Source: a bacterium | Lineage (GTDB): Bacteria; Armatimonadota; Zipacnadia; Zipacnadales; UBA11051 | Length of the DNA: 64,000 nt | Direction of reading: 5' to 3' | Assembly: GCA_021372615.1 (NCBI GenBank) | Contig: JAJFUB010000085.1 | Span: 124,001-188,000 of the forward strand | In this document: positions 1 to 64,000 of the stretch, piece after piece | Layout: each line of letters begins with the position of its first letter | Position numbering within the stretch: the stretch's first letter is position 1 | The notes under the pieces: model-generated | Database searches by the model: none | What the model was told of the DNA's origin: nothing | What the model saw: the letters and a program-made list of their open reading frames with translations, nothing else | Translations under genes and position numbers: made by a program

Positions 1-1531
1 TCTCCAGGTAGTCCTCGACCACGAAGTCGAGGCATTCGGCCAGCAGCGGCAGGTCATGGCCCTCGACCAGCCGTTCCGGCGGTCGGCGTCCCTCGCGGCC
101 TTCGCGCAAGCCGGCGGCGAAGTCCTCACGCCCGATGCCGATGGCGCTGATCGGCGCCACCCCGGTGATGACGACGCGACGCCATGTAGGGCGGGGGCTA
201 GCGGCAGGAACCTGTGCCCTCGTGCCCGGTTCGCTCGCCGGCGGCGGCCCGAAAACCACGCAGGCGTTGCTGCCGCCTACGCCTGCCGAGATCGTCGCTG
301 CATACTGCACCGACGCCTCCTGCGCTACGTTGGGTACGATATTCAGGTCGCACTCGGGGTCGGGCTCGCGGTAGTTGACGGTCGGGGGCACGACATCGGT
401 CGCGATGGTCTGGACCGTGGCGATGGCCTCGATGGCCCCCGCCGCCCCCATGAGATGCGCGATCGCGCCCTTGATGGAGCTGACAGGGATCTCGTAGGCG
501 TGGGTGCCCAGCACGGTCTTGATGGCCTCGGTCTCGGCCGCGTCATGGGGCTTGGTGCCGGTGCCGTGGGCGTTGATGTACTCAAGCTGCTCGGGCGGCA
601 GGCCGGCGTCGGCCAGGGCCGACTCCAGCACCCGCGCCATGCCCGCCCCGCCGGGATCGGGGGCGGTCAGATGGTAGGCGTTGTTGTTCTGCCACGAGCC
701 GAGGACTTCGGCATATACATGCGCGCCGCGCGCCCGGGCATGTTCCAGCTCTTCGAGCATCAGCACTGCGGCGCCCTCGCCAAACAGGGTGCCGCTGCGG
801 TCGGCGGAGAAGGGCCGGATGTCCTCAGCCGTGATCGTGTGGAGGGTCGAGAGGCCGGACAGGGGCGTGGGCGCCAGCGCATCATGCCCCCCCGCCAGCA
901 TGGCCGTTGCTTCCCCGGCGCGGATCAGATCCAGGGCATAGCCGATGGCCGCGGCCCCCGAGGCACAGGCGATGGACAGCAGGCTCAGCGGCCCCTCCAG
1001 CCCGAACACCTCGCGCAAGTGCCCGAGCGCCGTATGGAAGGCGAACTCAGTGAAGGGGCCGTTCCCCCCTCCCTTCCGCGCTCGCGAGCGAGCGCACGAG
1101 GGGGCAGGGGGTAGGACGGCGTCCCCCCCCTGCCCCCCCCTAAGGGGGGGGGTGAAGGGAGCGCCATCCCGCAGAACCCGACACCATTCCTCCCACGACT
1201 CCCCACCGCCAAAGTTCGTGGACAGCACCGCCCCGACTGTAGGGCGGGGGCTCGTACCCCGCCCCTCGAGGCCGGCATCGCCCACTGCTTCCCGCGCTGC
1301 CTGCAGCAGGAACTGTGTCGCCAGGTCAGGCGCCTGCATCAGCCCGAAGCTCTCGGTGTCGAAGCGCCAGTCGCAGACCTCCCCGCCCAGCTCATTGCGC
1401 AGGCCGGTAGGGTCGAAGCGGCTGATGCGCCGCAACCCGCGTTCGCCCGCGCACAGCCGCTGCCAGAAGACAGGCACGCTCTGTCCCAGCGGAGTCACGG
1501 CGCCCAGACCTGTCACCACTACACGTTTCAT
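1..1531 (-). CDS. fabF: Beta-ketoacyl-ACP synthase II-like protein fused to the start of a second ketosynthase (partial, runs off left edge)
   Basis: Condenses malonyl-ACP with an acyl-ACP in fatty-acid or polyketide chain elongation. It starts MKRVVVTGLGAVTPLG, as FabF proteins do. The catalytic Cys lies in SIACASG near residue 189, and the two His residues in NAHGTGT and AHLMGAAGA, so the first domain looks active. After the usual C-terminus (NACVVFGPP, about residue 430) the frame stays open through a Pro/Ala-rich joint and enters a second ketosynthase N-terminus (RRVVITGVAPISAIGIG), which leaves the window at base 1. Three in-frame repeat-like insertions are visible: about residues 89-97, 125-157 and the 430-448 joint. 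Related proteins lack the 125-157 block, which is Gly/Pro/Arg-rich and encoded by a C/G-rich palindrome. fabG follows upstream on the same strand. Whether this is the housekeeping FabF or belongs to a special lipid pathway cannot be told here. Confidence 0.85.
   Translation of the reverse strand, partial: MKRVVVTGLGAVTPLGQSVPVFWQRLCAGERGLRRISRFDPTGLRNELGGEVCDWRFDTESFGLMQAPDLATQFLLQAAREAVGDAGLEGRGTSPRPTVGAVLSTNFGGGESWEEWCRVLRDGAPFTPPLRGGQGGDAVLPPAPSCARSRARKGGGNGPFTEFAFHTALGHLREVFGLEGPLSLLSIACASGAAAIGYALDLIRAGEATAMLAGGHDALAPTPLSGLSTLHTITAEDIRPFSADRSGTLFGEGAAVLMLEELEHARARGAHVYAEVLGSWQNNNAYHLTAPDPGGAGMARVLESALADAGLPPEQLEYINAHGTGTKPHDAAETEAIKTVLGTHAYEIPVSSIKGAIAHLMGAAGAIEAIATVQTIATDVVPPTVNYREPDPECDLNIVPNVAQEASVQYAATISAGVGGSNACVVFGPPPASEPGTRAQVPAASPRPTWRRVVITGVAPISAIGIGREDFAAGLREGREGRRPPERLVEGHDLPLLAECLDFVVEDYLE
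186..200. repeat. GTAG-headed REP-like fragment at the ketosynthase joint
   Basis: The first 15 bases (GTAGGGCGGGGGCT plus one) match the start of the repeat at 1239-1264. The second arm has decayed. It lies exactly where the first ketosynthase domain should end and the second begin. Confidence 0.5.
1060..1157. repeat. C/G-rich palindromic insertion inside the ketosynthase gene
   Basis: A block of long C-runs followed by G-runs (CCCCCCCTAAGGGGGGGG at its core) and a small GCTCGCGAGC palindrome. It interrupts the ketosynthase between the region after STNFGG and the conserved GPFTEF segment, adding about 30 residues without breaking the frame. The composition and palindromy are those of an intergenic repeat, not of a protein domain. 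Confidence 0.6.
1239..1264. repeat. GTAG-headed REP palindrome inside the ketosynthase gene
   Basis: GTAG is followed by a hairpin with arms GGCGGGG and CCCCGCC around a short CTCGTA loop. It is read in frame as residues about 89-97 (GRGTSPRPT), just before the beta strand VGAVLST of the ketosynthase. Confidence 0.65.
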
Positions 1532-1599
1532 GTCCATGCCTTACAAGAACAGAGGAGCCGGCAGATTGTTCGCCGGCTCCCGCGTGAACAGGCGAAAGA

Positions 1600-2346
1600 T
1601 CACATGCGCAGCCCGCCGTCTACCCCCAGCACCTGCCCGGTCACATACGACGCCTGCTCCGAACACAGGAAGGCGACGAGAGCCGCCACTTCCTCCGGGC
1701 GGCCGAAGCGCTTCAGGGGGATGATCTCCAGCAGTCCCTCGCGCCTGGGGCCCGGCATGTCGGCTGTCAGGTCCGTCTCAATGATCCCCGGCGCCACCGC
1801 GTTGGCAGTGATGCCCTGTGCGGCCATCTCGCGCGCCAGTGACTTGGTCAGGCCGATCATCCCCGCCTTGGCCGCGGCATAGTTGGCCCGCTGGATGTCA
1901 CCCATCAGCCCGGCATCAGACGAGATGTTGACGACCCGCCCCCACTTGCCCTTCATCATGTGTCGCACGGCGGCCTTGCTGCAAAAGAACGCCCCGGTCA
2001 GGCACACGTCCAGCACATGGCGGAACTGCTCAGCGCTCATGAAGGCCAGGTACTGATCCTGCACCAGACCGGCGTTGTTGACGAGGATGTCCAGGCCGCC
2101 CAGTTCCGCCACCGTCTGCGCCACCATCCGCTTGACGGCGGCCTCGTCGGCGACATCAGCCTGCACCGCGACGGCCCGGCGCCCCATGCCCACGATGGCG
2201 GCGACGGCTTCCTGCGCGGCTGCTTCGCTCTTCACATAGTTGACGGCCACGTCGGCGCCGCATTCCGCGAGCTTCAGGGCAATCGCCCGCCCCAGCCCGC
2301 GCGAGGCCCCCGTCACCAGCGCCCGCCGACCGCTCAGATCAGCCAT
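1600..2346 (-). CDS. fabG: 3-oxoacyl-ACP reductase FabG (short-chain dehydrogenase)
   Basis: Reduces 3-oxoacyl-ACP to 3-hydroxyacyl-ACP with NADPH, the step after the ketosynthase encoded just downstream. The 248-residue protein has the nucleotide-binding glycine motif GASRGLG, NNAG, and the catalytic Ser-Tyr-Lys set (NISSDAG, then YAAAK). It ends [11 protein letters not shown], typical of FabG. The chosen ATG gives [13 protein letters not shown]. Longer in-frame starts only add an Arg-rich stretch unlike the family. It overlaps the small membrane-protein gene upstream by 8 bases and lies 68 bases before the ketosynthase, so the four genes from 3033 leftward are probably one operon. Confidence 0.92.
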
Positions 2347-2542
2347 GCGTCTCCACATCCTCGGCCGCCGGGGACTCCGGAGCCGGGCGTCTCTTGCGCT
2401 TCCACAGCCACCCCGCAAACAGACCACCCACGACCAGACCGAGGATGACCAGAGGCTCAGTCAGGCAGCCGGCCAGGCATCCCGCCCGGCGGCGTGTCCG
2501 CCGCCACCATGACTCGCGCGGAGGCTCTGCCGATTCGCTCAT
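2339..2542 (-). CDS. Small single-span membrane protein in the fatty-acid operon
   Basis: A 67-residue protein with a basic N-terminal part ([13 protein letters not shown]), one hydrophobic span at about residues 31-46 ([16 protein letters not shown]) and a basic then acidic tail. I do not recognise the family. It is kept as a gene because its start overlaps the stop of the lipoyl-protein gene (ATGA) and its end overlaps the fabG start, the tight coupling expected of a translated operon member. The Arg-rich segment before the span predicts an N-in orientation. Confidence 0.6.
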
Positions 2543-3033
2543 GATCGCTCCTGCAGGTAGCGGCGCACATCGGCGTCATCCACGGGCCGGTCCTCGCCCA
2601 GCCACTCCGCCACCTCTTCCAGCCCCACGCCGGCTTCGCGGGCCACCCGCCGCGCCGCCGGCGTCGCCCGTACGCGCCGCCCCGCCAGCGCCTGAGCCAG
2701 CTTGGCCTTCAGGTCCAGATCTGTCCGCGCCGCGGCCTGGTGCTCGGCCAGCAGTCGCGCGTTCTCGGCCTCCACATCCTCGGGCAGCGCCTCCCCGGGC
2801 TCACCCACAAAGGCGATGGCGTACCCGATGGGGATGACACTCTTGTCGGTGGCGTACGCGCGCCGCAGCGTTCCCGCCACCTCCATCTCGTACTCGAAGG
2901 TGGCCTTGTCGGTGATGATCTCACACAGCGAATCGCCGACCGCCAGCGCGTCCCCCTCGTGCTTCAGCCAGCGATTCAGCGTCACCTCATCGAGGTTCTC
3001 AGCCCACTTCTCAATGCGTAGCAGATGTCCCAT
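2539..3033 (-). CDS. Stand-alone lipoyl-domain protein with E3-binding-like domain
   Basis: Resembles the N-terminal half of a 2-oxoacid dehydrogenase E2 subunit but has no acyltransferase domain (164 residues against more than 400). Residues about 1-78 form the lipoyl domain, with the lipoylated Lys in EIITDKAT and the usual start LRIEKWAENLDEVT. Residues about 120-162 resemble a peripheral-subunit-binding domain (ATPAARRVAREAGVGLEEV), but the usual GTGPGGRI stretch is replaced by AEWLGEDRPV. It is the first gene of the fabG-ketosynthase operon. A lipoyl carrier here is unusual. Its partner enzyme is not in the window, and a biotinyl instead of lipoyl modification is not excluded. Confidence 0.75.
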   Translation of the reverse strand: MGHLLRIEKWAENLDEVTLNRWLKHEGDALAVGDSLCEIITDKATFEYEMEVAGTLRRAYATDKSVIPIGYAIAFVGEPGEALPEDVEAENARLLAEHQAAARTDLDLKAKLAQALAGRRVRATPAARRVAREAGVGLEEVAEWLGEDRPVDDADVRRYLQERS

Positions 3034-3044
3034 GGTCTTGCGTC

Positions 3045-3053
3045 AGTATAGCA
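3045..3053 (-). promoter_or_regulatory. Extended -10 promoter of the lipoyl-protein operon
   Basis: On the minus strand TGCTATACT ends only 11 bases before the ATG at 3033, and no Shine-Dalgarno sequence lies between. Transcription would begin about five bases before the start codon, so the mRNA is probably nearly leaderless. No good -35 box is visible, consistent with an extended -10 promoter. Confidence 0.45.
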
Positions 3054-3174
3054 TACAGGCGGGGGCCGAGGAACCACGAACGCCGTCAGCGCGCGCCCCG
3101 TCGCAGGTGCGGCTGCGAGTAACGACGAACAGCTCCCGCCGGTCGGAGACACCAATCCGAGAGAAGGCGTCAAG

Positions 3175-4347
3175 ATGCCCCAGACACAGATCGGCGAGAC
3201 GGACCACTTCTGGTACCGGCTGGGCCCGCAGGACAAGTACATCGACTCGCAGCGCGACAACAAGGCTTTCGCCCATGGCGAGGGGCGGCTGTGGCTGTCG
3301 GAAGACAACGGCGAGACCTGGCCGCACAGCCTGGCCTTTCCCGAGGCGGACAAGATCACGTTCAGTTGCATCCTCGGGAACGGGAACGTCGTCTTCGCCA
3401 CCCTCGCGAAGCTGTACGTCAGCACCGATAGCCTGAAGACCTGCCGCGAGATCACGGTGCAGGACGTGGACGGGAGCCCCTATCTCCTGCACACGCCCCA
3501 GAACCCGGACCGGCCGGGCTGGTACTTCCACACGATCCCGGGCGTCAACACCTTTGACGTCAAGGGCAGGGAGATGCTCATTTGGGGGAACTACTGCAAC
3601 GTGGTCGGCGGCGCGGCCCCGGTCAACATCTACTACTCCACCGACGGCGGCGAGAGCGTGAAGATCGCCTACTCGTTCGGGCAGAGCCCGTACACCCACG
3701 ACGACGGCTCGGGGGGAGGCGGCACCGAGGGAACGCCGCTCGGGAATCCCGACAACCCCATCTGCTGCCGGCACGTGCATACCGTGGCCTACAACCCCGC
3801 CGAGGACGCCTTCTACTCGTGCACCGGCGACCACGACAAGCCCGAGGGATACGAGTGCCATTGGCTGCGCGGCAAGTACGACGACGCGGCCGACCAGTGG
3901 GCCTGGGAAGTGCTTGTCTCCGACCGCATGAACTCCCGCTACAAGGCCGGCGGGATCACCTTCGTCGACGGACAGCTCTACTGGATCAGCGACTCCAACT
4001 GCCGCGAGCCCTATGACCGGGGCGTGTTCCGCTGCGCGCCCGAGGAACTGACGTGTCAGGACAAGCACACGCTGCTGTTCAACCCCGAGGTCGAGTCGGG
4101 CAACATGATCATCGAGGGCAACACGATCCTGGCCTCACACTGCGCGCCGGCCTCGCCCATGGCCTGCGGCCTCATCATCTCCACCGATGCGGGCAATACC
4201 TGGGCGCAGCACGACCTACAGGAGCTCGGGCATCGCTCACCCACACGCTTCCACCACCAGAACAGCGACGGCTGGTTCCGGTGCGACCTGAGAACCGGCT
4301 GGGTAGACTACGGCGAGGTGCTGTTCATCAAGCCCAAGACCTCGTGA
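3175..4347 (+). CDS. BNR/Asp-box repeat (sialidase-like beta-propeller) protein
   Basis: A 390-residue protein with at least three Asp-box motifs: LSEDNGETW near the N-terminus, YSTDGGES in the middle and ISTDAGNTW near the C-terminus. These mark the blades of a sialidase-type propeller. No signal peptide is visible, so it is either cytoplasmic or its true start is further upstream. Catalytic residues of true sialidases cannot be assigned by eye, so the substrate is unknown. GAGAGAAGG precedes the ATG at suitable distance. A glutamine amidotransferase-like gene follows 48 bases later on the same strand. Confidence 0.7.
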   Translation: MPQTQIGETDHFWYRLGPQDKYIDSQRDNKAFAHGEGRLWLSEDNGETWPHSLAFPEADKITFSCILGNGNVVFATLAKLYVSTDSLKTCREITVQDVDGSPYLLHTPQNPDRPGWYFHTIPGVNTFDVKGREMLIWGNYCNVVGGAAPVNIYYSTDGGESVKIAYSFGQSPYTHDDGSGGGGTEGTPLGNPDNPICCRHVHTVAYNPAEDAFYSCTGDHDKPEGYECHWLRGKYDDAADQWAWEVLVSDRMNSRYKAGGITFVDGQLYWISDSNCREPYDRGVFRCAPEELTCQDKHTLLFNPEVESGNMIIEGNTILASHCAPASPMACGLIISTDAGNTWAQHDLQELGHRSPTRFHHQNSDGWFRCDLRTGWVDYGEVLFIKPKTS

Positions 4348-4367
4348 GGCGAGGGCCTGGCAGGGCT

Positions 4368-4403
4368 GGGGCATGGCCGCGACGAATGTCCGGCCATGCC
4401 CCC
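4368..4403. repeat. Inverted repeat covering the start codon of the next gene
   Basis: Arms GGGGCATGGCC (4368-4378) and GGCCATGCCCC (4393-4403) are exact complements around a 14-base loop. The ATG of the amidotransferase gene (4396) sits in the right arm, so the hairpin could terminate the upstream transcript or occlude this start. The arms contain CATGG, as do other palindromes in this window. Confidence 0.7.
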
Positions 4404-5112
4404 TATCATCGCCATTCTCGCCAACCAGCAGCAGACCGCCGTCGGAGACTTCTCGCTCCACGACTTCACCCCCCGCGCCTACATTGACGCTCTGTTCGCC
4501 GCCGGCGCAGTGCCGTTCATTCTACCGCTGCTGAGCGATGCCGCCGGCATCGCCGCGCTGCTGGACCGCGCGGACGGCCTCCTCGTAACCGGCGGGGCGG
4601 ACGTGTCGCCAGACCTGTACGGTGAGCAGCCGCTCCCGGCCCTCGGCTCTGTCACGCCCCTGCGCGACCAACTGGACCAGATCGCGCTGCGTCTCGCCGG
4701 GGAGCGGGACCTGCCGGTCCTGGGCATCTGCCGGGGCATCCAGTCCATGGCCGTCTTCGCCGGCGGTAGCCTCGCTCAGGACATCCCGTCGCAGGTCCCC
4801 AATGCCCTCCAGCACAGCCAGAAGGCCCCCGGCTGGTACGGCACCCACGAGATCGAGATCGCGCCGGACTCGCTGCTGGCGAGGCTCACCGGCCGCCCGA
4901 AGGCGATGGTCAACAGCTTCCATCACCAGGCGGTACGCGATCTGCCGCCCGGCTACGTCGCCACGGCTCACACCGCCGACGGCGTGACCGAGGCCATCGA
5001 AAAGCCCGAGGCAAGCTTCTGCCTCGGGCTACAGTTCCATCCCGAACTCATGGCCCCGCGTCATGACTTCATCGCCGCGATCTTCCGGGGGTTCGTCACG
5101 ACGGCCGGATAG
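4396..5112 (+). CDS. Class I glutamine amidotransferase-like protein (peptidase C26, gamma-glutamyl-GABA hydrolase family)
   Basis: Likely hydrolyses a gamma-glutamyl amide, as PuuD does in putrescine breakdown; the actual substrate is not known. The 238-residue protein shows the family order: LVTGGADVSPDLYGE, the nucleophile Cys in LGICRGIQ (about residue 115), NSFHHQA, and the catalytic His-x-Glu in LQFHPE near the C-terminus. The start is uncertain because the ATG lies inside a hairpin arm and no clear ribosome-binding site precedes it. The family usually begins with a few residues before the first strand (PIIAILAN), which fits this ATG. Confidence 0.87.
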   Translation: MPPIIAILANQQQTAVGDFSLHDFTPRAYIDALFAAGAVPFILPLLSDAAGIAALLDRADGLLVTGGADVSPDLYGEQPLPALGSVTPLRDQLDQIALRLAGERDLPVLGICRGIQSMAVFAGGSLAQDIPSQVPNALQHSQKAPGWYGTHEIEIAPDSLLARLTGRPKAMVNSFHHQAVRDLPPGYVATAHTADGVTEAIEKPEASFCLGLQFHPELMAPRHDFIAAIFRGFVTTAG

Positions 5113-5196
5113 CGATGGGGGCAGGCGGCGGCTGACGACCTCAGTTGCCGCCTCACCGTTCCCGCGTTCCCGCCGTTCGGTCCCCGCCTCCGCCTC

Positions 5197-6306
5197 TCAC
5201 GGCATCGTCCGGTACAACTGCACGAACAGGTCCCCCACCTTCTTCACATACCGCACGGTCTCAGGGATGTTGGGGACGCCCCCGGCGCGCTTGACTGCCC
5301 CCGGCCCGGCGTTGTAGGACGCCAGACCCAGCGCGAACTGCTCGTAGTTCGAACGGTTCGAGTAGGCGTGCAGTTGATCCGACAGGTACTTGATCCCCCC
5401 CATGATGTTCTGCTCGATGTCCCAGCGGTCCACGCCCAGGCCCGCGGCGGTCCCCGGCATGAGCTGGCACAGACCCGACGCCCCGGCATGCGACAGGCAG
5501 CTCGGGTCGAAGTCGGATTCGCACTTGATCATCGAGAACGACAGCCGGTGGTCCACGCCGTACAGCGCCGAGTAGTAGATGACCGACCGGACGATCAGCT
5601 CCAGTTGGCTGTCGGTCAGCTTCGAGTTCATCCGGCGGACCCACTGCTTCCAGACACCGACCGTATTGTCCGAGACGCCCTTGAGCTGCGGGGTGGGCAT
5701 CTGCGATCCCGGTCGCGTCGCGGTCTGCTGTGGGGGGGCGGGAGGAGCGGGAGGAGCCGGCGTCTCGACAGCATCGGGCGCGTTCTTGCCTTCCTTGACG
5801 CCAGTGCTGGTGCCCACCTGCTGGCTGATCGCCCCGGCCACGGGCGTCGGGTTGTTGGCCGTGTCGGCCGCGTAGCGTTGCTCGGCCGCTGGTAGGTCGG
5901 CTTCCAGGATGATGGCCTTCACCGTGAACCGGTCAGTCGGCTTGGCGTTGGCGGGCAGTTGCGCCAGGACATGGACGATGTTGTCAATCGCGGCCGGGCC
6001 CTGCTCGTCGGGAACGTCGAGGAGCAGCAACTCGCGCACGCCGGGGAACTGCAGCATGATGGTCGCGGGGGTGGCGCGGGCCGCCGAGCCCGCCGTTCGC
6101 CCCACGATCCGCCCGTACACCTCGACAGTCTTGCCGCGCCAGGGGCTGCGCGGGCCGCCGGCCTGCATGGCGTCAAGCGTCGTTGCCTGCAGCGTGGCCC
6201 GCAGCGCCAGGTACTCGCGGGCATTGTCCTTCATCGGGGCTTCCGCCGCCGGCAGGCACGAGCCAGCCAACAGTACCAGCCCCATGGCTACGATGTGATG
6301 GCGCAT
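5197..6306 (-). CDS. Secreted lytic transglycosylase (SLT domain)
   Basis: Cleaves the glycan strands of peptidoglycan. The 369-residue protein starts with a hydrophobic signal (MRHHIVAMGLVLLAGSC), has a region of unknown function to about residue 170, a Pro/Ala-rich linker, and a C-terminal SLT domain. The catalytic Glu is in MIKCESDFDP, followed by GASGLCQLMPGTA and ASYNAGPGAV. The ATG at 6306 is chosen because GGAGA lies six bases upstream. Reading further upstream would translate the tRNA gene. The AGSC stretch could be an imperfect lipobox. It is transcribed in the same direction as tRNA-Glu, so it may be co-transcribed from that promoter. Confidence 0.85.
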   Translation of the reverse strand: MRHHIVAMGLVLLAGSCLPAAEAPMKDNAREYLALRATLQATTLDAMQAGGPRSPWRGKTVEVYGRIVGRTAGSAARATPATIMLQFPGVRELLLLDVPDEQGPAAIDNIVHVLAQLPANAKPTDRFTVKAIILEADLPAAEQRYAADTANNPTPVAGAISQQVGTSTGVKEGKNAPDAVETPAPPAPPAPPQQTATRPGSQMPTPQLKGVSDNTVGVWKQWVRRMNSKLTDSQLELIVRSVIYYSALYGVDHRLSFSMIKCESDFDPSCLSHAGASGLCQLMPGTAAGLGVDRWDIEQNIMGGIKYLSDQLHAYSNRSNYEQFALGLASYNAGPGAVKRAGGVPNIPETVRYVKKVGDLFVQLYRTMP

Positions 6307-6430
6307 GGGTGTCTCCATGTGAGCGGTTCGCCAATGCCCGCAAACACAAAGACCGCACCGAGGCGCGGTCTCTGAAGGCTGAACCCGAGCCGCCTCCAAC
6401 GAGCCGGCTGACGAGCGATTGTCTGTTTGT

Positions 6431-6505
6431 TGGTACCCCCACGGGGAGTCGAACCCCGGCCTACGGACTGAGAATCCGGTATCCTGACCACTAGACCATG
6501 GGGGC
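6431..6505 (-). tRNA. tRNA-Glu (CTC anticodon), CCA encoded
   Basis: The minus strand folds as a cloverleaf: acceptor GCCCCCA paired with TGGGGGT, D-arm GGTCTAGTGGTCAGGATACC, anticodon loop TTCTCAG giving anticodon CTC, T-arm GGGGTTCGACTCCCC, discriminator A and an encoded CCA end. The first pair is G-U rather than G-C. A strong sigma70-type promoter lies just upstream. Confidence 0.95.
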
Positions 6506-6525
6506 ACCTTCAGTTGACGAGGTTG

Positions 6526-6554
6526 ATTATAGCGGAATCGGGCCCCAGGGTCAA
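6526..6554 (-). promoter_or_regulatory. Sigma70-type promoter of tRNA-Glu
   Basis: On the minus strand TTGACC, a 17-base spacer and a perfect TATAAT end about 20 bases before the tRNA 5' end. This is the best consensus promoter in the window and shows that the genome uses the standard -35/-10 pattern. Confidence 0.8.
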
Positions 6555-6658
6555 CCCGTTTCCAGCTCTGGCTCGCATGGGGCAGTCACATGGCAGGAGG
6601 TCGGGCGGTGCAGCGCGAATATGAATGATGATAGCACCCACAACGGGAGGGATGCACC

Positions 6659-7261
6659 ATGCGACGAGGTTTCACGCTGATCGAGCTGCTCGTAGTCATT
6701 GCCATCATTGCCATCCTGGCCGCCATTCTCTTCCCCGTCTTCGCGAAGGCCCGAGAGAAGGCACGGCAGACCTCGTGCCTCGCCAACGTCAAGCAACTGA
6801 TGCTGGGCATCCTCTCCTATGCCCAGGACTATGATGAGCGGCTGCCTCTGACGCCCGACCCGGGCGCCATGTCCTACCTCTGGTGGGACCGCACGGTGCA
6901 ACCGTACATCAAGAACACCCAGATCCTGCGCTGCCCGAGCGACTCCACCGGCGCGGTGGCCTACGGCTTCAACTACCGCCACACGCGCGTGGATGGCTGG
7001 GGCGGCGGCATCTCGCTGGGCCAACTGACAGCCCCGGCCGACAACTACATGCTCATGGACGCCCTCGCCCACTGCGTCTACTGCGTGTGGTGCTGGCCCG
7101 ATCCCGTGGCTCAGGGACCGTACGGCAGCAACTGGTACATCGGCAACCGGCACAACGAAGGCGAGAATGTCGGCTTCTGCGACGGCCACGCCAAGTGGCT
7201 CAAGAACAGTGTCGTGGTCAGCTGGACGACGCTCAGCCGGACTGCCTGGCTGCATCCGTAG
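6659..7261 (+). CDS. Type IV pilin-like protein (prepilin N-terminal methylation domain)
   Basis: Residues 1-30 form a prepilin signal: short basic leader RRG, cleavage before Phe, Glu at position +5 (FTLIE) and a hydrophobic helix. [13 protein letters not shown] follows, a pattern frequent in Armatimonadota. The globular part ends in [10 protein letters not shown], the H-G-H/DGHA motif common in this expanded family. PilD-type peptidase processing and a place in the envelope or a pseudopilus are expected, but its partner genes are absent. The N-terminal 45 residues are almost identical to those of the protein at 59534, while the rest is different. Confidence 0.88.
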
Positions 7262-7293
7262 CGTCCGTCCGTCGGTCTGCGCCGCTCCTCGCC

Positions 7294-7355
7294 GTAGCGC
7301 GGGCGGCCTCGCCCGCGCGCCGGACAGCGGGGCGGGCGAGGCCGCCCGCCCCTAC
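7294..7355. repeat. REPIN: two GTAG-headed REP palindromes in inverted orientation
   Basis: The left unit is GTAGCGCGGGCGGCCTCGCC continuing to 7319. The right unit on the opposite strand is GTAGGGGCGGGCGGCCTCGC and on. Both GTAG heads face outward and each unit has its own hairpin. The right GTAG gives the TAG stop codon of the methyltransferase gene. Confidence 0.75.
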
Positions 7356-8158
7356 TGGGCTCCACACGTGGGACCGGGCCTGTCGGCTCTCGTCGCTACC
7401 ACAAAGCACCCGTAGGACACGCGCCGCGCCCCCGGGCACCGGTTGAGCAACCGGCTCAGGCGCAGCAAGGTCGCCGGCGGTAGAATGCGATTCAGACACA
7501 GCCGGTCGGACATCACCATGGAGCCCTCGTACCCCGCGGCGCACACCGCGAACCCCGCGCCACGCACCAACTCCCGCAGTTCCGCCGGCGTGAAGGCGAA
7601 CAGGTGGCCCTCGGCATCGGCCCCCTGCCCCGCCGCCGGCGTCGGCGGCCGGCGGGCATAGCTGGGCAGCCGTTCGTGGGCGAAGTCGGCGTTCGGGGTG
7701 CTGATGATCAGTCGCCCGCCGGGACGCAGGACGCGCCGCATCTCCCGGAGCGCGGCCGAGGGATCGGGGAGGTGCTCGAGAATCTCCAGCGCCAGGACGG
7801 CCGCGCAGGTCTCGTCGCCCAGCGGTAGATGCTCAGCCTGGCCACATAGGAGCGCCAGGTCGCCGCGCTCATGCTTCCGGCGGGCGTAGGCCAGGGCTCG
7901 CCACTCGCGATCCAGCCCCACGGCTCGCAGCCCCCGTTCCGCCGCCAGCAAGCTCGCATTGGCCTGGGAGCACCCGGCCTCCAGCACCACTGCCCCCTCC
8001 GGCAGGTCCGCCAGCGCCCGCAGCGCCCGCTGCAGGCGGCTGCGGTACTTCAGTGCCCACTGGCTGCGCGGATCGGCCGCGTCAATGTCGCGCCGGTCGA
8101 ACTCCAGCAGCCACTCCTCGTATTCATTGGCGGGCTCGATCAGCCGGCTGTCCCTCAT
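7352..8158 (-). CDS. Class I SAM-dependent methyltransferase
   Basis: A 268-residue Methyltransf_11-type protein. The SAM-binding motif I is VVLEAGCSQANAS, the acidic end of strand 2 is VGLDREW, and motif IV is AVLALEILEHLPDP, followed by the common GGRLIISTPN. The substrate is unknown. The last few codons run into the REPIN at 7294-7355, which supplies the stop, so the C-terminus (about RADRPGPTCGAQ) may differ from the ancestral protein. It stands alone, divergent from the toroid gene at 8386. Confidence 0.82.
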   Translation of the reverse strand: MRDSRLIEPANEYEEWLLEFDRRDIDAADPRSQWALKYRSRLQRALRALADLPEGAVVLEAGCSQANASLLAAERGLRAVGLDREWRALAYARRKHERGDLALLCGQAEHLPLGDETCAAVLALEILEHLPDPSAALREMRRVLRPGGRLIISTPNADFAHERLPSYARRPPTPAAGQGADAEGHLFAFTPAELRELVRGAGFAVCAAGYEGSMVMSDRLCLNRILPPATLLRLSRLLNRCPGARRVSYGCFVVATRADRPGPTCGAQ

Positions 8159-8217
8159 GTCTCTCTCGTTCGCCCCCTCGCCGACGTTTCCTGCGGCGGT
8201 CGCGCGCTTCGTCGCCC

Positions 8218-8246
8218 TTGCCCCCGGAGGCCCGCTGCACTATACT
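8218..8246 (+). promoter_or_regulatory. Sigma70-like promoter upstream of the toroid-protein gene
   Basis: TTGCCC, 17 bases, TATACT. It would give a leader of about 130 bases before the ATG at 8386. The rest of the 8159-8385 gap shows no other clear signal. Confidence 0.5.
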
Positions 8247-8385
8247 GGTGGCGCCGCGAAGGTCATCGCGGCCATGGCGGGGAATGGTTACCAGGTGGCT
8301 TTACTCGCACAGGGACGCTGTGGCGTGTCTGGGCTGTTTTTTCGTCTCCGTTGTAGTGATTACCGCGAGGTCTGAGGAGAAGCGC

Positions 8386-9384
8386 ATGGAGATCCGCACC
8401 TACCGGCAGGCTGTGGTCAACGGCCTGAGATGGCTGCTGACTCAACAGGAGCCGGACGGTTCGTTCCGGCCGATCGAGCACGGCCTGAGCACCTTTCACA
8501 AGATTCCCTACGCCCTGGCGGTGACGGGGCAGTTGGAGCGGGGCGCACGCCTCTGCAGCTGGATTCAGCAGCAGATCATGGACGACGAAGGCGACTTCAC
8601 CCTCCGCTTTGACCGCGAGGGGCCGCTCGCCTCCTTCTACCACTACGCCAACTCCTGGCTCATCTGCGGCGCCCACCGCCTTGGCCAGTTTGGCATGTCG
8701 CTGCGCAGCAGCGACTTCCTGTCCACCTTGCAGCACCCGCAGACCGGCGGCTTCCTGACCATCGGCCCCGCCTCCAGCCTCGACGGCATGCAGGATCTGA
8801 TGACCAGTTCGCTGGCCGGCCTGGCGATGCTGACCACGGGCCGCGTGGCCGAGGCCGAGGCGACTGGCAACTTCCTCGTCTCGATGTACGACCGCCAGCC
8901 CAAGCTGGGCAGCCAGCTCCTCTTCGTGCAGCAGCGCGGCGACCACCTGGTCAACGAGTGGGACGAGTCCCAGGCTCCCGCCTTCGCCCTGACGCTGCGC
9001 GCGAACGATCAGTGGTACTTCGTCCCCGGTCTCGCCGCCGGCTTCCTGGCCAAGCTCTACGAGGTGACCGGCGATGACGAGCACCTGCGGGCCGCGCAGA
9101 GCTACATCCAGTTCGCCGACTCCGCCGGCTCGGGCCGCTACGACACCCCCAACGGCTGGTGGTTCGGCTGGGGCGCAGCGATGGTGTACGCCGTCAGCGG
9201 CGTGGCCACGCTCCGCAACATCGTCGAGGCCGTCTGCAACCAGATTGTCGAGAGCCAGATGTCCAACGGTACCTGGGCTGCGGGCACCATGGGCTATGAG
9301 CCCCCCGCGCCGATCGTTGACGCCACCGCCGAAGCCATCGTCTGCCTGACCGAGATGCTGCAGGCCCTGGTGGGCGGCGAGTAG
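8386..9384 (+). CDS. Alpha/alpha-toroid (terpene cyclase/prenyltransferase-like) protein
   Basis: A 332-residue protein made of repeated helical pairs with QW-like segments (WLLTQQEPDGSF near the start, and DGTW-like ends such as MSNGTWAAG). This resembles the alpha/alpha barrel shared by squalene cyclases, prenyltransferase beta subunits and some polysaccharide lyases. No DXDD cyclase motif or zinc site is evident, so the catalytic role is unknown. The ATG at 8386 is preceded by GAGGAGA. The longer open frame upstream begins inside the divergent gene and is not family-like. An oxidoreductase gene follows 107 bases later, separated by a palindrome. Confidence 0.65.
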   Translation: MEIRTYRQAVVNGLRWLLTQQEPDGSFRPIEHGLSTFHKIPYALAVTGQLERGARLCSWIQQQIMDDEGDFTLRFDREGPLASFYHYANSWLICGAHRLGQFGMSLRSSDFLSTLQHPQTGGFLTIGPASSLDGMQDLMTSSLAGLAMLTTGRVAEAEATGNFLVSMYDRQPKLGSQLLFVQQRGDHLVNEWDESQAPAFALTLRANDQWYFVPGLAAGFLAKLYEVTGDDEHLRAAQSYIQFADSAGSGRYDTPNGWWFGWGAAMVYAVSGVATLRNIVEAVCNQIVESQMSNGTWAAGTMGYEPPAPIVDATAEAIVCLTEMLQALVGGE

Positions 9385-9396
9385 GCAGAAGCGTGT

Positions 9397-9420
9397 GGGC
9401 GGGCTCTGCAGAGCCCGCCC
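9397..9420. repeat. Perfect 24-base palindrome
   Basis: GGGCGGGCTCTGCAGAGCCC plus GCCC reads identically on both strands. It lies just after the stop of the toroid gene and could act as a terminator-like hairpin. Its core GCGGGCTCT recurs at 10730-10753. Confidence 0.7.
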
Positions 9421-9491
9421 CTCTGCACGATTGCATACACCTGTCGAAGCGACAGAGCCAACTGTCTCACACCAACCCCGGAGGAGTTCCT

Positions 9492-10598
9492 ATGCCGACC
9501 AAGACCAGTGCCGCCAAGAAGGCGGCCCCCAAGAAGTCCGACGACCGCATCGGCTGGGGCATCGTCGGGTGTGGGGTCATCGCCCCCACCCATGCAGGCG
9601 CCGTCAATGCGTCCGGCACGGCGCGCCTTGTGGCCTGCTGTGACATCGTCCCCGAGCGGGCCAAGGCCTTCGCTGACAAGTACGGCCTGCGGGCGTACAA
9701 CTCGATCGAGGCCATGCTCAAGGACGATGACATCCGCGCTGTGTCGGTCTGCACCCCCAGCGGTCTGCACGCCGAATGCTGCATGGCCGCCGCCGCTGCT
9801 GGCCGCCACATCCTGTGCGAGAAGCCCCTGGACATCAACCTGCGCGCCATTGACGCGGCCATCAAGGCCTGCGAGGACGCCAACGTGAAGCTGTCCGGCG
9901 TCTTCCAGCGCCGCACGACCCCCCAGTCCAAGAAGGTCCGCGAGGCCGTCAAGTCCGGCAAGCTCGGCAAGCTTGTGCTCGGGGATGCCTATCAGAAGTA
10001 CTTCCGCTCCCACGAGTACTACGCCAGCGGCGCTTGGCGCGCGACCTGGGCGCTGGACGGCGGCGGTGCGCTCATGAACCAGGGCGTCCACGGCATTGAC
10101 CTGCTGCTCTTCCTGATGGGTGACGTCAAGCGGCTGAGCGCCTACGCCCGCCGCCTAGTCCGCAACATCGAGGTCGAGGACACCGCCGTCGCGATAGTGG
10201 AGTTCGTCAACGGCGCGGTCGGCGTCATCGAGGGCACCACCTCCGTCACGCCCGGCTACGACTGCCAGATCGAGATCAGCGGCGACAAGGGCACCATCGT
10301 GCTCAACAGCGACCGCATCTCCAAGTGGGACGTCCCCGGCGATGAGGACCAGGCCGAGGAGGCCTCAGGCGGCCCCAACACCGCCTCCGACCCCACGGCC
10401 CTGACCGCCACGGGGCACACCGCCCACGTCATGGACCTGTGCGGCGCCATCAAGGAGAACCGCGAGCCGGAGATCCCCGGCCGCGAGGCGCGACGCGCCG
10501 TTGAGGTCATCAAAGCCATCTACAAGTCGTCTCGCGAGGGCGGCGCGACGGTCGAGTTCCCGCTGTCCTACGACGAGGACGGCCCCGGCATCGGCTAA
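9492..10598 (+). CDS. Gfo/Idh/MocA-family NAD(P)-dependent oxidoreductase
   Basis: A 368-residue sugar- or polyol-dehydrogenase-like protein. After a Lys/Ala-rich N-terminal stretch comes the Rossmann motif GIVGCGVIAPTH, then the family signature CEKPLD and the C-terminal beta-sheet domain with GGGALMNQGVHGIDLL. The substrate is not predictable from sequence. GGAGGAGTT precedes the ATG. The basic AAKKAAPKK start is unusual for the family and looks unstructured. A strong hairpin follows at 10630. Confidence 0.88.
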   Translation: MPTKTSAAKKAAPKKSDDRIGWGIVGCGVIAPTHAGAVNASGTARLVACCDIVPERAKAFADKYGLRAYNSIEAMLKDDDIRAVSVCTPSGLHAECCMAAAAAGRHILCEKPLDINLRAIDAAIKACEDANVKLSGVFQRRTTPQSKKVREAVKSGKLGKLVLGDAYQKYFRSHEYYASGAWRATWALDGGGALMNQGVHGIDLLLFLMGDVKRLSAYARRLVRNIEVEDTAVAIVEFVNGAVGVIEGTTSVTPGYDCQIEISGDKGTIVLNSDRISKWDVPGDEDQAEEASGGPNTASDPTALTATGHTAHVMDLCGAIKENREPEIPGREARRAVEVIKAIYKSSREGGATVEFPLSYDEDGPGIG

Positions 10599-10629
10599 GC
10601 CGTGCCCCCATTGATCGTCGAGGACGATC

Positions 10630-10657
10630 GCGGCCACTGCCCCAGGGCAGTGGCCGC
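10630..10657 (+). terminator. Hairpin after the oxidoreductase gene
   Basis: Arms GCGGCCACTGCCC and GGGCAGTGGCCGC pair over 13 bases with a two-base loop. No T-run follows on the plus strand, so termination is plausible but not certain. Confidence 0.5.
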
Positions 10658-10729
10658 GTTGCTTCCGCGGACCGAGACGCGGGTCGTAAGTCGGGCCAGG
10701 GGTCAACCACGGTCCCACGCCCCATCAGT

Positions 10730-10753
10730 GTAGTGCGGGCTCTCAGCCCGCCA
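10730..10753. repeat. Single GTAG-headed REP palindrome
   Basis: GTAG at 10730-10733 is followed by arms GCGGGCT and AGCCCGC. A degenerate heptamer run (GGGAGCC-type on the minus strand) follows at about 10760-10790. Confidence 0.6.
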
Positions 10754-10815
10754 TCGTGCGCTCCCGGGTCCCGGCTCCCGGCTCCCGCCCCTCGGCCTTC
10801 CGGCTCGCACAAGAA

Positions 10816-10843
10816 AAGGGCTCCGGCCGAAGCCGGAGCCCTT
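10816..10843 (-). terminator. Intrinsic terminator of the SLH porin gene
   Basis: A 12-base stem (AAGGGCTCCGGC with GCCGGAGCCCTT) and a four-base loop, followed on the minus strand by TTCTT. It lies 28 bases after the porin stop codon. Confidence 0.8.
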
Positions 10844-10871
10844 CTGTGTGACTTGACGACGTGGCAGTGAA

Positions 10872-12569
10872 CTAGAAGCCCACGGTCACGCTGCCCTGCA
10901 GCAGTTGCAGGTCCTCCAGAGCGGAGTACGCGGCCTGCTGGCGAGCATAGGTCAGGTTCGCGGTGATGCCGTCGGCCAGCTGCTTGCTGGTGCCGATAGC
11001 GAACAGCGCGTCGTACTCTTCGTCCGGGGCGCCATCCTTGGCGTCGCGGTCGAAGTAGGCGACGGTGAAGGGCACGGAGCCAATCCGGAACTCGAGGTGA
11101 CCACCGAGGATGCGGTAGCCGGTCTCAACCAACGGATTGCGGAGCCACTTCTCCCACGGTACGGGGCCGCCGGCGTACGCCGCAGCGTCCACATTGGCAT
11201 CCACGACTTCGTAGTACGGGGTCAGGGCCGAGTACACCGGGGCGTAGTTGACATCCGCCTCGCTGTAGTAGCCGGTCAGGCGCCAGTTGCTGCCGCGCCA
11301 GATGTCGGCCGACGCCATGATCGCCATGTTGTCGTCGTCGATGTCAGCGTCGCCGCCCTGGGGGCTAACCGCGCGCTTGAGCTGCTGGGCCACTTCCACG
11401 CGCACATCGCGACCCCAGATCTGAGCGGACAGATCAGCCGACCAGCCCTGCTCCTTGTTCACGCCGTCCTGGAGCCAGTTGAAGCCGAGGGCCCATGTCG
11501 GCCGCGCATACGCCGCGCGGGCGCTGATGTAGCCATCGTTGTAGCTCCAGACGTTCTCGAAGTTGTAGTTCCAGTCATAGGGGCCGTTCACGCCATCGGT
11601 GAACGTCCCACTGACACCGCCGCCGAACACATCAAGATCGATGTTGGTGTCGAAGACGTCCTTGACCTGCAGGCGAACGCCCTGCTGGCTCTCCCGCTCG
11701 TTGTTGACGAGCAGGCCCATGCCGTAGCTCTGGAACTGCCGACCGAAGGACCACGTGGCGGGGGTCAGCCAGGTGCTGTTGGCAACCAGCACGGCCTCGT
11801 CCAACCAGATGTTCTCGCCCCAGTTGCTGTCGACCGGCCGCTCGTACGGATAGACCGGGGTCCAGATCGTGTAGGGCGCGTCGGAGTCGCGGACCTTCAG
11901 AGCCAGGCGAGCGGACAGCGCGTCCGTGACCTTGCCCTGAACGCCGACCATCGCGGTCATGTTGTCGCAGGTGCTGTCGAAGTCGAGCTTGTCGCCCGCC
12001 AACGCCATGCGGTAGTCAATCCAGCCGAAGACCTTGGGGCCCTTGGCCTGCTCTTCGAGATAGGTGACGCGGTCCGTCAGGTCCGCGACATCATCCGTCA
12101 CAGCATCCAGGTCGCCACGCATGTCCTTGAGCTCGTTCTTGAACTCGTCGCACAGCTTGTTGACCAGAGCGGCAATCTTGGCCTCGTCAACAACACCCGC
12201 CGGGCCCTGCTTGCCCTCGGGACCCGCGGGGCCCTGAGCGCCAGCAACACCGGCAGCGCCGGCCTGACCGGCCGGGCCCTGGGGGCCCTGCGGGCCCTGG
12301 GCGCCGTCCTTGCCGTCCTTGGGCGCCTGCTGCTTCACGACGTCGAGCAGCCGGCTGATGGCCATCGCGAACTCGTAGCGAGTCATCGCGCGGTCGCCCT
12401 TGAAGGTACCATCGGGGTAGCCGATGATAATGCCCTTGTCCACGAGCTGCTGAACCGCGTCATAGGCCCAGTGGTCGAAGGGGACGGTCTGCGCCGGGTT
12501 GGCAGCCTGCGCAAAGACAGGCGCCGCGACGATTACGGCCAGTACGGCAACCACAATCAGCTTCCTCAT
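10872..12569 (-). CDS. SLH-domain outer-membrane porin with collagen-like stalk
   Basis: A 565-residue envelope protein. Residues 1-22 form a signal peptide (cleavage near AQA). Residues 29-75 are one SLH domain (FDHWAYDAV, GYPDGTFKG, MTRYEFA), which in OmpM/SlpA-type proteins binds the cell wall. Residues 86-125 are about 13 Gly-X-Y triplets rich in Pro. Residues 128-175 look like a coiled coil. The rest is rich in alternating aromatic/polar strands, ends in Phe (VTVGF), and should be a beta-barrel. It probably tethers the outer membrane to peptidoglycan and forms pores, as a trimer if the stalk folds. The leader of about 260 bases is long and structured, and the gene has its own terminator, so strong, regulated, single-gene expression is likely. 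Confidence 0.85.
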   Translation of the reverse strand: MRKLIVVAVLAVIVAAPVFAQAANPAQTVPFDHWAYDAVQQLVDKGIIIGYPDGTFKGDRAMTRYEFAMAISRLLDVVKQQAPKDGKDGAQGPQGPQGPAGQAGAAGVAGAQGPAGPEGKQGPAGVVDEAKIAALVNKLCDEFKNELKDMRGDLDAVTDDVADLTDRVTYLEEQAKGPKVFGWIDYRMALAGDKLDFDSTCDNMTAMVGVQGKVTDALSARLALKVRDSDAPYTIWTPVYPYERPVDSNWGENIWLDEAVLVANSTWLTPATWSFGRQFQSYGMGLLVNNERESQQGVRLQVKDVFDTNIDLDVFGGGVSGTFTDGVNGPYDWNYNFENVWSYNDGYISARAAYARPTWALGFNWLQDGVNKEQGWSADLSAQIWGRDVRVEVAQQLKRAVSPQGGDADIDDDNMAIMASADIWRGSNWRLTGYYSEADVNYAPVYSALTPYYEVVDANVDAAAYAGGPVPWEKWLRNPLVETGYRILGGHLEFRIGSVPFTVAYFDRDAKDGAPDEEYDALFAIGTSKQLADGITANLTYARQQAAYSALEDLQLLQGSVTVGF

Positions 12570-12902
12570 TAGCTTTCTCCTCCTTGTATTCCCTTGGGGG
12601 CCGGGGCGCCCCGAGACAACTCGGGATCGCGGGCCCCGCGGAAGGCGGACGCGGGAGGAGCGTTGCCGAAGTGACCATGTTTCCTTCGGGCTTGCTCCAG
12701 AGGCGAACCGTTCCCTCCGCTCTCCAAGCGTTGGGACCTGACGATCAGGCGGGAGTCCCTCCCTTCGGTGCCGGTGTGGACCGTCAGAACGCGAAGATAC
12801 GTGTTGTCACTATCCGTCAAAGTACGCTATGCACGCCTGTTACAACCGAAAACAGGTTAGCACACCCTGTTGGCGGAAGTCAACCTCGAATCATGGCGGC
12901 GA
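12570..12902 (-). promoter_or_regulatory. Long structured leader and upstream region of the SLH porin gene
   Basis: No gene fits here. On the minus strand several hairpins precede the ribosome-binding site (AAGGAGGAG at about 12580). One is GGGAG/CTCCC. A compound one has GGAGC/GCTCC enclosing CCGAAG/CTTCGG, and another has CCCGAG/CTCGGG enclosed by GGGGC/GCCCC. I do not recognise a known riboswitch. Alternatives are an RNA-stabilising leader, an autoregulatory site or a new ncRNA element. Confidence 0.45.
12794..12820 (-). promoter_or_regulatory. Possible promoter of the SLH porin gene
   Basis: On the minus strand TTGACG and TATCTT are separated by 15 bases, shorter than ideal. It would give a leader of about 220 bases. 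TTGTAA...TACTTT slightly upstream is an alternative. Confidence 0.3.
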
Positions 12903-13469
12903 TCACGGGGGCGAAGGTGACGGCGGAGGCTGCTGGTTCCCACCTACCCCCGCGCTGTTCGTGCCCCCCGTCCCCGGTGTGTTAGACACGTCGGCGGCGC
13001 CTTCGTTGCGCCCTGGCGGCGGCTGGTCCAGCGGCCGGAAACCGCCGTAGCACAGGGCCATCTGCCACAGGCCATGCACGACCTGAGCCCCGTACTCCTC
13101 GGTCGCCGCGATCCAGTTCCGCATGCGTTGCGCCTGGCTAAGCGGCGCTGGCGCGACCGCCGGCGCCTCGACCACCCGGCCCACCTGCTGGCCCGGCTCC
13201 ACTAGGCCCTGGTAGCGGTAGACGGCCCACTTGCCGCCCTCACGGGTCCCAAGGTACCGCACCTGTGTCTGCAGGGCGTCGTTGGAGACGATCAGACGCT
13301 GGTAGTATTGCGAGCGGCTGAGAATCGTCTCAGTCGTCTCTCCCCCACGCAACAGAGGGAAAAGCGAATCGGTATCAATGCTGAAGCTCAGGCCCAGCAG
13401 TATCGCCAGGACTGGCAGCGCTTTGCGCAGCAGTGGGGACCGTGGTCCCTCACCCGCCGGTGCAGCCAT
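12903..13469 (-). CDS. Membrane-anchored protein of unknown function with Pro-rich tail
   Basis: A 188-residue protein I do not recognise. After a short basic N-terminus there is one hydrophobic segment at about residues 18-31 (ALPVLAILLGLSFSI) that could be an uncleaved signal anchor. A soluble part with several Gln and Tyr residues follows, then a Gly/Asn/Pro tail (GGNQQPPPSPSPP). The ATG at 13469 is chosen because GAGGAG lies just upstream; the longer frame adds an Arg-rich stretch. It lies between the SLH porin and enolase on the same strand but has no clear link to either. Confidence 0.5.
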   Translation of the reverse strand: MAAPAGEGPRSPLLRKALPVLAILLGLSFSIDTDSLFPLLRGGETTETILSRSQYYQRLIVSNDALQTQVRYLGTREGGKWAVYRYQGLVEPGQQVGRVVEAPAVAPAPLSQAQRMRNWIAATEEYGAQVVHGLWQMALCYGGFRPLDQPPPGRNEGAADVSNTPGTGGTNSAGVGGNQQPPPSPSPP

Positions 13470-13593
13470 GTCGCACTCCTCTGGCCTCGATGTTTGCTGT
13501 GCGGACGCGAGCGCCCGTCTGAGAGAGGCGACTGCACGGGCATTATACCCAGGTGGTCGGACGCTGACAACCACCTATTGAGTGCAAATGTTA

Positions 13594-13642
13594 CCCCGCT
13601 GCAAAAGCAGCGGGGACGGCCAGCGCGGAGCCGGCCGTCCCC
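13594..13642 (-). terminator. Two overlapping hairpins after enolase
   Basis: CCCCGCTGC/GCAGCGGGG with an AAAA loop (13594-13615) and GGGGACGGCC/GGCCGTCCCC (13612-13642) share the bases GGGG, so only one can form fully at a time. On the minus strand they come just after the enolase stop. The T-run is weak. Confidence 0.55.
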
Positions 13643-13667
13643 GGTGTGTGATCCGGATGGCCAGGGC

Positions 13668-15915
<2,248 letters not shown>

Positions 15916-15942
15916 GTGCGTCTCCTTGGCGGGGAAAACAGA

Positions 15943-15973
15943 ACGGGAGGCATGGCACTGCCATGCCTCCCGT
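15943..15973 (-). terminator. Intrinsic terminator of ppdK
   Basis: A 13-base stem (ACGGGAGGCATGG/CCATGCCTCCCGT) with a five-base loop, followed on the minus strand by TCTGTTTT. The stem contains CATGG, also seen in the palindromes at 4368 and 45790. Confidence 0.8.
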
Positions 15974-15984
15974 AGGTGTGTGAC

Positions 15985-18699
15985 TTACTCGCCAATCGAG
16001 CCGGCGCCGCCGATGTTCGCCTGCGCTGCGGCCAACCGCGCAATCGGCACGCGCAACGGGCTGCAGCTCACGTAGTTCATGCCGACCGCATGGCAGAACT
16101 CGACGGACTTCGGGTCGCCGCCGTGCTCGCCGCAGATGCCGACTTCCAACTTCGGGTTGGTCGTGCGGCCCTTGGTGACGCCCATGTCCACCAGCTCGCC
16201 GACGCCCTTGACATCCAGCGTCTCGAACGGGCTGACCTGGAAGATGCGCTTGTCAATGTAGGCGGCGAAGAACTTGCCCTCGACGTCGTCGCGGCTGAAG
16301 CCGAACGTCGTCTGGGTCAGGTCGTTGGTGCCGAAGGACACGAACTGCGCGATCTTCCCGATCTCGTCGGCGATGACGCACGCGCGTGGCAGCTCGATCA
16401 TCGTCCCGATCATGTACTCGACTTCCACCTTCTTGGCCGCCATGACCTCTTCGGCGACTCGGTGGGTGTACTCGAAGCACAGCTCCAGCTCGCCGAGGAG
16501 GCCGACCAGCGGGATCATCACTTCGGGGATCGGGTTGAGGCCCTTCTTCTTCAACTCACAGGCGGCCTCGAAGATGGCCCGCACCTGCATCTCGTAGATC
16601 TCGGGGAACGTGACGCCCAGGCGGCAGCCGCGGTGCCCGAGCATCGGGTTCAGCTCGTGCAGGCTGGCTGCCTTGTCCTTGATCTCCTTGGCGCTCTTGC
16701 CGGTGGCGTCCGCACACTCCTTGATCGTCTCGGGGGTGTTGGGCAGGAACTCATGCAGCGGCGGGTCGAGCAGGCGGATGATGACGGGCTTGCCGTCCAT
16801 GGCCTTCAGGATGCCCAGGAAGTCCTTCTTCTGGAAGGGTAGCAGCTCGGCCGCGGCGGCCTTGCGCTCCTCGACGCTGTCGGACAGGATCATCTTGCGG
16901 AACGTGAGGATCCGGTCCTCGCCAAAGAACATGTGCTCGGTGCGGGTCAGGCCGATGCCCTCGGCGCCCAGCGCGATGGCCAGGGCACTGTCCTGCGGCG
17001 TGTCGGCGTTGGTGCGCACGCCCAGCCGGCGATTGTCGTCGGCCCACTCCATGAGGCGGCTGAAGTAGACATACAGCGGGTCCTGCTGCGCCTTCTTGTT
17101 GCCCTTGAGCGCCAGGATGACGGGGCTGTCGCCGGTCGGCACGTCGCCCGGCATGACTTCGCCGGTGGCGCCGTCAATCGAGATGTAGTCGCCCTGCTTG
17201 ACCGTCCGGCCGTTGACCACGAACTGCTTCTTCTTGTAGTCAATCTCGATGGCGCTGCAGCCGACGACGCACGGCTTGCCCATCTGCCGGCCCACCACGG
17301 CGGCGTGGGAGGTCTTGCCGCCGAACTGGGTCAGGATGCCCTGCGCCGCGGCCATGCCCCGGATGTCCTCGGGGGAAGTCTCGGTGCGCACGAGCACGAC
17401 GCGATTGCCCTTGTCGCGCTCCTTGACCGCGTCGGCCGCGAGGAAGACGACCTCACCGGCCGCCGCGCCCGGGGACGCCGCCACGCCCTTGGCGATCGCC
17501 TTGGGCTTGGCCTTGGAGTCAAACTGCGGGTGCAGCACCTGGTCGAGCTGGTCGGGCGGCACGAGCATGACGGCGTCGGCCGGCTTGATGGCGCCCTCGT
17601 CCACCAGGTCCACCGCAATCTTCAGCGCGGCTTGCGCCGTCCGCTTGCCGTTGCGGGTCTGCAACATGTAGAGCGTGCCCTTTTCGACCGTGAACTCCAC
17701 GTCCTGCATGTTCTTGTAGTGCTTCTCGAGCTTCGCGCAGATGGCGATGAACTCGTCGTAGACCTTCTTGTTCAGCTTGCGCAGCTCGGCGATCGGCATG
17801 GGGGTGCGGATGCCGGCCACGACGTCTTCGCCCTGCGCGTTCTGCAGGTACTCGCCGTACATGACCTTCTCGCCGGTCGCCGGGTCGCGGGTGAACGCCA
17901 CGCCGGTGCCGGAGTCATCGCCCATGTTGCCGAACACCATCGTCTGCACGTTGACGGCGGTGCCCCAGTCGTGGGGGATCTTGTTCATGTTGCGGTACGC
18001 CACGGCGCGGTCATTGTTCCACGAGCCGAAGACCGCGCGGACGCCGGCCATGAGCTGGTCGCGCGCATCCTGCGGGAAGACATGCCCCAGGGCCTTCTTG
18101 TAGACGCCCTTCTCCAACTCGACGACCTTGCGCAGGCCGGCGGCGGACACCTCGGTGTCCTCCTTGACGCCCTCTTCGGCCTTGACCTGGTCGAGGCACT
18201 CCTCGAAGGCATGGCGCTTCACGCCCATGACCACATCGCCGAACATCATGATGAGCCGGCGATAGGCGTCGAAGACGAACCGCTCATTGCCAGTGGCCTT
18301 CACCATGGCCTCGGCCACGACGTCATTCATGCCGACATTGAGGACCGTGTCCATCATCCCGGGCATGGACTCGCGGGCGCCGGAGCGGACCGAGACCAGC
18401 AGGGGGTTCTTGGGGTCGCCGAACTTCTTGCCCGTCTGCTTCTCGAGCTCGGCGGTGCAGCGATCAATCTCTTTCTCCAGGCCGGCGGGGAACCTGTTGC
18501 CGGCCTTCGTGTAGAGGATGCACTGCTCGGTCGTGACGGTGAACCCGGAGGGCACCGGCACACCCAGCGTCTTCATGATGTTCAGGTTGGCGCCCTTGCC
18601 GCCAAGCAGGTCCTTGAGCGCCTTCCCTTCCTTCTTCAGCTCCGCCGCCAACTTGTTGGCGTCGTCCGTAAACATGTACACCGGCTTGTACTGTGCCAT
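15985..18699 (-). CDS. ppdK: Pyruvate, phosphate dikinase
   Basis: Interconverts pyruvate, ATP and phosphate with PEP, AMP and pyrophosphate, running in the glycolytic or gluconeogenic direction. The 904-residue length is typical. Domains in order: N-terminal ATP-grasp part (LGGKGANLNIMKTLGVPVP), the phosphohistidine domain with the swinging His in GGKTSHAAVVGRQMGKPCVVG (about residue 460), and the PEP-binding TIM barrel ending with the catalytic Cys in GICGEHGGDP. Enolase nearby makes PEP. A strong terminator follows. Confidence 0.97.
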   Translation of the reverse strand: MAQYKPVYMFTDDANKLAAELKKEGKALKDLLGGKGANLNIMKTLGVPVPSGFTVTTEQCILYTKAGNRFPAGLEKEIDRCTAELEKQTGKKFGDPKNPLLVSVRSGARESMPGMMDTVLNVGMNDVVAEAMVKATGNERFVFDAYRRLIMMFGDVVMGVKRHAFEECLDQVKAEEGVKEDTEVSAAGLRKVVELEKGVYKKALGHVFPQDARDQLMAGVRAVFGSWNNDRAVAYRNMNKIPHDWGTAVNVQTMVFGNMGDDSGTGVAFTRDPATGEKVMYGEYLQNAQGEDVVAGIRTPMPIAELRKLNKKVYDEFIAICAKLEKHYKNMQDVEFTVEKGTLYMLQTRNGKRTAQAALKIAVDLVDEGAIKPADAVMLVPPDQLDQVLHPQFDSKAKPKAIAKGVAASPGAAAGEVVFLAADAVKERDKGNRVVLVRTETSPEDIRGMAAAQGILTQFGGKTSHAAVVGRQMGKPCVVGCSAIEIDYKKKQFVVNGRTVKQGDYISIDGATGEVMPGDVPTGDSPVILALKGNKKAQQDPLYVYFSRLMEWADDNRRLGVRTNADTPQDSALAIALGAEGIGLTRTEHMFFGEDRILTFRKMILSDSVEERKAAAAELLPFQKKDFLGILKAMDGKPVIIRLLDPPLHEFLPNTPETIKECADATGKSAKEIKDKAASLHELNPMLGHRGCRLGVTFPEIYEMQVRAIFEAACELKKKGLNPIPEVMIPLVGLLGELELCFEYTHRVAEEVMAAKKVEVEYMIGTMIELPRACVIADEIGKIAQFVSFGTNDLTQTTFGFSRDDVEGKFFAAYIDKRIFQVSPFETLDVKGVGELVDMGVTKGRTTNPKLEVGICGEHGGDPKSVEFCHAVGMNYVSCSPLRVPIARLAAAQANIGGAGSIGE

Positions 18700-18765
18700 C
18701 TACATCCTCCCAGTATTCGGTACACCTGCGCCGGGGGAGGCGTCAGGAGTGGTTCCAGCACTAGC

Positions 18766-19149
18766 TCACGCGCCGGCCCCATGGCTACGCGGGCTCACGC
18801 GCAAGGGTCTGACACGGATGCGCGTATCGGTCACCACTGCGAAGTGGCCCTCGCCAAGCCTCGCGAGTTCAGGCATCGCCCGCCGCAGGATTGGCAGATT
18901 CGCAGTCATGTCGTCACTGCTGAGTCGCAGCAGAATGATGCCAATGGGGGCAAGCCCACGGGCATACACCAACTCGCCAAAGTCTTTGTCGGCGGTCACG
19001 AGCACACGGTGTTCTGTGACCGCAAGCTGCAATACCTCAGTGTCCGGCCACTGCCGATGGACGTCCTGGCCCCATGCCACGTCGTGCCCCAGTTCTCTCA
19101 GGGCCTCGACGAACTCGCGCTCGATGTTCTCATCGGCCAGGAGCCTCAT
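18766..19149 (-). CDS. DUF5615 PIN-like protein (putative toxin)
   Basis: A 127-residue PIN-like protein starting MRLLADENI, with later acidic residues in VLVTADKDFGELV, the arrangement of the DUF5615/Mut7-C nuclease-like family. It lies 9 bases downstream of a DUF433 gene; in many genomes this pair forms a toxin-antitoxin module with DUF5615 as the likely RNase. The predicted role is inferred from family and context. Confidence 0.8.
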   Translation of the reverse strand: MRLLADENIEREFVEALRELGHDVAWGQDVHRQWPDTEVLQLAVTEHRVLVTADKDFGELVYARGLAPIGIILLRLSSDDMTANLPILRRAMPELARLGEGHFAVVTDTRIRVRPLRVSPRSHGAGA

Positions 19150-19158
19150 GCGCCGTCC

Positions 19159-19395
19159 TCACGCCGTGGTGACCAACTCGTCCAGACTCACCGCATCGGA
19201 AGCATAGGTGAGGGCCGCCAGCACATCTTCGGCTTGCAGCTTCGGGTAGCTATGGAGGAGTTGCTCCATCGTGACGCCGTTGCCGAGCTTGCGGAGGATG
19301 AGCTCGACGGTGATGCGAGTGCCAGCAACAACAGGCTTGCCCATCATCACGTCCGGATCACGGGTGATGCGTCCCTGCCAGCTCATGGTTGACAC
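19159..19395 (-). CDS. DUF433 protein (putative antitoxin)
   Basis: A 78-residue protein with the DUF433 signature: ITRDPDVMMGKPVVAGTRI and a helix-turn-helix-like C-terminal half (LLHSYPKLQAEDVLAALTYA). It precedes the DUF5615 gene by 9 bases. The pair sits between the S4/mazG genes and ppdK, an insertion into otherwise housekeeping DNA. Confidence 0.85.
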   Translation of the reverse strand: MSTMSWQGRITRDPDVMMGKPVVAGTRITVELILRKLGNGVTMEQLLHSYPKLQAEDVLAALTYASDAVSLDELVTTA

Positions 19396-19398
19396 CTC

Positions 19399-19668
19399 CT
19401 ACAGTTCCAGCTCCACCCGCTCCTCACTCACCAGCCGCCGGTACTCCTCCCGCTTGTCGCGCGCCACCGGCCGCTCTGCGATCTGTAACACCTCATACAC
19501 GCTGACCCACATCCCCAGCTTCAGCGTGATCATCTGCCCCACCCGCACCTCGGTGCTCGGCTTGGCCGGCTTGCCGTCCAGCTCGATCAAGCCCGCGTCG
19601 CAAGCCTGCTTGGCGCGCTCCCGTCGGGGCACCAGGCCGGTGGTCTGCAGGTACTTGTCCAGTCGCAT
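19399..19668 (-). CDS. S4-domain RNA-binding protein (RqcP/Hsp15-like)
   Basis: An 89-residue protein with an S4 domain at residues 1-50 (MRLDKYLQTTGLVPRRERAKQACDAG, LIELDGKPAKPS). It is the size of RqcP/YabO, which helps C-terminal tailing of stalled nascent chains on the 50S ribosome, and also resembles Hsp15. The ATG overlaps the mazG stop by one base, as in the mazG-yabO order of Bacillus, which favours RqcP. Confidence 0.8.
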   Translation of the reverse strand: MRLDKYLQTTGLVPRRERAKQACDAGLIELDGKPAKPSTEVRVGQMITLKLGMWVSVYEVLQIAERPVARDKREEYRRLVSEERVELEL

Positions 19669-20444
19669 CAGGCTCCGCCTCGCTCCTCCGCCTTGGCCCG
19701 CTCCCACAGTACATCCATCTCGTCGAGGGTCATGTCCGCCAGGCGCCGCCCCTGGGCCTGCGCCTGCTGCTCGACGCTGCGGAACCGCGTGCTGAAGCGC
19801 CGGTTGGCCTCGCGCAGAGCACTCTCGGGCTCCACCTTCAGGAACCGCGCGACGTTGCAGATGGCGAAAAGCAGATCGCCGATCTCATGGGCTGCTTCGG
19901 TGGGGTCCTCGGCGGCCTGGACTTCGCGCAGCTCCTCGTGGACCTTGTGCCACGGTCCCTGGATCGTCTGCCAGTCGAAGCCGACCTTGGCGGCCCGCTT
20001 CTGCAGCTTGTCCGCCTGCTGGAGCGCCGGCAGCTCCCGCGGCACGCCGTCCAATGCCGATGTCCGCTCCCGGTGCTCCTCCTCCTGGCGCTTGAGGCGC
20101 TCCCAGTTGGTCAGCACCTCATCCGCGCCGTCCACATGTACGTCACCGAAGACGTGCGGGTGACGGTACTCCAGCTTGTCGCTGATCTTGCGGCAGACGT
20201 CCTCGATGTCAAAGTCCCCGCGCTCACGCGCCAGCTCAGCGTGGAAGACCACCTGCAGCAGCAGGTCGCCCAACTCGCCACAGAGCCGTCCTAAGTCGGC
20301 GTCATCTACGGCGTCGAGTACTTCGTAGGCTTCTTCGAGTAGATAGGGGCGTAGTGATTCATGGGTCTGCTGGGCATCCCAGGGACAGCCTCCGGGGCCG
20401 CGCAGCTTCGCCATGATCTCCACCAGGCGATCGAATTGTCTCAT
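19668..20444 (-). CDS. mazG: Nucleoside triphosphate pyrophosphohydrolase MazG
   Basis: Hydrolyses (d)NTPs to the monophosphates. The 258-residue protein has two MazG-type halves: CPWDAQQTHESL and EEAYEVLDAV then ELGDLLLQVVFH in the first, and EELREVQ with EIGDLLFAICNVAR in the second, the Mg-binding E-E-x-D patterns. Only one adjacent gene (S4 protein) is shared with the Bacillus mazG-yabO order. A 14-base-arm hairpin (around 20458-20488) and a TATAGT box on the minus strand (20497-20502) lie upstream. Confidence 0.93.
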   Translation of the reverse strand: MRQFDRLVEIMAKLRGPGGCPWDAQQTHESLRPYLLEEAYEVLDAVDDADLGRLCGELGDLLLQVVFHAELARERGDFDIEDVCRKISDKLEYRHPHVFGDVHVDGADEVLTNWERLKRQEEEHRERTSALDGVPRELPALQQADKLQKRAAKVGFDWQTIQGPWHKVHEELREVQAAEDPTEAAHEIGDLLFAICNVARFLKVEPESALREANRRFSTRFRSVEQQAQAQGRRLADMTLDEMDVLWERAKAEERGGA

Positions 20445-20548
20445 GTCACAAGCGCCACCGACGACCGCCCGGAGCCCGAGCGGTCGTCAGAGAGATACTA
20501 TACCATACACTGCGCCAGGAATGCTACACCTGAGTTGGCGCTTTGCGC

Positions 20549-21502
20549 TCACTGGGCCGGTGGCGCCTCGAACATCCGGCTCAGACCCTGGTAGCGCGGA
20601 TCCACGATCTTGATCTGGGCGGCCCGGCCGAGTTCCCCGATCAGCGCCGGCACCTGCTTGGCGCTGGCTGCCAGGTACGCCTCCCGGACGTGGTCCTTCA
20701 CCTGCGCGAAGTCTGCCTCCTCAGCCGCGTGCCGCTGGTCCAGCTTCACGATGCGCCAGCCGTCGTCGGTCTGGATGGGCTGGCTGACCCGCCCCACGGC
20801 CAGCGCGGCGACGGCCTGCCGCAGAGCCTCGGGCTGCATGTCCGCCAGAGCTTCTTCGGGGCGGACGCCGCCCTGCTCGCGCGTCTCGGTCGCTACAGAC
20901 TGCTCGCGTGCCAGTCTGGCGAAATCGGCCTCGGTCTTGATGAGCCCGCGCACCCGCCGGGCCTTGGCCTCGTCTCGCAGCACGATCTCGGACAACACGA
21001 CCGTCTCCGGCCGCCCGAACTGCTCGATATGGTCATCGAAGAACTTGCGCACCGCCGCGTCTGAGGTGTCCACGCCCTTCTCGGCCAGGCGCTTCACCTT
21101 CAGGCTGAAGGTCAGATAGCTGCGCAGGTCGGCCTCGGTCATGCCTTGCTGGGCCAGGAAGGCCTGCCACTGCGCCTCATTGGGCGCCTGGGCCTTCATC
21201 TGGGCGATCGCCGCGTTGACCTCGCTGTCACCCAGCTTCAGGCCGGCAGTGTCGAAGGCGTCCTCAATGAGGCGGCGTGCCATCAGATCAGCCAGCACAC
21301 GCTCACCCCCGGTCTCTTCGAGGCGGCGGTACAGCTCCGCCCGTGTGATGGCCCGGCCGTTCACCGTGACGACCGGCTGGCTCAGATCCATCGCGGTCTC
21401 ACCGGGAGCGCCAAAGGCTACTCCGGCTGCGAGCAACCCGACGAGCGATACTCCCGACAGCACAACTGCCCAGGCCCGCGTGATGGTGCGCAAGGCACTC
21501 AC
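20549..21502 (-). CDS. Exported peptidyl-prolyl isomerase (SurA/PpiC type), second of a tandem pair
   Basis: A 317-residue protein with a signal or anchor segment (residues 5-28), a SurA-like N-terminal helical region (VVTVNGRAITRAELYRRLEE) and a PpiC parvulin-like domain (VVLSEIVLRDEAKA, EQGGVRPEEA, VSQPIQTDDGWRIVKL). It probably assists folding of exported proteins. The GTG at 21502 with GGAAGAAGAG upstream is chosen as start. It is about half identical to the lipoprotein encoded just upstream, 130 bases away, so the two arose by tandem duplication. Confidence 0.83.
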   Translation of the reverse strand: MSALRTITRAWAVVLSGVSLVGLLAAGVAFGAPGETAMDLSQPVVTVNGRAITRAELYRRLEETGGERVLADLMARRLIEDAFDTAGLKLGDSEVNAAIAQMKAQAPNEAQWQAFLAQQGMTEADLRSYLTFSLKVKRLAEKGVDTSDAAVRKFFDDHIEQFGRPETVVLSEIVLRDEAKARRVRGLIKTEADFARLAREQSVATETREQGGVRPEEALADMQPEALRQAVAALAVGRVSQPIQTDDGWRIVKLDQRHAAEEADFAQVKDHVREAYLAASAKQVPALIGELGRAAQIKIVDPRYQGLSRMFEAPPAQ

Positions 21503-21632
21503 CTCTTCTTCCTGATATGCGACCGCGTCTCCCGATGTCTCCACCCCTGGCGACGTGTCGGGATGAAGAGGCGACAGTAGGGCAGGACGACTCCCCTGCC
21601 CTACTATGTTCCGTCCTGGATTGTGGCGTGGC

Positions 21633-22718
<1,086 letters not shown>

Positions 22719-22761
22719 ATGCAAGATTATCGCCTCTTTCTGTGGGTACGGTAACAGGAGG

Positions 22762-22792
22762 GGGCCGGCTCGTCGCCGGCCCGCCGTGCTAC
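22762..22792. repeat. REP hairpin with GTAG head
   Basis: GGGCCGGC/GCCGGCCC arms, with GTAG on the minus strand at 22792-22789. It lies in the leader of the lipoprotein isomerase gene. Confidence 0.55.
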
Positions 22793-22823
22793 GGATCCGC
22801 CGCGGAGCGACGGATCGCATGGC

Positions 22824-22852
22824 ATTATAGCAAAGCGCCCATCAGAACAGAA
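22824..22852 (-). promoter_or_regulatory. Promoter of the isomerase pair
   Basis: On the minus strand a perfect TATAAT with TTCTGT 17 bases upstream. It gives a leader of about 100 bases containing the REP hairpin. Confidence 0.5.
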
Positions 22853-22907
22853 CAACCATTTCTGGTGGGCCAGGAGTTCCGGCACGGTGGACGGGGGCTG
22901 GGGGCCG

Positions 22908-23321
22908 TCACGGAGCGGCATGGGCGCGAACGCGGTGCGGCACCAGTTGCGAACGCGACGGCCCCGACAGCTGCCGGATCAGGCGTGGCAGCCGGCTCAC
23001 CACCTGATCCAGTGCCAGGAAGGCCGCCGCCCCGTGAGCCAGCAGGTGACGGGTCACGACCGGGTCTTCGTACAGGCTGAGCACGATCACGGGGGTCAAC
23101 GGGTGCAGGTGGAGCGCACTCTCAAGCTGCGACACGTCGCGCATGTCCGGCAGGCCGGCCGTCAGGATGACGACCTCATTCGGTCCGTCGGAGCCGGCGT
23201 GCCGTGGCGCGCAGGCATGGCAGAGCGTCACCTGCAGGTCAGTTTCCTGCGCCAGCAGGCCGGCCACGATCCGGGCGGCACGGGGGTTGCGGGCGGGACA
23301 CACGATCACTGGTACGGGCAT
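22908..23321 (-). CDS. Degenerate receiver-domain protein next to fliA
   Basis: A 137-residue protein with a CheY-like pattern: VIVCPARNPRAARIVAGLL, VVILTAGLPDM, PVIVLSLYED, GAAAFLALDQ. The phospho-accepting Asp (expected in LLDLGLPDM) is replaced by Thr/Ala, and the Lys of the GF-xK motif is absent, so it probably cannot be phosphorylated. It follows fliA on the same strand after 189 bases, with a TATACT box at 23462-23457 in the gap. A protein-interaction role is likely. The call rests on pattern only. Confidence 0.55.
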   Translation of the reverse strand: MPVPVIVCPARNPRAARIVAGLLAQETDLQVTLCHACAPRHAGSDGPNEVVILTAGLPDMRDVSQLESALHLHPLTPVIVLSLYEDPVVTRHLLAHGAAAFLALDQVVSRLPRLIRQLSGPSRSQLVPHRVRAHAAP

Positions 23322-23510
23322 GGGTCGTGTCCTGTGGCAGCGCCGGCTGCGGTCTCCCACTGATGGCGCCGCCACCATGTTCTGACACTGGTGTAGCCCC
23401 TGGTGGCAAAGGACGCACCTGACCGCCCTCAGGGCATCCCTGTTCTCTCCATCTGGAGTATACCCTGATCCCGCATTGCGTCTCTCTCATGTTTTGCGCA
23501 ACAACAACCG

Positions 23511-24296
23511 TCAACCCACCCGTAGCTCGCGGTGGATCGCGGCCCGCAGGCGCGCCGTGGCCTGCGTGTGGATCTGGCACACGCGGGATTCCGTTACCCC
23601 CATGATCTGACCGATCTCCTTGAGTGTCAGCTCCTGCTCATAGTACAGACTCATTATGGTACGTTCACGTTCTGGAAGCCCCCCCACCGCCTGTGCCACC
23701 AGCCGCCGCAACTCCGCCTTCTCCACGATCGCCAGCGGGTCGGCAAAGTCCTCGGACGGCTCGCCCGGAGCATAGTCGCTGGTCTCGTACGGCTCCTCGC
23801 CCGCCAACAGCTCTTCCAGCGAGGCCACCGAGGCCGTGCTGGCCTCCGACAGGAAGCGATGGTACTGCTCCAGCGTCATCTCCATCGCCTCGGCGACTTC
23901 CTCTTCCTCGGGGGCCCGGACGAGCTGCGCCTCCAGTTGGCTGACGACCTCGGCCAACTGCCGCAGGCGCCGCCGCATGCTACGCGGCGCCCAGTCCTTG
24001 GCCCGCAGCGACTCCATGACCTCCCCACGCACCACCGTCGTCGCGTAGGTCTCGAACTTCACCCCCCGCCCGGGGTCGAAGCGGTCCACGGCCTTGATGA
24101 GCCCGAGGATGCCGGCCGACACCAGGTCCTCGCGGTCCACGTTGGCCGGCAGTTGGGTGCTGATCCGCCCCACCACGTACTTGACGATGTGCACGTGGTC
24201 GCGAATGGTCTGCTCGCGCAAGGCGGGCGTGCCGCACCAGGATACTGCCACCTGCGAGGTCGCGGGTGGCCTCAGGGCCACTGCTGCCAAGGCCAT
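23511..24296 (-). CDS. fliA: FliA/WhiG-type RNA polymerase sigma factor
   Basis: An alternative sigma factor of the flagellar class, 261 residues. Region 2 is visible (VDREDLVSAGILGLIKAVDRFDPGRGVKFETYA), as is region 4 (LPERERTIMSLYYEQELTLKEIGQIMGVTESRVCQI). Its ATG shares one base with the flhA stop (TGATG), so it is translationally coupled to the export genes. In flagellar systems this factor drives late filament genes and is held by FlgM; no flgM or flagellin gene is present in the window. A TTG one codon earlier is an alternative start. Confidence 0.92.
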   Translation of the reverse strand: MALAAVALRPPATSQVAVSWCGTPALREQTIRDHVHIVKYVVGRISTQLPANVDREDLVSAGILGLIKAVDRFDPGRGVKFETYATTVVRGEVMESLRAKDWAPRSMRRRLRQLAEVVSQLEAQLVRAPEEEEVAEAMEMTLEQYHRFLSEASTASVASLEELLAGEEPYETSDYAPGEPSEDFADPLAIVEKAELRRLVAQAVGGLPERERTIMSLYYEQELTLKEIGQIMGVTESRVCQIHTQATARLRAAIHRELRVG

Positions 24297-26290
24297 CAAC
24301 TCCCCGCCGCCGGTGCCGCCACCGGACCGGTCTCGTATTCGGGCAGCGCGCCCATGCTCAGCACTTCGGTGAGCGGCAGCAACTCGCCCGCGCGCACCAC
24401 TGCCACCACGGCGCCCGCTTCCCGTGCCAACTCCGCCACCGCCGGCCGCAGCTCAGGCGGACACAGGACTACGGCCCCCGTGGCCGACTCCGCATGCTGC
24501 CGCTGGGCCCGGCGCAGCGCCTCGCGCCAGTGCTCGGCCCGCTCGGGGGGCAAGGCCACCGCCGCCCCGTCGCCCGCCGCCTGCATAGCGGTCCGCAGCT
24601 CCTGCTGCATCCCCTCGGTCAGTGCCAGCGCGCAGAGCGTTCCTTCGGGCGCCACCAGCCGCGTGATGGTCCGCTGCAGTGCCGGGCGCACGCGCTCGGC
24701 CAGGTCGGCCGCCGGCCCCGCCTCCGCTATCGCCTCCAGCAGCGATACGCGCTCCACAAGCGGCACCCGCTCGGCCAGCAGCGCCCGACCCACCTGCCGC
24801 AACTCCTGCTCTGTCAGGCCGGCTGCCTCGTAGGCCCGCGCCACGGCCGGATGGCTCACGCGCACCATCTCCAGCAGTTCGTGCGCCCGCTGCAGGTCGA
24901 ACAACTCGGGGGCCGCCCCCGACAGCGCCGACCGCACGTACAGCGCCAGCGCTTCCCGCGGCGACAGCCGCTGCGTCCCGTCCTCCGCACCAGGATCGTC
25001 ATCGGCCTCGCGCAGCCACGTCGCACGGCGGCCATCGGGCAGGACGACCTGCTCGCCCTCCGGCAGTGCGAGGCTTCGGGCAGGCGCCACGGCCAGTTGC
25101 CGTCCCGGCCGCAGCGGAGCCTGCGCCAGTACGGCGCCGTTGAGGGCGATGGCGAAGTCATGCGGCGGCAGCGTCGGGTCATCACTGACGACGAACGTCG
25201 GCACAGCGAACCCCAGTTCATCGGACAGCGCCACACGCTGCCGGTTCAGCCACTGGATCAGGTCCGGCTGGGCCGTCAGCGACAGCAGGCCGGCGCCCAG
25301 TCGCAACTGCAGCGTCACGGGGGGCTCGGACGCCGGTGCTTCAGGCACGCGCCGCTTCGTGGCATAGTACGCCAGGCCGCCGACGGCGGCAGCGCCGATC
25401 AGCAGGGGCGCACGGCCTGCGCCCGGCGCCAGGGCGACGGCCAGCAGCGCCACGGCGACCGTGACCAGCAACCCGGGTTGCAGCAGCACCCGGCCGAGGC
25501 TCCCGGCGGCATCGGCGGCCCGGGTGCGCGACAGCACCACGGCCGCGCCGGCCATCGTGAGCAGTCCCGGAGCCAGCACGACGATCCCCAGCCCCAGCGA
25601 GAAGACGACGGCCTCCGTCCAGCCCAGCGCCGTCGCCCCGCCCGGCGCCAACGCCGCCAGGGGCGCCACGACCACGATCACGGCGACCGCCAGCATCTCA
25701 CCTCGCAGGAAGCGCGCGGCGCCGTCCATCGCCCCGTAGAAGGCGTTCTGGGTCTGCAACGCCTCGGCCCGGGCCGCCCCGGCCTCCGCCTCCAGCCGGC
25801 CACTGCCCAGAGCCGCGTCCAGCGCCATCTGCTGCCCCGGCAGCGCATCCAGCGCAAAGCGCGCCGCCACCTCCGCCAGGCGCATGAGCCCCAGGCTCAG
25901 GACCACGTACGAGGTCAGCATGAGCAGCCCCAGGGCGACGACACCACCAATGGGGTTCTCGCCTGCGGACGTCAGCATTCCCCCCAGCGTCTGCGCCAGT
26001 GTCCCGACGGTGCCGTAGGCCAGCAGGCTGCGCGCCGCCGCCAACGCCAGCGCCACCCGCACCATGCTGCCCACCACCAGCACCCCCGGCAGCGACGGGA
26101 AGCCCAGCGGCCCCTCCGCCGACAGTGCCACGAGCAGCACCGCCAGACCGAAGGCCAGGCTCGCGGTCAGGAGCAGGTCGAGCACGAAGGGCGGCAGCGG
26201 CAGCAGTAGCACCAGCAGCGCCAACAGGCCCGCCAAAGCCACCAGGTGCTCGCGCGACCAGCGCACCCGCTGCAGGGCACTCCCATTCAT
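24296..26290 (-). CDS. flhA: Flagellar-type export gate protein FlhA
   Basis: A 664-residue type III export gate subunit. The first 300 residues hold about eight membrane helices, with the FHIPEP-region pattern RLAEVAARFALDALPGQQMALDA. The conserved Lys before the Ala-rich part is lost, but Arg and Asp are kept. A cytoplasmic domain from about residue 330 has the usual receptor features, including LTEQELRQVGRALLAERVPL. It is directly downstream of flhB with three bases between. It would bind chaperone-substrate complexes and couple the proton-motive force to export. Confidence 0.92.
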   Translation of the reverse strand: MNGSALQRVRWSREHLVALAGLLALLVLLLPLPPFVLDLLLTASLAFGLAVLLVALSAEGPLGFPSLPGVLVVGSMVRVALALAAARSLLAYGTVGTLAQTLGGMLTSAGENPIGGVVALGLLMLTSYVVLSLGLMRLAEVAARFALDALPGQQMALDAALGSGRLEAEAGAARAEALQTQNAFYGAMDGAARFLRGEMLAVAVIVVVAPLAALAPGGATALGWTEAVVFSLGLGIVVLAPGLLTMAGAAVVLSRTRAADAAGSLGRVLLQPGLLVTVAVALLAVALAPGAGRAPLLIGAAAVGGLAYYATKRRVPEAPASEPPVTLQLRLGAGLLSLTAQPDLIQWLNRQRVALSDELGFAVPTFVVSDDPTLPPHDFAIALNGAVLAQAPLRPGRQLAVAPARSLALPEGEQVVLPDGRRATWLREADDDPGAEDGTQRLSPREALALYVRSALSGAAPELFDLQRAHELLEMVRVSHPAVARAYEAAGLTEQELRQVGRALLAERVPLVERVSLLEAIAEAGPAADLAERVRPALQRTITRLVAPEGTLCALALTEGMQQELRTAMQAAGDGAAVALPPERAEHWREALRRAQRQHAESATGAVVLCPPELRPAVAELAREAGAVVAVVRAGELLPLTEVLSMGALPEYETGPVAAPAAGS

Positions 26291-26293
26291 TAC

Positions 26294-27010
26294 TTACGGT
26301 CTCCTTCGCAATCGGTGCTGCAGCCACTCACTGACCCGCCGCCGCTTCAGCCACGCCCCCTCGGTCTCCCGCCGGTCCTCCAGCATCTCGCGGTGGCTCA
26401 TCTGCGCCCGGCTCAGGTAGCTCAGCCGTGTCGCCACACCATGCAGGATCGCCACCGCCACCAGCACCGCCAGCCAGCGCCACCACAACGCCAGCGCCCC
26501 CGACGATCCGCGGGGATCGGGCCATGCGGTCTGTGCCGACAGCCCCTGCAGCCAACTGCGGAGCAGCACGGCAAGTGCGCACAGAGCTAATAGGCCCAAC
26601 CAGAACGACATCACAGAGAAACGGGGACGACTTGCGCCGGCATCGTGAGTCATCGGCAGATACATCTGTTTACTTGAGCGTTGCACAACGCCGCCCTGGG
26701 CGATCTGAGCCAGGAGGGCCACCCCCATTGCCCCCAGGGCCACCAGTGCAACCGCGAGTCCGCCCTGCAGCAGCCGCGTCGCCAGCAGCCCCGGCAGCGC
26801 CGCTGCCTCTACCATCGGGCGCTGCAGATCCTGCGCCAGCAGGCCCGCGAGCCAGCCGCAGAGCCTCCCGCCCAGCAGCACCAGCCCGCCGGTCGCGGCC
26901 ACGATCGCCACGGCCGCCGTCACGGCCGCACTCGCAGGGCTGAGCCCCGTCTGGCGCAGTCGCTCCAGCCGCCGGGGCGTCGCAGGATAGCGCTTGATCT
27001 CGTCGCTCAT
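26294..27010 (-). CDS. flhB: Truncated FlhB-like export switch protein lacking the NPTH autocleavage domain
   Basis: A 238-residue protein matching only the first two thirds of FlhB (usually 350-380 residues). It has the N-terminal ATPRRLERLRQTG, four hydrophobic spans, and the linker signature MSHREMLEDRRETEG at residues 204-218. It then stops after a basic helix. FlhBC, with the self-cleaving Asn-Pro-Thr-His loop that switches substrate specificity, is entirely absent. There is no room for a frameshifted remnant, since flhA starts three bases later. Gene order fliR-flhB-flhA is otherwise normal. Either the switch is provided by a separate protein or the system has no switch. Confidence 0.85.
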   Translation of the reverse strand: MSDEIKRYPATPRRLERLRQTGLSPASAAVTAAVAIVAATGGLVLLGGRLCGWLAGLLAQDLQRPMVEAAALPGLLATRLLQGGLAVALVALGAMGVALLAQIAQGGVVQRSSKQMYLPMTHDAGASRPRFSVMSFWLGLLALCALAVLLRSWLQGLSAQTAWPDPRGSSGALALWWRWLAVLVAVAILHGVATRLSYLSRAQMSHREMLEDRRETEGAWLKRRRVSEWLQHRLRRRP

Positions 27011-27025
27011 GGCCTCCGTCCGTCA

Positions 27026-27766
27026 TTACCCCAGTGTCGCCAGCCACCGAGCTGTCACGTCGGCCACGACGCTGACCTGGTGCAACAGCACCGCCCCCAG
27101 CAGCGGGGCGACCACGCCCAACGCCAGCAGCGTCACCAGGGCGCGGGCGGCCGGTAGCACCTCCGCCGCCCGCAACTCGGGCAGGACGCGCTGCAGGCTG
27201 CTGACCATCAGGGCAGCCAGCACCGTCCCCAACACCACCGGCCCGGCCAGTTGCAGGAGCCCCGTGAAGAACAGGCTAGGCCAATACACCCACGAGGCCG
27301 CTGCCGTCAGGTCGGCGGCCTGCCCCGGCGGCAGCAGGACATATGACTGCCGGAAGAACGCGACGAGCCAGTGCAGGCCGTTGAGCTGCACGAAGAACAC
27401 CAGAACCAGCACGGTGAAGAGCCCCGCCAGCGGTCCGTCCTCCTCGTCCGCGGCGGCGAAGCCGCCCACCACGTCCTGCAGGTGCCCGGCAGCGAATGCC
27501 CCCCACACCAGCAGCCAGAGCCCGAGACCCATCAGCAGGCCCACCGCCGCCTCGCGCGCCACCGCTGCCACATACTCAGGCATCGTGAGGGCCAGAGGCG
27601 CTCCTGCCGGCGCGATGGCCAGAGCCAGCGGTCCCGTCAGCACCGCCGCCACCGCCAGGCGCAGCGACGGGGGGAAGTGCCGCCACCCCGTGGGCGGCGC
27701 CAGGGCCAGCAGCCCGGCCGCCCGTGCGAACACCAGACCCCACACCGGCCACAGGGCAGGCATCAT
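27026..27766 (-). CDS. fliR: Flagellar-type export apparatus protein FliR
   Basis: A 246-residue membrane protein with five to six hydrophobic spans. Family-like segments are LWPVWGLVFARAAGLL at the start and FVQLNGLHWLVAFFRQSY in the middle (the FliR gate region). FliR forms the export gate with FliP and FliQ in the inner membrane. Its ATG overlaps the fliQ stop (ATGA), and flhB follows by 15 bases. Confidence 0.9.
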   Translation of the reverse strand: MMPALWPVWGLVFARAAGLLALAPPTGWRHFPPSLRLAVAAVLTGPLALAIAPAGAPLALTMPEYVAAVAREAAVGLLMGLGLWLLVWGAFAAGHLQDVVGGFAAADEEDGPLAGLFTVLVLVFFVQLNGLHWLVAFFRQSYVLLPPGQAADLTAAASWVYWPSLFFTGLLQLAGPVVLGTVLAALMVSSLQRVLPELRAAEVLPAARALVTLLALGVVAPLLGAVLLHQVSVVADVTARWLATLG

Positions 27767-28038
27767 CGCGCGTGCACCAGGGAGGCGGCCGCCAGCCAGA
27801 GCGAGCCCCAGTAGCCGCACGACAGGCTCAGCATCCACGCCCCGAACAGCGCCAGCGCCACGCCTGCCGCCAGGAGCTTCGGCGCCAGGAGACTGCTCTG
27901 GTCGCTGAGCCCCAGGAGGTTCTGTAGGTAGGCGCCCAGCAGTCCGGCGGCCACAATCGCCGCCAGCAGCGGCAGCGACAACCACAGGGCCATCAGCAGT
28001 GCGTTCTGGAGCAGTGCGCTCCCGGCAGCCCAGTACAT
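27763..28038 (-). CDS. fliQ: Flagellar-type export apparatus protein FliQ
   Basis: A 91-residue protein with two membrane helices, the usual size. The central AAIVAAGLLGAYLQNLLGLSDQS fits the FliQ signature. It is the first gene after the inserted opposite-strand lipoprotein gene, so fliQ and the genes after it may need their own promoter. No convincing minus-strand promoter is seen in 28039-28188. Confidence 0.88.
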   Translation of the reverse strand: MYWAAGSALLQNALLMALWLSLPLLAAIVAAGLLGAYLQNLLGLSDQSSLLAPKLLAAGVALALFGAWMLSLSCGYWGSLWLAAASLVHAR

Positions 28039-28066
28039 GCGGTCTGCCCTCGCTTCCTAACGCGCA

Positions 28067-28095
28067 TTGATTTTTGGGGCGCTATGTGTCACAAT
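28067..28095 (+). promoter_or_regulatory. Promoter of the inserted lipoprotein gene
   Basis: TTGATT, a 17-base spacer and CACAAT lie about 95 bases before the lipoprotein ATG, on the plus strand. It points away from fliQ. Confidence 0.45.
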
Positions 28096-28188
28096 GCCCG
28101 ACGTCCTTCGGCCGCCCTGCCGCGCGGGCCGCCGCGTAACCCGCCCCCGGACCGTTCCGGCTTCCGGGCCCCATGAGGTGAACGACGC

Positions 28189-29037
28189 ATGGCTGCGCGC
28201 TTGCTGTGCATCATGGCTTTGCTGGCGGTCGTGCTCCTGAGCGGCTGCGGTGGCGGCGACAGCGACCCTGTGCTCATCGCGGGCAACTACTTTCCTCTCA
28301 CCGTCGGCGCGGTGTGGGTCTACAACACCATACTCGAGGCGGAGACCCCCACCGATGAGTTCACCACGACCGGCACCATGACGCGGACGCTGGTGGGGAC
28401 CCAGGACCTCCAGGTGGACGGAGCGACGGCCACCACGTACGTCTTCCGCCACGACTACACGACCAACGCCGTCCCCGACCTCACCGGCGGCGCGTCCGTG
28501 GACGTCGCCCCCTTTATCAACCATCTGTTTGCGGCCGACGGCGGCCTGCATTCGGTGCTGGCCTGCTACCGCACAGTGGCCGCCACCGCCGATACGCCGG
28601 CCCACATTGAGGTGGTCGCCGTAGCGCGCGTGGGTGAAGCAAACGTGTCGGTGCCCGAACCGCGCCCCTTCCTGTACAACCCGCCCTACCAGGGCACCAT
28701 GCACAATGGCAGCACCTGGTTTGTGCCCATGCCCCTGATGCCGTTCATCACCGAGATGACTGGCTTCGAGCAGAACGACAAGACGCTCAACTATGGTGTC
28801 CTCGGCGGCATTGGCGATGCCGCCAACACCATCGTCAACATCAGCTACTACGCCGCCGATCTGAACGTGGACGGCAGCACCGCCGCTATCGCCGGGCGCG
28901 GTCGCAACTACTGCAAGGATGGCGTCGGCTTCTGGGGCGGTGAGGTCCAGAGCGACTGGTACGCCACCATCAACGTCCACGGCAACACCTCGCGCGTGAC
29001 CTCGCAGGCCGAGCTTGTGTCCTTCACCATGCCCTGA
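28189..29037 (+). CDS. Predicted lipoprotein inserted antisense into the export operon
   Basis: A 282-residue protein with a lipoprotein signal (MAARLLCIMALLAVVLLSGC, lipobox LSGC) followed by a Gly/Asp linker and a beta-rich domain starting with YFPLTVGAVWVYN, a pattern seen in secreted beta-barrel-like repeats of unknown role. I do not recognise the family. It lies between fliP and fliQ on the opposite strand, with its own promoter and terminator-like hairpin. GAGGTG is eight bases before the ATG. Whether it serves the export system or is an unrelated insertion is unknown. Confidence 0.75.
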   Translation: MAARLLCIMALLAVVLLSGCGGGDSDPVLIAGNYFPLTVGAVWVYNTILEAETPTDEFTTTGTMTRTLVGTQDLQVDGATATTYVFRHDYTTNAVPDLTGGASVDVAPFINHLFAADGGLHSVLACYRTVAATADTPAHIEVVAVARVGEANVSVPEPRPFLYNPPYQGTMHNGSTWFVPMPLMPFITEMTGFEQNDKTLNYGVLGGIGDAANTIVNISYYAADLNVDGSTAAIAGRGRNYCKDGVGFWGGEVQSDWYATINVHGNTSRVTSQAELVSFTMP

Positions 29038-29067
29038 CTTCCATACGGGTAGGAGATGCCGTGTGCG

Positions 29068-29100
29068 GGGCGAGGCTTCGGCCTCGCCCTGTTCCGCTAC
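29068..29100. terminator. UUCG hairpin with GTAG foot between the lipoprotein gene and fliP
   Basis: A nine-base stem GGGCGAGGC/GCCTCGCCC with a TTCG loop lies between two convergent stop codons and can serve both. On the minus strand GTAG (29100-29097) lies seven bases before the stem, and its TAG is the fliP stop codon, as in the REP elements. Confidence 0.65.
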
Positions 29101-29819
29101 TGGAGGCTGCTCAGCAGCGCGTACGCCAGCAGTCGCCACCCATCCACCATCACAAACAGCAGCACTTTGAACGGCAGCGCGACGACTGACGCGGGCAGGG
29201 ACACTAGCCCCAGCGAGGCCACCGTGCCCGCCACCACCAGGTCGATCACCACGAACGGCAGATAGATCACAAGGCCGATGATGAACGCCGCCCGCAGCTC
29301 CGAGATGGCGTAGGCGGCGGCCAGCGTGTGGAGCGCCGGCAGCCCTTGCGGTGCGGGCGACGGCTCGAACCCCTGGAACAGCCGCAGGTCCTCCACCCGG
29401 GTGTGGGCCGTCAGGAACGCCCGCGACGGCGCCTGTGTCGCCTCCCAGGCCGCCCCGAGGCTCATCTCCCCGGCCAGTAGTGGCTGCGCCGCGCGGTCGT
29501 TGATCTCGCGCAACGTGCCGGACATGCTGAAGGCAGTGAGCAGAAGAGCGAGGCCGATCAGGACGGGGTTGGGGATGAGCGGTTGGGAACTTAGCCCTGC
29601 CCGCAGGAAGAACAGCACGATCACGATGCGGGCGAAAGAGGTCATGACGGCGAGCAGCGCCGGCGCCAGCGACACCGACGCGAACAGCAGGATCAGCCGC
29701 AGGTAGGACGTGGCGTCCGTCGCCCCGAGGTTGACTGCCACCGGGGCGCCGCCACGCGCACTCGCCGCCGAAGCGCAACCGAGGACGACTACCGCCACGG
29801 CGAGCCAGCGCGCTCTCAC
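29097..29819 (-). CDS. fliP: Flagellar-type export apparatus protein FliP
   Basis: A 240-residue protein with a signal-type N-terminus (cleavage near ASA) and later membrane helices. Conserved segments include VMTSFARIVIVLFFLR, GLALLLTAFSM, and ALPFKVLLFVMVDGW near the C-terminus. It forms the core of the export gate with FliQ and FliR. Its ATG overlaps the fliO stop (ATGA). Normally fliQ follows at once; here a foreign gene on the other strand separates them. Confidence 0.92.
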   Translation of the reverse strand: MRARWLAVAVVVLGCASAASARGGAPVAVNLGATDATSYLRLILLFASVSLAPALLAVMTSFARIVIVLFFLRAGLSSQPLIPNPVLIGLALLLTAFSMSGTLREINDRAAQPLLAGEMSLGAAWEATQAPSRAFLTAHTRVEDLRLFQGFEPSPAPQGLPALHTLAAAYAISELRAAFIIGLVIYLPFVVIDLVVAGTVASLGLVSLPASVVALPFKVLLFVMVDGWRLLAYALLSSLQ

Positions 29820-30202
29820 CGGGCATCGCCCTCTTCCCCATCGTCGACGGACGCGGCTGGCACCTCCGGCGGCACTTCAGTCGCCGCCACCCCTCCGGGG
29901 CCACAGGTCAGCGCCAACAGTTTCCGCCCCACGCGCACCACGTGGAGCACATAGCCCCCGTGCAGGGGCACCGACTGCAGCAACTCCGCCGGGCCGGACG
30001 GCGCCGCGCCCATGCATCCCGGCCCCACGCGCCGCAGCAGCCAGTACACGCCGTAGATGAGAGCGATGACCAGCGCCAGGCTCAGCAGCGCTTGGAGCAG
30101 GTAGTGGCCGGGCGCATAGGGCAGCCCCGGCGTGGGCGCTGCCGGCTGGGCCGAGGCCACGGCGCAGACAGCCCCCGCGAATCCGATGGCACTTAGCCTC
30201 AT
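29816..30202 (-). CDS. fliO: Flagellar-type assembly protein FliO
   Basis: A 128-residue protein with a signal peptide (cleavage near ASAQP), a short periplasmic part, one membrane helix (LLSLALVIALIYGVYWLLR) and a small cytoplasmic domain with LLQSVPLHGGYVLHVVRVGRKLLAL, typical of FliO. FliO stabilises FliP during gate assembly. The tail is acidic. Gene order fliN-fliO-fliP is standard. Confidence 0.85.
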   Translation of the reverse strand: MRLSAIGFAGAVCAVASAQPAAPTPGLPYAPGHYLLQALLSLALVIALIYGVYWLLRRVGPGCMGAAPSGPAELLQSVPLHGGYVLHVVRVGRKLLALTCGPGGVAATEVPPEVPAASVDDGEEGDAR

Positions 30203-30203
30203 G

Positions 30204-30506
30204 TCACAGCCCCGAGGCCGAGACCTGCGTGATCCGCACTCCCAGGTCGTTGTCCACTCGCACCAGCTCCCCCAGGGCGATGACCCGGTCGCCCACCATG
30301 ATCTCCGCGGGTTCGCCCACTTCCCGGTCGAGCAGCAGCACGGAGCCGACCTCCAGTTCGAGCAGTTCGCGCAGGGCCAGTCGGGTTGACCCCAGGCGCA
30401 CCGTCACCTGCAGCGGGACCTCTGACAGCGCCGTCAGTTGCGGCTCCGTCGCAGGCTGGAACTGATCCGCCATCCTTACCGGCACATCCGTGTCATACAA
30501 AGCCAC
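30204..30506 (-). CDS. fliN: Flagellar switch/C-ring protein FliN
   Basis: A 100-residue protein consisting essentially of one SpoA (FliMN_C) domain: LSEVPLQVTVRLGSTRLALRELLELEVGS, then VGDRVIALGELVRVDNDLGVRI, a close FliN match. The GTG at 30506 has GGGAGG at seven bases upstream and overlaps the fliM end; an ATG at 30473 would give 89 residues. FliN forms the base of the C-ring and docks FliH for export. Confidence 0.88.
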   Translation of the reverse strand: MALYDTDVPVRMADQFQPATEPQLTALSEVPLQVTVRLGSTRLALRELLELEVGSVLLLDREVGEPAEIMVGDRVIALGELVRVDNDLGVRITQVSASGL

Positions 30507-30508
30507 TG

Positions 30509-31312
30509 TCACGCCTCCCTGCCCCCCTCCACATGCTGGATGCTGATGGCCAGCGTCGCGCCTTTGGCGCCAATGCGTCCCCACGCCACGGGCGCGCCGT
30601 TGGCCCGGAGAATGCTCTGCTGATCGCCAGCTCCGAGAGCCAGCACGTCCCCCGGCTGCATCTCCAGCAACTCGCGCGGCGTCACCGGCGGCGCCACCAC
30701 GACAGCTTCCACCACCACCGGCGCGTCGGCGAGTTCCTCCCGCTGCAGTCGCTGCCCCCCCTCGGGCGGCGTGAGACACGCGCGCAGGTCGGCCCACGGC
30801 ACTGTCAGTACCACCTCGCCGCCAGCGGGGCCGTGCGCCACGTGCATCCGCCACGCCACCACTGCCTCCGCACCCGCCGGGACAGGGCCCCGGGCCAGCA
30901 CCGGGCTCGGGGGGCTTCCGGCCAGACGCAGCTCCCGCCCGAGGTCTGCAGCAAGTGCCCGGGCGGGCAACTGCAACAGGCGCAGGTCCAGATCGGTGAG
31001 GGCGTGCTCGGCTAGTTCGTCCTGCCCCAGTTGCGCCGCCAGCAGCGCCGTCGTGGCCGTGGGCGACAGCAGCAGCCGCCAGGCCCCCCCGTGCGGCCAT
31101 GTGGCGGCGACAGCCCAGAAGCCCGCCTCGAGCCGCCGGGGTTGCCAGTCCGGCTCGGGGGCCGGCGTACAGGTCACCCCGAACGAGGCGAAGGCTGCCA
31201 CCAGCAAGTGCTGCACCCGGGCCCCGAGGACTTGCAGGGAGGCCTCCTGGGCATGCGAGGGTGCCTCGACCGACGGCGGCTCGTAGCGCTGGGCGACATC
31301 GCTTGTAGGCAT
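30509..31312 (-). CDS. fliM: FliM-like C-ring protein without the CheY-binding peptide
   Basis: A 267-residue protein, shorter than usual (about 330). The C-terminal SpoA domain is clear (EELADAPVVVEAVVVAPPVTPRELLEMQPGDVLAL). The middle part resembles the CheC-like FliM core only weakly. The N-terminus (PTSDVAQRYEPPSVE) lacks the LSQDEIDALL-like motif that binds phosphorylated CheY. It is in the usual place before fliN. FliY or a SctQ-like protein are alternatives. Confidence 0.7.
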   Translation of the reverse strand: MPTSDVAQRYEPPSVEAPSHAQEASLQVLGARVQHLLVAAFASFGVTCTPAPEPDWQPRRLEAGFWAVAATWPHGGAWRLLLSPTATTALLAAQLGQDELAEHALTDLDLRLLQLPARALAADLGRELRLAGSPPSPVLARGPVPAGAEAVVAWRMHVAHGPAGGEVVLTVPWADLRACLTPPEGGQRLQREELADAPVVVEAVVVAPPVTPRELLEMQPGDVLALGAGDQQSILRANGAPVAWGRIGAKGATLAISIQHVEGGREA

Positions 31313-31317
31313 GGGCT

Positions 31318-31728
31318 CTACTCCGGCGCATAGCGCTGTGCGTGTTCGTCAGCGAGGGCCTGCTTCTGGCGCTGCTGGCGCGCTCGCCGTCCTTCGGCCA
31401 GCCGACCGATCAGGCGCTCGAGAGTCCGGCGCGTCTGGGCCACCCGCCGCCACCTGAGGCGGTCTGTCGCCACCCGGCCCCGGGCCTCGCGCAGGGCCTG
31501 CTGCAACTCCTGACACTGCCGTTCCACCAGAGCGGCATAGCGGTCACGATGGCAGAGCGCCGCCGCGGTGCCGGCTTCCGCCAGCGGGCGGCGTGCTTGC
31601 GCGGCCTGCAACTCCCCCTCGACCTGCCGGCAGGCCAGCAGACTGCGCTCGACTTCGCCTTGCAGGGCGCGCTCCTGGCCCGCGATGGACCGGAGCAGCC
31701 GTCCGAACCGTGCGGCGGAGTCAGGCAT
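31318..31728 (-). CDS. fliJ: FliJ-like coiled-coil export chaperone
   Basis: A 136-residue, almost entirely helical protein rich in Arg, Gln, Glu and Ala. Heptads are visible through ALREARGRVATDRLRWRRVAQTRR. Sequence identity to FliJ is low, but the length, composition and position (after fliI, overlapping by 8 bases) match. FliJ sits in the ATPase ring like the gamma subunit of F1. Confidence 0.72.
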   Translation of the reverse strand: MPDSAARFGRLLRSIAGQERALQGEVERSLLACRQVEGELQAAQARRPLAEAGTAAALCHRDRYAALVERQCQELQQALREARGRVATDRLRWRRVAQTRRTLERLIGRLAEGRRARQQRQKQALADEHAQRYAPE

Positions 31729-33121
31729 GTGCCACCTGCCTCTCCCCGTCCCCAGCCGGCCCCATGAGCGCCAGCAGCCGCCGCCGGGCGTCGGACGGAT
31801 CGGCGTATTCGTGCTGCCCCTGTCGCAGGAACTGCATCATGTCCGGTCGCCGGCGGACCGCCAGATCGGCCAGCGGGCGCGCCCCGGGACGGTAGGCACC
31901 CACAGCGATCAGGTCCTCGACCTCGCGGTGCGCCGCCAACAGCTCTCGGAAGGCCGCCGCGGCCTGGGTGTGCGGCTCGTCCACCAGGCGGGACATCAGC
32001 CGCGAGACGCTGCCGCTGACATCCACGGCCGGGTAGTGCCCCCGGTCGGCCAACTCGCGGGTCAGGTGGATGTGGCCGTCGAGGATGGCACTGACCGCAT
32101 CGGCCACCGGCTCCTGCAGGTCATCCCCCTCCACCAGCACGGCATAGACGCCGGTGATGCTGCCGGTCGCCCCGCTGCCGGCGCGCTCCAGCAGCCGCGC
32201 CAGGAACTCGTACATGGAGGCGGGGTAGCCGCGCGTGGTGGGCGCCTCCCCGGCCGCCAGACCGACCTCGCGCTGCGCCCGGGCCAGCCGCGTCAGCGAG
32301 TCCACAATCAGCAACACATCGAGGCCCTGGTCCCGGAAGTGCTCGGCGATGGTCGTGGCCGTCAGCCCGGCGGCGATGCGCACCAGGGCCGGCTCGTCCG
32401 ACGTCGCCGCCACGACGACCGAGCGCGCCAGACCCTCGCCGAGGTTGACCTCCAGAAAATCGCGCACCTCACGCCCCCGCTCGCCGACCAGCCCCACGAC
32501 GGCCACGTCCGCGGTGTGATAGCGCGCCATCATGCCCAGCAGCGAACTCTTGCCGACCCCCGCGCCCGAGAAGATGCCCAGGCGCTGCCCCTTGCCACAG
32601 GTCAGCAGCGTGTCCACGGCGCGCACGCCGAAGTGCAGCGGCTCGACGATGCACTGCCGCCCCAAAGGCGGCGGGGGAGCGCTCTCGACGGGGCGCAGCA
32701 CCGTCTCTCCCAGATCGCCCTTGCCATCGATAGGGCGACCGAAGGCATCCAGAACCCGCCCCAGAATGCCACGACCGATGGGCACGCTCAGCGCCCGCCC
32801 CGTCGCCGTCACCGGGCAGCCGGGGGCCACGCCGCCCATGCGCCCCAGCGGCAGCAGCAGCGTGTAACCGTGCCGGAAGCCGACCACCTGCGCCGCGATC
32901 TCCGGCGCGCTGTCGGTGGGGCGGATGTGGCAGATCTCCCCCACGCGCGCGGCCGGGCCTTCAGCCAGGACCGTATGGCCCGACACCTCGGCGACCTTGC
33001 CCGTGGCCCGCATCCGGGGCAAGCCCGACACTCGCGCGGCCAGAGCCCGCAGCCGCTCGCGCTCCTGTGTGATGGTCGCCGCCGACTCAGCCGCCGCGTA
33101 CGCGCACATGACCTCATCCAT
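31721..33121 (-). CDS. fliI: Flagellar-type export ATPase FliI
   Basis: A 466-residue ATPase homologous to F1-beta. It has the Walker A loop GIFSGAGVGKSSLLGMM, GERGREVRDFLE, Walker B DVLLIVDSLTRLARAQREV, and PASMYEFLARLLERAG, diagnostic of FliI. The catalytic Glu is in GERGRE. The chosen ATG overlaps the fliH stop by eight bases; the ORF extends upstream through fliH in another frame. It unfolds and releases export substrates from their chaperones. Confidence 0.94.
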   Translation of the reverse strand: MDEVMCAYAAAESAATITQERERLRALAARVSGLPRMRATGKVAEVSGHTVLAEGPAARVGEICHIRPTDSAPEIAAQVVGFRHGYTLLLPLGRMGGVAPGCPVTATGRALSVPIGRGILGRVLDAFGRPIDGKGDLGETVLRPVESAPPPPLGRQCIVEPLHFGVRAVDTLLTCGKGQRLGIFSGAGVGKSSLLGMMARYHTADVAVVGLVGERGREVRDFLEVNLGEGLARSVVVAATSDEPALVRIAAGLTATTIAEHFRDQGLDVLLIVDSLTRLARAQREVGLAAGEAPTTRGYPASMYEFLARLLERAGSGATGSITGVYAVLVEGDDLQEPVADAVSAILDGHIHLTRELADRGHYPAVDVSGSVSRLMSRLVDEPHTQAAAAFRELLAAHREVEDLIAVGAYRPGARPLADLAVRRRPDMMQFLRQGQHEYADPSDARRRLLALMGPAGDGERQVAHA

Positions 33122-33653
33122 TGTACGAAGCCGCCAGGGCCTCGCGCAGAGTGGCCAACTGGGTCTGCAAGGTGGCGTCGAAGCCTCCCCGGTCGCTATC
33201 GAGGCGACAGCCGCCGCGCTCGATGCTCGGGTCGGCGATGAACTCCAGTTGCGCCGCCTGCTCCTGCCAGGCGGCCTGGTGCTCCTGCAGGTGCGCCAGA
33301 TCATCCGGATGCAGGCGCGCCACGATCTTCGTCGCGAAGTGCAGGTTCTGCAGGGCTTGCGCCAGTGTGTGCTCGATGACTGTGGGGTCGGCCGTGACCT
33401 CGTGGCGGACGATCTCGCGGGCGACGGACAGGGCCAGTTCGAGGATCTCGGGCCTGATCTGCATGAGGAGCCGCGCCCGCTCCTGCACCATCTCCTCGGC
33501 GATGCGCCCCAGCAGCCGCAAGTGTCGCTCCGGGTCGCCGGCGTCCGGCGGCGCCGGCGCGGCGAGCGTGCGGGCAGGCTCGATCTCCTCGTGGAAGGGG
33601 CGGATCGTCCCCACCTTGCCCTGCAGTTCGCTCTGCCGCAGCAGTCCGCGCAT
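33114..33653 (-). CDS. fliH: FliH-like ATPase regulator
   Basis: A 179-residue protein with a helical centre (GRIAEEMVQERARLLMQIRPEILELALSVAREIVRHEV), the FliH/HrpE signature, and the C-terminal half LHPDDLAHLQEH then EFIADPSIERGGCRLDSDRGGFDATLQTQL. It binds FliI and links it to FliN. Slightly shorter than average because the glycine-rich N-terminal helix is missing. Confidence 0.87.
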   Translation of the reverse strand: MRGLLRQSELQGKVGTIRPFHEEIEPARTLAAPAPPDAGDPERHLRLLGRIAEEMVQERARLLMQIRPEILELALSVAREIVRHEVTADPTVIEHTLAQALQNLHFATKIVARLHPDDLAHLQEHQAAWQEQAAQLEFIADPSIERGGCRLDSDRGGFDATLQTQLATLREALAASYNG

Positions 33654-33675
33654 CGTCTCTTGCCCTTCGCGTGCT

Positions 33676-34509
33676 CTAGGTGCCTGTGTTGAGGCGCTCC
33701 TGCAACTCGTGCACGAGCGCCCGCGCCACGCGGGCGTCCGTCGGCCGCGTGGGAAGCCCGACCTCGACCTGCCGCCGTCCCAACTCCCGCTGCAGCCAGC
33801 GGCCGGCCCGTGGACCGGCGAGGCTCACCACCAGCCCGCGCACTTCCGGCCGCTCGCCCTGCAGTAGACCTGCCAGGCGGCCACCGTCACGCAGGATCAG
33901 CGCGTCCAGTGGGTCGTCGGGCTGGCGTCTCCACCCTCGCCTCAGCACCGCCGCGACCCCGACGGCGATCACCAGCGCCGTCCCGACGAGCGCGCCCGGC
34001 AAGAGCGGGCCCAGTGGCGCCGTCACGTCCCCTCGCCGCTCGGCCTGCACCTGCCCCCGCGTCACGAGCATCCGGCCATCGGCCGAGGCGATGTTGAGTC
34101 GTTCGGGGGCCAGGCCAGGGACCGCACCGAGGATGAGTTGCACGAGGCTCTGGAGCGTTCGCAGGTCGAGGGTCTCCCCGGGGCGTAGCTGCACCACGAT
34201 CTGAGCGCTCAGATCGCGGCCTGCTTCACCGGAGAGCAGCACTTCGCTCTTCTGGATCGGGCGGAAGCCACGGAGCAGGGCGGTGAGCTGGCGGTCCAGG
34301 GCCGCATTGGCCACCGGCAGGGCAAACGGCGCTGGAGCGAAGCTGAAGGGGTTGGGGGGCGTGGCAGAGCTTGGCGCAGCAGCGGGGGTAGTACGCGTGA
34401 CGGCAGGCCCCGCCAGGACCTGCGTGGTCTGAGAACCGACAACGATGAGATACAGAGAAGCGACCAACAGCCCCCGCGCGCACCGTTCCCGGATGCGCAG
34501 TACGGTCAT
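33676..34509 (-). CDS. Reduced FliF-like ring protein with FliG-like C-terminal tail
   Basis: A 277-residue protein, half the length of FliF. An N-terminal hydrophobic segment (12-33, signal or anchor) is followed by a Pro/Ala-rich linker. One ring-building motif (68-150) ends with LVQLILGAVPGLAPERLNIASADGR, matching RBM2 of FliF/YscJ. A membrane helix (166-189) follows. The cytoplasmic tail (205-272, LAGLLQGERPEVRGLVVSLAGPRAG) resembles the middle domain of FliG (EHPQ motif as ERPE). RBM1, RBM3/beta-collar and FliG's torque helix are missing. It sits where fliF-fliG would be and starts the operon, preceded by GGGGGA. The FliG resemblance is my reading and weaker than the FliF one. SctJ-like protein is an alternative name. 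Confidence 0.65.
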   Translation of the reverse strand: MTVLRIRERCARGLLVASLYLIVVGSQTTQVLAGPAVTRTTPAAAPSSATPPNPFSFAPAPFALPVANAALDRQLTALLRGFRPIQKSEVLLSGEAGRDLSAQIVVQLRPGETLDLRTLQSLVQLILGAVPGLAPERLNIASADGRMLVTRGQVQAERRGDVTAPLGPLLPGALVGTALVIAVGVAAVLRRGWRRQPDDPLDALILRDGGRLAGLLQGERPEVRGLVVSLAGPRAGRWLQRELGRRQVEVGLPTRPTDARVARALVHELQERLNTGT

Positions 34510-34560
34510 CAGCGTCCCCCTGTGCTGCGATCAGTGGCTGCTACGGTGGGTGGTTACGCT

Positions 34561-34589
34561 GTGTTTACACCTTTGTCCGTTTTATGTCA
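34561..34589 (-). promoter_or_regulatory. Promoter of the flagellar-type export operon
   Basis: On the minus strand a perfect TTGACA, 17 bases and TAAACA. It begins transcription about 45 bases before the FliF-like start, in the 93-base gap after the HD-GYP gene. It is sigma70-like; no FliA-type (TAAA-N15-GCCGATAA) sequence is seen. Confidence 0.6.
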
Positions 34590-34602
34590 AGCGATGTACA
34601 AG

Positions 34603-35982
34603 TTAGCCTGCCATTGCTTCTACCTCATCGGACAGTGTCTCCACGAACGCCTCGACCACTGGGCCGCTCAGCTTCGTCTCCACGCAGGACCGCAGTTCCA
34701 CCACGGCGACGTCCGGCGACAGCGCGGGCCGATAGGACCGTTCCGAGGTCATGGCATCGTAGCTGTCGCACACGGCGATGATCCGCGAGGCCAGGGGGAT
34801 CTCCTCCTGGCGCAGGCCGAAGGGATAGCCGCTGCCGTCGCCGCGCTCGTGGTGGTAGCGTATGCCACCCACCAGGTGTTGTAGCTGCGGGATGCAGTTG
34901 ATGATTCCCGCGCCCTGCTCGGGATGGCTGCGGATGGCTTCCCACTCCTCCCCCGTCAGGCGCCCCGTCTTGCACAGCACCGTCCGCTCGATCCCGATCT
35001 TGCCGATGTCGTGCACAATGCCGGACATGTAGACAGCCTCGGCCTCGCGGTCGGGCAGCCCCAGAAGGCGGGCCGTGTGTCGCGCTGCCTGGGCCACGCG
35101 GCGGGAGTGGCCGCAGGTGTAGGCGTCCTTGATCTCGATGGCGGCCACCAGGGCCTGGATCGTGTTGAGGAACATGCCGCGCAGGTCGTCCACCAGACTG
35201 CGGTTGCGGAGGGCCAGGGCGGCCTGGTGTCCGGCGGCCTGCACCAGCTTCGCTTCGCGCGAGGTGAACGGGCGCCCGGCGTCGCGCGCCAGCGCCATCA
35301 GCCCACTCCACCGCTCATCACGCTGCAGGCCACTGACGAGCACCTGGCGATCCTGCAGGGGCAGAGCGAAGGGCTCTCGCCCCGCCGGCAGCCGCTTGGC
35401 CGACGGCGCCAGGTATCCCCGGATGGCCTCCATCTCCTCGTCCGACATGCCCTGAATCGCCAGCGGCTGCACTCCCCGGGACTTGTCCAGACACAGAAGG
35501 CAGGCCCCGTCAGCCCCGGCCGCCGCAGCCACGCGCGACAGCAGGGCCTGTGCCATCTCTTCACGCGAACTGGGCAGGCTGATGGTCTCCATGATCCCGT
35601 ACGCGATAGCCAGTTCCTGGTAGGTCGCCGTCAGCTCCCGCACGGTAGCCTCGACGTCCTCAGCGGCCCGCACATGGCACTCGAAAGCATGGGTGAGAGC
35701 ACCCATGATCTCGGGGGCCGGCTGGCGAGCCGAGCCCGCGTAGCAGGCCCGCAGCGACAGGTCCGCCGAGCCGGCCACAGGGGCCTCGGCCGCCGCAGGG
35801 CAGGCCCCGTCGGCCTCGACGAGCGGGCAGGCCCCGGGACGCACGCACGTAGGAAGCACAGGCGGCAACACCCCCCGAACTCGCTCGCGTCCGTCAGAGT
35901 ACACCGCCCAGTACAGCCCCAGCGCACACGACAGGTGGGCCAGGGCCACCGAGAAGTCATCGTTCCCGCGGTTGGCGATCAT
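34603..35982 (-). CDS. GAF and HD-GYP domain protein (probable c-di-GMP phosphodiesterase)
   Basis: A 459-residue signalling protein. After a Cys-rich N-terminal region (about 1-100, CVRPGACPL and others, possibly metal- or redox-binding) come a helix and a GAF domain (about 125-270). The HD-GYP domain follows, with HSRRVAQAARH, GIVHDIGKIGI, YHHERGDGSGYPFGL and SRIIAVCDSYDAMTSERSYR. All metal ligands of an HD-GYP hydrolase are present, so it likely degrades cyclic di-GMP. It is placed between the response regulator and the export operon. Confidence 0.88.
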   Translation of the reverse strand: MIANRGNDDFSVALAHLSCALGLYWAVYSDGRERVRGVLPPVLPTCVRPGACPLVEADGACPAAAEAPVAGSADLSLRACYAGSARQPAPEIMGALTHAFECHVRAAEDVEATVRELTATYQELAIAYGIMETISLPSSREEMAQALLSRVAAAAGADGACLLCLDKSRGVQPLAIQGMSDEEMEAIRGYLAPSAKRLPAGREPFALPLQDRQVLVSGLQRDERWSGLMALARDAGRPFTSREAKLVQAAGHQAALALRNRSLVDDLRGMFLNTIQALVAAIEIKDAYTCGHSRRVAQAARHTARLLGLPDREAEAVYMSGIVHDIGKIGIERTVLCKTGRLTGEEWEAIRSHPEQGAGIINCIPQLQHLVGGIRYHHERGDGSGYPFGLRQEEIPLASRIIAVCDSYDAMTSERSYRPALSPDVAVVELRSCVETKLSGPVVEAFVETLSDEVEAMAG

Positions 35983-35991
35983 GGCCCTGCT

Positions 35992-36474
35992 TCACACCCC
36001 GTCCACCAGCGCGACCAGCGCCCGCGGGTCAGGCGGCTTGGTCAGCACTCCATTGATGTACGGCCGCAGGTCCTGCATGACTTCGGCTTCGGCTAGAATG
36101 CCCGTCAGTACGCAGATGCGCGTGCGCTCCAGACCCGGCACGGCCCGCAGAGCGCGGCAGACTTCGGCCGCAGGCGGCCCGGGCATTTTGAGGTCAATGA
36201 TGATGAGGGCGGGCAGGACTTCGCTTGCCAGGTCGAGGGCCTCCTGCCCGTCGCGCGCGGCGTACACCCGGACACACCGCGCCTCCCGGAGGATGCAAGC
36301 CACGGCCCGGCACACGAAGATGTCGTCATCCACCACCAGCACGACGGGCTGATGGGTGGCCGGCGCTTCCTCGGCCAGGTGGTGCAGATGCAGTACGCCG
36401 CGGTCGGCGCCGCCCTCGGGCGGCCTCCCCCGGGCATTCTGTACGTCCCGTTTCGGGATGGCTTCGGCGGACAT
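35992..36474 (-). CDS. Single-domain response regulator (CheY-like)
   Basis: A 160-residue protein with an intact receiver after a 40-residue polar N-terminal extension: VVLVVDDDIFVC (acidic pocket), phospho-Asp in LIIIDLKMPG, Thr in ICVLTG and Lys in GVLTKPPDP. No output domain. The start ATG comes two bases after the stop of the kinase-like gene, and the HD-GYP gene follows 9 bases later, so the three form one unit. Confidence 0.9.
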   Translation of the reverse strand: MSAEAIPKRDVQNARGRPPEGGADRGVLHLHHLAEEAPATHQPVVLVVDDDIFVCRAVACILREARCVRVYAARDGQEALDLASEVLPALIIIDLKMPGPPAAEVCRALRAVPGLERTRICVLTGILAEAEVMQDLRPYINGVLTKPPDPRALVALVDGV

Positions 36475-36476
36475 GG

Positions 36477-37226
36477 CTAGGCCGATCTCTCCAGACGACT
36501 GTCTTCCAGCACACCGCGCACCCGGCCGACCCGCGGCAGGCGAAGCTGCAGACACATCCCGCAGCCGGTCTCCAGCGTCGCTTCGCCGCCGCGCTGGCGC
36601 ACCAGCACTTCCGCGGCCCGGAAGGCGAAGCTCTCGGCGGCGCGGGACGGCTCACAGCGCGCGCTCGACAGCTCCACGGTCACTTCCTCCTCGGACGTCT
36701 CCGTGACTGTCACCATCAGACACGCGTTGCCTTTGGCGGCTTCCAGGGCGGTCTCGAGCACGGCCGTGAGCAGTTGCTGCAGCACCCCCTGGGGCCAGAT
36801 GACCATCGTCTCGGCCGGCCGCTGCCAATCCACCCGGAAGTCCTGGAGCTGGATCACGTCCTGCAGATCGGCCAGGGCAGCGTCCACCGCCAGACCCAGG
36901 TCCACCTCGTCGAGGTCATCCGACAACGGCGGGGCCGCCAACGCCAGGAAGCTGGAGGCCAACCGGCCCAGACGGCGCGCCTCCGCCAGGATGGTGTAGG
37001 CATACGACTCCCGCACGCTCGGCTCCAGGTTCGGCAGCCAGGCCAGGCATTCGGCGTAGCTGCAGATGGCCGTCAGCGGTGAGCGGATGTCGTGGTCCAT
37101 CTGCCGTGCCAGCGTCGGAAAGCTGTTATCGCCGGGGAAGTAATGCCCCCGACTGTCCAGGATCATCCGCATCAATGCACCCCAGCTGCCCCCAACCAGG
37201 GGGGAGTCGGTAGCCTTATCGGCCAC
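36477..37226 (-). CDS. Histidine kinase-like protein with degenerate ATPase domain
   Basis: A 249-residue soluble protein. The dimerisation and phosphoacceptor site is clear: RQMDHDIRSPLTAICSYAE (His in the H-box near residue 45). The following ATPase-like part lacks a recognisable N-box Asn and the DxGxG G1 box; only a final hydrophobic strand pattern (CGMCLQLRLP) remains. It may act as a phosphotransfer protein or bind another kinase. Adjacent to a single-domain response regulator. Confidence 0.7.
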   Translation of the reverse strand: MADKATDSPLVGGSWGALMRMILDSRGHYFPGDNSFPTLARQMDHDIRSPLTAICSYAECLAWLPNLEPSVRESYAYTILAEARRLGRLASSFLALAAPPLSDDLDEVDLGLAVDAALADLQDVIQLQDFRVDWQRPAETMVIWPQGVLQQLLTAVLETALEAAKGNACLMVTVTETSEEEVTVELSSARCEPSRAAESFAFRAAEVLVRQRGGEATLETGCGMCLQLRLPRVGRVRGVLEDSRLERSA

Positions 37227-37280
37227 CTCACTCGGGCACTTGAGGGAGAGTTGAGCAGTATGCGACGCGGGAGTGACTGT

Positions 37281-38462
37281 CTACTTCACGCCGAGGGTGA
37301 ACGTCCGGGGGACGGCGAGGGGGCGCATGACGATGGCGCGGGCCGGGCAGAGCTGCTCGCATAGGCCGCAGCCGTCGCAGGTCTCTTCGGGGATGACATA
37401 GGCCTGCTTGTCCTCGCGTGGCGCCTGGTAGATGCACACGCGGGCGCAGAGCCCACACTTGATGCACTGCTCCGCCTTGATCTCCGCCACCGCACGCTTG
37501 ACGCGGTCAATGTCGTCATTGCTCTTGATGCGGCTGCAGAGGGCGCCACGGAAGGTGGCCAAGTCGTCATAGCCCTTCTGCTCCATGAAGTCCGTCAGCC
37601 CGGCCAGCAGCTTGCCGACGACCCCGTAGCCCTGCATGACGATGGCCGTGCAGGTCTGCACCAGCGTGGCGCCGACCAGGATCATCTTGGCGACATCACC
37701 GCCGTCGCTGACGCCCCCGCTGGCGAGGATCGGCACGGGCAGCGTGGGCGATACGTCGGAGATCCAGCGCAGCACGTAGTGGATGGACCAGGGGCCGCCA
37801 TGCCCGGCGTAGCCGCCGTGCATGATCGGCTCCTCGCGCTCCAGGTCGATGTCCAGACCGGTGAAGCGGTTGAACATCGTGACGCCGTCGGCGCCGGCTT
37901 CGGCCAGCGCCTGGGCCACGGCGCCCGGCTGAGAGAGCTGGGGGCTCATCTTGGGGATCGCGGGAATGGACACGGAGTCCTTGACAGCTCGCAGCGCCCG
38001 GGTCATCTCGGCCATCATGTCGGCATGGGACATGATGTGCACGCCGTGGGGGCAGGACACGTTCAGCTCGATGGCGTCGGCGCCGGCCTGCTCCACGAGC
38101 CGTGCGCCCTCGACCCACCGCTCCTCGGTGATGCAGTTGAGGCTGGCGATGATGGGGATCTCACAGCTTGTCTTGGCCTTGCGGATCTCCTCGGCGAACT
38201 CCTCGAGGCCGTAGATGTTGGCCTGCTCGAAGGAGTACAAGCAGAAGGACTTGTCGCGGCCCAGCCCGTCACGAATCACGGTGAAGCGCGGGGTCGGGGA
38301 ATGGCGCGCGGGCTCGTACTGAAAGTACGACTTGATGATCGCCGCGCCGCACCCGGCGTCCTCGCAGCGCTTGAGCCGGTCGGCCGTCTCCGTGACGCCA
38401 GCCGCGGCGGCGATGATGGGATTGCGGAAGGTGAGGCCGAGGGCTTGAACTGAGAGATTCAT
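37281..38462 (-). CDS. Dihydroorotate/dihydropyrimidine dehydrogenase-like FMN protein with two 4Fe-4S clusters (PreA-like)
   Basis: A 393-residue protein: an FMN-binding TIM barrel (NPIIAAAAGVTE, IIASLNC, IELNVSCPHG with the active Cys, PILASGGVSDGGD) and a C-terminal ferredoxin domain with two CxxCxxCxxxC motifs (CIKCGLCARVC and CDGCGLCEQLC). This is the arrangement of PreA, the catalytic subunit of NAD-dependent dihydropyrimidine dehydrogenase. No preT gene is adjacent, so the electron donor and substrate are uncertain. Confidence 0.85.
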   Translation of the reverse strand: MNLSVQALGLTFRNPIIAAAAGVTETADRLKRCEDAGCGAAIIKSYFQYEPARHSPTPRFTVIRDGLGRDKSFCLYSFEQANIYGLEEFAEEIRKAKTSCEIPIIASLNCITEERWVEGARLVEQAGADAIELNVSCPHGVHIMSHADMMAEMTRALRAVKDSVSIPAIPKMSPQLSQPGAVAQALAEAGADGVTMFNRFTGLDIDLEREEPIMHGGYAGHGGPWSIHYVLRWISDVSPTLPVPILASGGVSDGGDVAKMILVGATLVQTCTAIVMQGYGVVGKLLAGLTDFMEQKGYDDLATFRGALCSRIKSNDDIDRVKRAVAEIKAEQCIKCGLCARVCIYQAPREDKQAYVIPEETCDGCGLCEQLCPARAIVMRPLAVPRTFTLGVK

Positions 38463-38463
38463 A

Positions 38464-38495
38464 GGGTCGAGGGTCCAGGGTCGAGGGTCAAGGGT
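38464..38495. repeat. Left heptamer repeat flanking the four-helix-bundle gene
   Basis: Four tandem GGGTCNA-like heptamers then GGGTAAC, pointing inward. The inverse copy lies at 38913-38947. Confidence 0.7.
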
Positions 38496-38507
38496 AACGA
38501 CAAGCGG

Positions 38508-38921
38508 CTACGGCTCCTTCTGGCGGAGGCTGGCGATGAGGCCCTTCAGCATGCGGGCCACTTCGTCGGCCGACTCGATGAGTGCGCACAACGCGGCGGG
38601 CGGGGCCAGCCCGAGGCTCTGCGCCAACAGCAGATGGCTCTGCAACTCGCACACTGAACCGTGGGCGATGTGCAGGAACTGGATGTACTCCCTGCGACTG
38701 CCACGGCCGCAGCCTTCGGCGATACTGGCCGGTACTGAGGCAGCCGCTTCCTTCGTCTGGCGTCCCAGCCCCCACTGATCCTCGCGGGGGTACGTACGCA
38801 CGGTCTCGCCCACAGCGACGGCAACGTCAAAAGCCTTCTGCCAGACTCCGAGTTCGCGAAACGAGTTCAGCACGACGCCCCCCGATGCAGGGCGGTCAAG
38901 GTCGCTGCTGTTACCCTCCAC
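38508..38921 (-). CDS. Four-helix bundle protein (23S rRNA intervening-sequence/Avd-like family)
   Basis: A 137-residue protein with the family pattern FRELGVWQKAFDVAVAV, then SVPASIAEGCGRGSRREYIQFLHIA and GSVCELQSHLLLA. Related proteins are encoded in intervening sequences of 23S rRNA genes, as free-standing genes, and (Avd) in diversity-generating retroelements. Function is mostly unknown. It uses a GTG start inside the right flanking repeat; a GTG 16 codons later (before LNSFREL) is equally plausible. The gene is flanked by inverted heptamer arrays, which suggests mobility. Confidence 0.8.
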   Translation of the reverse strand: MEGNSSDLDRPASGGVVLNSFRELGVWQKAFDVAVAVGETVRTYPREDQWGLGRQTKEAAASVPASIAEGCGRGSRREYIQFLHIAHGSVCELQSHLLLAQSLGLAPPAALCALIESADEVARMLKGLIASLRQKEP

Positions 38922-38947
38922 CCTTGACCCTCGACCCTTGACCCTCC
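38913..38947. repeat. Right heptamer repeat flanking the four-helix-bundle gene (inverted)
   Basis: The inverse complement of the left array: heptamers TTGACCC and TCGACCC. On the minus strand it also ends inward with GGGTAAC. Confidence 0.7.
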
Positions 38948-38951
38948 CCCC

Positions 38952-39701
38952 CTACGCTTCGAGCTTCTCCAGCACTTCGTCCGAAATGTCGAAGTTGCTG
39001 TACACCTGCTGCACGTCGTCGTTGTCGTTGATGTCGTCGAGCAGCTTGAGCACCTTGGGGGCGTCTTCGTCGTTGACTTCCTTGGTCACCGTCGGCACCA
39101 TCGTGACTTCCGCGCGGTCAAACTCGATGCCCATCTCGCGCAGGGCATCGTACACCTGCTGGAAGGCCTTCGGCTCGGTGCGGACCTCGAGGCTTTCGCC
39201 ATCATCAATGACATCCTCGGCGCCGGCATCCACCACGGCCATGAAGAGCTCGTCGTAGTCCACCTTTTCCTTGGGGACCGCGATGACGCCCTTCTGCTCG
39301 AACATCCACGTGACCGCGCCGGCCTCGCTCATGCTGCCGCCGTCCACCTTGAGGATGCGGCGCAGGTCAGCGACCGTGCGGGTCTTGTTGTCGGTGAGGA
39401 CCTCGATCATCAGCGCGATCCCGGACGGGCCGTAACCCTCGTAGATGGCGCTTTCGTAGCTGACGCCCTCGATCTCGCCCGTACCGCGCTTGATGGCGTG
39501 CTGGATGTTGTCGGCCGGCATCTCGGCGGCGCGCGCCTTATCCATGATCAGGCGCAGCCGCGGGTTCATGTCGGGATTGCCGCCCCCGTCGCGCGCTGCG
39601 AGTGTGATCAGGCGCGACATCTTGGCAAAGATCTTGGACTTCTTCGCGTCCTGCCGCGTCTTGCGGTGGACGGTATTCGCCCATTTTGAGTGTCCGGCCA
39701 T
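38952..39701 (-). CDS. yebC: YebC/PmpR family transcriptional/translational regulator
   Basis: A 249-residue protein beginning MAGHSKWANTVHRK, the family hallmark, with YEGYGPSGIALMIEVLTDNKTRT in the middle and EVTMVPTV in the last third. YebC proteins bind DNA, and some help ribosomes through proline stretches. A consensus promoter lies just upstream. Confidence 0.95.
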   Translation of the reverse strand: MAGHSKWANTVHRKTRQDAKKSKIFAKMSRLITLAARDGGGNPDMNPRLRLIMDKARAAEMPADNIQHAIKRGTGEIEGVSYESAIYEGYGPSGIALMIEVLTDNKTRTVADLRRILKVDGGSMSEAGAVTWMFEQKGVIAVPKEKVDYDELFMAVVDAGAEDVIDDGESLEVRTEPKAFQQVYDALREMGIEFDRAEVTMVPTVTKEVNDEDAPKVLKLLDDINDNDDVQQVYSNFDISDEVLEKLEA

Positions 39702-39740
39702 GGCGTCTGCAACCTCCGTCAGGGAACGCTTGGGAAGGAG

Positions 39741-39770
39741 ATTATAGCATTGGTCCGCTAGGGGCGGCAA
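39741..39770 (-). promoter_or_regulatory. Promoter of yebC
   Basis: On the minus strand TTGCCG, an 18-base spacer and a perfect TATAAT, about 40 bases before the ATG. It lies in the gap to the divergent glycoside hydrolase gene. Confidence 0.6.
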
Positions 39771-39859
39771 GGGTGCGCTCGCCAGACGGGGGCGGCAGGT
39801 CCCCGCCCCGCCGCGACGAAGGGTCCGTGCGGCCGCTCTGCCTTCACGGAGGACTCGCC

Positions 39860-42800
39860 ATGCGCTGTCCGATGCTGCTCGTGGCTCTGCTCGTCCCGGC
39901 GCTCTCCCTCGCCCAGCCTCCAGGCCAGGAGGCGCTCCTGGACCGCACTGACAACATCGCCCCCTGGAGCCTCGACCCCGGGCGGGAGTTCCCCGGCGCG
40001 GACGGCAAGGTCTCGCTGGCGACCGATGCCGCCGGCGGGTCCTGTGTGCGCCTGGACTACAGCTTCGCCGGTGGCGGCAACTACGTGACCGCCGCGCGCG
40101 CCCTGACGCTCCCGCAGGCCTCGGCGGTGGTGTTCAGCATCCGCCAGGAGGGCAAGAACCGTGGCTTCGTCCGCGTCGCCGATGCCTCGGGCCAGGAGCA
40201 CATGGGCGGTTGCACGGCCGGCGCCGACTGGCACCGCGTTACCCTCCCCCTCGATGAGAAGGGCTTCCCCGGTCACTACGGCGGTCAGAATGACGGCCGC
40301 TTCGCCTTCCCGCTCAAGCGCATCATCATCGGCGTGCACAAGGGCGCCAGCCCCACCGGCGCCGTGTTCATCAAGGACCTTGCCTTCGTCACCACCGACC
40401 CGGGGACGCACTTCGGCCTCCGCCTGAGTACCCCGGATCCCGGCCACATCGCCTTCGTCGGCAAGGGCAAGGTGAACCTCGCGGCCACGGTGGAGAACCG
40501 CCTGGCGGCGCCGGCGACGCTGGCGGTGCTCGGGACCGTGCGCGACTGGTACGGCGCCAGCCAGCCGTTCCACAGCGGCCCGCTGGCCCTCCCGGCCCAC
40601 GGCCTCGTTACCTACAACGTGCCCTTCAGCCTCGCCCGTCCGAACTACAGCTTCATCGAGGCAGAGCTGCTGCAGGGCGACCAGTCCATCTCCACTGTCA
40701 CCACGGGGGTTGCCGTCGTGCCCCGGCCGCGCAACTTCGGCCACGACGACCCCCGCAGCTTCTTCGCGCTGCAGGCTAGCGGCTCGGGGGCCCGCGCCCA
40801 ACGGCTCGGCTGCAAGGCCGTGCGCGTCGGCCGCGACTGGCGCTACGGCGAACAGGGCCACGGCGCGTACTGGTTCCCTGATCTGTCCGAACTGCGGCGC
40901 AACCACCAGCTCATCATGTTCAACATGACGGCCTACCCGCCCCGCTGGGCGCTGCAGCAGGCCGAGGAAGCCACCTTCTGGGAAGCTCCCGGCTGGGAGG
41001 AGCGCGTGCAGTGGTGGGGCGACTACGTCGAGCACTGCGCCCGCGCGCTGGCTGCCGAGGTCGAGACCTTCGAGATCCAGAATGAGCCCGACCTCACCTG
41101 CATGCAGCAGGTCAAGCTCAGCTTCGAAGCGGGCGTGGAGCGCTACCTGCGCATCTTGCGGGCCGGGGCGGCGGCGGTGCGCCGGGGGGCCCCGGGATCC
41201 CTCGTCGCCGGCATTGACGTGAGCGGCGGGGACTACGACCGCGGCCTCCCCTACTCCCAAGCCCTCATGGGTGCGGCCGGCGATCTGCTCGATGTGTACA
41301 CCGGCCACCCCTACGCCGGTGTGCGCTACTTCGGCGACGGGCAGAGCCCCCTGTGGCCGGTGCCCAACCAGGAGCGCCGCAAGTGTCAGGACACACTGGC
41401 CATGATCCGCGAGCACGGCGGCAAGCAGCGGTTCTGGGTCGGGGAGAAGGGCTGGGGGCTGGACGTGAAGGCCGACCCGCTGTCGAGCCACTCGCGTGAC
41501 TTCGCCGCCTGCCTGGTGCAGTCCATGGCGCTCGCGCATTCGGTGCCGGGCGTGGAGCGCTACTTCTGGTTCCTGGAAGAGGGGTGTAACGAGCACGGCT
41601 ACGAGTATGGCCTGTTCCGCCAGGGCATGCCACTGCCGGCGGCGTTGGCGTATGCCACGCTGGCGTATGTCCTGCACCACGCTGCGCCGGTCGCCTCGCC
41701 GGACCTGGGTCCGCTCGTGCAGGCCCACTGCTTCGCCTGCGCTGACACCGGCCAGGGCGTCACGGTCCTGTGGTCAGAGCAACAGCGCTCCTCGGTCACG
41801 CTGGCGCGCCTGCCCGCGGACGCGGTGCTGCTGGACATGATGGGCCGCGAGACCGCCCGCGGGCGGGCGGGCAAGGCCTTTACCCTCACGGTGGACCGCG
41901 CCCCGGTGTACCTGACCTATCCGCTCAAGTCGGCCCCACGCATGGCGGAGGTCGTGACCCGGGCCACGGTCGCCAACGAACAGCCCGTCGTGCTGGAGGC
42001 AGCCTTCGCGGCAGACCTGCGCCACCTGGGCGCGCGGTTGCGCAACGTCACCCGGGAGGCGCAGACAGCCACTCTCAGCGGTCCGTCCGGCCCGCAACAG
42101 ATGGGCCTCCCCGCCGGGGAGAGCCGCCTCGTGCTGCTGCCGACGTCGCGGCCACTGGACCAGACGCCGGGGCAGGACTGCGCCGTCACGCTCAAGGCGC
42201 GGCGGGATGTGCAGCGGGCGACGGTGCGCGTGGACCTCGCGCCCCTGGCGGCGGTGCCGCCCACTGCCCTGCCGGCGCAGGGCCCGCCCCTGCCGGCCCT
42301 CGACTGGTGGCGCGGCCGTCCGCCACTGGTCCTCGACCAGCGCGCACAGGTCTACCCGCCCGACCCCACGGTCGGCTGGCAGAGCCCCGACGATCTGAAC
42401 GTCCGGGCGTGGTTGGGATGGGATGGACAGCGGCTCTACCTCGCTGCCCTCGTGCATGACCCGGTCCACCACGTCGAGGCCGACGACCCAGGAAGGTTCT
42501 GGCAGAGCGATTCGCTGCAACTGGCGCTCGATCCGTTGAACGACGCGGGCACAGCGCCGGGCTTCGGCGCCGACGACTGCGAGTTCGGCCTGGTCCTCGG
42601 CGCGCAGGGCCCGCGGGTCGTGCAGACCGCCCCCGAGCGGCGCCGTCTCGACAGCCCCGTCAGCATCGAGCGCCAGGGCGCCAACACGATCTACCGCGTG
42701 GCGCTGCCGTGGGACCTCATCGGGGTGTCACCGGAGGCCGGCCGCGTGCTGGGGGCCAGCTTCATCGTCAATCAGAACAACGGCCAGGGCCGGGCGTACT

Positions 42801-42874
42801 GGATGGGCCTGACGCCGGGCATCGGGGAAGCCAAGCGCCCGGTCGCCTACCGCGACTTGTACCTGGCGCCGTAG
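39860..42874 (+). CDS. Secreted multidomain glycoside hydrolase (clan-A type) with CBM9-like C-terminus
   Basis: A 1004-residue exported protein. Signal peptide 1-18 (LLVALLVPALSLAQ), a beta-sandwich region to about 280, and a TIM-barrel catalytic domain from about 290. The acid/base Glu is in FEIQNEPDL (about residue 408) and the likely nucleophile Glu in RFWVGEKGWGLD (about 529). This fits GH39-like clan A enzymes. The last 150 residues (from WDGQRLYLAALVHD) resemble a CBM9 carbohydrate-binding domain. The ATG follows GGAGGA. The substrate cannot be set; a sulfatase, a heparinase-like protein and two Gfo proteins in the window suggest complex polysaccharides. Confidence 0.78.
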   Translation: MRCPMLLVALLVPALSLAQPPGQEALLDRTDNIAPWSLDPGREFPGADGKVSLATDAAGGSCVRLDYSFAGGGNYVTAARALTLPQASAVVFSIRQEGKNRGFVRVADASGQEHMGGCTAGADWHRVTLPLDEKGFPGHYGGQNDGRFAFPLKRIIIGVHKGASPTGAVFIKDLAFVTTDPGTHFGLRLSTPDPGHIAFVGKGKVNLAATVENRLAAPATLAVLGTVRDWYGASQPFHSGPLALPAHGLVTYNVPFSLARPNYSFIEAELLQGDQSISTVTTGVAVVPRPRNFGHDDPRSFFALQASGSGARAQRLGCKAVRVGRDWRYGEQGHGAYWFPDLSELRRNHQLIMFNMTAYPPRWALQQAEEATFWEAPGWEERVQWWGDYVEHCARALAAEVETFEIQNEPDLTCMQQVKLSFEAGVERYLRILRAGAAAVRRGAPGSLVAGIDVSGGDYDRGLPYSQALMGAAGDLLDVYTGHPYAGVRYFGDGQSPLWPVPNQERRKCQDTLAMIREHGGKQRFWVGEKGWGLDVKADPLSSHSRDFAACLVQSMALAHSVPGVERYFWFLEEGCNEHGYEYGLFRQGMPLPAALAYATLAYVLHHAAPVASPDLGPLVQAHCFACADTGQGVTVLWSEQQRSSVTLARLPADAVLLDMMGRETARGRAGKAFTLTVDRAPVYLTYPLKSAPRMAEVVTRATVANEQPVVLEAAFAADLRHLGARLRNVTREAQTATLSGPSGPQQMGLPAGESRLVLLPTSRPLDQTPGQDCAVTLKARRDVQRATVRVDLAPLAAVPPTALPAQGPPLPALDWWRGRPPLVLDQRAQVYPPDPTVGWQSPDDLNVRAWLGWDGQRLYLAALVHDPVHHVEADDPGRFWQSDSLQLALDPLNDAGTAPGFGADDCEFGLVLGAQGPRVVQTAPERRRLDSPVSIERQGANTIYRVALPWDLIGVSPEAGRVLGASFIVNQNNGQGRAYWMGLTPGIGEAKRPVAYRDLYLAP

Positions 42875-42906
42875 CGCTGTGCTTCGCGGGAGACCGTTCC
42901 TCACCC

Positions 42907-42967
42907 GTAGGGCAGGCGGCCTCGCCTGCCCGTCCTGGCCACGCGCGGGCGGGGCCGCCCGCGCTAC
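42907..42967. repeat. REPIN: two inverted GTAG-headed palindromes
   Basis: The left unit GTAGGGCAGGCGGCCTCGCC (and on) and the right unit, on the other strand GTAGCGCGGGCGGCCCCGCC (and on), face each other with GTAG outward. Same design as 7294-7355. It fills the gap after the glycoside hydrolase gene. Confidence 0.75.
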
Positions 42968-43061
42968 TGGAGCATGAAGCTCACCCCGGGACATGATCTG
43001 GGCAGGTGGCGCCGACCGCCCCAGCGAACCCACACCCACACCCCATCGGAGGCTCCCCCCA

Positions 43062-44075
43062 ATGAGACTCGCTGTCATCGGCCTGGGCATCGGCAAGGTC
43101 CATGCGCAGGTCATCAGCCAACTGCCGGAGCTGGAACTCGTCGGCGTCTGCGACCTGCGCGCCGAGGTCGCCCAGGACGTCGCTGCCCAGAACGGGACGC
43201 AGGCCTTCAGCGACTGGCGTGAGATGGTCGAGACCGCCCGGCCGGAAGCCGTGTGCCTGTGCACCAACCCCAAGACCCATCTGCCCCTGGGACTGGAACT
43301 CGCCCGGCGCGGGATTCACATCCTGTGCGAGAAGCCCATGGCCCCGACGGTGCAACAGTGCCTCGATCTGGCGGACGGTTGTGCCCAGGCCGGAGCCGTG
43401 CTGATGATCGGCCAGAAGAAGCGGTTCACCCCCGCCTTCCAGTTCCTCAAGGAGCGCCTGGGCGGCGAGTTCGGCCGCCCCCTGTCGCTCAACTACCGCT
43501 ACCACCTGGGGCAGGTGCCGCGCGACTGGTTCTGGGAGGAGGAGGACGGCGGCGGGCCAATCCTGGAGAACTCCGTCCACACCTTCGATGCCCTGCGCTA
43601 CCTGATCGGGGAGATCAGGACCATCCGGGGCCTGGGCGGCAACCTGCTCAACCCCGACCGCCGCCCGCAGCTAGATGTCGCTCTGGGGCTGCTGGAGTTC
43701 GAGAACGGCTGTATCGGCGCGGTGGAGCTGGGCACGGCTTCGGAATGGACCGTGGCCGATGAGGAGCTGTTCATCGCCTGCGAGAAGGCCGTCGTGCGCA
43801 GCCGGGGGCGCTTCGACCGCCCGTCCGAGATCGTCTGCTTCGACCGCGCCGGCACCGCCCCGCAGGCCCTCGAGGTGGACTACTCCGCCGGGAATGACGC
43901 GCGCGACTTCATCGCCGAGATCACGCATTTCGTGGACTGCATCCGCACCGGCCAGACGCCGCTGGTCACCGGCCGCGACGCGGCCCGCAGCATCGCCTGC
44001 TGCCTGGCCATGAAGCGCGCCGTGCGGGAGGGACGAGTGGTGGAGGTCGAGGAGGAGTGGGCGCGCGAGGACTGA
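43062..44075 (+). CDS. Gfo/Idh/MocA-family oxidoreductase (second)
   Basis: A 337-residue NAD(P)-dependent sugar-type dehydrogenase: Rossmann start LAVIGLGIGKVHAQV, CEKPMAP signature, then GGGPILENSVHTFDALRYL in the substrate domain. Not closely related to the one at 9492. The ATG follows GGAGG by ten bases. It lies downstream of the glycoside hydrolase and may act on its sugar product, although a REPIN separates them. Confidence 0.87.
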   Translation: MRLAVIGLGIGKVHAQVISQLPELELVGVCDLRAEVAQDVAAQNGTQAFSDWREMVETARPEAVCLCTNPKTHLPLGLELARRGIHILCEKPMAPTVQQCLDLADGCAQAGAVLMIGQKKRFTPAFQFLKERLGGEFGRPLSLNYRYHLGQVPRDWFWEEEDGGGPILENSVHTFDALRYLIGEIRTIRGLGGNLLNPDRRPQLDVALGLLEFENGCIGAVELGTASEWTVADEELFIACEKAVVRSRGRFDRPSEIVCFDRAGTAPQALEVDYSAGNDARDFIAEITHFVDCIRTGQTPLVTGRDAARSIACCLAMKRAVREGRVVEVEEEWARED

Positions 44076-44099
44076 AGCTGGTAGCCACAGCAATCCATG

Positions 44100-44381
44100 T
44101 CAGGGGAACGGCTTCGACGAGGGGACAATGGGAGGTTCCTCGGCGGGTGCCGCATACTTCGGGAACTCGCCGTGGGCGCGGCCCACAAACAGGTAGATCA
44201 CCGCTCCGACGCCGCTGGTCAGCACCAGCACCAGCAGCCACTTCCACTTGTCTTCGGGCAAGTCGAAGTCGCGCGCCAGGCAGTCGAGCAACGCCACGAC
44301 CCACGTGATGAGGAAGGCCCCGAACACCAGCGCACCCATGACCTGTGAGACAGGGCCTGCCGAAGACATGTCCGCTGGCAT
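44100..44381 (-). CDS. PLDc_N domain membrane protein
   Basis: A 93-residue protein with two membrane helices (VMGALVFGAFLITWVVALLDCL and LLVLVLTSGVGAVIYLFVG), the cardiolipin-synthase N-terminal (PLDc_N) pattern with conserved W and Y, and a Pro-rich C-terminus. It has no phospholipase domain. Role unknown. Confidence 0.75.
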   Translation of the reverse strand: MPADMSSAGPVSQVMGALVFGAFLITWVVALLDCLARDFDLPEDKWKWLLVLVLTSGVGAVIYLFVGRAHGEFPKYAAPAEEPPIVPSSKPFP

Positions 44382-44413
44382 CGCTGCACCCTCTCGGAGG
44401 ACGACGTCATGGT

Positions 44414-44442
44414 ATCATACCGCGGACGGTGGACAACGGCAA
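44414..44442 (-). promoter_or_regulatory. Promoter of the PLDc_N protein gene
   Basis: On the minus strand TTGCCG, 17 bases and TATGAT, about 33 bases before the ATG. The rest of 44382-44596 holds only short open frames in which I see no gene. Confidence 0.55.
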
Positions 44443-44596
44443 GGGCCACTGCTGGGCTAGCCAGCGCTACGGGTGCATGGTGCGGCTGTTGGTCGGCTGC
44501 AGCCAGAATGGGGACGGAGCCTTCGCCCCGGTACCTGAGGACCGCGTGGTGGCGGTGCAGGGCGAGTGGGCCCCGGAGAGCTGAGGGCGACGCCCG

Positions 44597-45298
44597 TCAC
44601 TGCGCCGGGGTGAGCAGCGGCGCCAGCGCCTTTGCGTACGCCGCCGCGATGACCGCATAGCCTGCCGCGTTGGGATGGACGCCATCGCGCAGGCCGCTGT
44701 TCTCGGGGTTGCGGATCTGCGTGGCCGGGTCGAGACCGGACAAGTCTACCAGCGGCGACCTGGTGGTCCTCGCCACTTCGCCGATGACTGCGCCGTAGCG
44801 CTCCAGCACCGGCTTGAGCCCCTCGGGGTACCACTCACGGGGGTGCCGGTCGAAGTAGTACTCGTCGAGCACCGGCGTCACCGAGGCCAGCAGCGTCTGC
44901 GCGCCGGTGGCCTGCACGCGCCCGACCAACTCCGTCAGCTTCTCGCGGAACTGCTCCAGCGGCACGCGCGGCTGATCGGTCGCGACCATCACCGAGTCGT
45001 TCATCCCGAAGCCGATGAGCACGAAGCGCGGCTGGAGGGCGAGGACGTCCTTGTCCAACCGCGCCAGCCCGGCCAGCACGGTGTTGCCGCCCACGCCAGC
45101 GTTGACGACTCGGGGCGCTGCCTCACCCAGGCGCGCCACCAGGAGCGCCTCAAGCTGGGCCGGATATGTGTCGGCCGGCTGCATGCCGGGGCCGAGGGTG
45201 ATCGAGTCGCCAAAGGCCACGATCACGGGGCGCTCAGCCAGCGCCGGCACAGCCGCAGATAGCAGTGTGGCGAGCAAGAGAGCCTTCCTCATGCGCAA
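44597..45298 (-). CDS. Secreted SGNH/GDSL hydrolase
   Basis: A 233-residue esterase-like protein. After a signal peptide (MRMRKALLLATLLSAAVPALA), the GDSL block is VAFGDSITLGPGM (catalytic Ser), then GVGGNT (Gly), FGMNDSVM (Asn) and DGVHPNAAGY (Asp-x-x-His), so all four SGNH blocks are present. It may deacetylate sugars. The sulfatase gene lies 12 bases upstream on the same strand, so the two are probably co-transcribed. Confidence 0.9.
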   Translation of the reverse strand: MRMRKALLLATLLSAAVPALAERPVIVAFGDSITLGPGMQPADTYPAQLEALLVARLGEAAPRVVNAGVGGNTVLAGLARLDKDVLALQPRFVLIGFGMNDSVMVATDQPRVPLEQFREKLTELVGRVQATGAQTLLASVTPVLDEYYFDRHPREWYPEGLKPVLERYGAVIGEVARTTRSPLVDLSGLDPATQIRNPENSGLRDGVHPNAAGYAVIAAAYAKALAPLLTPAQ

Positions 45299-45310
45299 CC
45301 TGTGGGCGTG

Positions 45311-46693
45311 TCAGTTATCGGCGAGCCACTGCTTGATGCGTTCGGCCTGCTCGGCGCTGGGGGGGATGTCGCCGTACAGGAGCGGATCGTTGGTGTCCAG
45401 CATGTACTGCTCGACCTGCGCCCGCAGCTTCTCCCCCACCTCGGCATAGGCCGGGTCGCCAAAGACGCTGTGCTGCTCCAGCGGGTCCTGCTGCAGGTCG
45501 TACAGTTCGTGCGTGGGACGCCGCGTGCTGTAGAAGTCCTCCCGCATGGTCTCCCCGGCCGGGCCGTTCCACACATCCAGGGGCAGATACACCAGCGGCC
45601 GGTCGCCGAAGTTGCGGATGTACTTGTAGAGCGCGGTGCGCACCGCCCGCATCGGGTTGTACTTGTCGTGCCAGGTCATCTCTGAGTACAGGAACTCGTG
45701 CGGTTGGTACGGCCGTCCCTCCAGGAGCGGCAGGAAGCTGCGGCCCTCGATCTGTGGAGGGGTGCCGCGGCGCTTCAGAGCCGTGCCCTCATGGCACTGA
45801 AGTGCCATGCCACCCGCCAGGTCGAGCAGCGTGGGCAGCAGGTCCATGTTGCTGAGCATCTCGCCGTAGCGCTTGCCGCCCTCGAAGTGTCCGGGCCAGT
45901 GGGCGAGGAACGTCGTCTTGAGGCCCGGGTCATAGCAGGTGCCCTTGGCGCGCGGCATGGCCGTGCCGTGGTCGGTGGTGAAGATCAGCAACGTGTTGTC
46001 GGCCAGCCCCGTCTCCCCCAGCGTCTGTCGCACCTGGCCGAAGCATTCGTCCACCCGGTAGATCAGCCCGTTCATCCCGGCTACATCCTCGCGAATGCCG
46101 GGCCGGTCCGGCAGCCAGTACAGCGGCCGCACGGTCGCCGGGTCGTCGTTGTCATAGCCCTCGCGAATGTGCGGCCGGTGCGGCTCGCCCCAGCCGGCGT
46201 TGAGGAAGAAGGGCTGCGTGGCGCCGGACGTCCCGGACGGCGCATGGCCGGTCCAGGATGTCCCGGCCCACTCCCGCAGGAACTCGCACACGGCCTGCGC
46301 CCCCTGCCGCGCCTCGCCGCCGGGGCGGATGTCCTGGTAGCCCAGGCGCGCCGGCTCGGGGTGCTCGTGTTGGTGGCCGATGAGGTGGGTGGAGTACCCG
46401 GCGGCGTTCAGGTACATCGGCAGCGTGACTTCCTGCGCGCCGATCTGCCAGCCCAGGTGCGCCAGGCCGATGAGCCCGTTGTTGTGGGGCATGCGGCCGG
46501 TCATGATGCTGCCTCGGCTGGGGGAGCACTGGGCGGCGGTGCAGAAGTGGTTGTCGAAGCAGATGCCGTCGGCGGCCAGGGCGTCCAGGTTAGGCGTATT
46601 GATCCCCGCGCCATAGCACCCCAGGTGCTGGCCGAGGTCGTGGACGATCACCATCAGGACGTTGGGGCGGGACCCGGCGGCACTCGTGGGCAT
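45311..46693 (-). CDS. Type I sulfatase with an in-frame repeat insertion
   Basis: A 460-residue sulfatase. The formylglycine motif is CSPSRG (Cys 56), in QCSPSRGSIMTGRMPHNNG, with metal-site segments in VHDLGQHLGCYG and FTTDHGTAMPRAK. Sequence type resembles N-sulfoglucosamine or other glycan sulfatases. No signal peptide is seen at the chosen ATG, so location is unclear. Between LLDLAGG and TPPQIEGRSFLP, where relatives have a direct link, about 15 residues (MALQCHEGTALKRRG) are added by a palindrome (45790-45809 and flank). It forms an apparent operon with the SGNH hydrolase. Confidence 0.88.
   Translation of the reverse strand: MPTSAAGSRPNVLMVIVHDLGQHLGCYGAGINTPNLDALAADGICFDNHFCTAAQCSPSRGSIMTGRMPHNNGLIGLAHLGWQIGAQEVTLPMYLNAAGYSTHLIGHQHEHPEPARLGYQDIRPGGEARQGAQAVCEFLREWAGTSWTGHAPSGTSGATQPFFLNAGWGEPHRPHIREGYDNDDPATVRPLYWLPDRPGIREDVAGMNGLIYRVDECFGQVRQTLGETGLADNTLLIFTTDHGTAMPRAKGTCYDPGLKTTFLAHWPGHFEGGKRYGEMLSNMDLLPTLLDLAGGMALQCHEGTALKRRGTPPQIEGRSFLPLLEGRPYQPHEFLYSEMTWHDKYNPMRAVRTALYKYIRNFGDRPLVYLPLDVWNGPAGETMREDFYSTRRPTHELYDLQQDPLEQHSVFGDPAYAEVGEKLRAQVEQYMLDTNDPLLYGDIPPSAEQAERIKQWLADN
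45790..45809. repeat. Palindrome inside the sulfatase gene
   Basis: CATGGCACTGAAGTGCCATG is a perfect hairpin with a two-base loop. It is in frame. The ppdK terminator has a similar CATGGCACTGCCATG core. Confidence 0.65.
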
Positions 46694-46796
46694 GGATACT
46701 CCTGCGCGCAAGGGGATGGGTAAGGCCTTCGTGAGTCCCCGGCATCTCGCCGTCACAGACGGCGTGGCAGAGAAGAGGGAGGAGGGGCACCGGGGC

Positions 46797-46845
46797 CCAC
46801 GGGCTCACGCCCGTGGCTACACACGTCGGCCCCTTCGGGGCCAGC
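46797..46845. repeat. GTAG-headed palindrome plus second hairpin
   Basis: The first unit (46797-46820) reads on the minus strand GTAGCCACGGGCGTGAGCCC and on. The second (46826-46845) is GGCCCC-TTC-GGGGCC. They lie between the sulfatase and hslU genes. The rest of this gap has CCCGANT-type heptamers (about 46858-46885). Confidence 0.65.
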
Positions 46846-46892
46846 GGCACGGCGGTTCCCGAATCCCGAGTCCCGCCGTTCCGTTCCCGCCT

Positions 46893-48314
<1,422 letters not shown>

Positions 48315-48467
48315 AACGGCACCTCATCAAAGGCAAGTATGAGCGGTGAATGCGGGGATCAGGCGTCGGGGCTCCCCCGGCTGCCCGCGCCCTGCTGCGT
48401 CGCTCACCACGCGTCGCTCATCTACTCATCATTGAGCATCCATCACTCACTGTTCGTCGTTCGCTGC

Positions 48468-49013
48468 CTACTCCAACACCTCGATGCTGATCCGGTCGTT
48501 CGTGTAGATGCAGATGCTGGCAGCGATGCGCATGGCCTCCCGAGCAATCTCTTCGGCCGACAGGTCGGTGTGCTTGATCAATGCTTCGGCGGCGGCGCGC
48601 GCATATCCTCCGCCCGACCCGATGGCCACCAGATCGTCGTCGGGGGTCATCAGGTCGCCCGTCCCCGTCACGAGGAACAGGCGCTCGCGGTCAGCCACGA
48701 TCAGGATGGCTTCGAGCTGGCGCAGGACGCGGTCGGTGCGCCACATCTTGACCAGCTCCACGCAGGCCCGCTCGAGATTGCCGGAGTACTCGTCGAGCTT
48801 GGCCTCCAGGCGCTCGAAGAGCGCGAGGGCGTCGGCGGCCGCCCCGGCATAGCCCGCCAGGATCTTGCCGTCGCGCATCCGGCGCAGCTTGTTGGCGTTG
48901 TGCTTGAAGGTCGTGTCGCCGATCGTGACCTGCCCGTCACCGGCCAGAACAACCTTGCCGTCGCGCTTGAGGGCCAGGATGGTGGTCGAGCGCACTTCGT
49001 CGCCATGTTTCAT
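48468..49013 (-). CDS. hslV: ATP-dependent protease subunit HslV
   Basis: The peptidase of HslUV, 181 residues, with [21 protein letters not shown] and [14 protein letters not shown]. The catalytic Thr is preceded by nine residues (MKHGDEVRS), a longer propeptide than the single Met of E. coli, so processing must expose Thr10, or Thr11 if Ser is skipped. The chosen start is the ATG at 49013. Confidence 0.96.
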
Positions 49014-49111
49014 GTTCGCATCACCAAGGGGTAGTGTACCGCAAGATGAGAAAAGCCGCCAGAGGGCTGGCGGCCTGGGTAGGCCATCGTGCACATCGCG
49101 CCGGCGCCGCG

Positions 49112-49465
49112 TCAGGGCTCCAGAGCGAGCAACAGCCTGAGCCGGTGCTCGACGGCCGCCATCGTGCCGGCGTCCACGCGGCCCAACCGTTCGCCCAGAC
49201 GCTCAGCCGAGAGCGAGCGGAGGTCCTCACACTTGATGTGGCTGGGGCGAGTCACACCCCCCTCGGGCGGGTTGAGCGGCACGTGCGTGGCGAGGTTGAA
49301 GAGCTTCGTCGTCAGGGGGACAACGACCACGATCTCCGCGCGGCTGTGGTTGAGGCGGTCCGAGGAGATGACCAGGGCCGGTCGGCGGCCGCCTTGTTCG
49401 TGGCCACGCACCGGTTCCAGGTCAGCCATCCAGACTTCGCCGCGACTCGCTACCCCGTCTCCCAT
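49112..49465 (-). CDS. MazF/PemK-family toxin
   Basis: A 117-residue mRNA-interferase-like protein: [29 protein letters not shown] then VVVVPLTTK and [12 protein letters not shown], the three MazF signatures. The ATG overlaps the antitoxin gene by 16 bases. The pair is inserted between hslV and xerC in a cluster that is usually continuous. Confidence 0.9.
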
Positions 49466-49749
49466 GGTTCCCCCTCCAGGCCGTCCCGCAGCGTGACATC
49501 CCACTCCTCCTGCTCGCGCAGGTACTCCTGCCACGTCGTCTCATCGGCCTGCAAGGCCGCGTACTGCGCGTCGAGCGTCCTGAAGAACAGGTCGCGCTCG
49601 TAGCACTTGACCGCCTCGTCGAGTGTCGTGCCGAGCGACTGGCCCAGTTGGTCGGCCAGGGCGCGCAGTTTCCCGTGGGTGGTCGCCGAGATGCGGACTG
49701 ACGTTGTGGCTGCCACCGCGCCGTGGGTAGTCTGGAGCGTAGTTGACAT
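49450..49749 (-). CDS. Antitoxin of the MazF-like module
   Basis: A 99-residue protein with a ribbon-helix-helix-like start (TSVRISATTHGKLRALADQLGQSLGTTLDEAV) followed by an acidic helix (ERDLFFRTLDAQYAALQADE). It is directly upstream of, and overlapping, the toxin gene. The start is the ATG at 49749 (MSTTLQTTHGA). It is expected to neutralise the toxin and repress the operon. Confidence 0.82.
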   Translation of the reverse strand: MSTTLQTTHGAVAATTSVRISATTHGKLRALADQLGQSLGTTLDEAVKCYERDLFFRTLDAQYAALQADETTWQEYLREQEEWDVTLRDGLEGEPWETG

Positions 49750-49829
49750 GGTCGTCTCTCTTGCCTGCAGATCTGCATACAGATTAGCAGCGTAGCCCTG
49801 CCGTGTCAACCGCGTGCCGCGGCGTCCCG

Positions 49830-50753
<924 letters not shown>

Positions 50754-51076
50754 GGGCGTCGGTTGGTGGTGCGTAATAGGCGACGGCAGGTTGGCAGGGG
50801 TATTGTCGCGCGTCGGTCGCCCCGGCGTCAAGCGTGATCCGGGGCAGTGCCGCCCCTTGCGGGGCTCTACCGGAGGAATGAGAAGGGGGCGCGCGCACCA
50901 CGGGCTCACGCCCGTGGCTGCTATCTGCAGCCCGCTTCGCGGGCTGACGGCAACGGTCGTGCCGGGCGCGCCGAAGGCGCCGTCGCGCGTGGCCACGGGC
51001 GTGAGCCCGTGGACTCCGCGCCCCCTCTTCCCCTTCGGCGTAAGCCCCGTAGGGACGACACAGCCTGCCCGCTCAT
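50754..51076. other. Intergenic repeat region between xerC and trmFO (323 bases)
   Basis: No gene is seen. It holds at least four palindromes (50897-51023). Two are copies of CCACGGGCTCACGCCCGTGG in opposite orientation, and two are short hairpins between them (CAGCCCGCTTCGCGGGCTG and GGCGCGCCGAAGGCGCC). The ends are low-complexity sequence. Confidence 0.7.
50897..51023. repeat. Inverted pair of REP palindromes with two internal hairpins
   Basis: The outer units are GCCACGGGCGTGAGCCCGTGG in opposite orientation, the same family as the unit at 46797-46820. Two shorter hairpins lie between. This is REPIN-like in layout but larger than the others. Confidence 0.65.
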
Positions 51077-52399
51077 CTAGGCGATCCCGACCCCGGCCAG
51101 CCACTCCTCCAGCGCCTTCAGAGCGCGCTTGCTCCGCGCGGGCTTGCGGTCGTTTCTATGGATGCGGTGCTCGTTCTCCAGCGGCGGCAGGATGCCGTAG
51201 TTGGCATTCATCGGCTGGAAGCTCTCCGGGTCGGCCGTCGTGATGTGATGCGCCAGGGCGCCCAGCATCGTCTCGCGCGGCGGCACGAGCAACTCCTCCC
51301 CGCGCGTGAGCCGCACAACATTCAGGCCGGCCAGCAGCCCCGCCCCCGTGGACTCCATGTAGCCCTCCACGCCGGTGAGTTGCCCGGCGAAGAAGAGCCC
51401 CGCGTCGGCGCGCGCCTGGAAGGTCGGCTGCAGTAGCGTCGGCGCGTTGATGAAGGTATTGCGGTGGATCGCGCCGTAGCGCAGGAACTCGCAGTGCTCC
51501 AGGCCCGGGATCATGCGGAACACACGGGCTTGCTCGCCCCACTTCAAGCTCGTCTGGAAGCCCACGAGGTTGTACATCGTCAGCTCGTTGTTCTCGGGGC
51601 GGAGCTGCACGACGGCGTACGGCGCGCGGTCGGTCTTCGGGTCGCGCAGGCCCACCGGCTTCATCGGCCCGAAGCGCAGCGCATCACGCCCGCGCTTGCC
51701 GATGACCTCGACCGGCAGGCAGCCGTCGAATAGCTCCTTCGGGTCCACATCGGCGTGCAGCGAGATCTCGGAGCCGATGAGCGCCTCGTAGAAGGCCTCG
51801 TACTGCGCCTGGTCCATCGGGCAGTTGATGTAGTCGTCTTCCCCCTTGCCGTAGCGCGACTGCATGAACACGAGGTCGCGGTCAATGCTGTCGGCAGCGA
51901 CGATGGGGCTGATGGCGTCGTAGAAGAACAGGTACTTCTCATCGGTCAACCCGAAGAGCGCCTTGGCCATCGCGGACGAGGTGAGCGGACCGGTGGCGAT
52001 GATCGCCGGGCGCTCCGTCGGTAGGGCCTGCATCTCCGCGCGCACAATCTCGACCAGTGGGTGGCCCTCGATGGCGTCTGTGACCTTCTGGGCGAACACG
52101 TCGCGGTCCACCGCGAGGGCGCTGCCGGCCGGGACCTTCGCCTCGTCCGCGCACTTGAGGATCAGCGACCCCAGGCGGCGCAGCTCCGCCTTGAGCAGGC
52201 CGTGGGCGGTCTCGGGGCTGTCTGACTTGAGGGAGTTGCTGCAGACCAACTCGGCGAACAGGCCGGTCTTGTGCGCGGGGGTCTGGACGTCGGGGCGCAT
52301 CTCATAAAGGCGCACCGGCACGCCCTGCTGCGCGATCTGCCAGGCTGCTTCCGAACCGGCGAGCCCGGCGCCGACGACGATGATGGGTTCTGATGACAC
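51077..52399 (-). CDS. trmFO: Methylenetetrahydrofolate-tRNA (uracil-5-)-methyltransferase TrmFO
   Basis: The folate- and FAD-dependent enzyme making 5-methyluridine at position 54 of tRNA. 440 residues, FAD motif IIVVGAGLAGSEAAW, then ELVCSNSLKSDSPETAHGLLK (the conserved catalytic Cys region), NNELTMYNLVGFQTSLKW, and FAGQLTGVEGYMESTGAGLLAG at the C-terminal FAD site. It is the first gene of a trmFO-xerC-hslV-hslU order. Confidence 0.96.
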   Translation of the reverse strand: MSSEPIIVVGAGLAGSEAAWQIAQQGVPVRLYEMRPDVQTPAHKTGLFAELVCSNSLKSDSPETAHGLLKAELRRLGSLILKCADEAKVPAGSALAVDRDVFAQKVTDAIEGHPLVEIVRAEMQALPTERPAIIATGPLTSSAMAKALFGLTDEKYLFFYDAISPIVAADSIDRDLVFMQSRYGKGEDDYINCPMDQAQYEAFYEALIGSEISLHADVDPKELFDGCLPVEVIGKRGRDALRFGPMKPVGLRDPKTDRAPYAVVQLRPENNELTMYNLVGFQTSLKWGEQARVFRMIPGLEHCEFLRYGAIHRNTFINAPTLLQPTFQARADAGLFFAGQLTGVEGYMESTGAGLLAGLNVVRLTRGEELLVPPRETMLGALAHHITTADPESFQPMNANYGILPPLENEHRIHRNDRKPARSKRALKALEEWLAGVGIA

Positions 52400-52487
52400 G
52401 GGTGACCCTCCGGGACGGACGACGGTGGACAGGATGGGAGGAATGCTGGCACGGCCGGGCGGACGGCAGCAAGGGCGTGAGGCGGGG

Positions 52488-52709
52488 CTACCGTGGGCTC
52501 CACTCCGGGTGGGCGGCGAGATAGGCGTCGAGACTGACGAGGCGGATGTCCGGGCGCGGAAGATCGAGCGCCGGGAGGGCCGAGAGGCGCTGTGCCGGCG
52601 CCGGCGCGTTCCACCAGAGCACCCCGGTCATGACAAAGACCTGGTGCCACAGCAGGACTACGGCCAGCAGGCCGATCAGGCAGATCAGCGTTCGGTGTCG
52701 GGTCATCAT
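52488..52709 (-). CDS. Small membrane protein of unknown function
   Basis: A 73-residue protein with one hydrophobic segment (residues 8-27, LICLIGLLAVVLLWHQVFV) and a Pro/Leu-rich C-terminus. I recognise no family. It lies between the zinc-ribbon gene and trmFO on the same strand. Confidence 0.45.
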   Translation of the reverse strand: MMTRHRTLICLIGLLAVVLLWHQVFVMTGVLWWNAPAPAQRLSALPALDLPRPDIRLVSLDAYLAAHPEWSPR

Positions 52710-52722
52710 GCCACCCCGCGCC

Positions 52723-52845
52723 CTACTTCAGGGGGCGGTTCATCTGCATGCGCACGCGGCCACAGTGAGGGCACTTCCACTTGCGCTTGTTGTGATGCAC
52801 CCCACGCAGGATCTTCATCGGCTTGCCGCAGCGATTGCAGGTCAT
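52723..52845 (-). CDS. 40-residue zinc-ribbon protein
   Basis: A very short protein with two CxxC pairs (MTCNRCGKP and WKCPHCGRV) around a basic loop (HHNKRKWK), a minimal zinc ribbon. The length and pattern are consistent with a real gene, but there is no clear ribosome-binding site. It could bind RNA, DNA or protein. Confidence 0.55.
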   Translation of the reverse strand: MTCNRCGKPMKILRGVHHNKRKWKCPHCGRVRMQMNRPLK

Positions 52846-52906
52846 CGTGATGCCATCATTCTAGGAAAGCCCACGCAGGGAGTCAAGCCGGGCCGGCGGA
52901 GCGCCG

Positions 52907-55525
52907 CTACTTGCCCTGCCACGTCTGCAGCACCAACTGCGCCTCCTCGGCCTCGGTCGTCTCCGGGAACTTCGCGGCGAGAGCCTGCAGCCGGGCCTGC
53001 GCGGCGGGTTGGTCCTGCTTGCTCAGCAACATCGCCGCCGTGAAGGCCGCCCGGGCGGCCAGAGGGCTGCCGGGGCACTGCGCGAGCAGCCGATCATAGG
53101 CCGCCACGGCCGCGCCAGTGTCCCCCTGCCATACGCGGATCTCCGCCAGCAGCATCAGCGCCGCATCGGCCAGCGGGGAAGCGGGCTCGCCCTGCAGCAC
53201 GTCCAGCGTCTTCGCCGCTGCCTCGGCATCTCCCCGCGCCCAGGCCTTGGCCGCCTGCACGTACACGCCCGCGCTGGCCTTGTCCTGTTGCAGGCGGTTC
53301 AGCAGCAGCACCCGCTGCAGCGCGTCGTTGGCGTAGTCGCCGGCAGCATACATGGCGGCGAGTTTGTGAAAGGCCTCCGCCGCCTTCGCGAACTGCTCCT
53401 GCCGCAGCAGCGCCTCGGCGCGCTGGAACAGGACGTAGTCCTCCTGGGGCGGAGTCTGCGACGCGCGCCGTCCGGGCGGCCCGAAGGGCTCTCCCTCATC
53501 CTGCGCCGTCGGCAGGTTCAGCAGCCGCTCGTACTCCTCCAGAGCCTGGTCGCAGTCGCCGAGGGCGAACAGCGCGTCGGCCTGGCCCCACCGGGCGAGG
53601 CGCGCGCTGAGGCTCTCGGGGACGGCCTTAATGGTCAGCTCATAGGCGCCCACGGCGTCGGTCGGCCGCCGGGCCTGGTGCAGCAGGACCTCGCCGAGCA
53701 TCAGCGCCAGGGCCGCCCGTTGGCCGGGAGACAGGCTGCCCGCGCGCGCGGGCTCCAGCGTGCGCTGCAGCAAGGCCAGGGCGCCGCGCCAGTCGCCTGC
53801 CTGGAGTTGCAGGTCGGCCACGCGACGGGCCATGCCGGCGGCCACATCGTCGCCGGCGGCGCCCTGCAGCAGCCGCTCGTAGAAGGGCAGGGCCAGCTCG
53901 GGCTGCTCGCGGGCGGCCAGACGGCCGGCGGCGCGCGAGAGCACGGGAGCGAACTCCTGCTCGGCCGCGTTCGGGCCGCCGGGAGCGGGGAGCAACTCCG
54001 CCAGCAGACGACGTGGGTCGTCACCCCGCAGTGTACGGGCGTAGAGGAGGACGCCCAGGCCGTCTGCGGACAGGGCGTCCGTCTGACGGGTCTCCTCCAG
54101 CACCCTGGCTACGGCGGAACGAGCCGTGCCATCGTCCGCCAGATGATAGAGCTGGGTGACGGCGGAGGAGGCCGTCTGCGCGCGGTCGCGGGTGGTCAGC
54201 GCCACGGCATACTCACGCGCGGCCTCACTCGGCTGCCCGAGCTTCTCATAGGCGCCGCCCATATTGAGCGCGAAGGCGTCACGCTGCCCGGCGGCCTGCC
54301 TCCCCTCGCGGTAGACATCCAGGGCCGCCTCGTACAGTTCATAGCGCATCAGCACGCTGCCGAGGCGCCGGACCGACGGCGCCTGGGCCGGGTCGTAGGC
54401 GAGGCCCTGCCGCCAGGCGGCCAGCGCCTGCTGGAGCTGCCCCTGCCGCAGCAAGGCCTCCCCCAGCAGCGTCACGAGGCCCTCATCGCCGGGGTGGGCG
54501 ACGAGGGCCTGACGGAGCCAGTCGGCCGCCCGCGCAAAGTCATTGGCCCGCAGCGCCAACTGCGCGCCGGACTGCAGCACCGCGGCGTCCTGGGGCTGGA
54601 GCGTAAGCAGCCGCTCCGTGACGTCCAGGGCCTGCCTCACCTGGCCGTCCCATTCGTAGACCCGCGCCAGATAGTTGAGCCAGAGCGCTGCGGCGGGGCC
54701 CCGGGCCTGCTTGTCGAGCCAGTCGGTCACGCGCTTGAGCTGGTCGGCTTGCCGGCAGATGTCGAACAGCGCGCGCAGCACATCCTGCTGTGCGGGGTCG
54801 GACAGCAGTGCGTCCTGCAGCAGCCCCACCGCGAGATCGAGCTTTGCGGCTTCAGCCAGCATCACCGCGGCGTTCAGCAGAATGTCGAGACGGTTGGGGA
54901 ACCGCTTCCACGCTTCGCGTACGAGCATCGCCGCGTCCTGCGCCCGGGCGGCGGCGATGAGCGCCCGGCTCAGCGTGGCGTAGAGTTCGGCCAGGGCGGG
55001 GCCTTCGCGGACCTCCCTGCGCAGGGGCTCCAGGCGGCGCACGGCGTCGGCCGCGCGGTTCTGCGACAGGTCGAGCTGGGCGAGGTCGAGGCTGAAGCTG
55101 AGGCGCTCTTCCGGGCTCCGCGCGGCGGCGAGCAGCTTCTCGGTGATCTGCCGCGCCGTCGTGTAGTCGCCCTGATCGCGGCAGAGGGCAGCCATGCGGC
55201 GGCGCGCGGTGCTGACATAGGCAGGGCTGGCATGCGGCAGGGCCTCGACCTGGCGCAGGCAGTCAAGCTGCCGGGGCACATCCTGGCGCGAACGGTACAC
55301 ATTGGCCAGGCCAAACAGCACCTGGGCGCGCTCGTTGTCCTCGGTGGTCAGGTCGAGCGCCGCCTGGTAGCCCGTGAGGGCCTGATCGTACTGCCCCTGA
55401 GCCAGGGAGCGCCCCGCCTCGACGAACAGTTGCCGCCAGGTGGCCGGCTGCTGCTGGGCCACCGCCGGCAACGCGCTCAGTATCCCCAACCACAGCAGCC
55501 AGGCCCCGGCGCACCGCAGGCTCAT
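52907..55525 (-). CDS. Exported TPR-repeat protein
   Basis: An 872-residue protein with a signal peptide (residues 1-23, LLWLGILSALPAVAQ). Almost all of the rest is tetratricopeptide-like helical pairs, for example SLAQGQYDQALTGYQAALDL near 40 and later LGQPSEAAREYAVALT. It is a scaffold rather than an enzyme. Its start overlaps the stop of the beta-helix gene (ATGA), so the two are translationally coupled and probably work in the same envelope process. Confidence 0.85.
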   Translation of the reverse strand: MSLRCAGAWLLWLGILSALPAVAQQQPATWRQLFVEAGRSLAQGQYDQALTGYQAALDLTTEDNERAQVLFGLANVYRSRQDVPRQLDCLRQVEALPHASPAYVSTARRRMAALCRDQGDYTTARQITEKLLAAARSPEERLSFSLDLAQLDLSQNRAADAVRRLEPLRREVREGPALAELYATLSRALIAAARAQDAAMLVREAWKRFPNRLDILLNAAVMLAEAAKLDLAVGLLQDALLSDPAQQDVLRALFDICRQADQLKRVTDWLDKQARGPAAALWLNYLARVYEWDGQVRQALDVTERLLTLQPQDAAVLQSGAQLALRANDFARAADWLRQALVAHPGDEGLVTLLGEALLRQGQLQQALAAWRQGLAYDPAQAPSVRRLGSVLMRYELYEAALDVYREGRQAAGQRDAFALNMGGAYEKLGQPSEAAREYAVALTTRDRAQTASSAVTQLYHLADDGTARSAVARVLEETRQTDALSADGLGVLLYARTLRGDDPRRLLAELLPAPGGPNAAEQEFAPVLSRAAGRLAAREQPELALPFYERLLQGAAGDDVAAGMARRVADLQLQAGDWRGALALLQRTLEPARAGSLSPGQRAALALMLGEVLLHQARRPTDAVGAYELTIKAVPESLSARLARWGQADALFALGDCDQALEEYERLLNLPTAQDEGEPFGPPGRRASQTPPQEDYVLFQRAEALLRQEQFAKAAEAFHKLAAMYAAGDYANDALQRVLLLNRLQQDKASAGVYVQAAKAWARGDAEAAAKTLDVLQGEPASPLADAALMLLAEIRVWQGDTGAAVAAYDRLLAQCPGSPLAARAAFTAAMLLSKQDQPAAQARLQALAAKFPETTEAEEAQLVLQTWQGK

Positions 55526-58500
55526 TGCGCCCCCTCGCCGCGCACGCGGGCCGTGAGCGTCACAGTCTGTCCCGCCTTCACGTCAATCACCTGGGTGAAA
55601 CGGCCGTTGTGCCATGTCTTGACGAAGTTGCTGCCGGAGGCGGCGAGCCGGGCGTCCCGGACGACGTAGGCCTTCTCCAGGGCGCGCTGCCAGCCGACCG
55701 GCGTCCCCTCGGGCCCGATCGCCTCGAAGTCGCCGTTGGCCAGCGTGGCCCCCGAGGCGGTGAGGCTGTCATACGAGGTCCAGACGGGGATGAACTGGCC
55801 ATTGGCCTCGCTCAGGTGCTGGCGCCCCATGAGTTCCAGCCGCACCTGACCGTCCTTGTCTGAGACAAATGAGTAGACGAAGGGGGTCCACTTGTCGGCC
55901 GGGAGGTCGCCCGTGGCGCCGGTCAGGCGGCTCCCCAGCGGCTTGGCCCACGTGGCGACTTCACAGCCTTTGAGGGCCTTGAGCGTCAGGCCGTCCGTCA
56001 CGGCGATGACATCGAAGCGCGCCTGGGAGGGGACACTGCCGCCCAGCGCGACATTGCCAAAGGGCTTCAGCCACAGCAGGGCCGCGTTGGCGACCTCCCA
56101 GGTGAACCCGCCGCTCTGCTTCAGCATGACCCACTGGTCGCCCGCGGGCTTGCGTACGCTGAGGTTGAACTGCAGGCGCGGGTTGCGCTGCTTCGGGTTC
56201 AGGCCCAGCGAGGCGAAGGGAATGGCGAACTCGGCGCTCCAGCGGCCCGCATCAACCGTCTTGGCGGCATAGCGGACGCCCTGCGCGGCCTGCTGGACGA
56301 TCCGCGCCGGGGCCCCGGCCTCGTTGCTGCTCTCGAAGTGCCCGTCGCTGTACCCGCGCAGGACGACGATCGGGCCCAGCTTGTCGGGCAGGCGCTCGGC
56401 GAGGGCGATCTCGACCGCATCATCCTTCCCCCACTGGTGCCCGCCGCTGGCCCCCTTCGCCGGGTCCACGGCGTTGACGAAGGCCACGTAGAGGTGGTCG
56501 TCATCCACTTCCAGCCAGGCTTCGCTGGGCAGCGGCGCTTTCTGGCCGTCCACGAGCCACGGCAGCGCCACGGGCTTGAGGCCCTCATCGGCCATGCCCG
56601 TGGCCTGCGCCGGATTCCATTCCTTGGGGTCCACGACGCCGTCAATGGTGATGGCGGCAGCCACGCGCTCGGCGGCCACGATCGGCAGGTTCATCGGCGC
56701 CTGCTTCTCCTGCGCCAGGAGTGTCAGCCAGCGGGGCTGCCAACCCGCCGGCGCCGGCTCGGGCTTGACCGGCCACGAGGCCCGCGTGGCGTCGTTGACC
56801 AGGCCGATCTGCTCCAGCGGCAGGGGCTCGAAGCCACGCTTGAGCATGGGCGCATCGGGCTTGAGGCGGTAGTCGCCCCTGGCGGCGTTCACGAAGCCAG
56901 GATTGCCCTCATCCCAGTTGTTCTCATTGACGCCCCACTCGGGCTTCACGCCCCGCGAGATGCTAATGAGCTTGCCCGCGCCGTAGGAGATGTTGCGGGT
57001 GATGTGGTAGCGCCACGGTGCGCCGACCGGGTCCATCTCCAGGATGTTGACCAGCCACGGGTACTTCGTGGACCATGGGGGCTGCTTGTACGGCGTGCGG
57101 AGCAGGCGCGTGAGCAGATTGTTGCTGGTGGCGCCGTTGCGGGTGTCCACGACGGTCACGGTGCCGTCGGGCTGCTTGGTCCAGGTCCACCACACCAGCC
57201 CGCGGTCGCTCAGGTTCACCGCGCACTTCACGTCCACGAAGATGTTGTTGCCCACGCTGTTGTCCGGCCCACCGGCCAGGGAGATGCCATAGCCGCAGCG
57301 CACGCACAGGTTGCCGGTGAAGGCGGTGCCGGCCGAGCAGTCGTCCTCGTGGACGATGTTGCAGCCGGTGGGGCTCCCCTCCAGGCTGTCGTTGATGTCG
57401 TGGATGTAGTTGTAGCGGATCACGTTGCCCTGCGTGGTCCAGTCGTAGCCCGTGTAGAACACCCCGCCCTCGGTCGTCTCCGTGTGGGCCCAGTAGATCT
57501 CGTTGTGCTCCATGAGCAGATCGTTGCCCTGGTACCAGACGGCGCTGTGGGGCTCGTGGTGGAGCAGGTTGTGGGAAGCGCGGAGGCCCACCCCGCGCAG
57601 CGACAGTGGCCCTGCGTGGGTGCGCACGTTGATGCTCGTGTGGTGGATGTGGTTGTTGTCAGCGAAGTGGTTGCAGGGGGTGAGCGTGGTGCGGTCCCCG
57701 CCCGACAGGCGCACCCCACCGTAGCCGGTGTCGTGGATGTCGCAGCCCACGACGCCATGGTCGGTGCCCCCGTTGACCTCCACGGCGTGGTGGCCCACGT
57801 TGCGGATGGTGCAGCCCACGATGCGGTTGTGGGCGCCGTTGGTCATGCTCAGGCCGTCCCAGCGCCCGTTCTCCAGGCCGAGGTGATCGAAGGTGACATA
57901 CGAGGCGTCCGTCAGTGAGACCATCGGCTTGTCGAGCACCGAGACGACCGTCTGGGCCTTCTTCAGGTCGGCCGGGGGCCAGAAGAGCAGCAGGTGCTGC
58001 TTGCGGTCCAGAAACCACTCGCCGGGCCGGTCCAGCTCCTCGAGCACATTGATGGCGAAGAAACGCTTGGCGCCCCAGGTGTCCAGGCCGTAGGTGTTGG
58101 GGGCGGCGAAGTCTATCTGCTTCTTGACGGGGTCAATCTTGCCCACCCGCACGGTCTCACACATGTACGCCCGGGCCCAGTAGCCTTGCAGCCATACGCC
58201 GTCCTCCACCCGCCAGCGCTGCGGCCGATCCCCTTCGTAGGTGAACTTGGCGATCGCCTGAGGGTTGCTGCGGTCGCGCAGGCCGTAGCCGGGGTCCACG
58301 ATCTCGCCATAGTGCGCGAAGCCCTCGTTGGGCCAGCGCGCGGGCTGCATCCGCTCCCCGCCGCAGAACAGCTCCATCAGGACGGGGTGCTTGTTGCTGA
58401 AGCCCCGGTAGACATCCGGGAGGACGTCCACATCGGCCGGAATGCCGGCCGCCTGTAGATCGAGCACGAGCACCTTGCCCCGCGCCGCCGGGTCCAGGCG

Positions 58501-58878
58501 ACTCGCGAGCGCCGGGGCCGTGACCGGCTTGAACTGCGACGGCGCGATGGTCCTGCCCCCGCTCAGCCAGACCTGCTCCCCGCGCCACGGGCGGAAGACG
58601 AGGCGGCCCTGCTCCGTGCCACTGTCTGCGGCGGTCAACTCCAGCGGCGCTGCCAGGGAGTATGTCCCGCCGCGGAGGAAGACGGTGGTATCCCCGGCGG
58701 GGAGCTTCCCGGCGGCCCGCAACTCCCGCACGACATCCCGCGCGTGCTGCAGCGTGGCGAAGGGCTTCGCCTGGGTGCCCGGGTTGTCGTCCGAGCCATT
58801 CGGCGCGACGAAGACCTCGGCGGCCCCGGCAGCCGCCAGGGGTAGTAGCACAGCCAGCAGGCAGAGCAAACGGCGCAT
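55522..58878 (-). CDS. Secreted right-handed beta-helix protein with CBM9/DOMON-like domain
   Basis: An 1118-residue protein. Signal peptide (LLCLLAVLLPLAAAGAAEV). An N-terminal DUF1565-like start (VFVAPNGSDDNPGTQAKPFAT) leads into a long parallel beta-helix with repeated turns such as NRIVGCTIRNVGHHAVEVNGGTDHG and NIFVDVKC. From about 700 there is a sandwich domain (ITIDGVVDPKEWNPAQ, WLEVDDDHLYVAF), the pattern of CBM9-like domains, and the last 200 residues form another beta domain. Such proteins are often polysaccharide lyases or glycosidases; active-site residues cannot be assigned. GAGGAG is seven bases before the ATG. Confidence 0.82.
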   Translation of the reverse strand: MRRLLCLLAVLLPLAAAGAAEVFVAPNGSDDNPGTQAKPFATLQHARDVVRELRAAGKLPAGDTTVFLRGGTYSLAAPLELTAADSGTEQGRLVFRPWRGEQVWLSGGRTIAPSQFKPVTAPALASRLDPAARGKVLVLDLQAAGIPADVDVLPDVYRGFSNKHPVLMELFCGGERMQPARWPNEGFAHYGEIVDPGYGLRDRSNPQAIAKFTYEGDRPQRWRVEDGVWLQGYWARAYMCETVRVGKIDPVKKQIDFAAPNTYGLDTWGAKRFFAINVLEELDRPGEWFLDRKQHLLLFWPPADLKKAQTVVSVLDKPMVSLTDASYVTFDHLGLENGRWDGLSMTNGAHNRIVGCTIRNVGHHAVEVNGGTDHGVVGCDIHDTGYGGVRLSGGDRTTLTPCNHFADNNHIHHTSINVRTHAGPLSLRGVGLRASHNLLHHEPHSAVWYQGNDLLMEHNEIYWAHTETTEGGVFYTGYDWTTQGNVIRYNYIHDINDSLEGSPTGCNIVHEDDCSAGTAFTGNLCVRCGYGISLAGGPDNSVGNNIFVDVKCAVNLSDRGLVWWTWTKQPDGTVTVVDTRNGATSNNLLTRLLRTPYKQPPWSTKYPWLVNILEMDPVGAPWRYHITRNISYGAGKLISISRGVKPEWGVNENNWDEGNPGFVNAARGDYRLKPDAPMLKRGFEPLPLEQIGLVNDATRASWPVKPEPAPAGWQPRWLTLLAQEKQAPMNLPIVAAERVAAAITIDGVVDPKEWNPAQATGMADEGLKPVALPWLVDGQKAPLPSEAWLEVDDDHLYVAFVNAVDPAKGASGGHQWGKDDAVEIALAERLPDKLGPIVVLRGYSDGHFESSNEAGAPARIVQQAAQGVRYAAKTVDAGRWSAEFAIPFASLGLNPKQRNPRLQFNLSVRKPAGDQWVMLKQSGGFTWEVANAALLWLKPFGNVALGGSVPSQARFDVIAVTDGLTLKALKGCEVATWAKPLGSRLTGATGDLPADKWTPFVYSFVSDKDGQVRLELMGRQHLSEANGQFIPVWTSYDSLTASGATLANGDFEAIGPEGTPVGWQRALEKAYVVRDARLAASGSNFVKTWHNGRFTQVIDVKAGQTVTLTARVRGEGAQ

Positions 58879-59019
58879 GATCGGGCTCCTCATGTCCGTC
58901 CTGGGGTGCGCCCTGTCAGGTTCGCCCGGCGTGACAGGGCTCCCTTCCCGGTGCGAGGAGGGCACCATCGCCTAGATGGCGAAAGCGGTTCCTAGTCCGC
59001 TGTCAGTGGAGGTGCACCA

Positions 59020-59442
59020 GTGCCTGACCCCTTGCATGCTGAAGCCGTGTGGCAGGAGGACATGAGGTTCGGCGCCACGACCGGCTCGGGCCACGAGGTC
59101 GTGATGGATGCGTCCGCCGACCATGGTGGGCAGAACGCCGGGCCGCGCCCGATGGAGCTGTTGCTCGTGGGCAACGCCGGCTGCACGGGCATGGATGTCA
59201 TCAGCATCCTGCGCAAGATGCGCCAGCCTGTGACCGGCTACCGGGTGCGGGTGACGGGCGAGCGCGCCGAGACTGATCCGCACGTGTACACACACATCGT
59301 CATCGAGCACATCCTGCAGGGCGACCTGGATGAGAAGAAGGTGGCCCATGCGGTGGAGCTGTCGGACACGAAGTACTGCTCCGCTGCGGCGATGCTCCGC
59401 GCGGTCGCGAAGATGGAAGTGAAGTGGACGATCGAGCGCTGA
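59020..59442 (+). CDS. OsmC-family protein
   Basis: A 140-residue predicted thiol peroxidase. Features: FGATTGSGHEVVMDASADHGGQNAGPRPMELLL, the first Cys in GNAGCTGMDV, and the second in TKYCSAAAML, so both reactive cysteines are present. It reduces organic hydroperoxides in related proteins. The start is the GTG at 59020 with GGAGG upstream. Confidence 0.9.
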   Translation: MPDPLHAEAVWQEDMRFGATTGSGHEVVMDASADHGGQNAGPRPMELLLVGNAGCTGMDVISILRKMRQPVTGYRVRVTGERAETDPHVYTHIVIEHILQGDLDEKKVAHAVELSDTKYCSAAAMLRAVAKMEVKWTIER

Positions 59443-59476
59443 CGTCTGCGCTCGCGTCCGGCACACTGGCCGTGCC

Positions 59477-59496
59477 ATGGGGCTGTAGTGCCCCAT
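59477..59496. repeat. Short palindrome upstream of the second pilin gene
   Basis: ATGGGGC/GCCCCAT arms around a six-base loop. It lies 38 bases before the GTG start and could be the terminator of the OsmC gene. Confidence 0.45.
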
Positions 59497-59533
59497 ATCA
59501 TGCCGAGTCGGTCATACTCAGGAGGTTCTGACT

Positions 59534-60184
59534 GTGAAGCGAGGTTTCACCCTTATTGAGTTACTGGTTGTCATTGCCATCATCGCCATCTTGGCGGCCA
59601 TCCTTTTCCCGGTGTTCGCCAAGGCCCGGGAAAAGGCGCGCCAGACGAGTTGTCTGAGCAACATGCGGCAGATCTCCACGGCCGTCTTCCAGTATGCGCA
59701 AGACTATGACGAGAAGTACCCGACGACGGCGCTCCGCTATGACGGCACACCCGGCCTGGGCGGGGAGTTCATGACCCCGTATGCCATCTGGATGGAGCTG
59801 ATCTTCCCGTACTGCAAGAACTGGCAGATCTTCATCTGCCCCAGCAAGTCCACGGCGGGCTCCGTGACTGGCCGGTTGAGCGGCCAGGTGATCCCGAATG
59901 CGGCCTATGGGGGGTACACCGGCAACCAGTGCTTTGGGTACGCCAGCGACGGCATCGCCATGGCAGCGCTGCAGACGCCGGCCGAGATCATCTACGCCAG
60001 CGAGGGCATCTACTGGTGCACGCGGCCGTACTGGTGGCCGGCGAACTACGCCCTGGACCCGCGCCACAACAACGGCGTCAACTGCGCTTTCGCCGATGGG
60101 CACGCCAAGTGGCTGCAGGTCACCGAAGCCCGCAAGCTGACGTACTGGTACTTCACCGGCGGCGCGTTCACCAGCCCGAACTAG
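59534..60184 (+). CDS. Type IV pilin-like protein (second copy)
   Basis: A 216-residue prepilin: KRG leader, [33 protein letters not shown], and near the end [10 protein letters not shown]. The first 45 residues nearly match the protein at 6659, but the globular domain is different. The start is a GTG with GGAGG at 13 bases. It is followed by a strong hairpin (60211-60233). Confidence 0.9.
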
Positions 60185-60210
60185 CGCTGTCGCTGCCGGT
60201 GCGGATCGTG

Positions 60211-60233
60211 GGGCGCGGGCTTGGCCCGCGCCC
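60211..60233. terminator. Hairpin after the second pilin gene
   Basis: Ten-base stem GGGCGCGGGC/GCCCGCGCCC, three-base loop. No T-run on the plus strand, so it may be a REP-type palindrome rather than an intrinsic terminator. Confidence 0.5.
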
Positions 60234-60298
60234 GTTGTCCAAGGCGCCCGTTCCCCGCAGGGCCTGGGCCCCGGGTCGGGTGCACTCCTGATGAGGTG

Positions 60299-63200
60299 AT
60301 GCACGTGCTGCGCCCGGTCCCCGTGTTGATGTCTCTACTGCTGACGGCTGCCGCACTGGCGGCCCCCCAACTCGCCATTGGCAACGCCGCCGACCTGGCG
60401 CCTCAGGCACAGGTGAAGGCGTCCTCATCGGCCGGTCCCGTCGGCCAGAAATACGGCCCGCAAGACGCCGTGGACAGCAACGCGAGCACCTGGTGGGCGG
60501 CCTACGTCAATAACCTCCCGGTGTCGTTCGAGGTGCGCTTTCCCGAGGTCCGGCGTCTCGACACGATGGTGCTGCTCAACGCCGACAACCCCACGCTCTA
60601 CAGCCACGTCAAGCATGTCACGATCAGCTTCTCACAGGGGGAGCCGATCGACCAGGACTTCGACAACGAGCGCGGGCCGTTCGTGGTCCGCTTCGAGCCG
60701 CGCCAGACCGATGTCGTCAAGCTGGTCGTCACCGAGGTCCACGACGCCGGGAGGATGTACCTCGGGCTGGCGACGCTGTCGCTGTACGATGACCCCCAGA
60801 AACAGGTGCGTGTTACAGTGCCTCCCACGACTGCCTGGAAGAAGATTGACCTGACTGCCAAGGGGCGCGCCGAGCACCCCTGCGTCTACCTCACGCCAGC
60901 CGATGTGGCGGCCGCCCGGGAACGGATGAAGACCGAGCCGTGGGCGGCGGCGTACGCCAAGCAAGTCATCGCCAGCGCCGATCAGACCGTGGCGCGCCCC
61001 GATGACTGGTACCTCAAGTACCTGCCCGGCCAGGGCGCGTGCTTCGCCTACGGCCTTACCGGCTGCCCGATCTGCAAGTCGAGCTGGGGCACATGGGCCG
61101 GCGCGCGCTGCAGTTGGGACAACCCCGGCCACGTCACCTGCAACAAGGGCCATGTGCTGCCCGATGCCGAGCATCCTGACCCGGGGACCGGCTACAAGGG
61201 CCCCGACGGCCGCATTCACTACTTCGTGGGCTCGTGGAACGCCTGGGTGACGGAGAAGTACATCCACGAGATGGCTGGCAACTGCGCGATTGCCTACTCG
61301 CTGACCGGCGACGAGAAGTACGCCCGGAAGGCTGCCTTCATCCTCGACGCCATCGCCAGCATCTACCCCTCCTGCGACAAGGGCTCGTGGGACTACCCCT
61401 CCAACCCGCCCAGCGGCCGGCTGGCCCGCCCGTGGTACCAGGTCGCCCGTGTGCTGGTGCGGCTCGTGGACTTCACCGACCAGATCTACAACAGCAAGAG
61501 CCTGGAAGAGGCGTCGCTTACTCCCGGCCTCACCCGCCGCCAGAACATCGAGCGCAACATGCTCGAGAACGGCGCTAAGTACTGCTATGACCAGTCGCTG
61601 CACGGCGGCCTGAATAACGGGGAGGCGGACTACATCCGCGGCGCCCTGTCGGTGGGTTGTCTGCTGGGGATCGAGCCCTACGTGCGCTGGGCCTTCGATG
61701 GGCCCTACGGCATTCTGGCGCTGGTGCACAACAACGTCTGCCGCGACGGTCGCTACTTCGAGACCTCGGTGGGCTACGCGGACCACTCGCGCGAGCTGTA
61801 CCTGACGTTCGCCGAGCCGCTGTGGAACTACCGCAGCGAGAAGTACCCGCAGGGCGTGAACGTCTACACCGACCCGGTGTTCCAGTCGTTCTACCTGCTG
61901 CCGGCCTCCTCCATCGCCATGTTGGGGCACAGCCCTCGTTTCGGCGACTCGGGTCCCGACCTGGGGCGTGAGATGCCGCCGAAGGTCCCCGCCGAGGCGC
62001 TGGACCTGCACTTCGCCGAGATGCTGTATGCCCGCTCGTCAGGTCAGGCGCACGAGGACTTCGGGCAACTGCTGAGCTACCTGGCCAAGGGCGATGTACT
62101 TAAGGCGCGCGACAGCAGCGGGTCGAAGGAGTGGCTGGTCTTCCATGCCGTAGGAGCGCCGGCTTCCAGCCGGCACCCGGGCCAGCTGGAAGCTGGCGCT
62201 CCCACGGTCCTCCTTCCCGACTGGCTCGACCGGCGCATCAACGCGACCGGCTTCTTCGGCCAGAAGGGCCTCAGCTTCCTGCGCACCTCCAACGGGCCAC
62301 AGGCCCAGGCCGTCATGGTCCGCTTCGGGCCGTCGCTGAACCACGGCCACTTCGACGACCTGAACCTGGCGTACTACGCTCTGGGGTACGAGTTGACGTA
62401 CGACCTGGGTTACTCGCTGGGCTCGACGCACACGCAGGTGGGCTGGGCCAAGCAGACGGCGGCCCATAACCTGGTGCTGGTGGACGAGAAGACGCAGGGC
62501 CCCAATCCGAGCAAAGATGGCAGCGGCGGCAGCCTGCTCCTGTCCACCGCGCTGCCGGGCCTGCAAGTGATGGAGTGCGCGGCAGAGACGACCTACCAGA
62601 GCCTGGGCGTCAGCGACTACCGGCGGCTGTGTGCGCTCGTGGGCGAGGGCCCCGACACCTACCTGCTCGACATCTTCAACGTGGCCGGTGGCAAGCAGCA
62701 TGACTACGTCTTCCACGCGCTGAGCAAGAACGTGGACTTCGCCGGCGTCACGCCGGGCGCGCCGACGGCCGCCTCTCTCGCCGGCCCGGAGTTCAAGTGG
62801 GGTGAGCTGCAGGGCAACGACGGGGACATGAACGGCTTCCCCAACAAGCCCTACTGGAACCCGCCGCCGGGCAATGGCTTCGGCTTCCTGATGGAGCCCC
62901 AGCGTGCTTCCGTCGCTGGCCCCTTCACGGCCACGTGGAACATCGGCCGGGACGACTGCCACCTGCGGATGACCGCTCTGCCCGAGCCAGACACGGAACT
63001 GATCACCGCCTGGGCCCCGGGGCTGTATCCCGAGACCGTCGGCGCCTACGGTAGTCCGGCCGGCTACCCTCGCGCCCGTTACGTCTACCTGCGGCGCAAG
63101 AGTGACCAGCCTCTGACCAGCACCTACGTGGCGGTCTACGAGCCGTACGCGCCGCAGCCGCCCCAGGGTGTGCACGATGCCGAGGAGCTGACCGACGTCG

Positions 63201-64000
63201 CCACTGTGACCGCCGGTGAGATGAAGGCCATTCCTGCCTACGGCCTGCTGCTGTTCAAGGCCACGGGCCCCAACGACGAGATGCGGCTGCCGCTGCAGGT
63301 CACCAAGGCCGGCCAGTACACGATCAGCGCCGCCACCTACGGCTCCCCGAACTACGGCCAGGCGCAGGTGAGCGTGGACGGCGAAACCTTCGCCAAGCTG
63401 CTGAACGAGCCGGGCACGGTCACCCCCAACGGCAGCGGGGCCGTGGCGCTTGGCACGAAGCAACTGGCTGCCGGCAAGCACACCTTCAGCGTCAAAGTGA
63501 TCAAGCCGCAGGGCGAGAACTACTGGATCGGCCTGCAGTACCTGGCCCTCACGCCGGCCGACCAGGCGGGCAAGATCAACGCTGCGGCGCAGCCCTTCCT
63601 GAAGACCATAGAGCGCCTGCCCTCGCCGGCGGGTAGTGTCGCCGTGCGCGTGACCCACGTCAACGGGCGGACCGAGGTGCTGCTGCACAACAGCAACGCG
63701 GGGCAGAGGGTGTCGCTTGAGGGCGGTAAGCTGGCCAGCGACGGAGCGTTCACCTGCTGGCAGTTCGATGGGGACAGCCTGGTGGCGGTCAAGGCCGTGG
63801 GGGCGACGACGGTGACGCCGGCAGGCGGGGCCCAAGCCCCCGCCCTGCAGTCATCCGGCAGGCTGTCCGGCGCCATCGGGAAGATAGACTACGCGACCAA
63901 CAAGATCACCACCACCGCCAAGCTGCCGACCGATGGCAGCCTCAACGGCCTGCCGATCTACTTCGGCAACCCGGACTACTCACGCAACACGGTCTACCGC
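60299..64000 (+). CDS. Secreted heparinase II/III-like polysaccharide lyase, partial, with in-frame repeats
   Basis: At least 1234 residues; the end lies outside the window. Signal peptide (MSLLLTAAALAAP). Residues about 25-165 resemble an F5/8 type C (discoidin) carbohydrate-binding domain (YGPQDAVDSNASTWWAA). Then comes an alpha-toroid domain (about 190-560), and from about 650 a beta-sandwich with the heparinase II/III C-terminal pattern RFGPSLNHGHFDDLNLAYYA, in which the His residues are likely catalytic or metal-binding. Two repeat elements are read in frame: 62150-62205 (about 19 residues between EWLVFHA and TVLLPDW) and 63825-63845. It fits a polysaccharide-breakdown role with the sulfatase. 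Confidence 0.82.
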   Translation, partial: MHVLRPVPVLMSLLLTAAALAAPQLAIGNAADLAPQAQVKASSSAGPVGQKYGPQDAVDSNASTWWAAYVNNLPVSFEVRFPEVRRLDTMVLLNADNPTLYSHVKHVTISFSQGEPIDQDFDNERGPFVVRFEPRQTDVVKLVVTEVHDAGRMYLGLATLSLYDDPQKQVRVTVPPTTAWKKIDLTAKGRAEHPCVYLTPADVAAARERMKTEPWAAAYAKQVIASADQTVARPDDWYLKYLPGQGACFAYGLTGCPICKSSWGTWAGARCSWDNPGHVTCNKGHVLPDAEHPDPGTGYKGPDGRIHYFVGSWNAWVTEKYIHEMAGNCAIAYSLTGDEKYARKAAFILDAIASIYPSCDKGSWDYPSNPPSGRLARPWYQVARVLVRLVDFTDQIYNSKSLEEASLTPGLTRRQNIERNMLENGAKYCYDQSLHGGLNNGEADYIRGALSVGCLLGIEPYVRWAFDGPYGILALVHNNVCRDGRYFETSVGYADHSRELYLTFAEPLWNYRSEKYPQGVNVYTDPVFQSFYLLPASSIAMLGHSPRFGDSGPDLGREMPPKVPAEALDLHFAEMLYARSSGQAHEDFGQLLSYLAKGDVLKARDSSGSKEWLVFHAVGAPASSRHPGQLEAGAPTVLLPDWLDRRINATGFFGQKGLSFLRTSNGPQAQAVMVRFGPSLNHGHFDDLNLAYYALGYELTYDLGYSLGSTHTQVGWAKQTAAHNLVLVDEKTQGPNPSKDGSGGSLLLSTALPGLQVMECAAETTYQSLGVSDYRRLCALVGEGPDTYLLDIFNVAGGKQHDYVFHALSKNVDFAGVTPGAPTAASLAGPEFKWGELQGNDGDMNGFPNKPYWNPPPGNGFGFLMEPQRASVAGPFTATWNIGRDDCHLRMTALPEPDTELITAWAPGLYPETVGAYGSPAGYPRARYVYLRRKSDQPLTSTYVAVYEPYAPQPPQGVHDAEELTDVATVTAGEMKAIPAYGLLLFKATGPNDEMRLPLQVTKAGQYTISAATYGSPNYGQAQVSVDGETFAKLLNEPGTVTPNGSGAVALGTKQLAAGKHTFSVKVIKPQGENYWIGLQYLALTPADQAGKINAAAQPFLKTIERLPSPAGSVAVRVTHVNGRTEVLLHNSNAGQRVSLEGGKLASDGAFTCWQFDGDSLVAVKAVGATTVTPAGGAQAPALQSSGRLSGAIGKIDYATNKITTTAKLPTDGSLNGLPIYFGNPDYSRNTVYR
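62150..62205. repeat. REPIN inside the heparinase-like gene
   Basis: GTAGGAGCGCCGGCTTCCAG and on, with a partner on the other strand GTGGGAGCGCCAGCTTCCAG and on. The frame stays open through both hairpins. Confidence 0.75.
63825..63845. repeat. Palindrome of the ketosynthase repeat family inside the heparinase-like gene
   Basis: GGCGGGG/CCCCGCC arms. On the minus strand it reads GGCGGGGGCTTGGGCCCCGCC, close to the unit at 1239-1264. It codes for the AGGAQAPAL segment in frame. Confidence 0.55.

Follow-up and report, generated by a model that had tools for sequence, protein, structure and literature searches.

Introduction

The outer-membrane tethers of early-branching diderm bacteria have so far been described as coiled-coil stalks. 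SlpA of Deinococcus radiodurans (7zgx) consists of an SLH domain, a stalk and an outer-membrane barrel and spans the periplasm; its stalk is a long coiled coil of 28 nm, and the word collagen is absent from the accessible part of its description (PMC9388160). The trimeric OmpM1 of Veillonella parvula (8bym, 8bys, 8bz2) likewise joins a single SLH domain, a coiled-coil stalk and a porin barrel, and no collagen is mentioned in the corresponding part of that paper (PMC10628300). Both agree, as far as these texts go, with the original prediction that the link in known tethers is a coiled coil only. Armatimonadetes are named among the phyla with SlpA-like/OmpM proteins (PMC9388160, same part).

The protein analyzed here is encoded in a stretch of 64,000 nucleotides (the window) within a 6.41 Mb assembly; among the named relatives found, Candidatus Zipacnadia (candidate division WS1) and further Armatimonadota are the closest. 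It carries a run of Gly-X-Y triplets between the SLH domain and the coil. A conserved, unusual variant of the OmpM/SlpA tether is real, and a triple helix with a spacing role is well motivated by the sequence comparisons described below.

Organization of the gene and its product

The gene is made up of the following features, given in window coordinates:

10872..12569, minus strand: whole gene, SLH porin with collagen-like stalk (open reading frame of 565 aa plus stop, ATG start)
12510..12569, minus strand: probable signal peptide, residues 1-20 (read by eye: basic residues, then a hydrophobic stretch)
12366..12473, minus strand: SLH domain, residues 33-68 (PF00395, E 1.5e-10)
12189..12314, minus strand: collagen-like segment, residues 86-127, 14 unbroken Gly-X-Y triplets (PF01391, direct reading and sequence statistics)
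12048..12185, minus strand: predicted coiled-coil helix, residues 129-174 (AF2 helix, heptads, length of about 50 residues in relatives)
12054..12071, minus strand: RhxxhE motif, residues 167-172 (RVTYLE), in the end of the coil nearest the membrane (conservation and motif statistics)
10875..12038, minus strand: predicted outer-membrane beta-barrel, residues 178-565, 18 strands, C-terminal Phe (AF2, Foldseek, VIA)

The SLH domain matched PF00395 with 41.3 bits against a cut-off of 20.8, and residues 86-125 matched PF01391 (Collagen) with 28.6 bits against a curated cut-off of 27.2. The predicted helix of 46 residues has hydrophobic residues at 71% of its a/d positions in the best heptad register. 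The AF2 barrel strands lie between residues 179 and 564, with pLDDT mostly 85-97 in the strands and lower in the loops, and F565 is the terminal aromatic residue of the barrel. The layout proposed from the sequence, in which the SLH domain of a porin tether is followed first by a collagen-like stalk and then by a coiled coil, is confirmed by both Pfam models and by the AF2 helix and barrel; the proposed count of about 13 triplets is corrected by direct reading to one more. In the AF2 monomer of the full protein the triplets appear as a low-confidence coil, and such a model neither favors nor refutes a triple helix or rigid rod. Prediction of the stalk alone from single-sequence input was poor and uninformative (mean pLDDT 55).

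A profile built from 27 proteins matched the SLH parts of SlpA (7zgx, E 9.5e-24) and OmpM1 (8bys, E 2.5e-22) in the PDB, and the best Foldseek match of the predicted model was OmpM1 (8bym, E 3.8e-11). VIA-align ranked AlgE (Z 24.6) and OprD-type porins (about 23) above OmpM1 (8bys, 17.8), in a list that does not exclude protein families absent from it. Antisense to nearly the whole gene runs an open frame of 555 codons (window 10905-12572, plus strand); GC-rich codon usage most likely accounts for it. The neighboring genes, for an enolase, a Gfo/Idh-type oxidoreductase and an FkbM-type methyltransferase, give no functional hint.

Sequence of the collagen-like segment

When the 42-residue segment was shuffled 100,000 times, the longest run obtained was 9 triplets against the actual 14, and shuffling of the surrounding 112-residue region gave at most 8. 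The window run uses several different X/Y pairings and does not keep to a single Gly codon, and is therefore not a simple DNA repeat. Across 117 proteins with 1459 triplets, the X and Y positions differ in composition: counts in X versus Y are 820 versus 268 for Pro, 17 versus 192 for Gln, 196 versus 113 for acidic residues and 56 versus 176 for basic residues. The commonest triplet type is GPA (357 of 1459). Lys/Arg in Y followed by Gly and Asp/Glu in X was observed 108 times, 2.8 times the 39.0 expected with X letters shuffled (35.7 with triplets shuffled) and a count reached in none of 2000 shuffles, whereas the reversed charge order stayed at expectation (13 vs 12.7). In a subset of 48 less related proteins the corresponding values were 35 vs 13.4 and, for the reverse, 8 vs 9.4. 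This directional pair is the same one reported to stabilize collagen peptides, in which KGE/KGD pairs raise the Tm by 15.4-17.5 C via inter-chain salt bridges (PMC7824840, accessible part).

Most Gly columns of the run are invariant or nearly so in 27 aligned proteins, and four Gly codons are in use in the runs. A pairwise comparison of relatives (25 pairs) showed synonymous differences at 192 of 320 Gly codons (60%) and residue changes at 360 of 640 X/Y positions (56%); these pairs were chosen for equal run length, so that Gly retention among them is partly by construction. Purifying selection apparently acts on Gly while X/Y residues and Gly codons diverge, and the segment looks selected for a triple helix. 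No PF13640-type hydroxylase was found in the window's genome. A helix would therefore probably lack hydroxylation, and the 14 triplets may by themselves give it no more than marginal stability.

Distribution in Armatimonadota

Relatives of the protein are present in 278 of 291 genomes of the phylum. Loci were extracted by a regular expression for the SLH region, with start codons guessed by script; in one round the expression recovered no ORF from 8 of 42 new loci, which were left out, and deduplication over a 150-residue stretch left 231 distinct proteins, of which 8 under 200 aa were omitted from the tally. At least 5 triplets occur in 132 of the 223 relatives of at least 200 aa, a share that may be overestimated because proteins were chosen by match to P0001 or L068, both collagen-bearing. 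The other 91 are without collagen, which is therefore not essential to the tether. The run is single and unbroken in 122 of the 132 collagen-bearing proteins and interrupted in 10; its length ranges from 5 to 54 triplets (median 13, IQR 10-15).

Counted by family-level group, collagen is present in 25 of 40; by genus, in 61 of 109; and by sampled genome, in 87 of 167. Chthonomonadaceae loci carry 8-12 triplets (L195 9, L214 8, L223 12). The 15 groups without it are f15, f16, f20, f21, f24-f27, f29, f34, f35, f41 and f43-f45, and in lineages such as f24-f27 and f45 the linker is a longer coil-like stretch. Conservation among relatives, a check named in the original prediction, is thus strong, and the stalk, supposed there to be rare in outer-membrane porins, turns out to be common within this phylum.

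On a tree of 89 proteins, made with the collagen columns left out, collagen presence changes 6 times, compared with about 30 times when labels are shuffled. With six changes, and with Sporomusa placed apart from the two remaining outgroups, the tree does not separate gain from loss and so does not decide for a single gain. No GXY run above 3 was found in seven SLH proteins of Deinococcus, Oceanithermus, Thermus, Sporomusa and three cyanobacteria, which represent plasmid records only (7 of 43 matching records, annotation as given); their barrels were taken unchecked, and L273, with 389 aa, is short for a porin.

Some arrangements depart from the common layout. L211:2956-4341 and L212:2956-4341 have an SLH domain, 7-9 triplets, no recognizable coiled coil and a different barrel, which in L211 matches Porin_O_P (PF07396); the SLH-collagen stalk seems to be portable. 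L337 (G256:C15 near 10746) has an 8-triplet run upstream of the SLH domain, a second arrangement of collagen and SLH. The window's genome also encodes two proteins that lack an SLH domain and have Gly-Met-Pro/Gly-Ala-Pro rich runs matched by the Collagen profile (G000:C43:66635 and G000:C90:59649; L004, L006).

Stalk length and the coiled coil

Collagen-bearing relatives vary in the length of the collagen segment but hardly in that of the part between the triplets and the barrel (median 50 residues, IQR 48-51.5); the linker of collagen-free proteins has a median of 87 residues. Helical residues have a rise of 0.15 nm, and the rise per collagen triplet is given as 0.86 nm in the accessible part of PMC7824840. 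Estimated stalk lengths have medians of 18.1 nm with collagen and 12.9 nm without, in a table that includes the coil-free outliers L211/L212, and collagen and coil lengths are positively correlated in collagen-bearing proteins (rho 0.43). A fixed total stalk length within the phylum was rejected, since the medians differ and the correlation is not inverse. Family f3 (L023, L025, L027) has the longest segments, of 44-54 triplets split by an interruption into two runs, which would extend for about 38-46 nm if helical. The SLH porins L081-L110 (class of G080) have a longer coil-like linker of about 88-102 residues instead of collagen plus coil.

Residue R167 is invariant and E172 nearly invariant in the 27 aligned proteins. 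The RhxxhE pattern to which they belong, which we take to be a trimerization motif, lies within the coil in 86 of 115 relatives with collagen and in 79 of 89 without; among windows of the barrels it occurs in 1 of 457 and in 2 of 486, respectively, and among shuffled coils in about 3%. These statistics favor trimerization. The homologous OmpM1 and SlpA are trimers, according to the accessible parts of PMC10628300 and PMC9388160; the RhxxhE motif is not named in that of PMC6191539.

Triplet number in paralogs

By Pfam model, the window's genome has two SLH matches, this protein and L041, a diverged paralog on another contig with 13 triplets and 36% identity outside the stalk. In the 36 genomes that have more than one collagen-bearing paralog, the 44 pairs with less than 60% identity outside the stalk, taken as diverged, differ by a mean of 1.2 triplets, compared with 3.3 between genomes. 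With one pair from two paralog groups in each of 23 genomes, the mean difference was 1.09 against 2.02 after permutation (P 0.00065, rho 0.78), partners being swapped within families and L211, L212 and L324, which have a different barrel, left out. With one pair per genus (13 genera) it was 1.0 against 1.89 triplets (P 0.004).

A length match between paralogs of one genome is what a cell-specific spacer predicts. Tentatively, the triplet number of a periplasmic triple helix may act as a ruler that sets the distance between outer membrane and wall in much of Armatimonadota, with paralogs held equal; lineages would then have settled mostly on 6 to 20 triplets, and one family on 44 to 54. That family, f3, was uninformative as a test of the ruler: a single SLH porin was recovered from each of G254, G256 and G257, where the remaining matches were SLH proteins of other kinds, and none was recovered from G255. 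The match could also come from gene conversion between collagen segments or from mixed trimers, and not from a ruler of periplasm depth, an explanation that is possible but rather doubtful and that is a separate question from the triple helix. X/Y identity is 0.444 between same-genome paralogs (0.354 expected from composition) and lower, 0.331, between genomes (0.313 expected), with 0.399 for orthologs (0.352 expected), as conversion or mixing would have it; SLH identity, however, is without such an effect (0.726 within and 0.721 between genomes), and several pairs of equal length, such as L155/L035 and L174/L034, are far apart in X/Y.

Proposed architecture and alternatives

The protein is likely an OmpM/SlpA-type outer-membrane tether and porin with a two-segment stalk, in which a trimeric coil and a short collagen helix act as a stiff spacer. 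The C-terminal 18-strand barrel would be embedded in the outer membrane and the N-terminal SLH domain would bind the cell wall through a presumptive ligand. About 50 residues adjacent to the barrel would form a three-stranded coiled coil that trimerizes the protein and sets the register, and a short collagen-like triple helix of 14 triplets, about 12 nm if helical, would follow next to the SLH domain. Together, coil and collagen would measure about 19 nm if helical, and the stalk is probably a stiff spacer between membrane and wall.

The window's genome encodes a CsaB homologue (286 bits vs a cut-off of 213.1); in other bacteria this enzyme produces the pyruvylated cell-wall polymer to which SLH domains bind. 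No OmpA-type domain was found in this genome. Across the phylum, 216 of 291 genomes contain a domain of the OmpA-type family, to which MotB-type domains also belong, and the SLH porins may therefore not be alone as tethers.

The triplets might instead form a flexible, disordered tether rich in Gly and Pro, with only the SLH domain and the coil trimerizing and with composition, not geometry, conserved. Low pLDDT over the triplets and the few interrupted runs would fit such a tether, but it would need neither direction-specific charge pairs nor X/Y asymmetry, and the strict period of three, kept unbroken in nearly all proteins, and the near-invariance of most Gly columns speak for geometry; disorder is an unlikely explanation. 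Repeat slippage in GC-rich DNA, by which run length would drift without function, is disfavored and highly improbable. The use of four Gly codons, most of which differ between relatives, the retention of collagen in 25 of 40 groups with few state changes on the tree, and the matched triplet number of diverged paralogs all argue against it, even if the dominance of GPA-type triplets and the differing run lengths of lineages are what slippage might leave behind.

Comparison with known systems

Cyanobacterial SLH "iron uptake porins" (NF033921) likewise combine an SLH domain, a coil with a similar EF..EL motif and a barrel; unlike the window protein, three of three examined have no GXY run above 3. 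The NF033921 label itself (por_somb, iron uptake porin) was rejected, with a score of 59.5 against a cut-off of 100 and a match to the SLH part only. The collagen adhesins Lcl and SclA/SclB were also discarded, their matches covering the triplets and edges only.

With OmpM/SlpA proteins the window protein shares a homologous N-terminal SLH domain, a coil between SLH and barrel, and a C-terminal barrel with an aromatic end; a point of difference from OmpM1 is that the barrel is predicted here with 18 strands. The coil-only stalk, a descriptive trait of the described members, is not found, given the 14 Gly-X-Y triplets, and the protein is therefore filed as a variant and not as a standard member; the Sporomusa relative examined has no collagen run.

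An open-access literature search, in which the papers returned were judged by title, found none on collagen in an SLH porin, and "collagen" is absent from the accessible part of the Zipacnadia paper (PMC10290634). If the proposed architecture is true, this would be the first periplasmic collagen described, as far as that search showed, and bacterial collagen would serve as an internal structural spacer and not as a surface adhesin. The natural length series, from 5 to 54 triplets, bears on whether tether length sets periplasm depth.

The nearest precedent, as far as the accessible part of its description goes, is Bucl8 of Burkholderia, which likewise has a collagen-like triple helix, demonstrated by CD, on a trimeric outer-membrane protein (PMC7682875). 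Bucl8, however, is an efflux channel of another family, and its collagen is an extracellular (GAS)n segment and not a wall tether (PMC7682875).

Follow-up and report, generated by a model that had tools for sequence, protein, structure and literature searches.

The window, i.e. the whole stretch of 64,000 nucleotides analysed, contains a minus-strand operon extending from position 34509 down to 23511. Profile searches confirmed its gene identities and order as given in a preliminary description of this DNA: a FliF-like ring protein, FliH, FliI, FliJ, a FliM-like protein, FliN, FliO, FliP, FliQ, FliR, a short FlhB, FlhA and a FliA/WhiG sigma factor (Table 1). The type III gate proteins FliP, FliQ, FliR and FlhA and the FliI ATPase are thus all present by profile matches. 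FliO is a component of flagella, not of injectisomes. Upstream of fliF, the gene for the HisKA-type kinase opens the likely operon; the sigma-28-type promoter overlaps its mechanical ORF start, so that the true kinase start likely lies further downstream. The true starts of FliI and FliR are probably about 80 and 70 codons, respectively, downstream of the ORF starts (FliI measures 441–456 aa in most relatives). The intervals between the genes had all been described as tight or overlapping, which does not hold between the end of fliP (29097) and the start of fliQ (28038), where 1,058 bp accommodate a plus-strand lipoprotein ORF. This ORF is conserved in this position in family f1 (G001, G002, G004, G005 and G006; tblastn/blastp), and may not be a part of the machine. 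The flanking genes were rejected as parts of the system. In family f1 those on the 3′ side encode PPIase, MazG, an S4-domain protein, PPDK and enolase, and in family f5 the operon has secA at one end and Mur-ligase-type and MFS genes at the opposite end; as they differ between families, they are ordinary neighbours. In family f5, the conserved DNA upstream of fliF forms a non-coding unit of its own.

Table 1. Features of the operon and its upstream region, with coordinates in the window.
Feature	Position	Strand	Evidence or remark
Sigma-28-type promoter CAAGTGCCCGAGTGAGGTGGCCGATA	37217..37242	-	AAGT-N13/14-GCCGATA match; ahead of HK-RR-HD-GYP-fliF operon
HisKA-type histidine kinase	36477..37226	-	Pfam HisKA 1.9e-7; same position in G001
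Response regulator receiver	35992..36555	-	Pfam Response_reg 1.6e-15
GAF and HD-GYP protein (c-di-GMP phosphodiesterase type)	34603..35982	-	Pfam HD_5 1.9e-31
Ring protein (FliF-FliG_M fusion)	33676..34509	-	Pfam YscJ_FliF, positions 109-177 only
FliH-like ATPase stator/regulator	33114..33653	-	Pfam FliH 6.9e-26
FliI-type ATPase ORF	31721..33304	-	TIGR03497/TIGR01026
FliJ-like	31318..31728	-	PF02050 2e-6, TIGR02473 1.4e-8
FliM-derived C-ring protein	30509..31312	-	Pfam FliMN_C 1.3e-12; degenerate middle domain and SpoA domain
FliN-like SpoA protein	30204..30470	-	TIGR02480 2.1e-23
FliO-like	29816..30202	-	TIGR03500 2.1e-7
FliP	29097..29819	-	Pfam FliP 1.7e-57
Lipoprotein ORF	28189..29037	+	Opposite strand, inside operon; no Pfam match
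FliQ	27763..28038	-	Pfam Bac_export_3 1.2e-10
FliR ORF	27026..27985	-	Pfam Bac_export_1 5.9e-26
FlhB, membrane domain only	26294..27010	-	Pfam Bac_export_2, positions 3-243 of 335
FlhA (divergent clade)	24296..26290	-	Pfam FHIPEP 5.2e-101
FliA/WhiG-family sigma factor (sigma-28 type)	23511..24299	-	TIGR02479, 250.6 bits vs. cut-off 189.6

Three rebuilt parts define the system: a FliF-FliG_M ring, an FlhB without its switch domain and a degenerate FliM, with FliG_C being absent. The ring protein consists of a TM segment, FliF RBM2, a second TM segment and the FliG middle domain, and lacks RBM1, RBM3, FliG_N and FliG_C. Its tail aligned with FliG_M in hhalign at 97.2% (E 2.8e-11), with 22 other families at ≤4.5%. 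In a model predicted from the single sequence (mean pLDDT 62.8, RBM2 and the C-terminal helices being resolved just moderately), residues 58–151 matched FliF RBM2 with Z 14.2, and residues 189–277 matched FliG 95–189 with Z 8.4. The reported absence of fliG is therefore correct for FliG_C, which has no match in the own genome, but not for the middle domain, which survives fused to the FliF C-terminus. The FliM-derived protein aligns with residues 107–317 of flagellar FliM (hhalign, E 4.4e-14). FlhB terminates past the MS..E..E.R.TEG linker and before the autocleaved NPTH switch domain (at profile position 243 of 335), and NPTH was found in none of 20 divergent FlhBs. RBM1 and RBM3 of FliF form the collar around the rod, and the FlhB switch domain is the docking site of early substrates. 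It is specifically the torque, switch and rod-collar domains that are missing, and the export core, which had been called complete, retains FliPQR-FlhA and FliI but not the cytoplasmic switch domain of FlhB.

The own genome (6.4 Mb, 96.7% complete) was searched with profiles for Flg_bb_rod, flagellin, FliG_C, the MotB plug, FliF and FlhB. No match to Flg_bb_rod (rod/hook), flagellin, FliG_C (torque domain) or the MotB plug (stator) was obtained in this genome; all four find matches in sister genomes from its family, with 4–6 for Flg_bb_rod in most flagellated ones. The only FliF and the only FlhB are the operon's own. Within the operon, we saw neither FliE, FliK, FlgD and FliD nor recognisable SctD, needle or translocon genes. 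These results agree with the proposed loss of rod, hook, filament and stator genes, no second set of which was found, and they support an export machine rather than a rotating flagellum. It seems very improbable that a true flagellum is present with rod, hook, filament and stator proteins too divergent for the profiles to detect. The genome keeps FliO, a FliA-type sigma factor and FlgM, as such a flagellum would allow; however, the profiles for Flg_bb_rod, flagellin, FliG_C and the MotB plug detect the flagella of sister genomes in the same family, and FliG_C, FliF RBM3 and FlhB CCD are gone from proteins that are otherwise present.

The same operon, which the preliminary description had proposed to look for in related genomes, was found in genomes both with and without flagella, namely in 28 of the 46 genomes of its own class, which is probably armatimonadote; 13 of these 28 lack a flagellum and 15 have one. 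Its architecture is the same across six families, and gene order is kept in about 20 operons. The divergent FlhA occurs in 24 genomes of the phylum, every one of them in this class, and the E-values show a gap between 8.7e-220 and 2.4e-177. The operon proteins form one clade apart from injectisomes in the FliP and FliI trees (SH-aLRT 96 and 97, respectively), which were quick, with long branches and only 4–6 injectisome rows. Values of dN/dS of 0.07–0.55 (G002 vs. G006) indicate that the operon is under purifying selection, which together with the single clade argues that it is not a relic. Short, divergent parts and a genome without a flagellum would also be expected of a flagellar operon that is decaying or cryptic and serves no function today. 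Yet the conservation of the operon already contradicts decay, to which we give hardly any credence: one architecture recurs in six families and beside a flagellum in 15 genomes, selection appears purifying, NPTH is consistently missing from the FlhBs and FlgM is retained.

FlgM, named earlier just as a search target, has a gene elsewhere in the own genome that follows a sigma-28-type promoter; its presence adds a regulatory logic to the export reading. All 13 genomes that have the operon but no flagellum encode FlgM, as does one of eight genomes with neither operon nor flagellum, that one being 67% complete. In G042, the operon begins with flgM. A sigma-28-type promoter lies 46–59 nt before the flgM start in 14 of 21 cases, with about 0.12 expected; several of the seven flgM genes that miss a strict match have near matches. 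The FlgM N-terminus reads M[RKQ]IDP in 21/21 aligned sequences, a conservation that is partly circular because the sequences were picked by that motif. Only four AAGT-N13/14-GCCGATA sites occur in the own genome, one of them ahead of the kinase gene; G001 has a sigma-28-type promoter ahead of the same HK-RR-HD-GYP-fliF operon (L130:5748). Two further sites, at C90 (inside an aminotransferase-like gene) and C68 (overlapping the start of another gene), were judged chance-like or doubtful. With both a FliA/WhiG-type sigma factor and a FlgM behind a matching promoter present, a sigma-28/FlgM pair is predicted, the promoter specificity of the operon's sigma factor being assumed from its family.

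Taken together, we consider it somewhat better than an even chance that the operon encodes a type III export machine that is functional, flagellum-derived and now independent, with FlgM as the best client candidate, whose export would free the operon's own sigma factor. As seen from the sequence, the gate comprises FliPQR-FlhA and the FlhB membrane domain, together with FliH-I-J, the reduced FliF ring and FliM/FliN. The FliF-FliG_M fusion would tie the ring straight to the C-ring, bypassing the FliG motor domain, so that the ATPase sorting platform could be held and torque would not be produced. Without rod-type substrates and the FlhB switch domain, the gate should remain in late mode, and such a rod-less inner-membrane exporter would send late-type clients to the periplasm. 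As its anti-sigma factor, FlgM would hold back the operon's sigma-28-type factor, and export of FlgM would free this factor to transcribe flgM itself and the operon that opens with the HK, RR and HD-GYP genes. This self-reinforcing circuit would report a working exporter and permit expression of further cargo. In Salmonella lacking rod-hook, Flk and the FlhB CCD, FlgM is secreted to the periplasm, and loss of the CCD alone does not release FlgM, the absence of Flk being needed too (PMC13344023). We found no outer-membrane exit or secretin at the operon, and export may therefore stop in the periplasm; of three secretin matches in the own genome, one lies in a Tad-type locus (CpaF-type T2SSE), one lies downstream of PilM and the third is short. 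Alternatively, FlgM could act as a cytoplasmic anti-sigma factor only.

Sigma-28 and FlgM usually time filament genes, and it is conceivable, if rather unlikely, that the machine exports a structural protein (a short filament, nanotube seed or pilus-like appendage) with FlgM just as its timer. Candidates would be two helical proteins. One, a 132-aa ORF in G008, follows a sigma-28-type promoter in the vicinity of a sigma-54 gene and a second FlgM; the other, of 111/117 aa, occurs in both G008 and G018, in the latter alongside an NtrC-type activator. Against this, no conserved small substrate ORF was found upstream of fliF or accompanying the operon, no match to rod or filament families was obtained, and FliF lacks RBM1 and RBM3, the builders of the rod collar.

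The regulatory genes could also indicate that the ring and gate mainly form an assembly-sensing signalling device informing the linked HK, RR and HD-GYP proteins, with cargo export being secondary. In polar flagellates, flagellar two-component systems receive such input from the fT3SS, MS ring and rotor (PMC7064773). HK-RR-HD-GYP genes precede fliF in G000 and G001, an HD-GYP gene lies 5′ of fliF in G042 as well, and several f3 genomes have a kinase-like gene ahead of fliN-flhB, with sigma-28-type promoters ahead of these signalling genes. We regard this as improbable, as the ATPase complex and FlhA are under strong constraint that pure sensing would not need, and no such kinase was seen at the family f5 locus.

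The cryptic flagellar genes of Chlamydiae, likewise export genes without a flagellum, amount to a handful of dispersed homologues, and their hosts possess an injectisome too, whereas the present system is a full operon with a sigma factor and FlgM. With the bacterial flagellum it shares FliHIJ, FliOPQR, FlhA, the FlhB membrane domain, FliF RBM2, FliM/FliN, the FliA-type sigma factor, FlgM with its sigma-28-type promoter and the gene order. It differs in having no rod/hook, filament or stator-plug match, no FliG_C, RBM1, RBM3 or FlhB switch domain, in the FliF-FliG_M fusion, and in its phylogenetic position, a clade of its own even where the genome also has a true flagellum. Injectisomes have a homologous gate, ATPase and RBM2-type ring domain, but the operon has no secretin at the locus and no FlhB/SctU switch domain and is a separate clade in both trees. 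The Salmonella strains (PMC13344023) resemble it in lacking rod-hook and the FlhB CCD with FlgM present, yet they are laboratory mutants with FliG and full FliF, and the operon is natural and conserved. The secretin-less NF-T3SS of Myxococcales, argued to move proteins across the inner membrane with a type III export core (PMC3459982), belongs to the injectisome lineage, whereas the operon, equally without a secretin at its locus, falls in a flagellar-side clade with FliO, a sigma-28-type factor and FlgM, in trees that held no myxococcal sequences. The hat-like structure (PMC9380563) is also an inner-membrane complex that depends on fT3SS core proteins; its periplasmic part is not FliF and it occurs in flagellated species.

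The retention of a conserved export engine, rebuilt and detached from all moving parts, suggests that the flagellum was converted to secretion for a second time, separately from the injectisomes of pathogens. The operon probably represents a third class of type III machine, produced by this second conversion, spread across one bacterial class, often beside a true flagellum, and with its own sigma-28/FlgM pair and FliF-FliG_M ring. The injectisome is the standard example of a flagellum turned secretion system. Its exaptation has been reconstructed (PMC3459982), and, if independent, a second case with intermediate-like losses and a natural deletion of the FlhB switch would separate the needs of export from those of rotation and switching. 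It would also mean that the sigma-28/FlgM checkpoint can persist where the flagellum is lost, and surveys that score flagellar gene sets may wrongly call such bacteria motile.

The operon occupies the minus strand of the window (34509->23511) and encodes a FliF-like protein, FliH, FliI, FliJ, a FliM-like protein, FliN, FliO, FliP, FliQ, FliR, FlhB, FlhA and a sigma factor, confirming the gene order of the preliminary description. The sigma factor scored above the FliA/WhiG subfamily cut-off (250.6 vs. 189.6 bits). The intervals, reported as tight or overlapping throughout, are so for most genes but not for fliP and fliQ, which are separated by 1,058 bp with a lipoprotein ORF nested between them. 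This ORF gave no match in a Pfam search, and its position is shared by six members of family f1, namely the genome holding the window and G001, G002, G004, G005 and G006. Upstream of fliF, close enough for co-transcription with it, lie genes for a histidine kinase, a response regulator and a GAF/HD-GYP protein. A PF05635 (23S rRNA-intervening-sequence-protein family) gene is found a short distance upstream of the operon region, and relatives of this gene are located near the split fliN-flhB locus of G018 and G021.

Profile searches of the own genome (6.4 Mb, 96.7% complete, 171 contigs) revealed one FHIPEP match, no FliF other than the operon's copy and one FlhB, of the short type. No match was obtained there for Flg_bb_rod, FliG_C, flagellin or the MotB plug, while identical profiles did detect them in sister genomes within the family, which act as positive controls. 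For the families covered by these profiles, the absence of rod, filament and stator genes noted earlier at the locus extended to the genome-wide search.

The FliF-like protein and its relatives match YscJ_FliF in its second half only (RBM2). Comparison of the C-terminal tail with FliG_M by hhalign gave 97.2% (E 2.8e-11), against 40.7% for FliG_C, 20.8% for FliG_N and 0.3% for the tail in reverse, with no more than 4.5% for any of 22 other families; at the position of the FliG_M EHPQ motif, ERPE is common. In an AlphaFold2 model built from just the window sequence (mean pLDDT 62.8), residues 58-151 correspond to RBM2 (Z 14.2 to FliF RBM2) and residues 189-277 align with positions 95-189 of full-length FliG (3hjl; Z 8.4 over 88 residues, rmsd 4.5). 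For a helical bundle such a Z is not decisive, but the region covered is the domain that the profile comparison also picks. RBM1, RBM3, FliG_N and FliG_C are all missing from the protein. The claimed absence of fliG stands for FliG_C, but the FliG middle domain survives, fused to the FliF C-terminus. Such an RBM2-FliG_M fusion would link the membrane ring directly to FliM, bypassing the motor domain.

The FliM-like protein shows a better alignment to flagellar FliM (residues 107-317, E 4.4e-14) than to SctQ (over SpoA only, E 2.7e-6), so we regard it as a FliM derivative whose middle domain has degenerated. All 20 divergent (window-type) FlhBs compared stop just past the MS..E..E.R.TEG linker, and NPTH, carried by 58 ordinary FlhB/SctU proteins of the comparison set, is seen in none of them; the cytoplasmic autocleavage domain, at which early substrates dock, is therefore missing from them all. 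Of the export core described as complete, the ATPase complex, gate, C-ring proteins and sigma factor are encoded, but FlhB lacks this domain.

Judged by FlhA, FlhB or FliF, the divergent system is present in 28 of 46 genomes of the class; 13 of these gave no Flg_bb_rod match and 15 also carry flagellar rod/hook genes, so the same operon, sought in relatives as had been suggested, occurs with and without a flagellum. Divergent-type FlhA was found in 24 of 291 phylum genomes, every one in this class (E 1e-274 to 8.7e-220), the next match (2.4e-177) being flagellar. Among named records, the flagellar FlhA of G048, a genome from another class of the phylum, comes closest to Fimbriimonadales (60% identity), which suggests that the phylum is Armatimonadota. 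Families f1, f5, f7 and f8 keep the order of the genes; several f3 genomes carry the operon in three pieces, F-H-I-J-M, N-O-P-Q-R-B and A-sigma. Also in f3, genes for a zinc-ribbon protein and for an SLT lytic transglycosylase resembling a flagellar one adjoin flhA-sigma (equivalents in L026, L032, L035). In f5 a conserved non-coding unit, possibly a small RNA, separates the divergent fliF from a Mur-ligase/FolC-type gene (L021, L023, L025, L030, L126, L127). This unit has a TTGAC/TATACT-like promoter of its own and a hairpin resembling a terminator; the loci scanned gave no Rfam match at the gathering threshold.

Between G002 and G006, dN/dS was 0.07-0.26 for FliQ, FliP, FliR, FliI, FliN, FliH and FlhA; values of 0.31-0.55 were obtained for FlhB, the sigma factor, FliF, FliM and the FliJ position. 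The operon is no relic. Nor does it look like an injectisome: in quick trees with some long branches, few injectisome rows and Myxococcales sequences left out, the divergent proteins form one clade (SH-aLRT 96 for FliP, 97 for FliI) separate from the injectisome clade (100), and divergent FliP groups with the phylum's own and Firmicutes flagella. FliO, normally missing from injectisomes, is encoded. With torque, rod, filament and stator domains unmatched and a conserved operon under purifying selection, the genes are consistent with the proposed export machine rather than a rotating flagellum.

FlgM, which the preliminary description suggested seeking elsewhere, was found in all 13 flagellum-less genomes that carry the operon, the own genome included, vs. 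one of eight genomes with neither system (67% complete, in a genus where the operon occurs); 12 of the 15 genomes with both systems gave two matches. The pattern AAGT-N13/14-GCCGATA, derived from sites at operon loci, occurs four times in the own genome, two sites being doubtful and two tabulated below. A sigma-28-type promoter lies 46-59 nt upstream of 14 of 21 flgM starts (~0.12 expected), and in G042 flgM heads the operon, ahead of HD-GYP and fliF. The 21 aligned FlgMs share a sigma-binding C-terminus and the N-terminus M[RKQ]IDP, a count partly circular since they were selected by this motif. In Salmonella FlgM the export signal is in the N-terminal part.

Coordinates of features in the window, the own genome (G000) and loci of relatives (L)
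Feature	Location	Strand	Context
Lipoprotein ORF	window 28189-29037	+	nested between fliP and fliQ of the minus-strand operon
Sigma-28-type site	window 37217-37242		in front of kinase-HD-GYP-fliF operon
PF05635 gene	window 38508-38921		
Sigma-28-type site	G000:C78		in front of flgM gene
Zinc-ribbon and SLT genes	L022:12793-14816		f3
Region with second flgM	L203:861-3383		G008
Region with second flgM	L238:3-4090		G018
rpoN	L170:1557-2903		G007

FlgM of Salmonella is exported as a late substrate, and the cleaved FlhB C-terminal domain and Flk keep the apparatus in early mode. FlgM-secretion mutants selected without rod/hook and Flk were altered in the FlhB C-terminal domain, with premature stops in many cases, and they secreted FlgM to the periplasm (PMC13344023). 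The present system naturally shares this combination, with no rod/hook match, no FlhB switch domain, and FlgM and a sigma-28-type factor kept, which led us to propose a rod-less inner-membrane exporter that would be locked in late mode. It would send out FlgM and other late-type clients, thereby freeing the operon's own sigma factor, and may be coupled to the kinase and HD-GYP protein. No secretin was found alongside the operon, and of the three secretin matches in the genome one is in a Tad-type locus, one downstream of PilM, and the third, a short one, is unassigned; export may therefore end in the periplasm.

The secretin-less intermediate between flagellum and injectisome for which Abby and Rocha argue, with descendants surviving in Myxococcales (PMC3459982), is alike in principle, but the present operon falls outside the injectisome clade in our trees, and the system keeps FliO, sigma factor and FlgM. 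A hat-like inner-membrane structure dependent on fT3SS core proteins, so far from flagellated species (PMC9380563), is possibly another non-flagellar use. We found no account of such a system in the open-access library searched; an Armatimonadota survey lists type III secretion and flagellar parts without setting one apart (PMC10290634). Two-component systems of polar flagellates receive signals from the fT3SS, MS ring and rotor (PMC7064773), which makes the operon-linked kinase and response regulator suggestive.

Further flgM neighborhoods were observed in relatives. The flagellum-less G008 and G018 have a second FlgM beside a sigma-54-like gene and share a 111/117-aa helical protein there, with an NtrC-type activator also in G018. 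A 132-aa helical ORF in G008 closely follows a sigma-28-type promoter, as does, 32 bp behind, the sigma-54 (rpoN) gene of G007, similarly in G017. In f3/f5, flgM follows zf-HC2 anti-sigma factor-like and MucB/RseB-like genes (L236, L242, L246, L199), with an ECF sigma factor in L236, all named by eye.

Follow-up and report, generated by a model that had tools for sequence, protein, structure and literature searches.

A truncated FlhB lacking its autocleaving domain belongs to a second, inherited flagellar-type export apparatus in one class of Armatimonadota

The window analysed here, a stretch of 64,000 nucleotides, carries in one direction the genes mini-fliF, fliH, fliI, fliJ, fliM, fliN, fliO, fliP, fliQ, fliR, flhB-N, flhA and a gene for a FliA/WhiG-type sigma factor. 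The flagellar export gate, the ATPase complex and the C-ring SPOA proteins are all represented in this system with a truncated FlhB, as listed below in the order of the operon.

33676..34509, minus strand: mini-FliF, with a signal/transmembrane helix, one RBM2-like ring-building domain, a second transmembrane helix and a C-terminal FliG-like helical domain (PF01514, 30.5 bits; Foldseek; AF2)
33114..33653, minus strand: FliH, the ATPase stator (PF02108, 91 bits)
31721..33118, minus strand: FliI export ATPase (ATP-synt_ab, 275 bits; T3SS_ATPase_C, 77 bits; FliI/YscN family model over its cut-off), containing the Walker A motif GAGVGKS; the ORF is open to 33304, with the likely start near 33118
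31318..31728, minus strand: FliJ (PF02050, 28.5 bits, barely over the cut-off)
30509..31312, minus strand: FliM-like protein with a C-terminal SPOA domain (PF01052, 47.9 bits), conserved in relatives
30204..30512, minus strand: FliN (PF01052, 77 bits, matched in the last ~70 residues); start inferred, the ORF being open upstream to 31331
29816..30202, minus strand: FliO (PF04347, 20.5 bits, slightly under the cut-off), its position conserved in complete loci
29097..29819, minus strand: FliP (PF00813, 195 bits)
27763..28038, minus strand: FliQ (PF01313, 41.6 bits)
27026..27769, minus strand: FliR (PF01311, 92 bits); ORF open to 27985, start inferred
26294..27010, minus strand: FlhB-N, the transmembrane domain and the start of the linker; the protein stops ~15 residues short of the NPTH column and has no FlhBC (PF01312, alignment, AF2)
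24296..26290, minus strand: divergent FlhA (PF00771, 340 bits), in a clade with 21 others, its chaperone dock lost
23511..24299, minus strand: FliA/WhiG-family sigma factor of the sigma-28 type (TIGR02479, 250.6 bits; cut-off 189.6)

The sigma gene overlaps the end of flhA by 4 bases and comes after the divergent flhA also in those relatives where both genes are covered. A scan of the window and of the whole genome for sigma-28 consensus promoters (TAAA-N14-16-GCCGATA) gave no match. Other genes are found in or close to the operon. A lipoprotein-like gene (28189-29037, plus strand) is inserted on the opposite strand between fliP and fliQ; five relatives belonging to its family share the insertion, and no other family was seen to have it. 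Directly upstream of mini-fliF (34603-37226, minus strand) are genes for a GAF/HD-GYP protein, a response regulator and a histidine kinase, and an HD-GYP gene is also found upstream in one relative (G042, locus L046), which hints at control by c-di-GMP. Elsewhere in the window, a small pair (18766-19395, minus strand) reads by eye like DUF5615 (PIN-like) and DUF433 in a toxin-antitoxin-type arrangement, and the C-terminus of one SurA-like protein is a long tail of Ala-Pro-Gln repeats (21633-21800, minus strand).

The type III specificity switch is considered to centre on the cleavable domain of FlhB. In the window, the flhB ORF encodes 238 amino acids, of which residues 6-237 align with positions 3-243 of the 335 positions of the PF01312 profile (57.6 bits; cut-off 24.4), and the match stops because the protein itself ends there. 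The fliR gene ends at 27026, 15 bases ahead of the flhB start, and 3 bases separate the flhB stop from the flhA ORF, which starts at 26290. The reading in the earlier note, that the protein matches FlhB through the linker and then ends without the NPTH loop and FlhBC, with flhA beginning three bases past the stop, is thus borne out, as regards the missing domain both by the profile and by an alignment in which 22 truncated FlhB sequences were set beside 28 full-length ones, all from the phylum Armatimonadota. The autocleaving cytoplasmic domain with NPTH is found in none of the 22 truncated sequences, every one of which stops before the NPTH column and misses 100-123 residues; in terms of one full-length protein (L029), NPTH lies at residue 265 and the truncated FlhBs end at the equivalent of residue 249. 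The last part that they have in common, M-T/S-x-x-E-x(3-4)-E-x-R-E-T-E-G, is well conserved. The AF2 model (pLDDT 81) has four long helices and linker helices, as in the N-terminal transmembrane domain of FlhB/SctU. A Foldseek search with it gave no significant match in the PDB, so the fold assignment rests on the sequence profile. Among the full-length proteins, 7 of 28 carry NPTR, NPTQ, NPTT, NPTE or NPVH in place of NPTH (L004, L010, L016-L018, L021, L025), and autocleavage may therefore vary in the ordinary flagella of the phylum.

The sample of relatives comprised 61 genomes, the source genome and 60 others. A truncated FlhB, cut at the same place and confirmed by a profile of the truncated form, is present in 25 of them, spread over six families of the class, and complete matches stop at PF01312 position ~225-247; the sister families f4, f6, f9 and f10 are without the apparatus. 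In 10 of the 25 (G000, G002, G004, G007, G008, G017, G018, G021, G030 and G032, the source genome among them) there is no other FlhB piece, and most of the remaining 15 have a full-length FlhB at a separate locus. About 12 relatives combine the truncated protein with flagellar genes that include their own full-length FlhB (e.g., G001, G010, G019, G022, G031, G041, G042). Thus, the truncation is a property of the lineage, shared by 24 relatives, and wherever full-length copies occur they sit at loci other than that of the truncated gene. A 243-amino-acid FlhB of a more distant family (L132 in G148), encoded on a small contig close to an IS110-like transposase, has the look of a flagellar FlhB that was broken and was not counted as a member. 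Outside the phylum, all frames in the 29 genomes with an FlhB match are 327-439 amino acids long, and in one further phylum the best ~150 FlhB matches are all full length. In the open-licence papers searched, neither a natural FlhB devoid of FlhBC nor such a system in Armatimonadetes is reported, which is weak evidence of novelty.

The loss of the switch had also been taken to fit the loss of hook and filament genes. In profile searches, the ten genomes with the divergent system only have no match to PF00460 (rod/hook), flagellin, FliG_C or FliE, and the source genome itself has none to PF00460, PF02049 or PF00669 and no FliG_C; a FliI-type ATPase and a divergent FlhA (the latter partial in G007 and G017) are present in all ten. 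Nearly all relatives with a full-length FlhB match rod/hook, flagellin, FliG_C and FliE. The genomes are mostly drafts, and the strength of these absences lies in the agreement across ten of them. The association is supported for genomes such as this one, but the idea that the domain was lost because hook and filament were lost is not, since the truncated FlhB is present also in relatives with flagellar gene sets.

The branching pattern of the partner protein provides additional clues on the origin of the system. The FlhA search returned two score classes, flagellar proteins at ~700-890 bits and divergent ones at ~315-475 bits (partial genes lower), the latter found together with the truncated FlhB. 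The source FlhA scores 311 bits with the NCBIfam FlhA model and 235 bits with that of SctV. In a tree of 70 sequences rooted on four SctVs (rhizobial or environmental), 22 divergent FlhAs from several families form a single clade (SH-aLRT 100) on the flagellar side, adjoining the flagellar FlhAs of the phylum (supports 94 and 80) and apart from the SctVs; neither this placement nor the NCBIfam scores agree with an FlhA of the injectisome SctV type. One row of the tree (L163) had an absurd branch length and was excluded from later counts. Within the divergent clade, whose branches are long, families f8 and f7 fall outside and f1, f3 and f5 appear as groups, so that the branching broadly tracks the host families, as expected for vertical descent. 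Among the matches listed for other phyla, only ordinary flagellar FlhAs were found, at 25-31% identity. The occurrence of the truncation beside a flagellar full-length FlhB, together with the single deep clade of the partner FlhA, places the truncation in an old export system that is paralogous to the flagellar one. The truncated FlhB is thus not a flagellar FlhB decayed after loss of the hook, but part of a second, paralogous export apparatus.

Several residues of Salmonella FlhA, namely R94, K203, D208 and D249, are reported to be critical for proton-coupled export, and D208E reduces transport without abolishing it (PMC8179193). In Salmonella numbering, R94, R147, R154 and D158 are invariant in all 22 divergent FlhAs; K203 is replaced by R, and position 208 holds E or D. 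D249, in turn, is replaced by H, Q, L or M, which counts against reading the apparatus as an exporter. The chaperone dock, formed by D456, F459 and T490 (PMC8179193), is replaced or deleted in nearly all of the 22: in most of them L stands at D456 and a gap at F459, and at T490, where 95 of 95 flagellar FlhAs have T, they carry E, A, L and others. Judged from sequence, FlhBC, the dock for early substrates, and the dock on FlhA for flagellar late chaperones are both gone, and most of the membrane engine is kept.

The ring of the apparatus is also reduced. The mini-FliF is 277 amino acids long, and its PF01514 match covers the last ring domain only. The AF2 model (pLDDT 78, pTM 0.40) shows an N-terminal transmembrane helix, an alpha-beta domain, a second transmembrane helix and a helical C-terminal domain, and in Foldseek it is matched best by structures of FliF RBM2 and the MS-ring, among them the RBM2-inner ring 6sd2 (E 2e-6 and weaker). 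In FliF, the RBM2 inner ring forms the wall of the pore in which the export gate sits. A FliG_M match was obtained for 2 of 13 mini-FliF homologues (best E 1e-4). RBM1, RBM3 and the collar are absent, and the system does not have a full FliF (RBM1-RBM3 plus collar) with a separate torque-domain FliG. In effect, mini-FliF looks like an MS-ring reduced to RBM2 and fused to a FliG-like platform, and the nature of the domain suggests that it forms a ring.

The operon order of the window recurs in families f1, f2, f5, f7 and f8 where contigs are long enough. In family f3 the set is kept but distributed over three loci (fliF-H-I-J-M/N; fliN-O-P-Q-R-flhB-N; flhA-sigma), and the retention of the full gene set through this rearrangement argues for function. 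The conserved operon contains no substrate, rod, needle or chaperone genes, and no secretin or needle gene was seen in it or in its neighbourhood. The conserved neighbours, which vary by family, look like housekeeping genes (SurA-like, MazG, S4, PPDK and enolase in f1 and f7) and yielded no candidate substrates. In family f5 (L038, L042, L048), genes named by eye as OstA/LptD-like and secA follow the sigma gene.

We consider it probable that this truncated form is the regular FlhB of an ancient exporter of one Armatimonadota class, derived from the flagellum but itself non-flagellar, working in one mode and with substrates of its own. With no switch domain in FlhB and no detectable rod, hook or filament, cells without an ordinary flagellum probably export something else through it in a single fixed mode. 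In the mechanism that we propose, the reduced MS-ring, with its one RBM2-type domain and FliG-like platform, would hold the gate of FliPQR and FlhB-N, which FlhA, FliHIJ and the FliM/N platform would feed. Lacking FlhBC, the gate would offer no dock for early substrates of the rod/hook type and no switch operated by FliK, and the machine would accordingly stay in one permanent mode, delivering its own substrates probably to the periplasm or the surface. As the flagellar chaperone site is gone, these substrates are probably its own rather than flagellar late proteins, and the divergent FlhA may use a new dock in place of the lost site. What the sequence analysis shows is the truncation with its conservation, the common ancestry, the short list of parts and purifying selection; protein secretion is inferred. 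The analysis turned up no substrate, chaperone or outer-membrane part of the apparatus, and the genome scan for sigma-28 promoters gave no match, both of which count against the exporter reading.

Laboratory mutants of Salmonella provide a parallel. When late export was selected for in the absence of rod and hook, mutations arose in the cleavable FlhB domain, including a stop at 258. With this stop, or with residues 270-383 deleted, late substrates exit although rod, hook and FliK are missing, and the early substrate FlgE is no longer exported (Chevance et al. 2026, PMC13344023). These proteins (stop 258 and deletion 270-383) end at nearly the same place as ours, just before NPTH, and likewise have neither autocleavage nor an ejectable domain. 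However, they were made in a flagellar system, whereas in Armatimonadota the state is inherited by a clade and the chaperone dock is lost as well. By analogy, the apparatus would be unable to take early-type substrates or to switch, in a mode that may resemble the late-locked state of Salmonella FlhB without its C-domain; given the loss of the late-chaperone dock, "late mode" is here an analogy only. Furthermore, the Salmonella effect appeared only with Fluke absent and the system overexpressed, and an FlhB devoid of its C-domain was inferred to assemble inefficiently (PMC13344023). If the analogy holds, the clade must therefore have compensating changes.

In an alternative scenario, which we regard as unlikely, the complex is kept for a role other than secretion, FliPQR-FlhA-FlhB serving as a membrane scaffold, an ion-conducting channel or the foundation of some surface structure, for instance a nanotube. 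A complex of this kind would not need a domain for substrate selection, and the loss of both canonical substrate docks would agree with it, as would an operon devoid of genes for substrate, rod, needle or chaperone. Nevertheless, FliI, FliH, FliJ and most of the energy-coupling residues of FlhA are kept in the subfamilies examined, and in known systems these serve protein export. A decaying flagellum, with FlhB truncated by degeneration, is somewhat less probable still and largely refuted. The missing rod, hook, filament and FliG_C of the source genome and the fast evolution of FlhA would be expected of a remnant, but the truncation point is identical in 22 aligned sequences, the gene set is the same in distant families even after the operon was split, and the system coexists with flagellar gene sets in many relatives. 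Moreover, close pairs show purifying selection, with dN/dS of 0.16-0.33 for FlhB-N and 0.20-0.26 for FlhA (simple counting method, few pairs), which speaks against degeneration.

It is very improbable that another protein, either of the FlhX type or the cell's own flagellar FlhB, provides FlhBC in trans. Stand-alone, FlhX-like C-terminal pieces of FlhB do exist elsewhere in the class and phylum; three genomes (G044, G045, G055) have such pieces, of 107-112 amino acids, beside a full-length FlhB. FlhX resembles the present case in that it splits FlhB-N from FlhBC at nearly the same place, but differs in that the source genome has no FlhX: a six-frame search of this genome (6.4 Mb, 171 contigs, 96.7% complete) gave no second PF01312 match, and so revealed neither a full-length FlhB nor a separate C-terminal piece, which the earlier note had named as something to be sought. 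As nine more genomes are likewise devoid of another FlhB piece, supply in trans is refuted, as far as completeness allows, for the genomes that have only this system. Finally, an assembly error or recent frameshift, conceivable in a draft of 171 contigs, has a negligible probability and is rejected, since the same cut, with its conserved linker end, recurs in the independent assemblies of 24 relatives from six families.

Compared with the flagellum, the system has FliF, FliH-I-J, FliM/N, FliO-P-Q-R, FlhA, FlhB and a sigma-28 gene in common with the flagellar export apparatus, but genomes with the system alone are without rod, hook, filament, FliE and FliG_C, its FliF is cut to an RBM2-like domain, FlhB is without FlhBC and FlhA without the chaperone dock. 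The closest known case is the non-flagellar type III system (NF-T3SS) of the Cystobacterineae (Abby and Rocha 2012), which is described as lacking FlgBCDEK, FliE, FliG, FlgH, MotAB, secretin and needle, and as vertically inherited in a free-living group and first taken for a relic (PMC3459982). The likeness lies in flagellum-related export genes under vertical descent, without rod, FliE, FliG, secretin or needle. In contrast, the myxobacterial system branches with injectisomes and no loss of the SctU C-domain was seen described for it (PMC3459982), whereas the Armatimonadota FlhA branches with the flagellar FlhAs of its own phylum (in the tree rooted on four SctVs), the FlhB is without FlhBC, and the system has a fusion of MS-ring and FliG-like parts and an attached sigma-28 gene.

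In this context, we put forward, as a possibility to be taken tentatively, that the apparatus represents a third line of type III export besides flagellum and injectisome, which would have arisen once from the flagellar apparatus in the ancestor of the class. Such a line would do without rod, needle, filament, FlhB switch and chaperone dock, would hold its gate in a single ring, and would export proteins of a new class, either shaping the cell envelope or released from it.

A clade that has kept its machine without FlhBC since early in the history of the class is a natural test of the minimum that an export gate requires, and the late-lock model derived from the Salmonella mutants becomes testable in nature. 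Beside the myxobacterial system, it is an independent second case of a flagellar apparatus turned to another use. For Armatimonadota, a poorly studied phylum, it means that one lineage has inherited over a very long time a second, stripped-down flagellar export machine.

Follow-up and report, generated by a model that had tools for sequence, protein, structure and literature searches.

What does a flagellar base-ring protein do in a genome where neither rod proteins nor flagellin can be found? This question is raised by a short FliF-like gene in the window (the whole 64,000-nucleotide stretch of DNA analyzed here). Our answer is that the gene quite probably specifies the base ring of an export machine that derives from the flagellum but has no motor, and that the inner ring of this machine would dock the FliM/FliN platform directly. 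The computations show the architecture, its homologies, the operon, the absence of rod, FliG, and flagellin, the shortened FlhB, and conservation across families of the class; ring formation, FliM binding, and secretion are inferred here.

A first-pass annotation, made from the letters alone, had described positions 33676-34509 as a FliF reduced to one ring-building motif and fused to a FliG-like tail. The open reading frame is there (277 codons, 277 aa); what we amend is the strand, which is minus. A plus-strand reading of the interval was ruled out by its internal stops. The gene and its parts are as follows.

33676..34509, minus strand: FliF(RBM2)-TM-FliG_M fusion, putative base-ring protein of a minimal flagellum-type export system, 277 aa (sequence, profile, and fold comparisons)
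34414..34509, minus strand: aa 1-32, N-terminal hydrophobic segment, signal peptide or FliF TM1 remnant (hydropathy, model)
34060..34332, minus strand: aa 60-150, single ring-building motif of RBM2 type (PF01514; hhalign 97% to FliF 118-218; fold Z 13.3-13.5 to FliF RBM2)
33931..33999, minus strand: aa 171-193, membrane helix, then RRGWRR (hydropathy, model; topology inferred)
33679..33915, minus strand: aa 199-277, FliG middle-domain (ARM_M) homolog, with GERPEV (aa 218-223) at the EHPQ position (family profile, hhalign, fold)

Pfam YscJ_FliF (PF01514) matches residues 87-148 of the protein (E 4e-7, above the curated cut-off) and covers only positions 109-177 of the 179 in the profile, that is, one ring motif. 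TIGR00206 (the NCBIfam FliF model) matches residues 100-156 (E 1.7e-5, far under its full-length cut-off), and the aligned fusion family falls on the RBM2 stretch of FliF in hhalign. In the AlphaFold model, residues 65-150 have pLDDT values mostly >90, and the predicted fold of residues 60-150 is that of FliF RBM2 (VIA Z 13.3 to the 21-fold RBM2-inner ring 6sd2, 88 residues aligned). The single RBM2-like motif claimed at first pass is thereby borne out. Neither RBM1 nor RBM3/beta-collar was found in the protein, where one motif only was matched and modeled over 277 aa, as against about 550 in FliF.

The single membrane helix that had been placed after the ring motif is also there, as a strong hydropathy helix at 171-189 with arginines behind it. 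A weaker segment at about 14-32 had gone unmentioned; it resembles FliF TM1 in relatives from family f3, and could be either a signal peptide or a TM1 remnant. Because RRGWRR follows the helix (positive-inside), we place the tail in the cytosol, a topology that remains inferred. No cysteine occupies the lipobox position in the window's protein.

The tail requires more care. With the window's protein alone, PF14841 has no match at E≤0.1, and a local FliG_M profile reaches a mere 2.4 bits; this protein is one of the most divergent members of its family. For it alone the FliG match is weak, and the case rests on the family and the model. Eleven aligned family members share the tail pattern PL.FL......L...L..ERPEV...V, whose register is that of the FliG middle domain, EHPQ loop included. 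Searched against 41 genomes of the order, the family profile matches, besides its own members, true fliG genes in at least 10 genomes, and its C-terminal positions (about 200-303) land on the middle, not the N-terminal, domain of true FliG. It also matches Planococcus FliG at the middle domain, and its tail part matches FliG-sized frames across the phylum, down to E 8.6e-10. By hhalign, the tail aligns end to end with FliG_M (95.4%, score 47.5, 74 columns), versus 5.8% for FliG_N, 25.9% for FliG_C, 1.8% for FliF tails, and at most 1.6% for other proteins of the locus; the highest score among 60 column-shuffled FliG_M profiles was 14.5.

Structural comparison agrees. Taken from the full AlphaFold model, residues 199-277 match Aquifex FliG 106-189 (Z 9.4, rmsd 2.4, 79 residues) and also FliG as it stands in 4qrm, a complex of FliM and FliG middle domains (Z 8.4). 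The best 50 matches of a whole-model Foldseek search contained only RBM2-type and unrelated chains, and for this reason the tail was also modeled alone (pLDDT 90, pTM 0.78). When this model was searched against 350,542 chains, the top 17 of its 23 PDB matches were all FliG, best to residues 104-190; single E-values were poor (0.7-5). VIA gave Z 8.7 over 80 residues to the same Aquifex FliG stretch.

The first-pass annotation had seen FliG-middle-like sequence at 205-272, had proposed a profile and structure comparison, and had named two outcomes that would overturn its view: no structural match to FliG, or a gene fragment with a full fliF elsewhere. In that comparison, sequence and fold both recover FliF RBM2, and profile-profile alignment and fold recover the FliG middle domain over residues 199-277. 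Neither damaging outcome arose, as the tail matches FliG structures and the fusion gene is the only PF01514 match in the genome (6.4 Mb, 96.7% complete). Its remark that the FliF similarity is firmer than the FliG similarity holds for the window's protein by itself; alignment of the family makes both similarities firm. It was also right that the C-terminal torque part of FliG is missing, since FliG_C (PF01706) was found neither in the fusion protein nor anywhere in the genome. The same genome-wide searches found no rod proteins FlgB/FlgC (PF00460), no FliE (PF02049), no flagellin (PF00669), and no FliG_M at E≤0.1, and there is no free FliG. A smaller ring that cannot transmit torque, as had been suggested, is a reasonable inference from the lack of FliG_C and rod, with no measurement behind it.

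The fusion gene does not stand alone. Read along the minus strand, it is the first gene of an export operon, whose remaining members are listed in order together with the gene directly upstream.

33114..33653, minus strand: fliH, ATPase stator (PF02108 E 7e-26)
31721..33121, minus strand: fliI, export ATPase (PF00006, PF18269)
31318..31728, minus strand: fliJ, export stalk (PF02050 E 2e-6; TIGR02473)
30509..31312, minus strand: FliM-like C-ring protein, FliM_M-like plus SPOA domain (PF01052 E 1e-12; TIGR01397; alignment)
30204..30485, minus strand: fliN, SPOA (PF01052 E 6e-23; TIGR02480)
29816..30202, minus strand: fliO (TIGR03500 E 2e-7; PF04347 E 5e-4, just under cut-off)
29097..29819, minus strand: fliP (PF00813 E 2e-57; TIGR01103 scores above yscR)
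27763..28038, minus strand: fliQ (PF01313 E 1e-10)
27026..27772, minus strand: fliR (PF01311 E 3e-26)
26294..27010, minus strand: flhB, 238 aa, membrane domain only (PF01312 matched up to position 243 of 335)
24296..26290, minus strand: flhA (PF00771 E 5e-101; FlhA model 311 bits vs SctV 236 bits)
23511..24299, minus strand: FliA-type sigma factor, at the end of the conserved block (Sigma70 r2/r3/r4; same place in relatives)
34603..35982, minus strand: GAF plus HD-GYP-type protein directly upstream of the fusion (PF13487, PF13492; directly upstream too in the sister-order genome, locus L205)

Profile searches thus place flagellar-type FlhA, FliP, FliQ, FliR, FliO, FliH, FliI, and FliJ at the locus. 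The FlhB truncation is common to the group: no NPTH autocleaving domain was present in any of the 14 group FlhB proteins read, the window's included, all of which end soon after the last membrane helix. The operon has no secretin, needle, or SctD; the three secretins of the genome all lie on other contigs. No conserved substrate gene was found beside the operon; the search there turned up only antisense shadows of known genes, genes of the block already identified, a small gene of four-helix type, and a yebC-type gene in synteny.

Several neighbors may be mentioned in their own right. A lipoprotein gene (28189-29037, plus strand) lies antisense between fliP and fliQ; homologs in four further genomes from the family (L199, L177, L182, and L176) share its position and orientation, and the gene could belong to the export system. 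Directly upstream of the fusion are a histidine kinase, a response regulator, and the GAF/HD-GYP-type gene (34603-37226, minus strand), and kinase genes adjoin fliN in the f3 loci L120, L125, and L159; signaling control of the machine is possible. Near the operon end are two adjacent genes for parvulin-type (PpiC/SurA-like) prolyl isomerases (20549-22820, minus strand). The yebC-type gene of the window (38952-39770, minus strand) has counterparts near minimal T3SS genes in f3 loci as well, which suggests an old, vertically kept locus.

How widespread is this arrangement? The short-form fusion occurs in 26 of the 41 genomes searched in the order (Armatimonadota, Ca. Zipacnadia), plus one sister-order genome; the count of 26 includes one truncated copy (G001) and one contig-end fragment (G025). 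Such recurrence of the architecture is far above chance. The class Ca. Zipacnadia corresponds to GTDB UBA5377 (PMC10290634), and the window's genome is assigned to it because of its kinship to relatives placed there. Thirteen of the 26 short-form genomes also keep a complete flagellum, with rods and FliG, and 13, the window's included, have neither a rod protein nor free FliG. Across the order, rod proteins and FliG_M over the cut-off occur in precisely the same 21 of 41 genomes. Where both systems coexist, there are two classes of full-length FlhA matches, at about 690-880 versus 315-440 bits. The same operon block is found in families f1, f2, f3, and f5 and in one genome of another order; in f2 it was seen up to fliR, at a contig end, and in f3 it is split over loci. 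Elsewhere in the phylum (291 genomes), the matches listed are full-length FliF or FliG frames with two exceptions, one in the sister-order genome (335 aa, E 5e-25) and one 281-aa frame (G046), and so the short form appears to be confined to the class.

Some individual genomes depart from the pattern. In the nearest relative (G001), the fusion gene (L016, 8441-9076) stops just before the FliG_M part, and the operon resumes on another contig beginning inside fliH (L199), which is either an assembly junction or a real break. Three f6 genomes (G011, G020, and G016; loci L058, L059, and L060) have, besides a normal fliG, a second and shorter fliG-like gene of 287-314 aa within a few kb of a flgB-flgC-fliE-fliF operon, and this gene is the strongest match to the fused tail in the order. 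In the full flagellar loci L018 and L022 of the same family, fliG does not adjoin fliF and is paired with fliM some kb away.

Could there be a simpler account of these observations? The tail might be no more than the C-terminal tail of FliF, whose usual partner in an ARM-like co-fold is FliG_N, or else a helical bundle that resembles FliG_M by chance, ARM bundles being common. Full FliF proteins of the class do end in a similar-looking ERPEAV..L.WL, and the FliG_N/FliF-tail co-fold resembles FliG_M (PMC7355467). Against this, the FliG_N-binding FliF tail was not found in the fusion protein by hhalign, where FliF tails and FliG_N both fall far below the end-to-end match to FliG_M; the family profile selects the middle domain, and the leading structural matches are FliG at its middle residues. 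We therefore hold this account to be very unlikely. A flagellum in decay, with a truncated fliF in a cluster being lost, is if anything a shade less credible. Long branches, divergent sequence, several genomes without motor genes, and the G001 copy that ends before the tail would all fit decay, but the truncated fusion architecture and the short FlhB stay intact in long-diverged families, beside complete flagella in 13 genomes, the frames are open throughout at about 25% identity, and the gene order is kept across two orders. What heads this conserved export operon is not a crippled motor. We can barely credit a rotating or chemotactic device that obtains its torque by another route: the FliM/FliN platform is kept, and two-component genes and an HD-GYP-type protein lie upstream, but the genome has no FliG_C and no rod to pass on rotation.

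Ancestry is harder to settle. In a tree of FlhA, the group forms one clade (support 100) within flagellar FlhA, beside the class's own flagellar FlhA (88); the AU test does not reject a clade of the group with three injectisome SctV (p 0.149). A four-protein tree (FliI, FliP, FliR, and FlhA) rooted on NF-T3SS sets the group between injectisomes and the sampled flagella (88), with union with the class's flagella not rejected (p 0.138), and without the long NF outgroup that union appears with support 98, so that long-branch attraction is likely. Including the injectisome outgroup brings the two trees into conflict, with neither placement rejected by the AU tests. The group is one clade, and the statistics leave its placement with respect to injectisomes unsettled. 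A true member of the injectisome lineage, with the fusion protein as a divergent SctJ in the known NF-T3SS clade, is accordingly an explanation that we find unlikely without dismissing it. The system meets the core-gene definition of NF-T3SS given by Abby and Rocha (PMC3459982), which asks for at least 7 of the 8 core genes J, N, Q, R, S, T, U, and V and for no flgB, flgC, or fliE: all eight core components are present, with no rod and no FliE. The RBM2 resembles SctJ domain 2 (EscJ Z 10.9), and the unrejected SctV clade and the rooted four-protein tree point the same way. However, FliO, a FliA-type sigma factor, and a FliG_M domain are present, the operon lacks secretin, needle, and SctD, FlhA and FliP score higher with flagellar than with injectisome models, and both FlhA alone and the four proteins without the long NF branch join the class's own flagella. 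FliO is reported to be absent from other T3SS (PMC2947984). As FliO and the FliA-type sigma factor are flagellar traits, these genes and the trees together indicate one origin of flagellum type, most likely inside Armatimonadota, although this is not statistically settled. Inside the group, branches track the families, which suggests vertical descent.

For the export machine that we propose, the following mechanism may be envisaged. The periplasmic RBM2 would make a single inner ring, as around the FliPQR export gate in flagella, where an inner M-ring of RBM2 has been proposed to house FliPQR (PMC8092281). RBM1 and RBM3/collar, the carriers of the S-ring and the seat of the rod, are missing. 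After its single membrane helix, the chain would enter the cytosol and end in the FliG middle domain, there binding the platform of FliM-like protein and FliN, so that fused FliG_M would replace the separate docking of FliF tail on FliG_N. In flagella, the EHPQ loop of FliG_M contacts the GXXG of FliM (PMC7355467). Here, binding of the tail to FliM can only be inferred, because EHPQ reads ERPE in the fusion and the FliM-like partner has no canonical GGXG, a degeneracy shared by the class's own flagellar FliM. The torque domain FliG_C is dispensable because there is no motor. FliH, FliI, and FliJ would feed substrates through FlhA and FliPQR. With FlhB reduced to its membrane part, the rod/hook-to-filament specificity switch is absent, from which we infer an export machine for a single class of substrate. 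Loss of RBM1, RBM3/collar, FliG_N, and FliG_C would thus strip away the rod seat and torque, and retain the ring around the gate and the hold on the sorting platform. With no conserved substrate gene beside the operon and no secretin within it, our minimal claim is export across the inner membrane.

It is worthwhile setting this protein beside better known ones. SpoIIIAG, the sporulation ring protein, has a similar single RBM-type ring domain (5wc3 Z 9.1); it belongs to a different operon, and is not known to have a FliG domain or an export gate. With FliF the fusion shares RBM2 sequence and fold, a PLPGT-type lead-in (in relatives), a membrane helix after the periplasmic part, and its place before fliH-fliI, but it is half as long, lacks RBM1 and RBM3/beta-collar, and ends in a FliG middle domain. 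That ARM domain is present end to end, without FliG_N or FliG_C and its torque helix, and is joined to a membrane ring protein, whereas FliG is soluble. SctJ/PrgK/EscJ similarly combine an RBM2-type domain with one following membrane helix in a ring around the export gate; unlike SctJ, a lipoprotein with RBM1 and RBM2, the fusion has no RBM1 and no N-terminal lipobox cysteine, and it has the FliG_M tail. The secretin-less NF-T3SS of Myxococcales, proposed as a half-way stage of exaptation (Abby and Rocha 2012, PMC3459982), is likewise an export core without rod or secretin. It comes from another phylum, and the system described here keeps FliO, the FliA-type sigma factor, and FliG_M, with FliF reduced and FlhB truncated (no sequence comparison was made). 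Finally, FliF has been joined to FliG in Salmonella by engineering (PMC6079021; PMC7355467). Such fusions bind FliM and FliN (PMC6079021) and assemble C-rings, as do deletion fusions without most of FliG_N, in their case smaller ones (PMC7355467). In contrast to the natural protein, these laboratory-made forms keep full FliF and FliG_C, and are motile.

We found no natural FliF-FliG fusion in the open-access papers searched, nor any description of a second, minimal export system; the Ca. Zipacnadia paper reports the type III genes of the class together with flagella (PMC10290634). How a flagellum becomes a secretion system is a long-standing question, for which the known route, that of the injectisomes, is old and has few intermediates. 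Abby and Rocha described one exaptation in detail and considered several probable (PMC3459982). The Armatimonadota system, which has no rod, hook, filament, or motor, appears to be a further, separate instance of a flagellum becoming a device for secretion only, and we lean, with some reserve, toward a conversion independent of that of the injectisomes, to a machine without rod, needle, or secretin, built on a one-motif natural FliF-FliG base, working beside true flagella and sending an unknown substrate to the periplasm or beyond. It shows another set of losses in living relatives, often with a true flagellum in the same genome: rod, collar, torque domain, and specificity switch are gone, and gate ring, gate, ATPase, and sorting platform are kept. 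As a natural counterpart of the engineered FliF-FliG fusion, it can serve to test how much of FliF, FliG, and FlhB export by itself requires.
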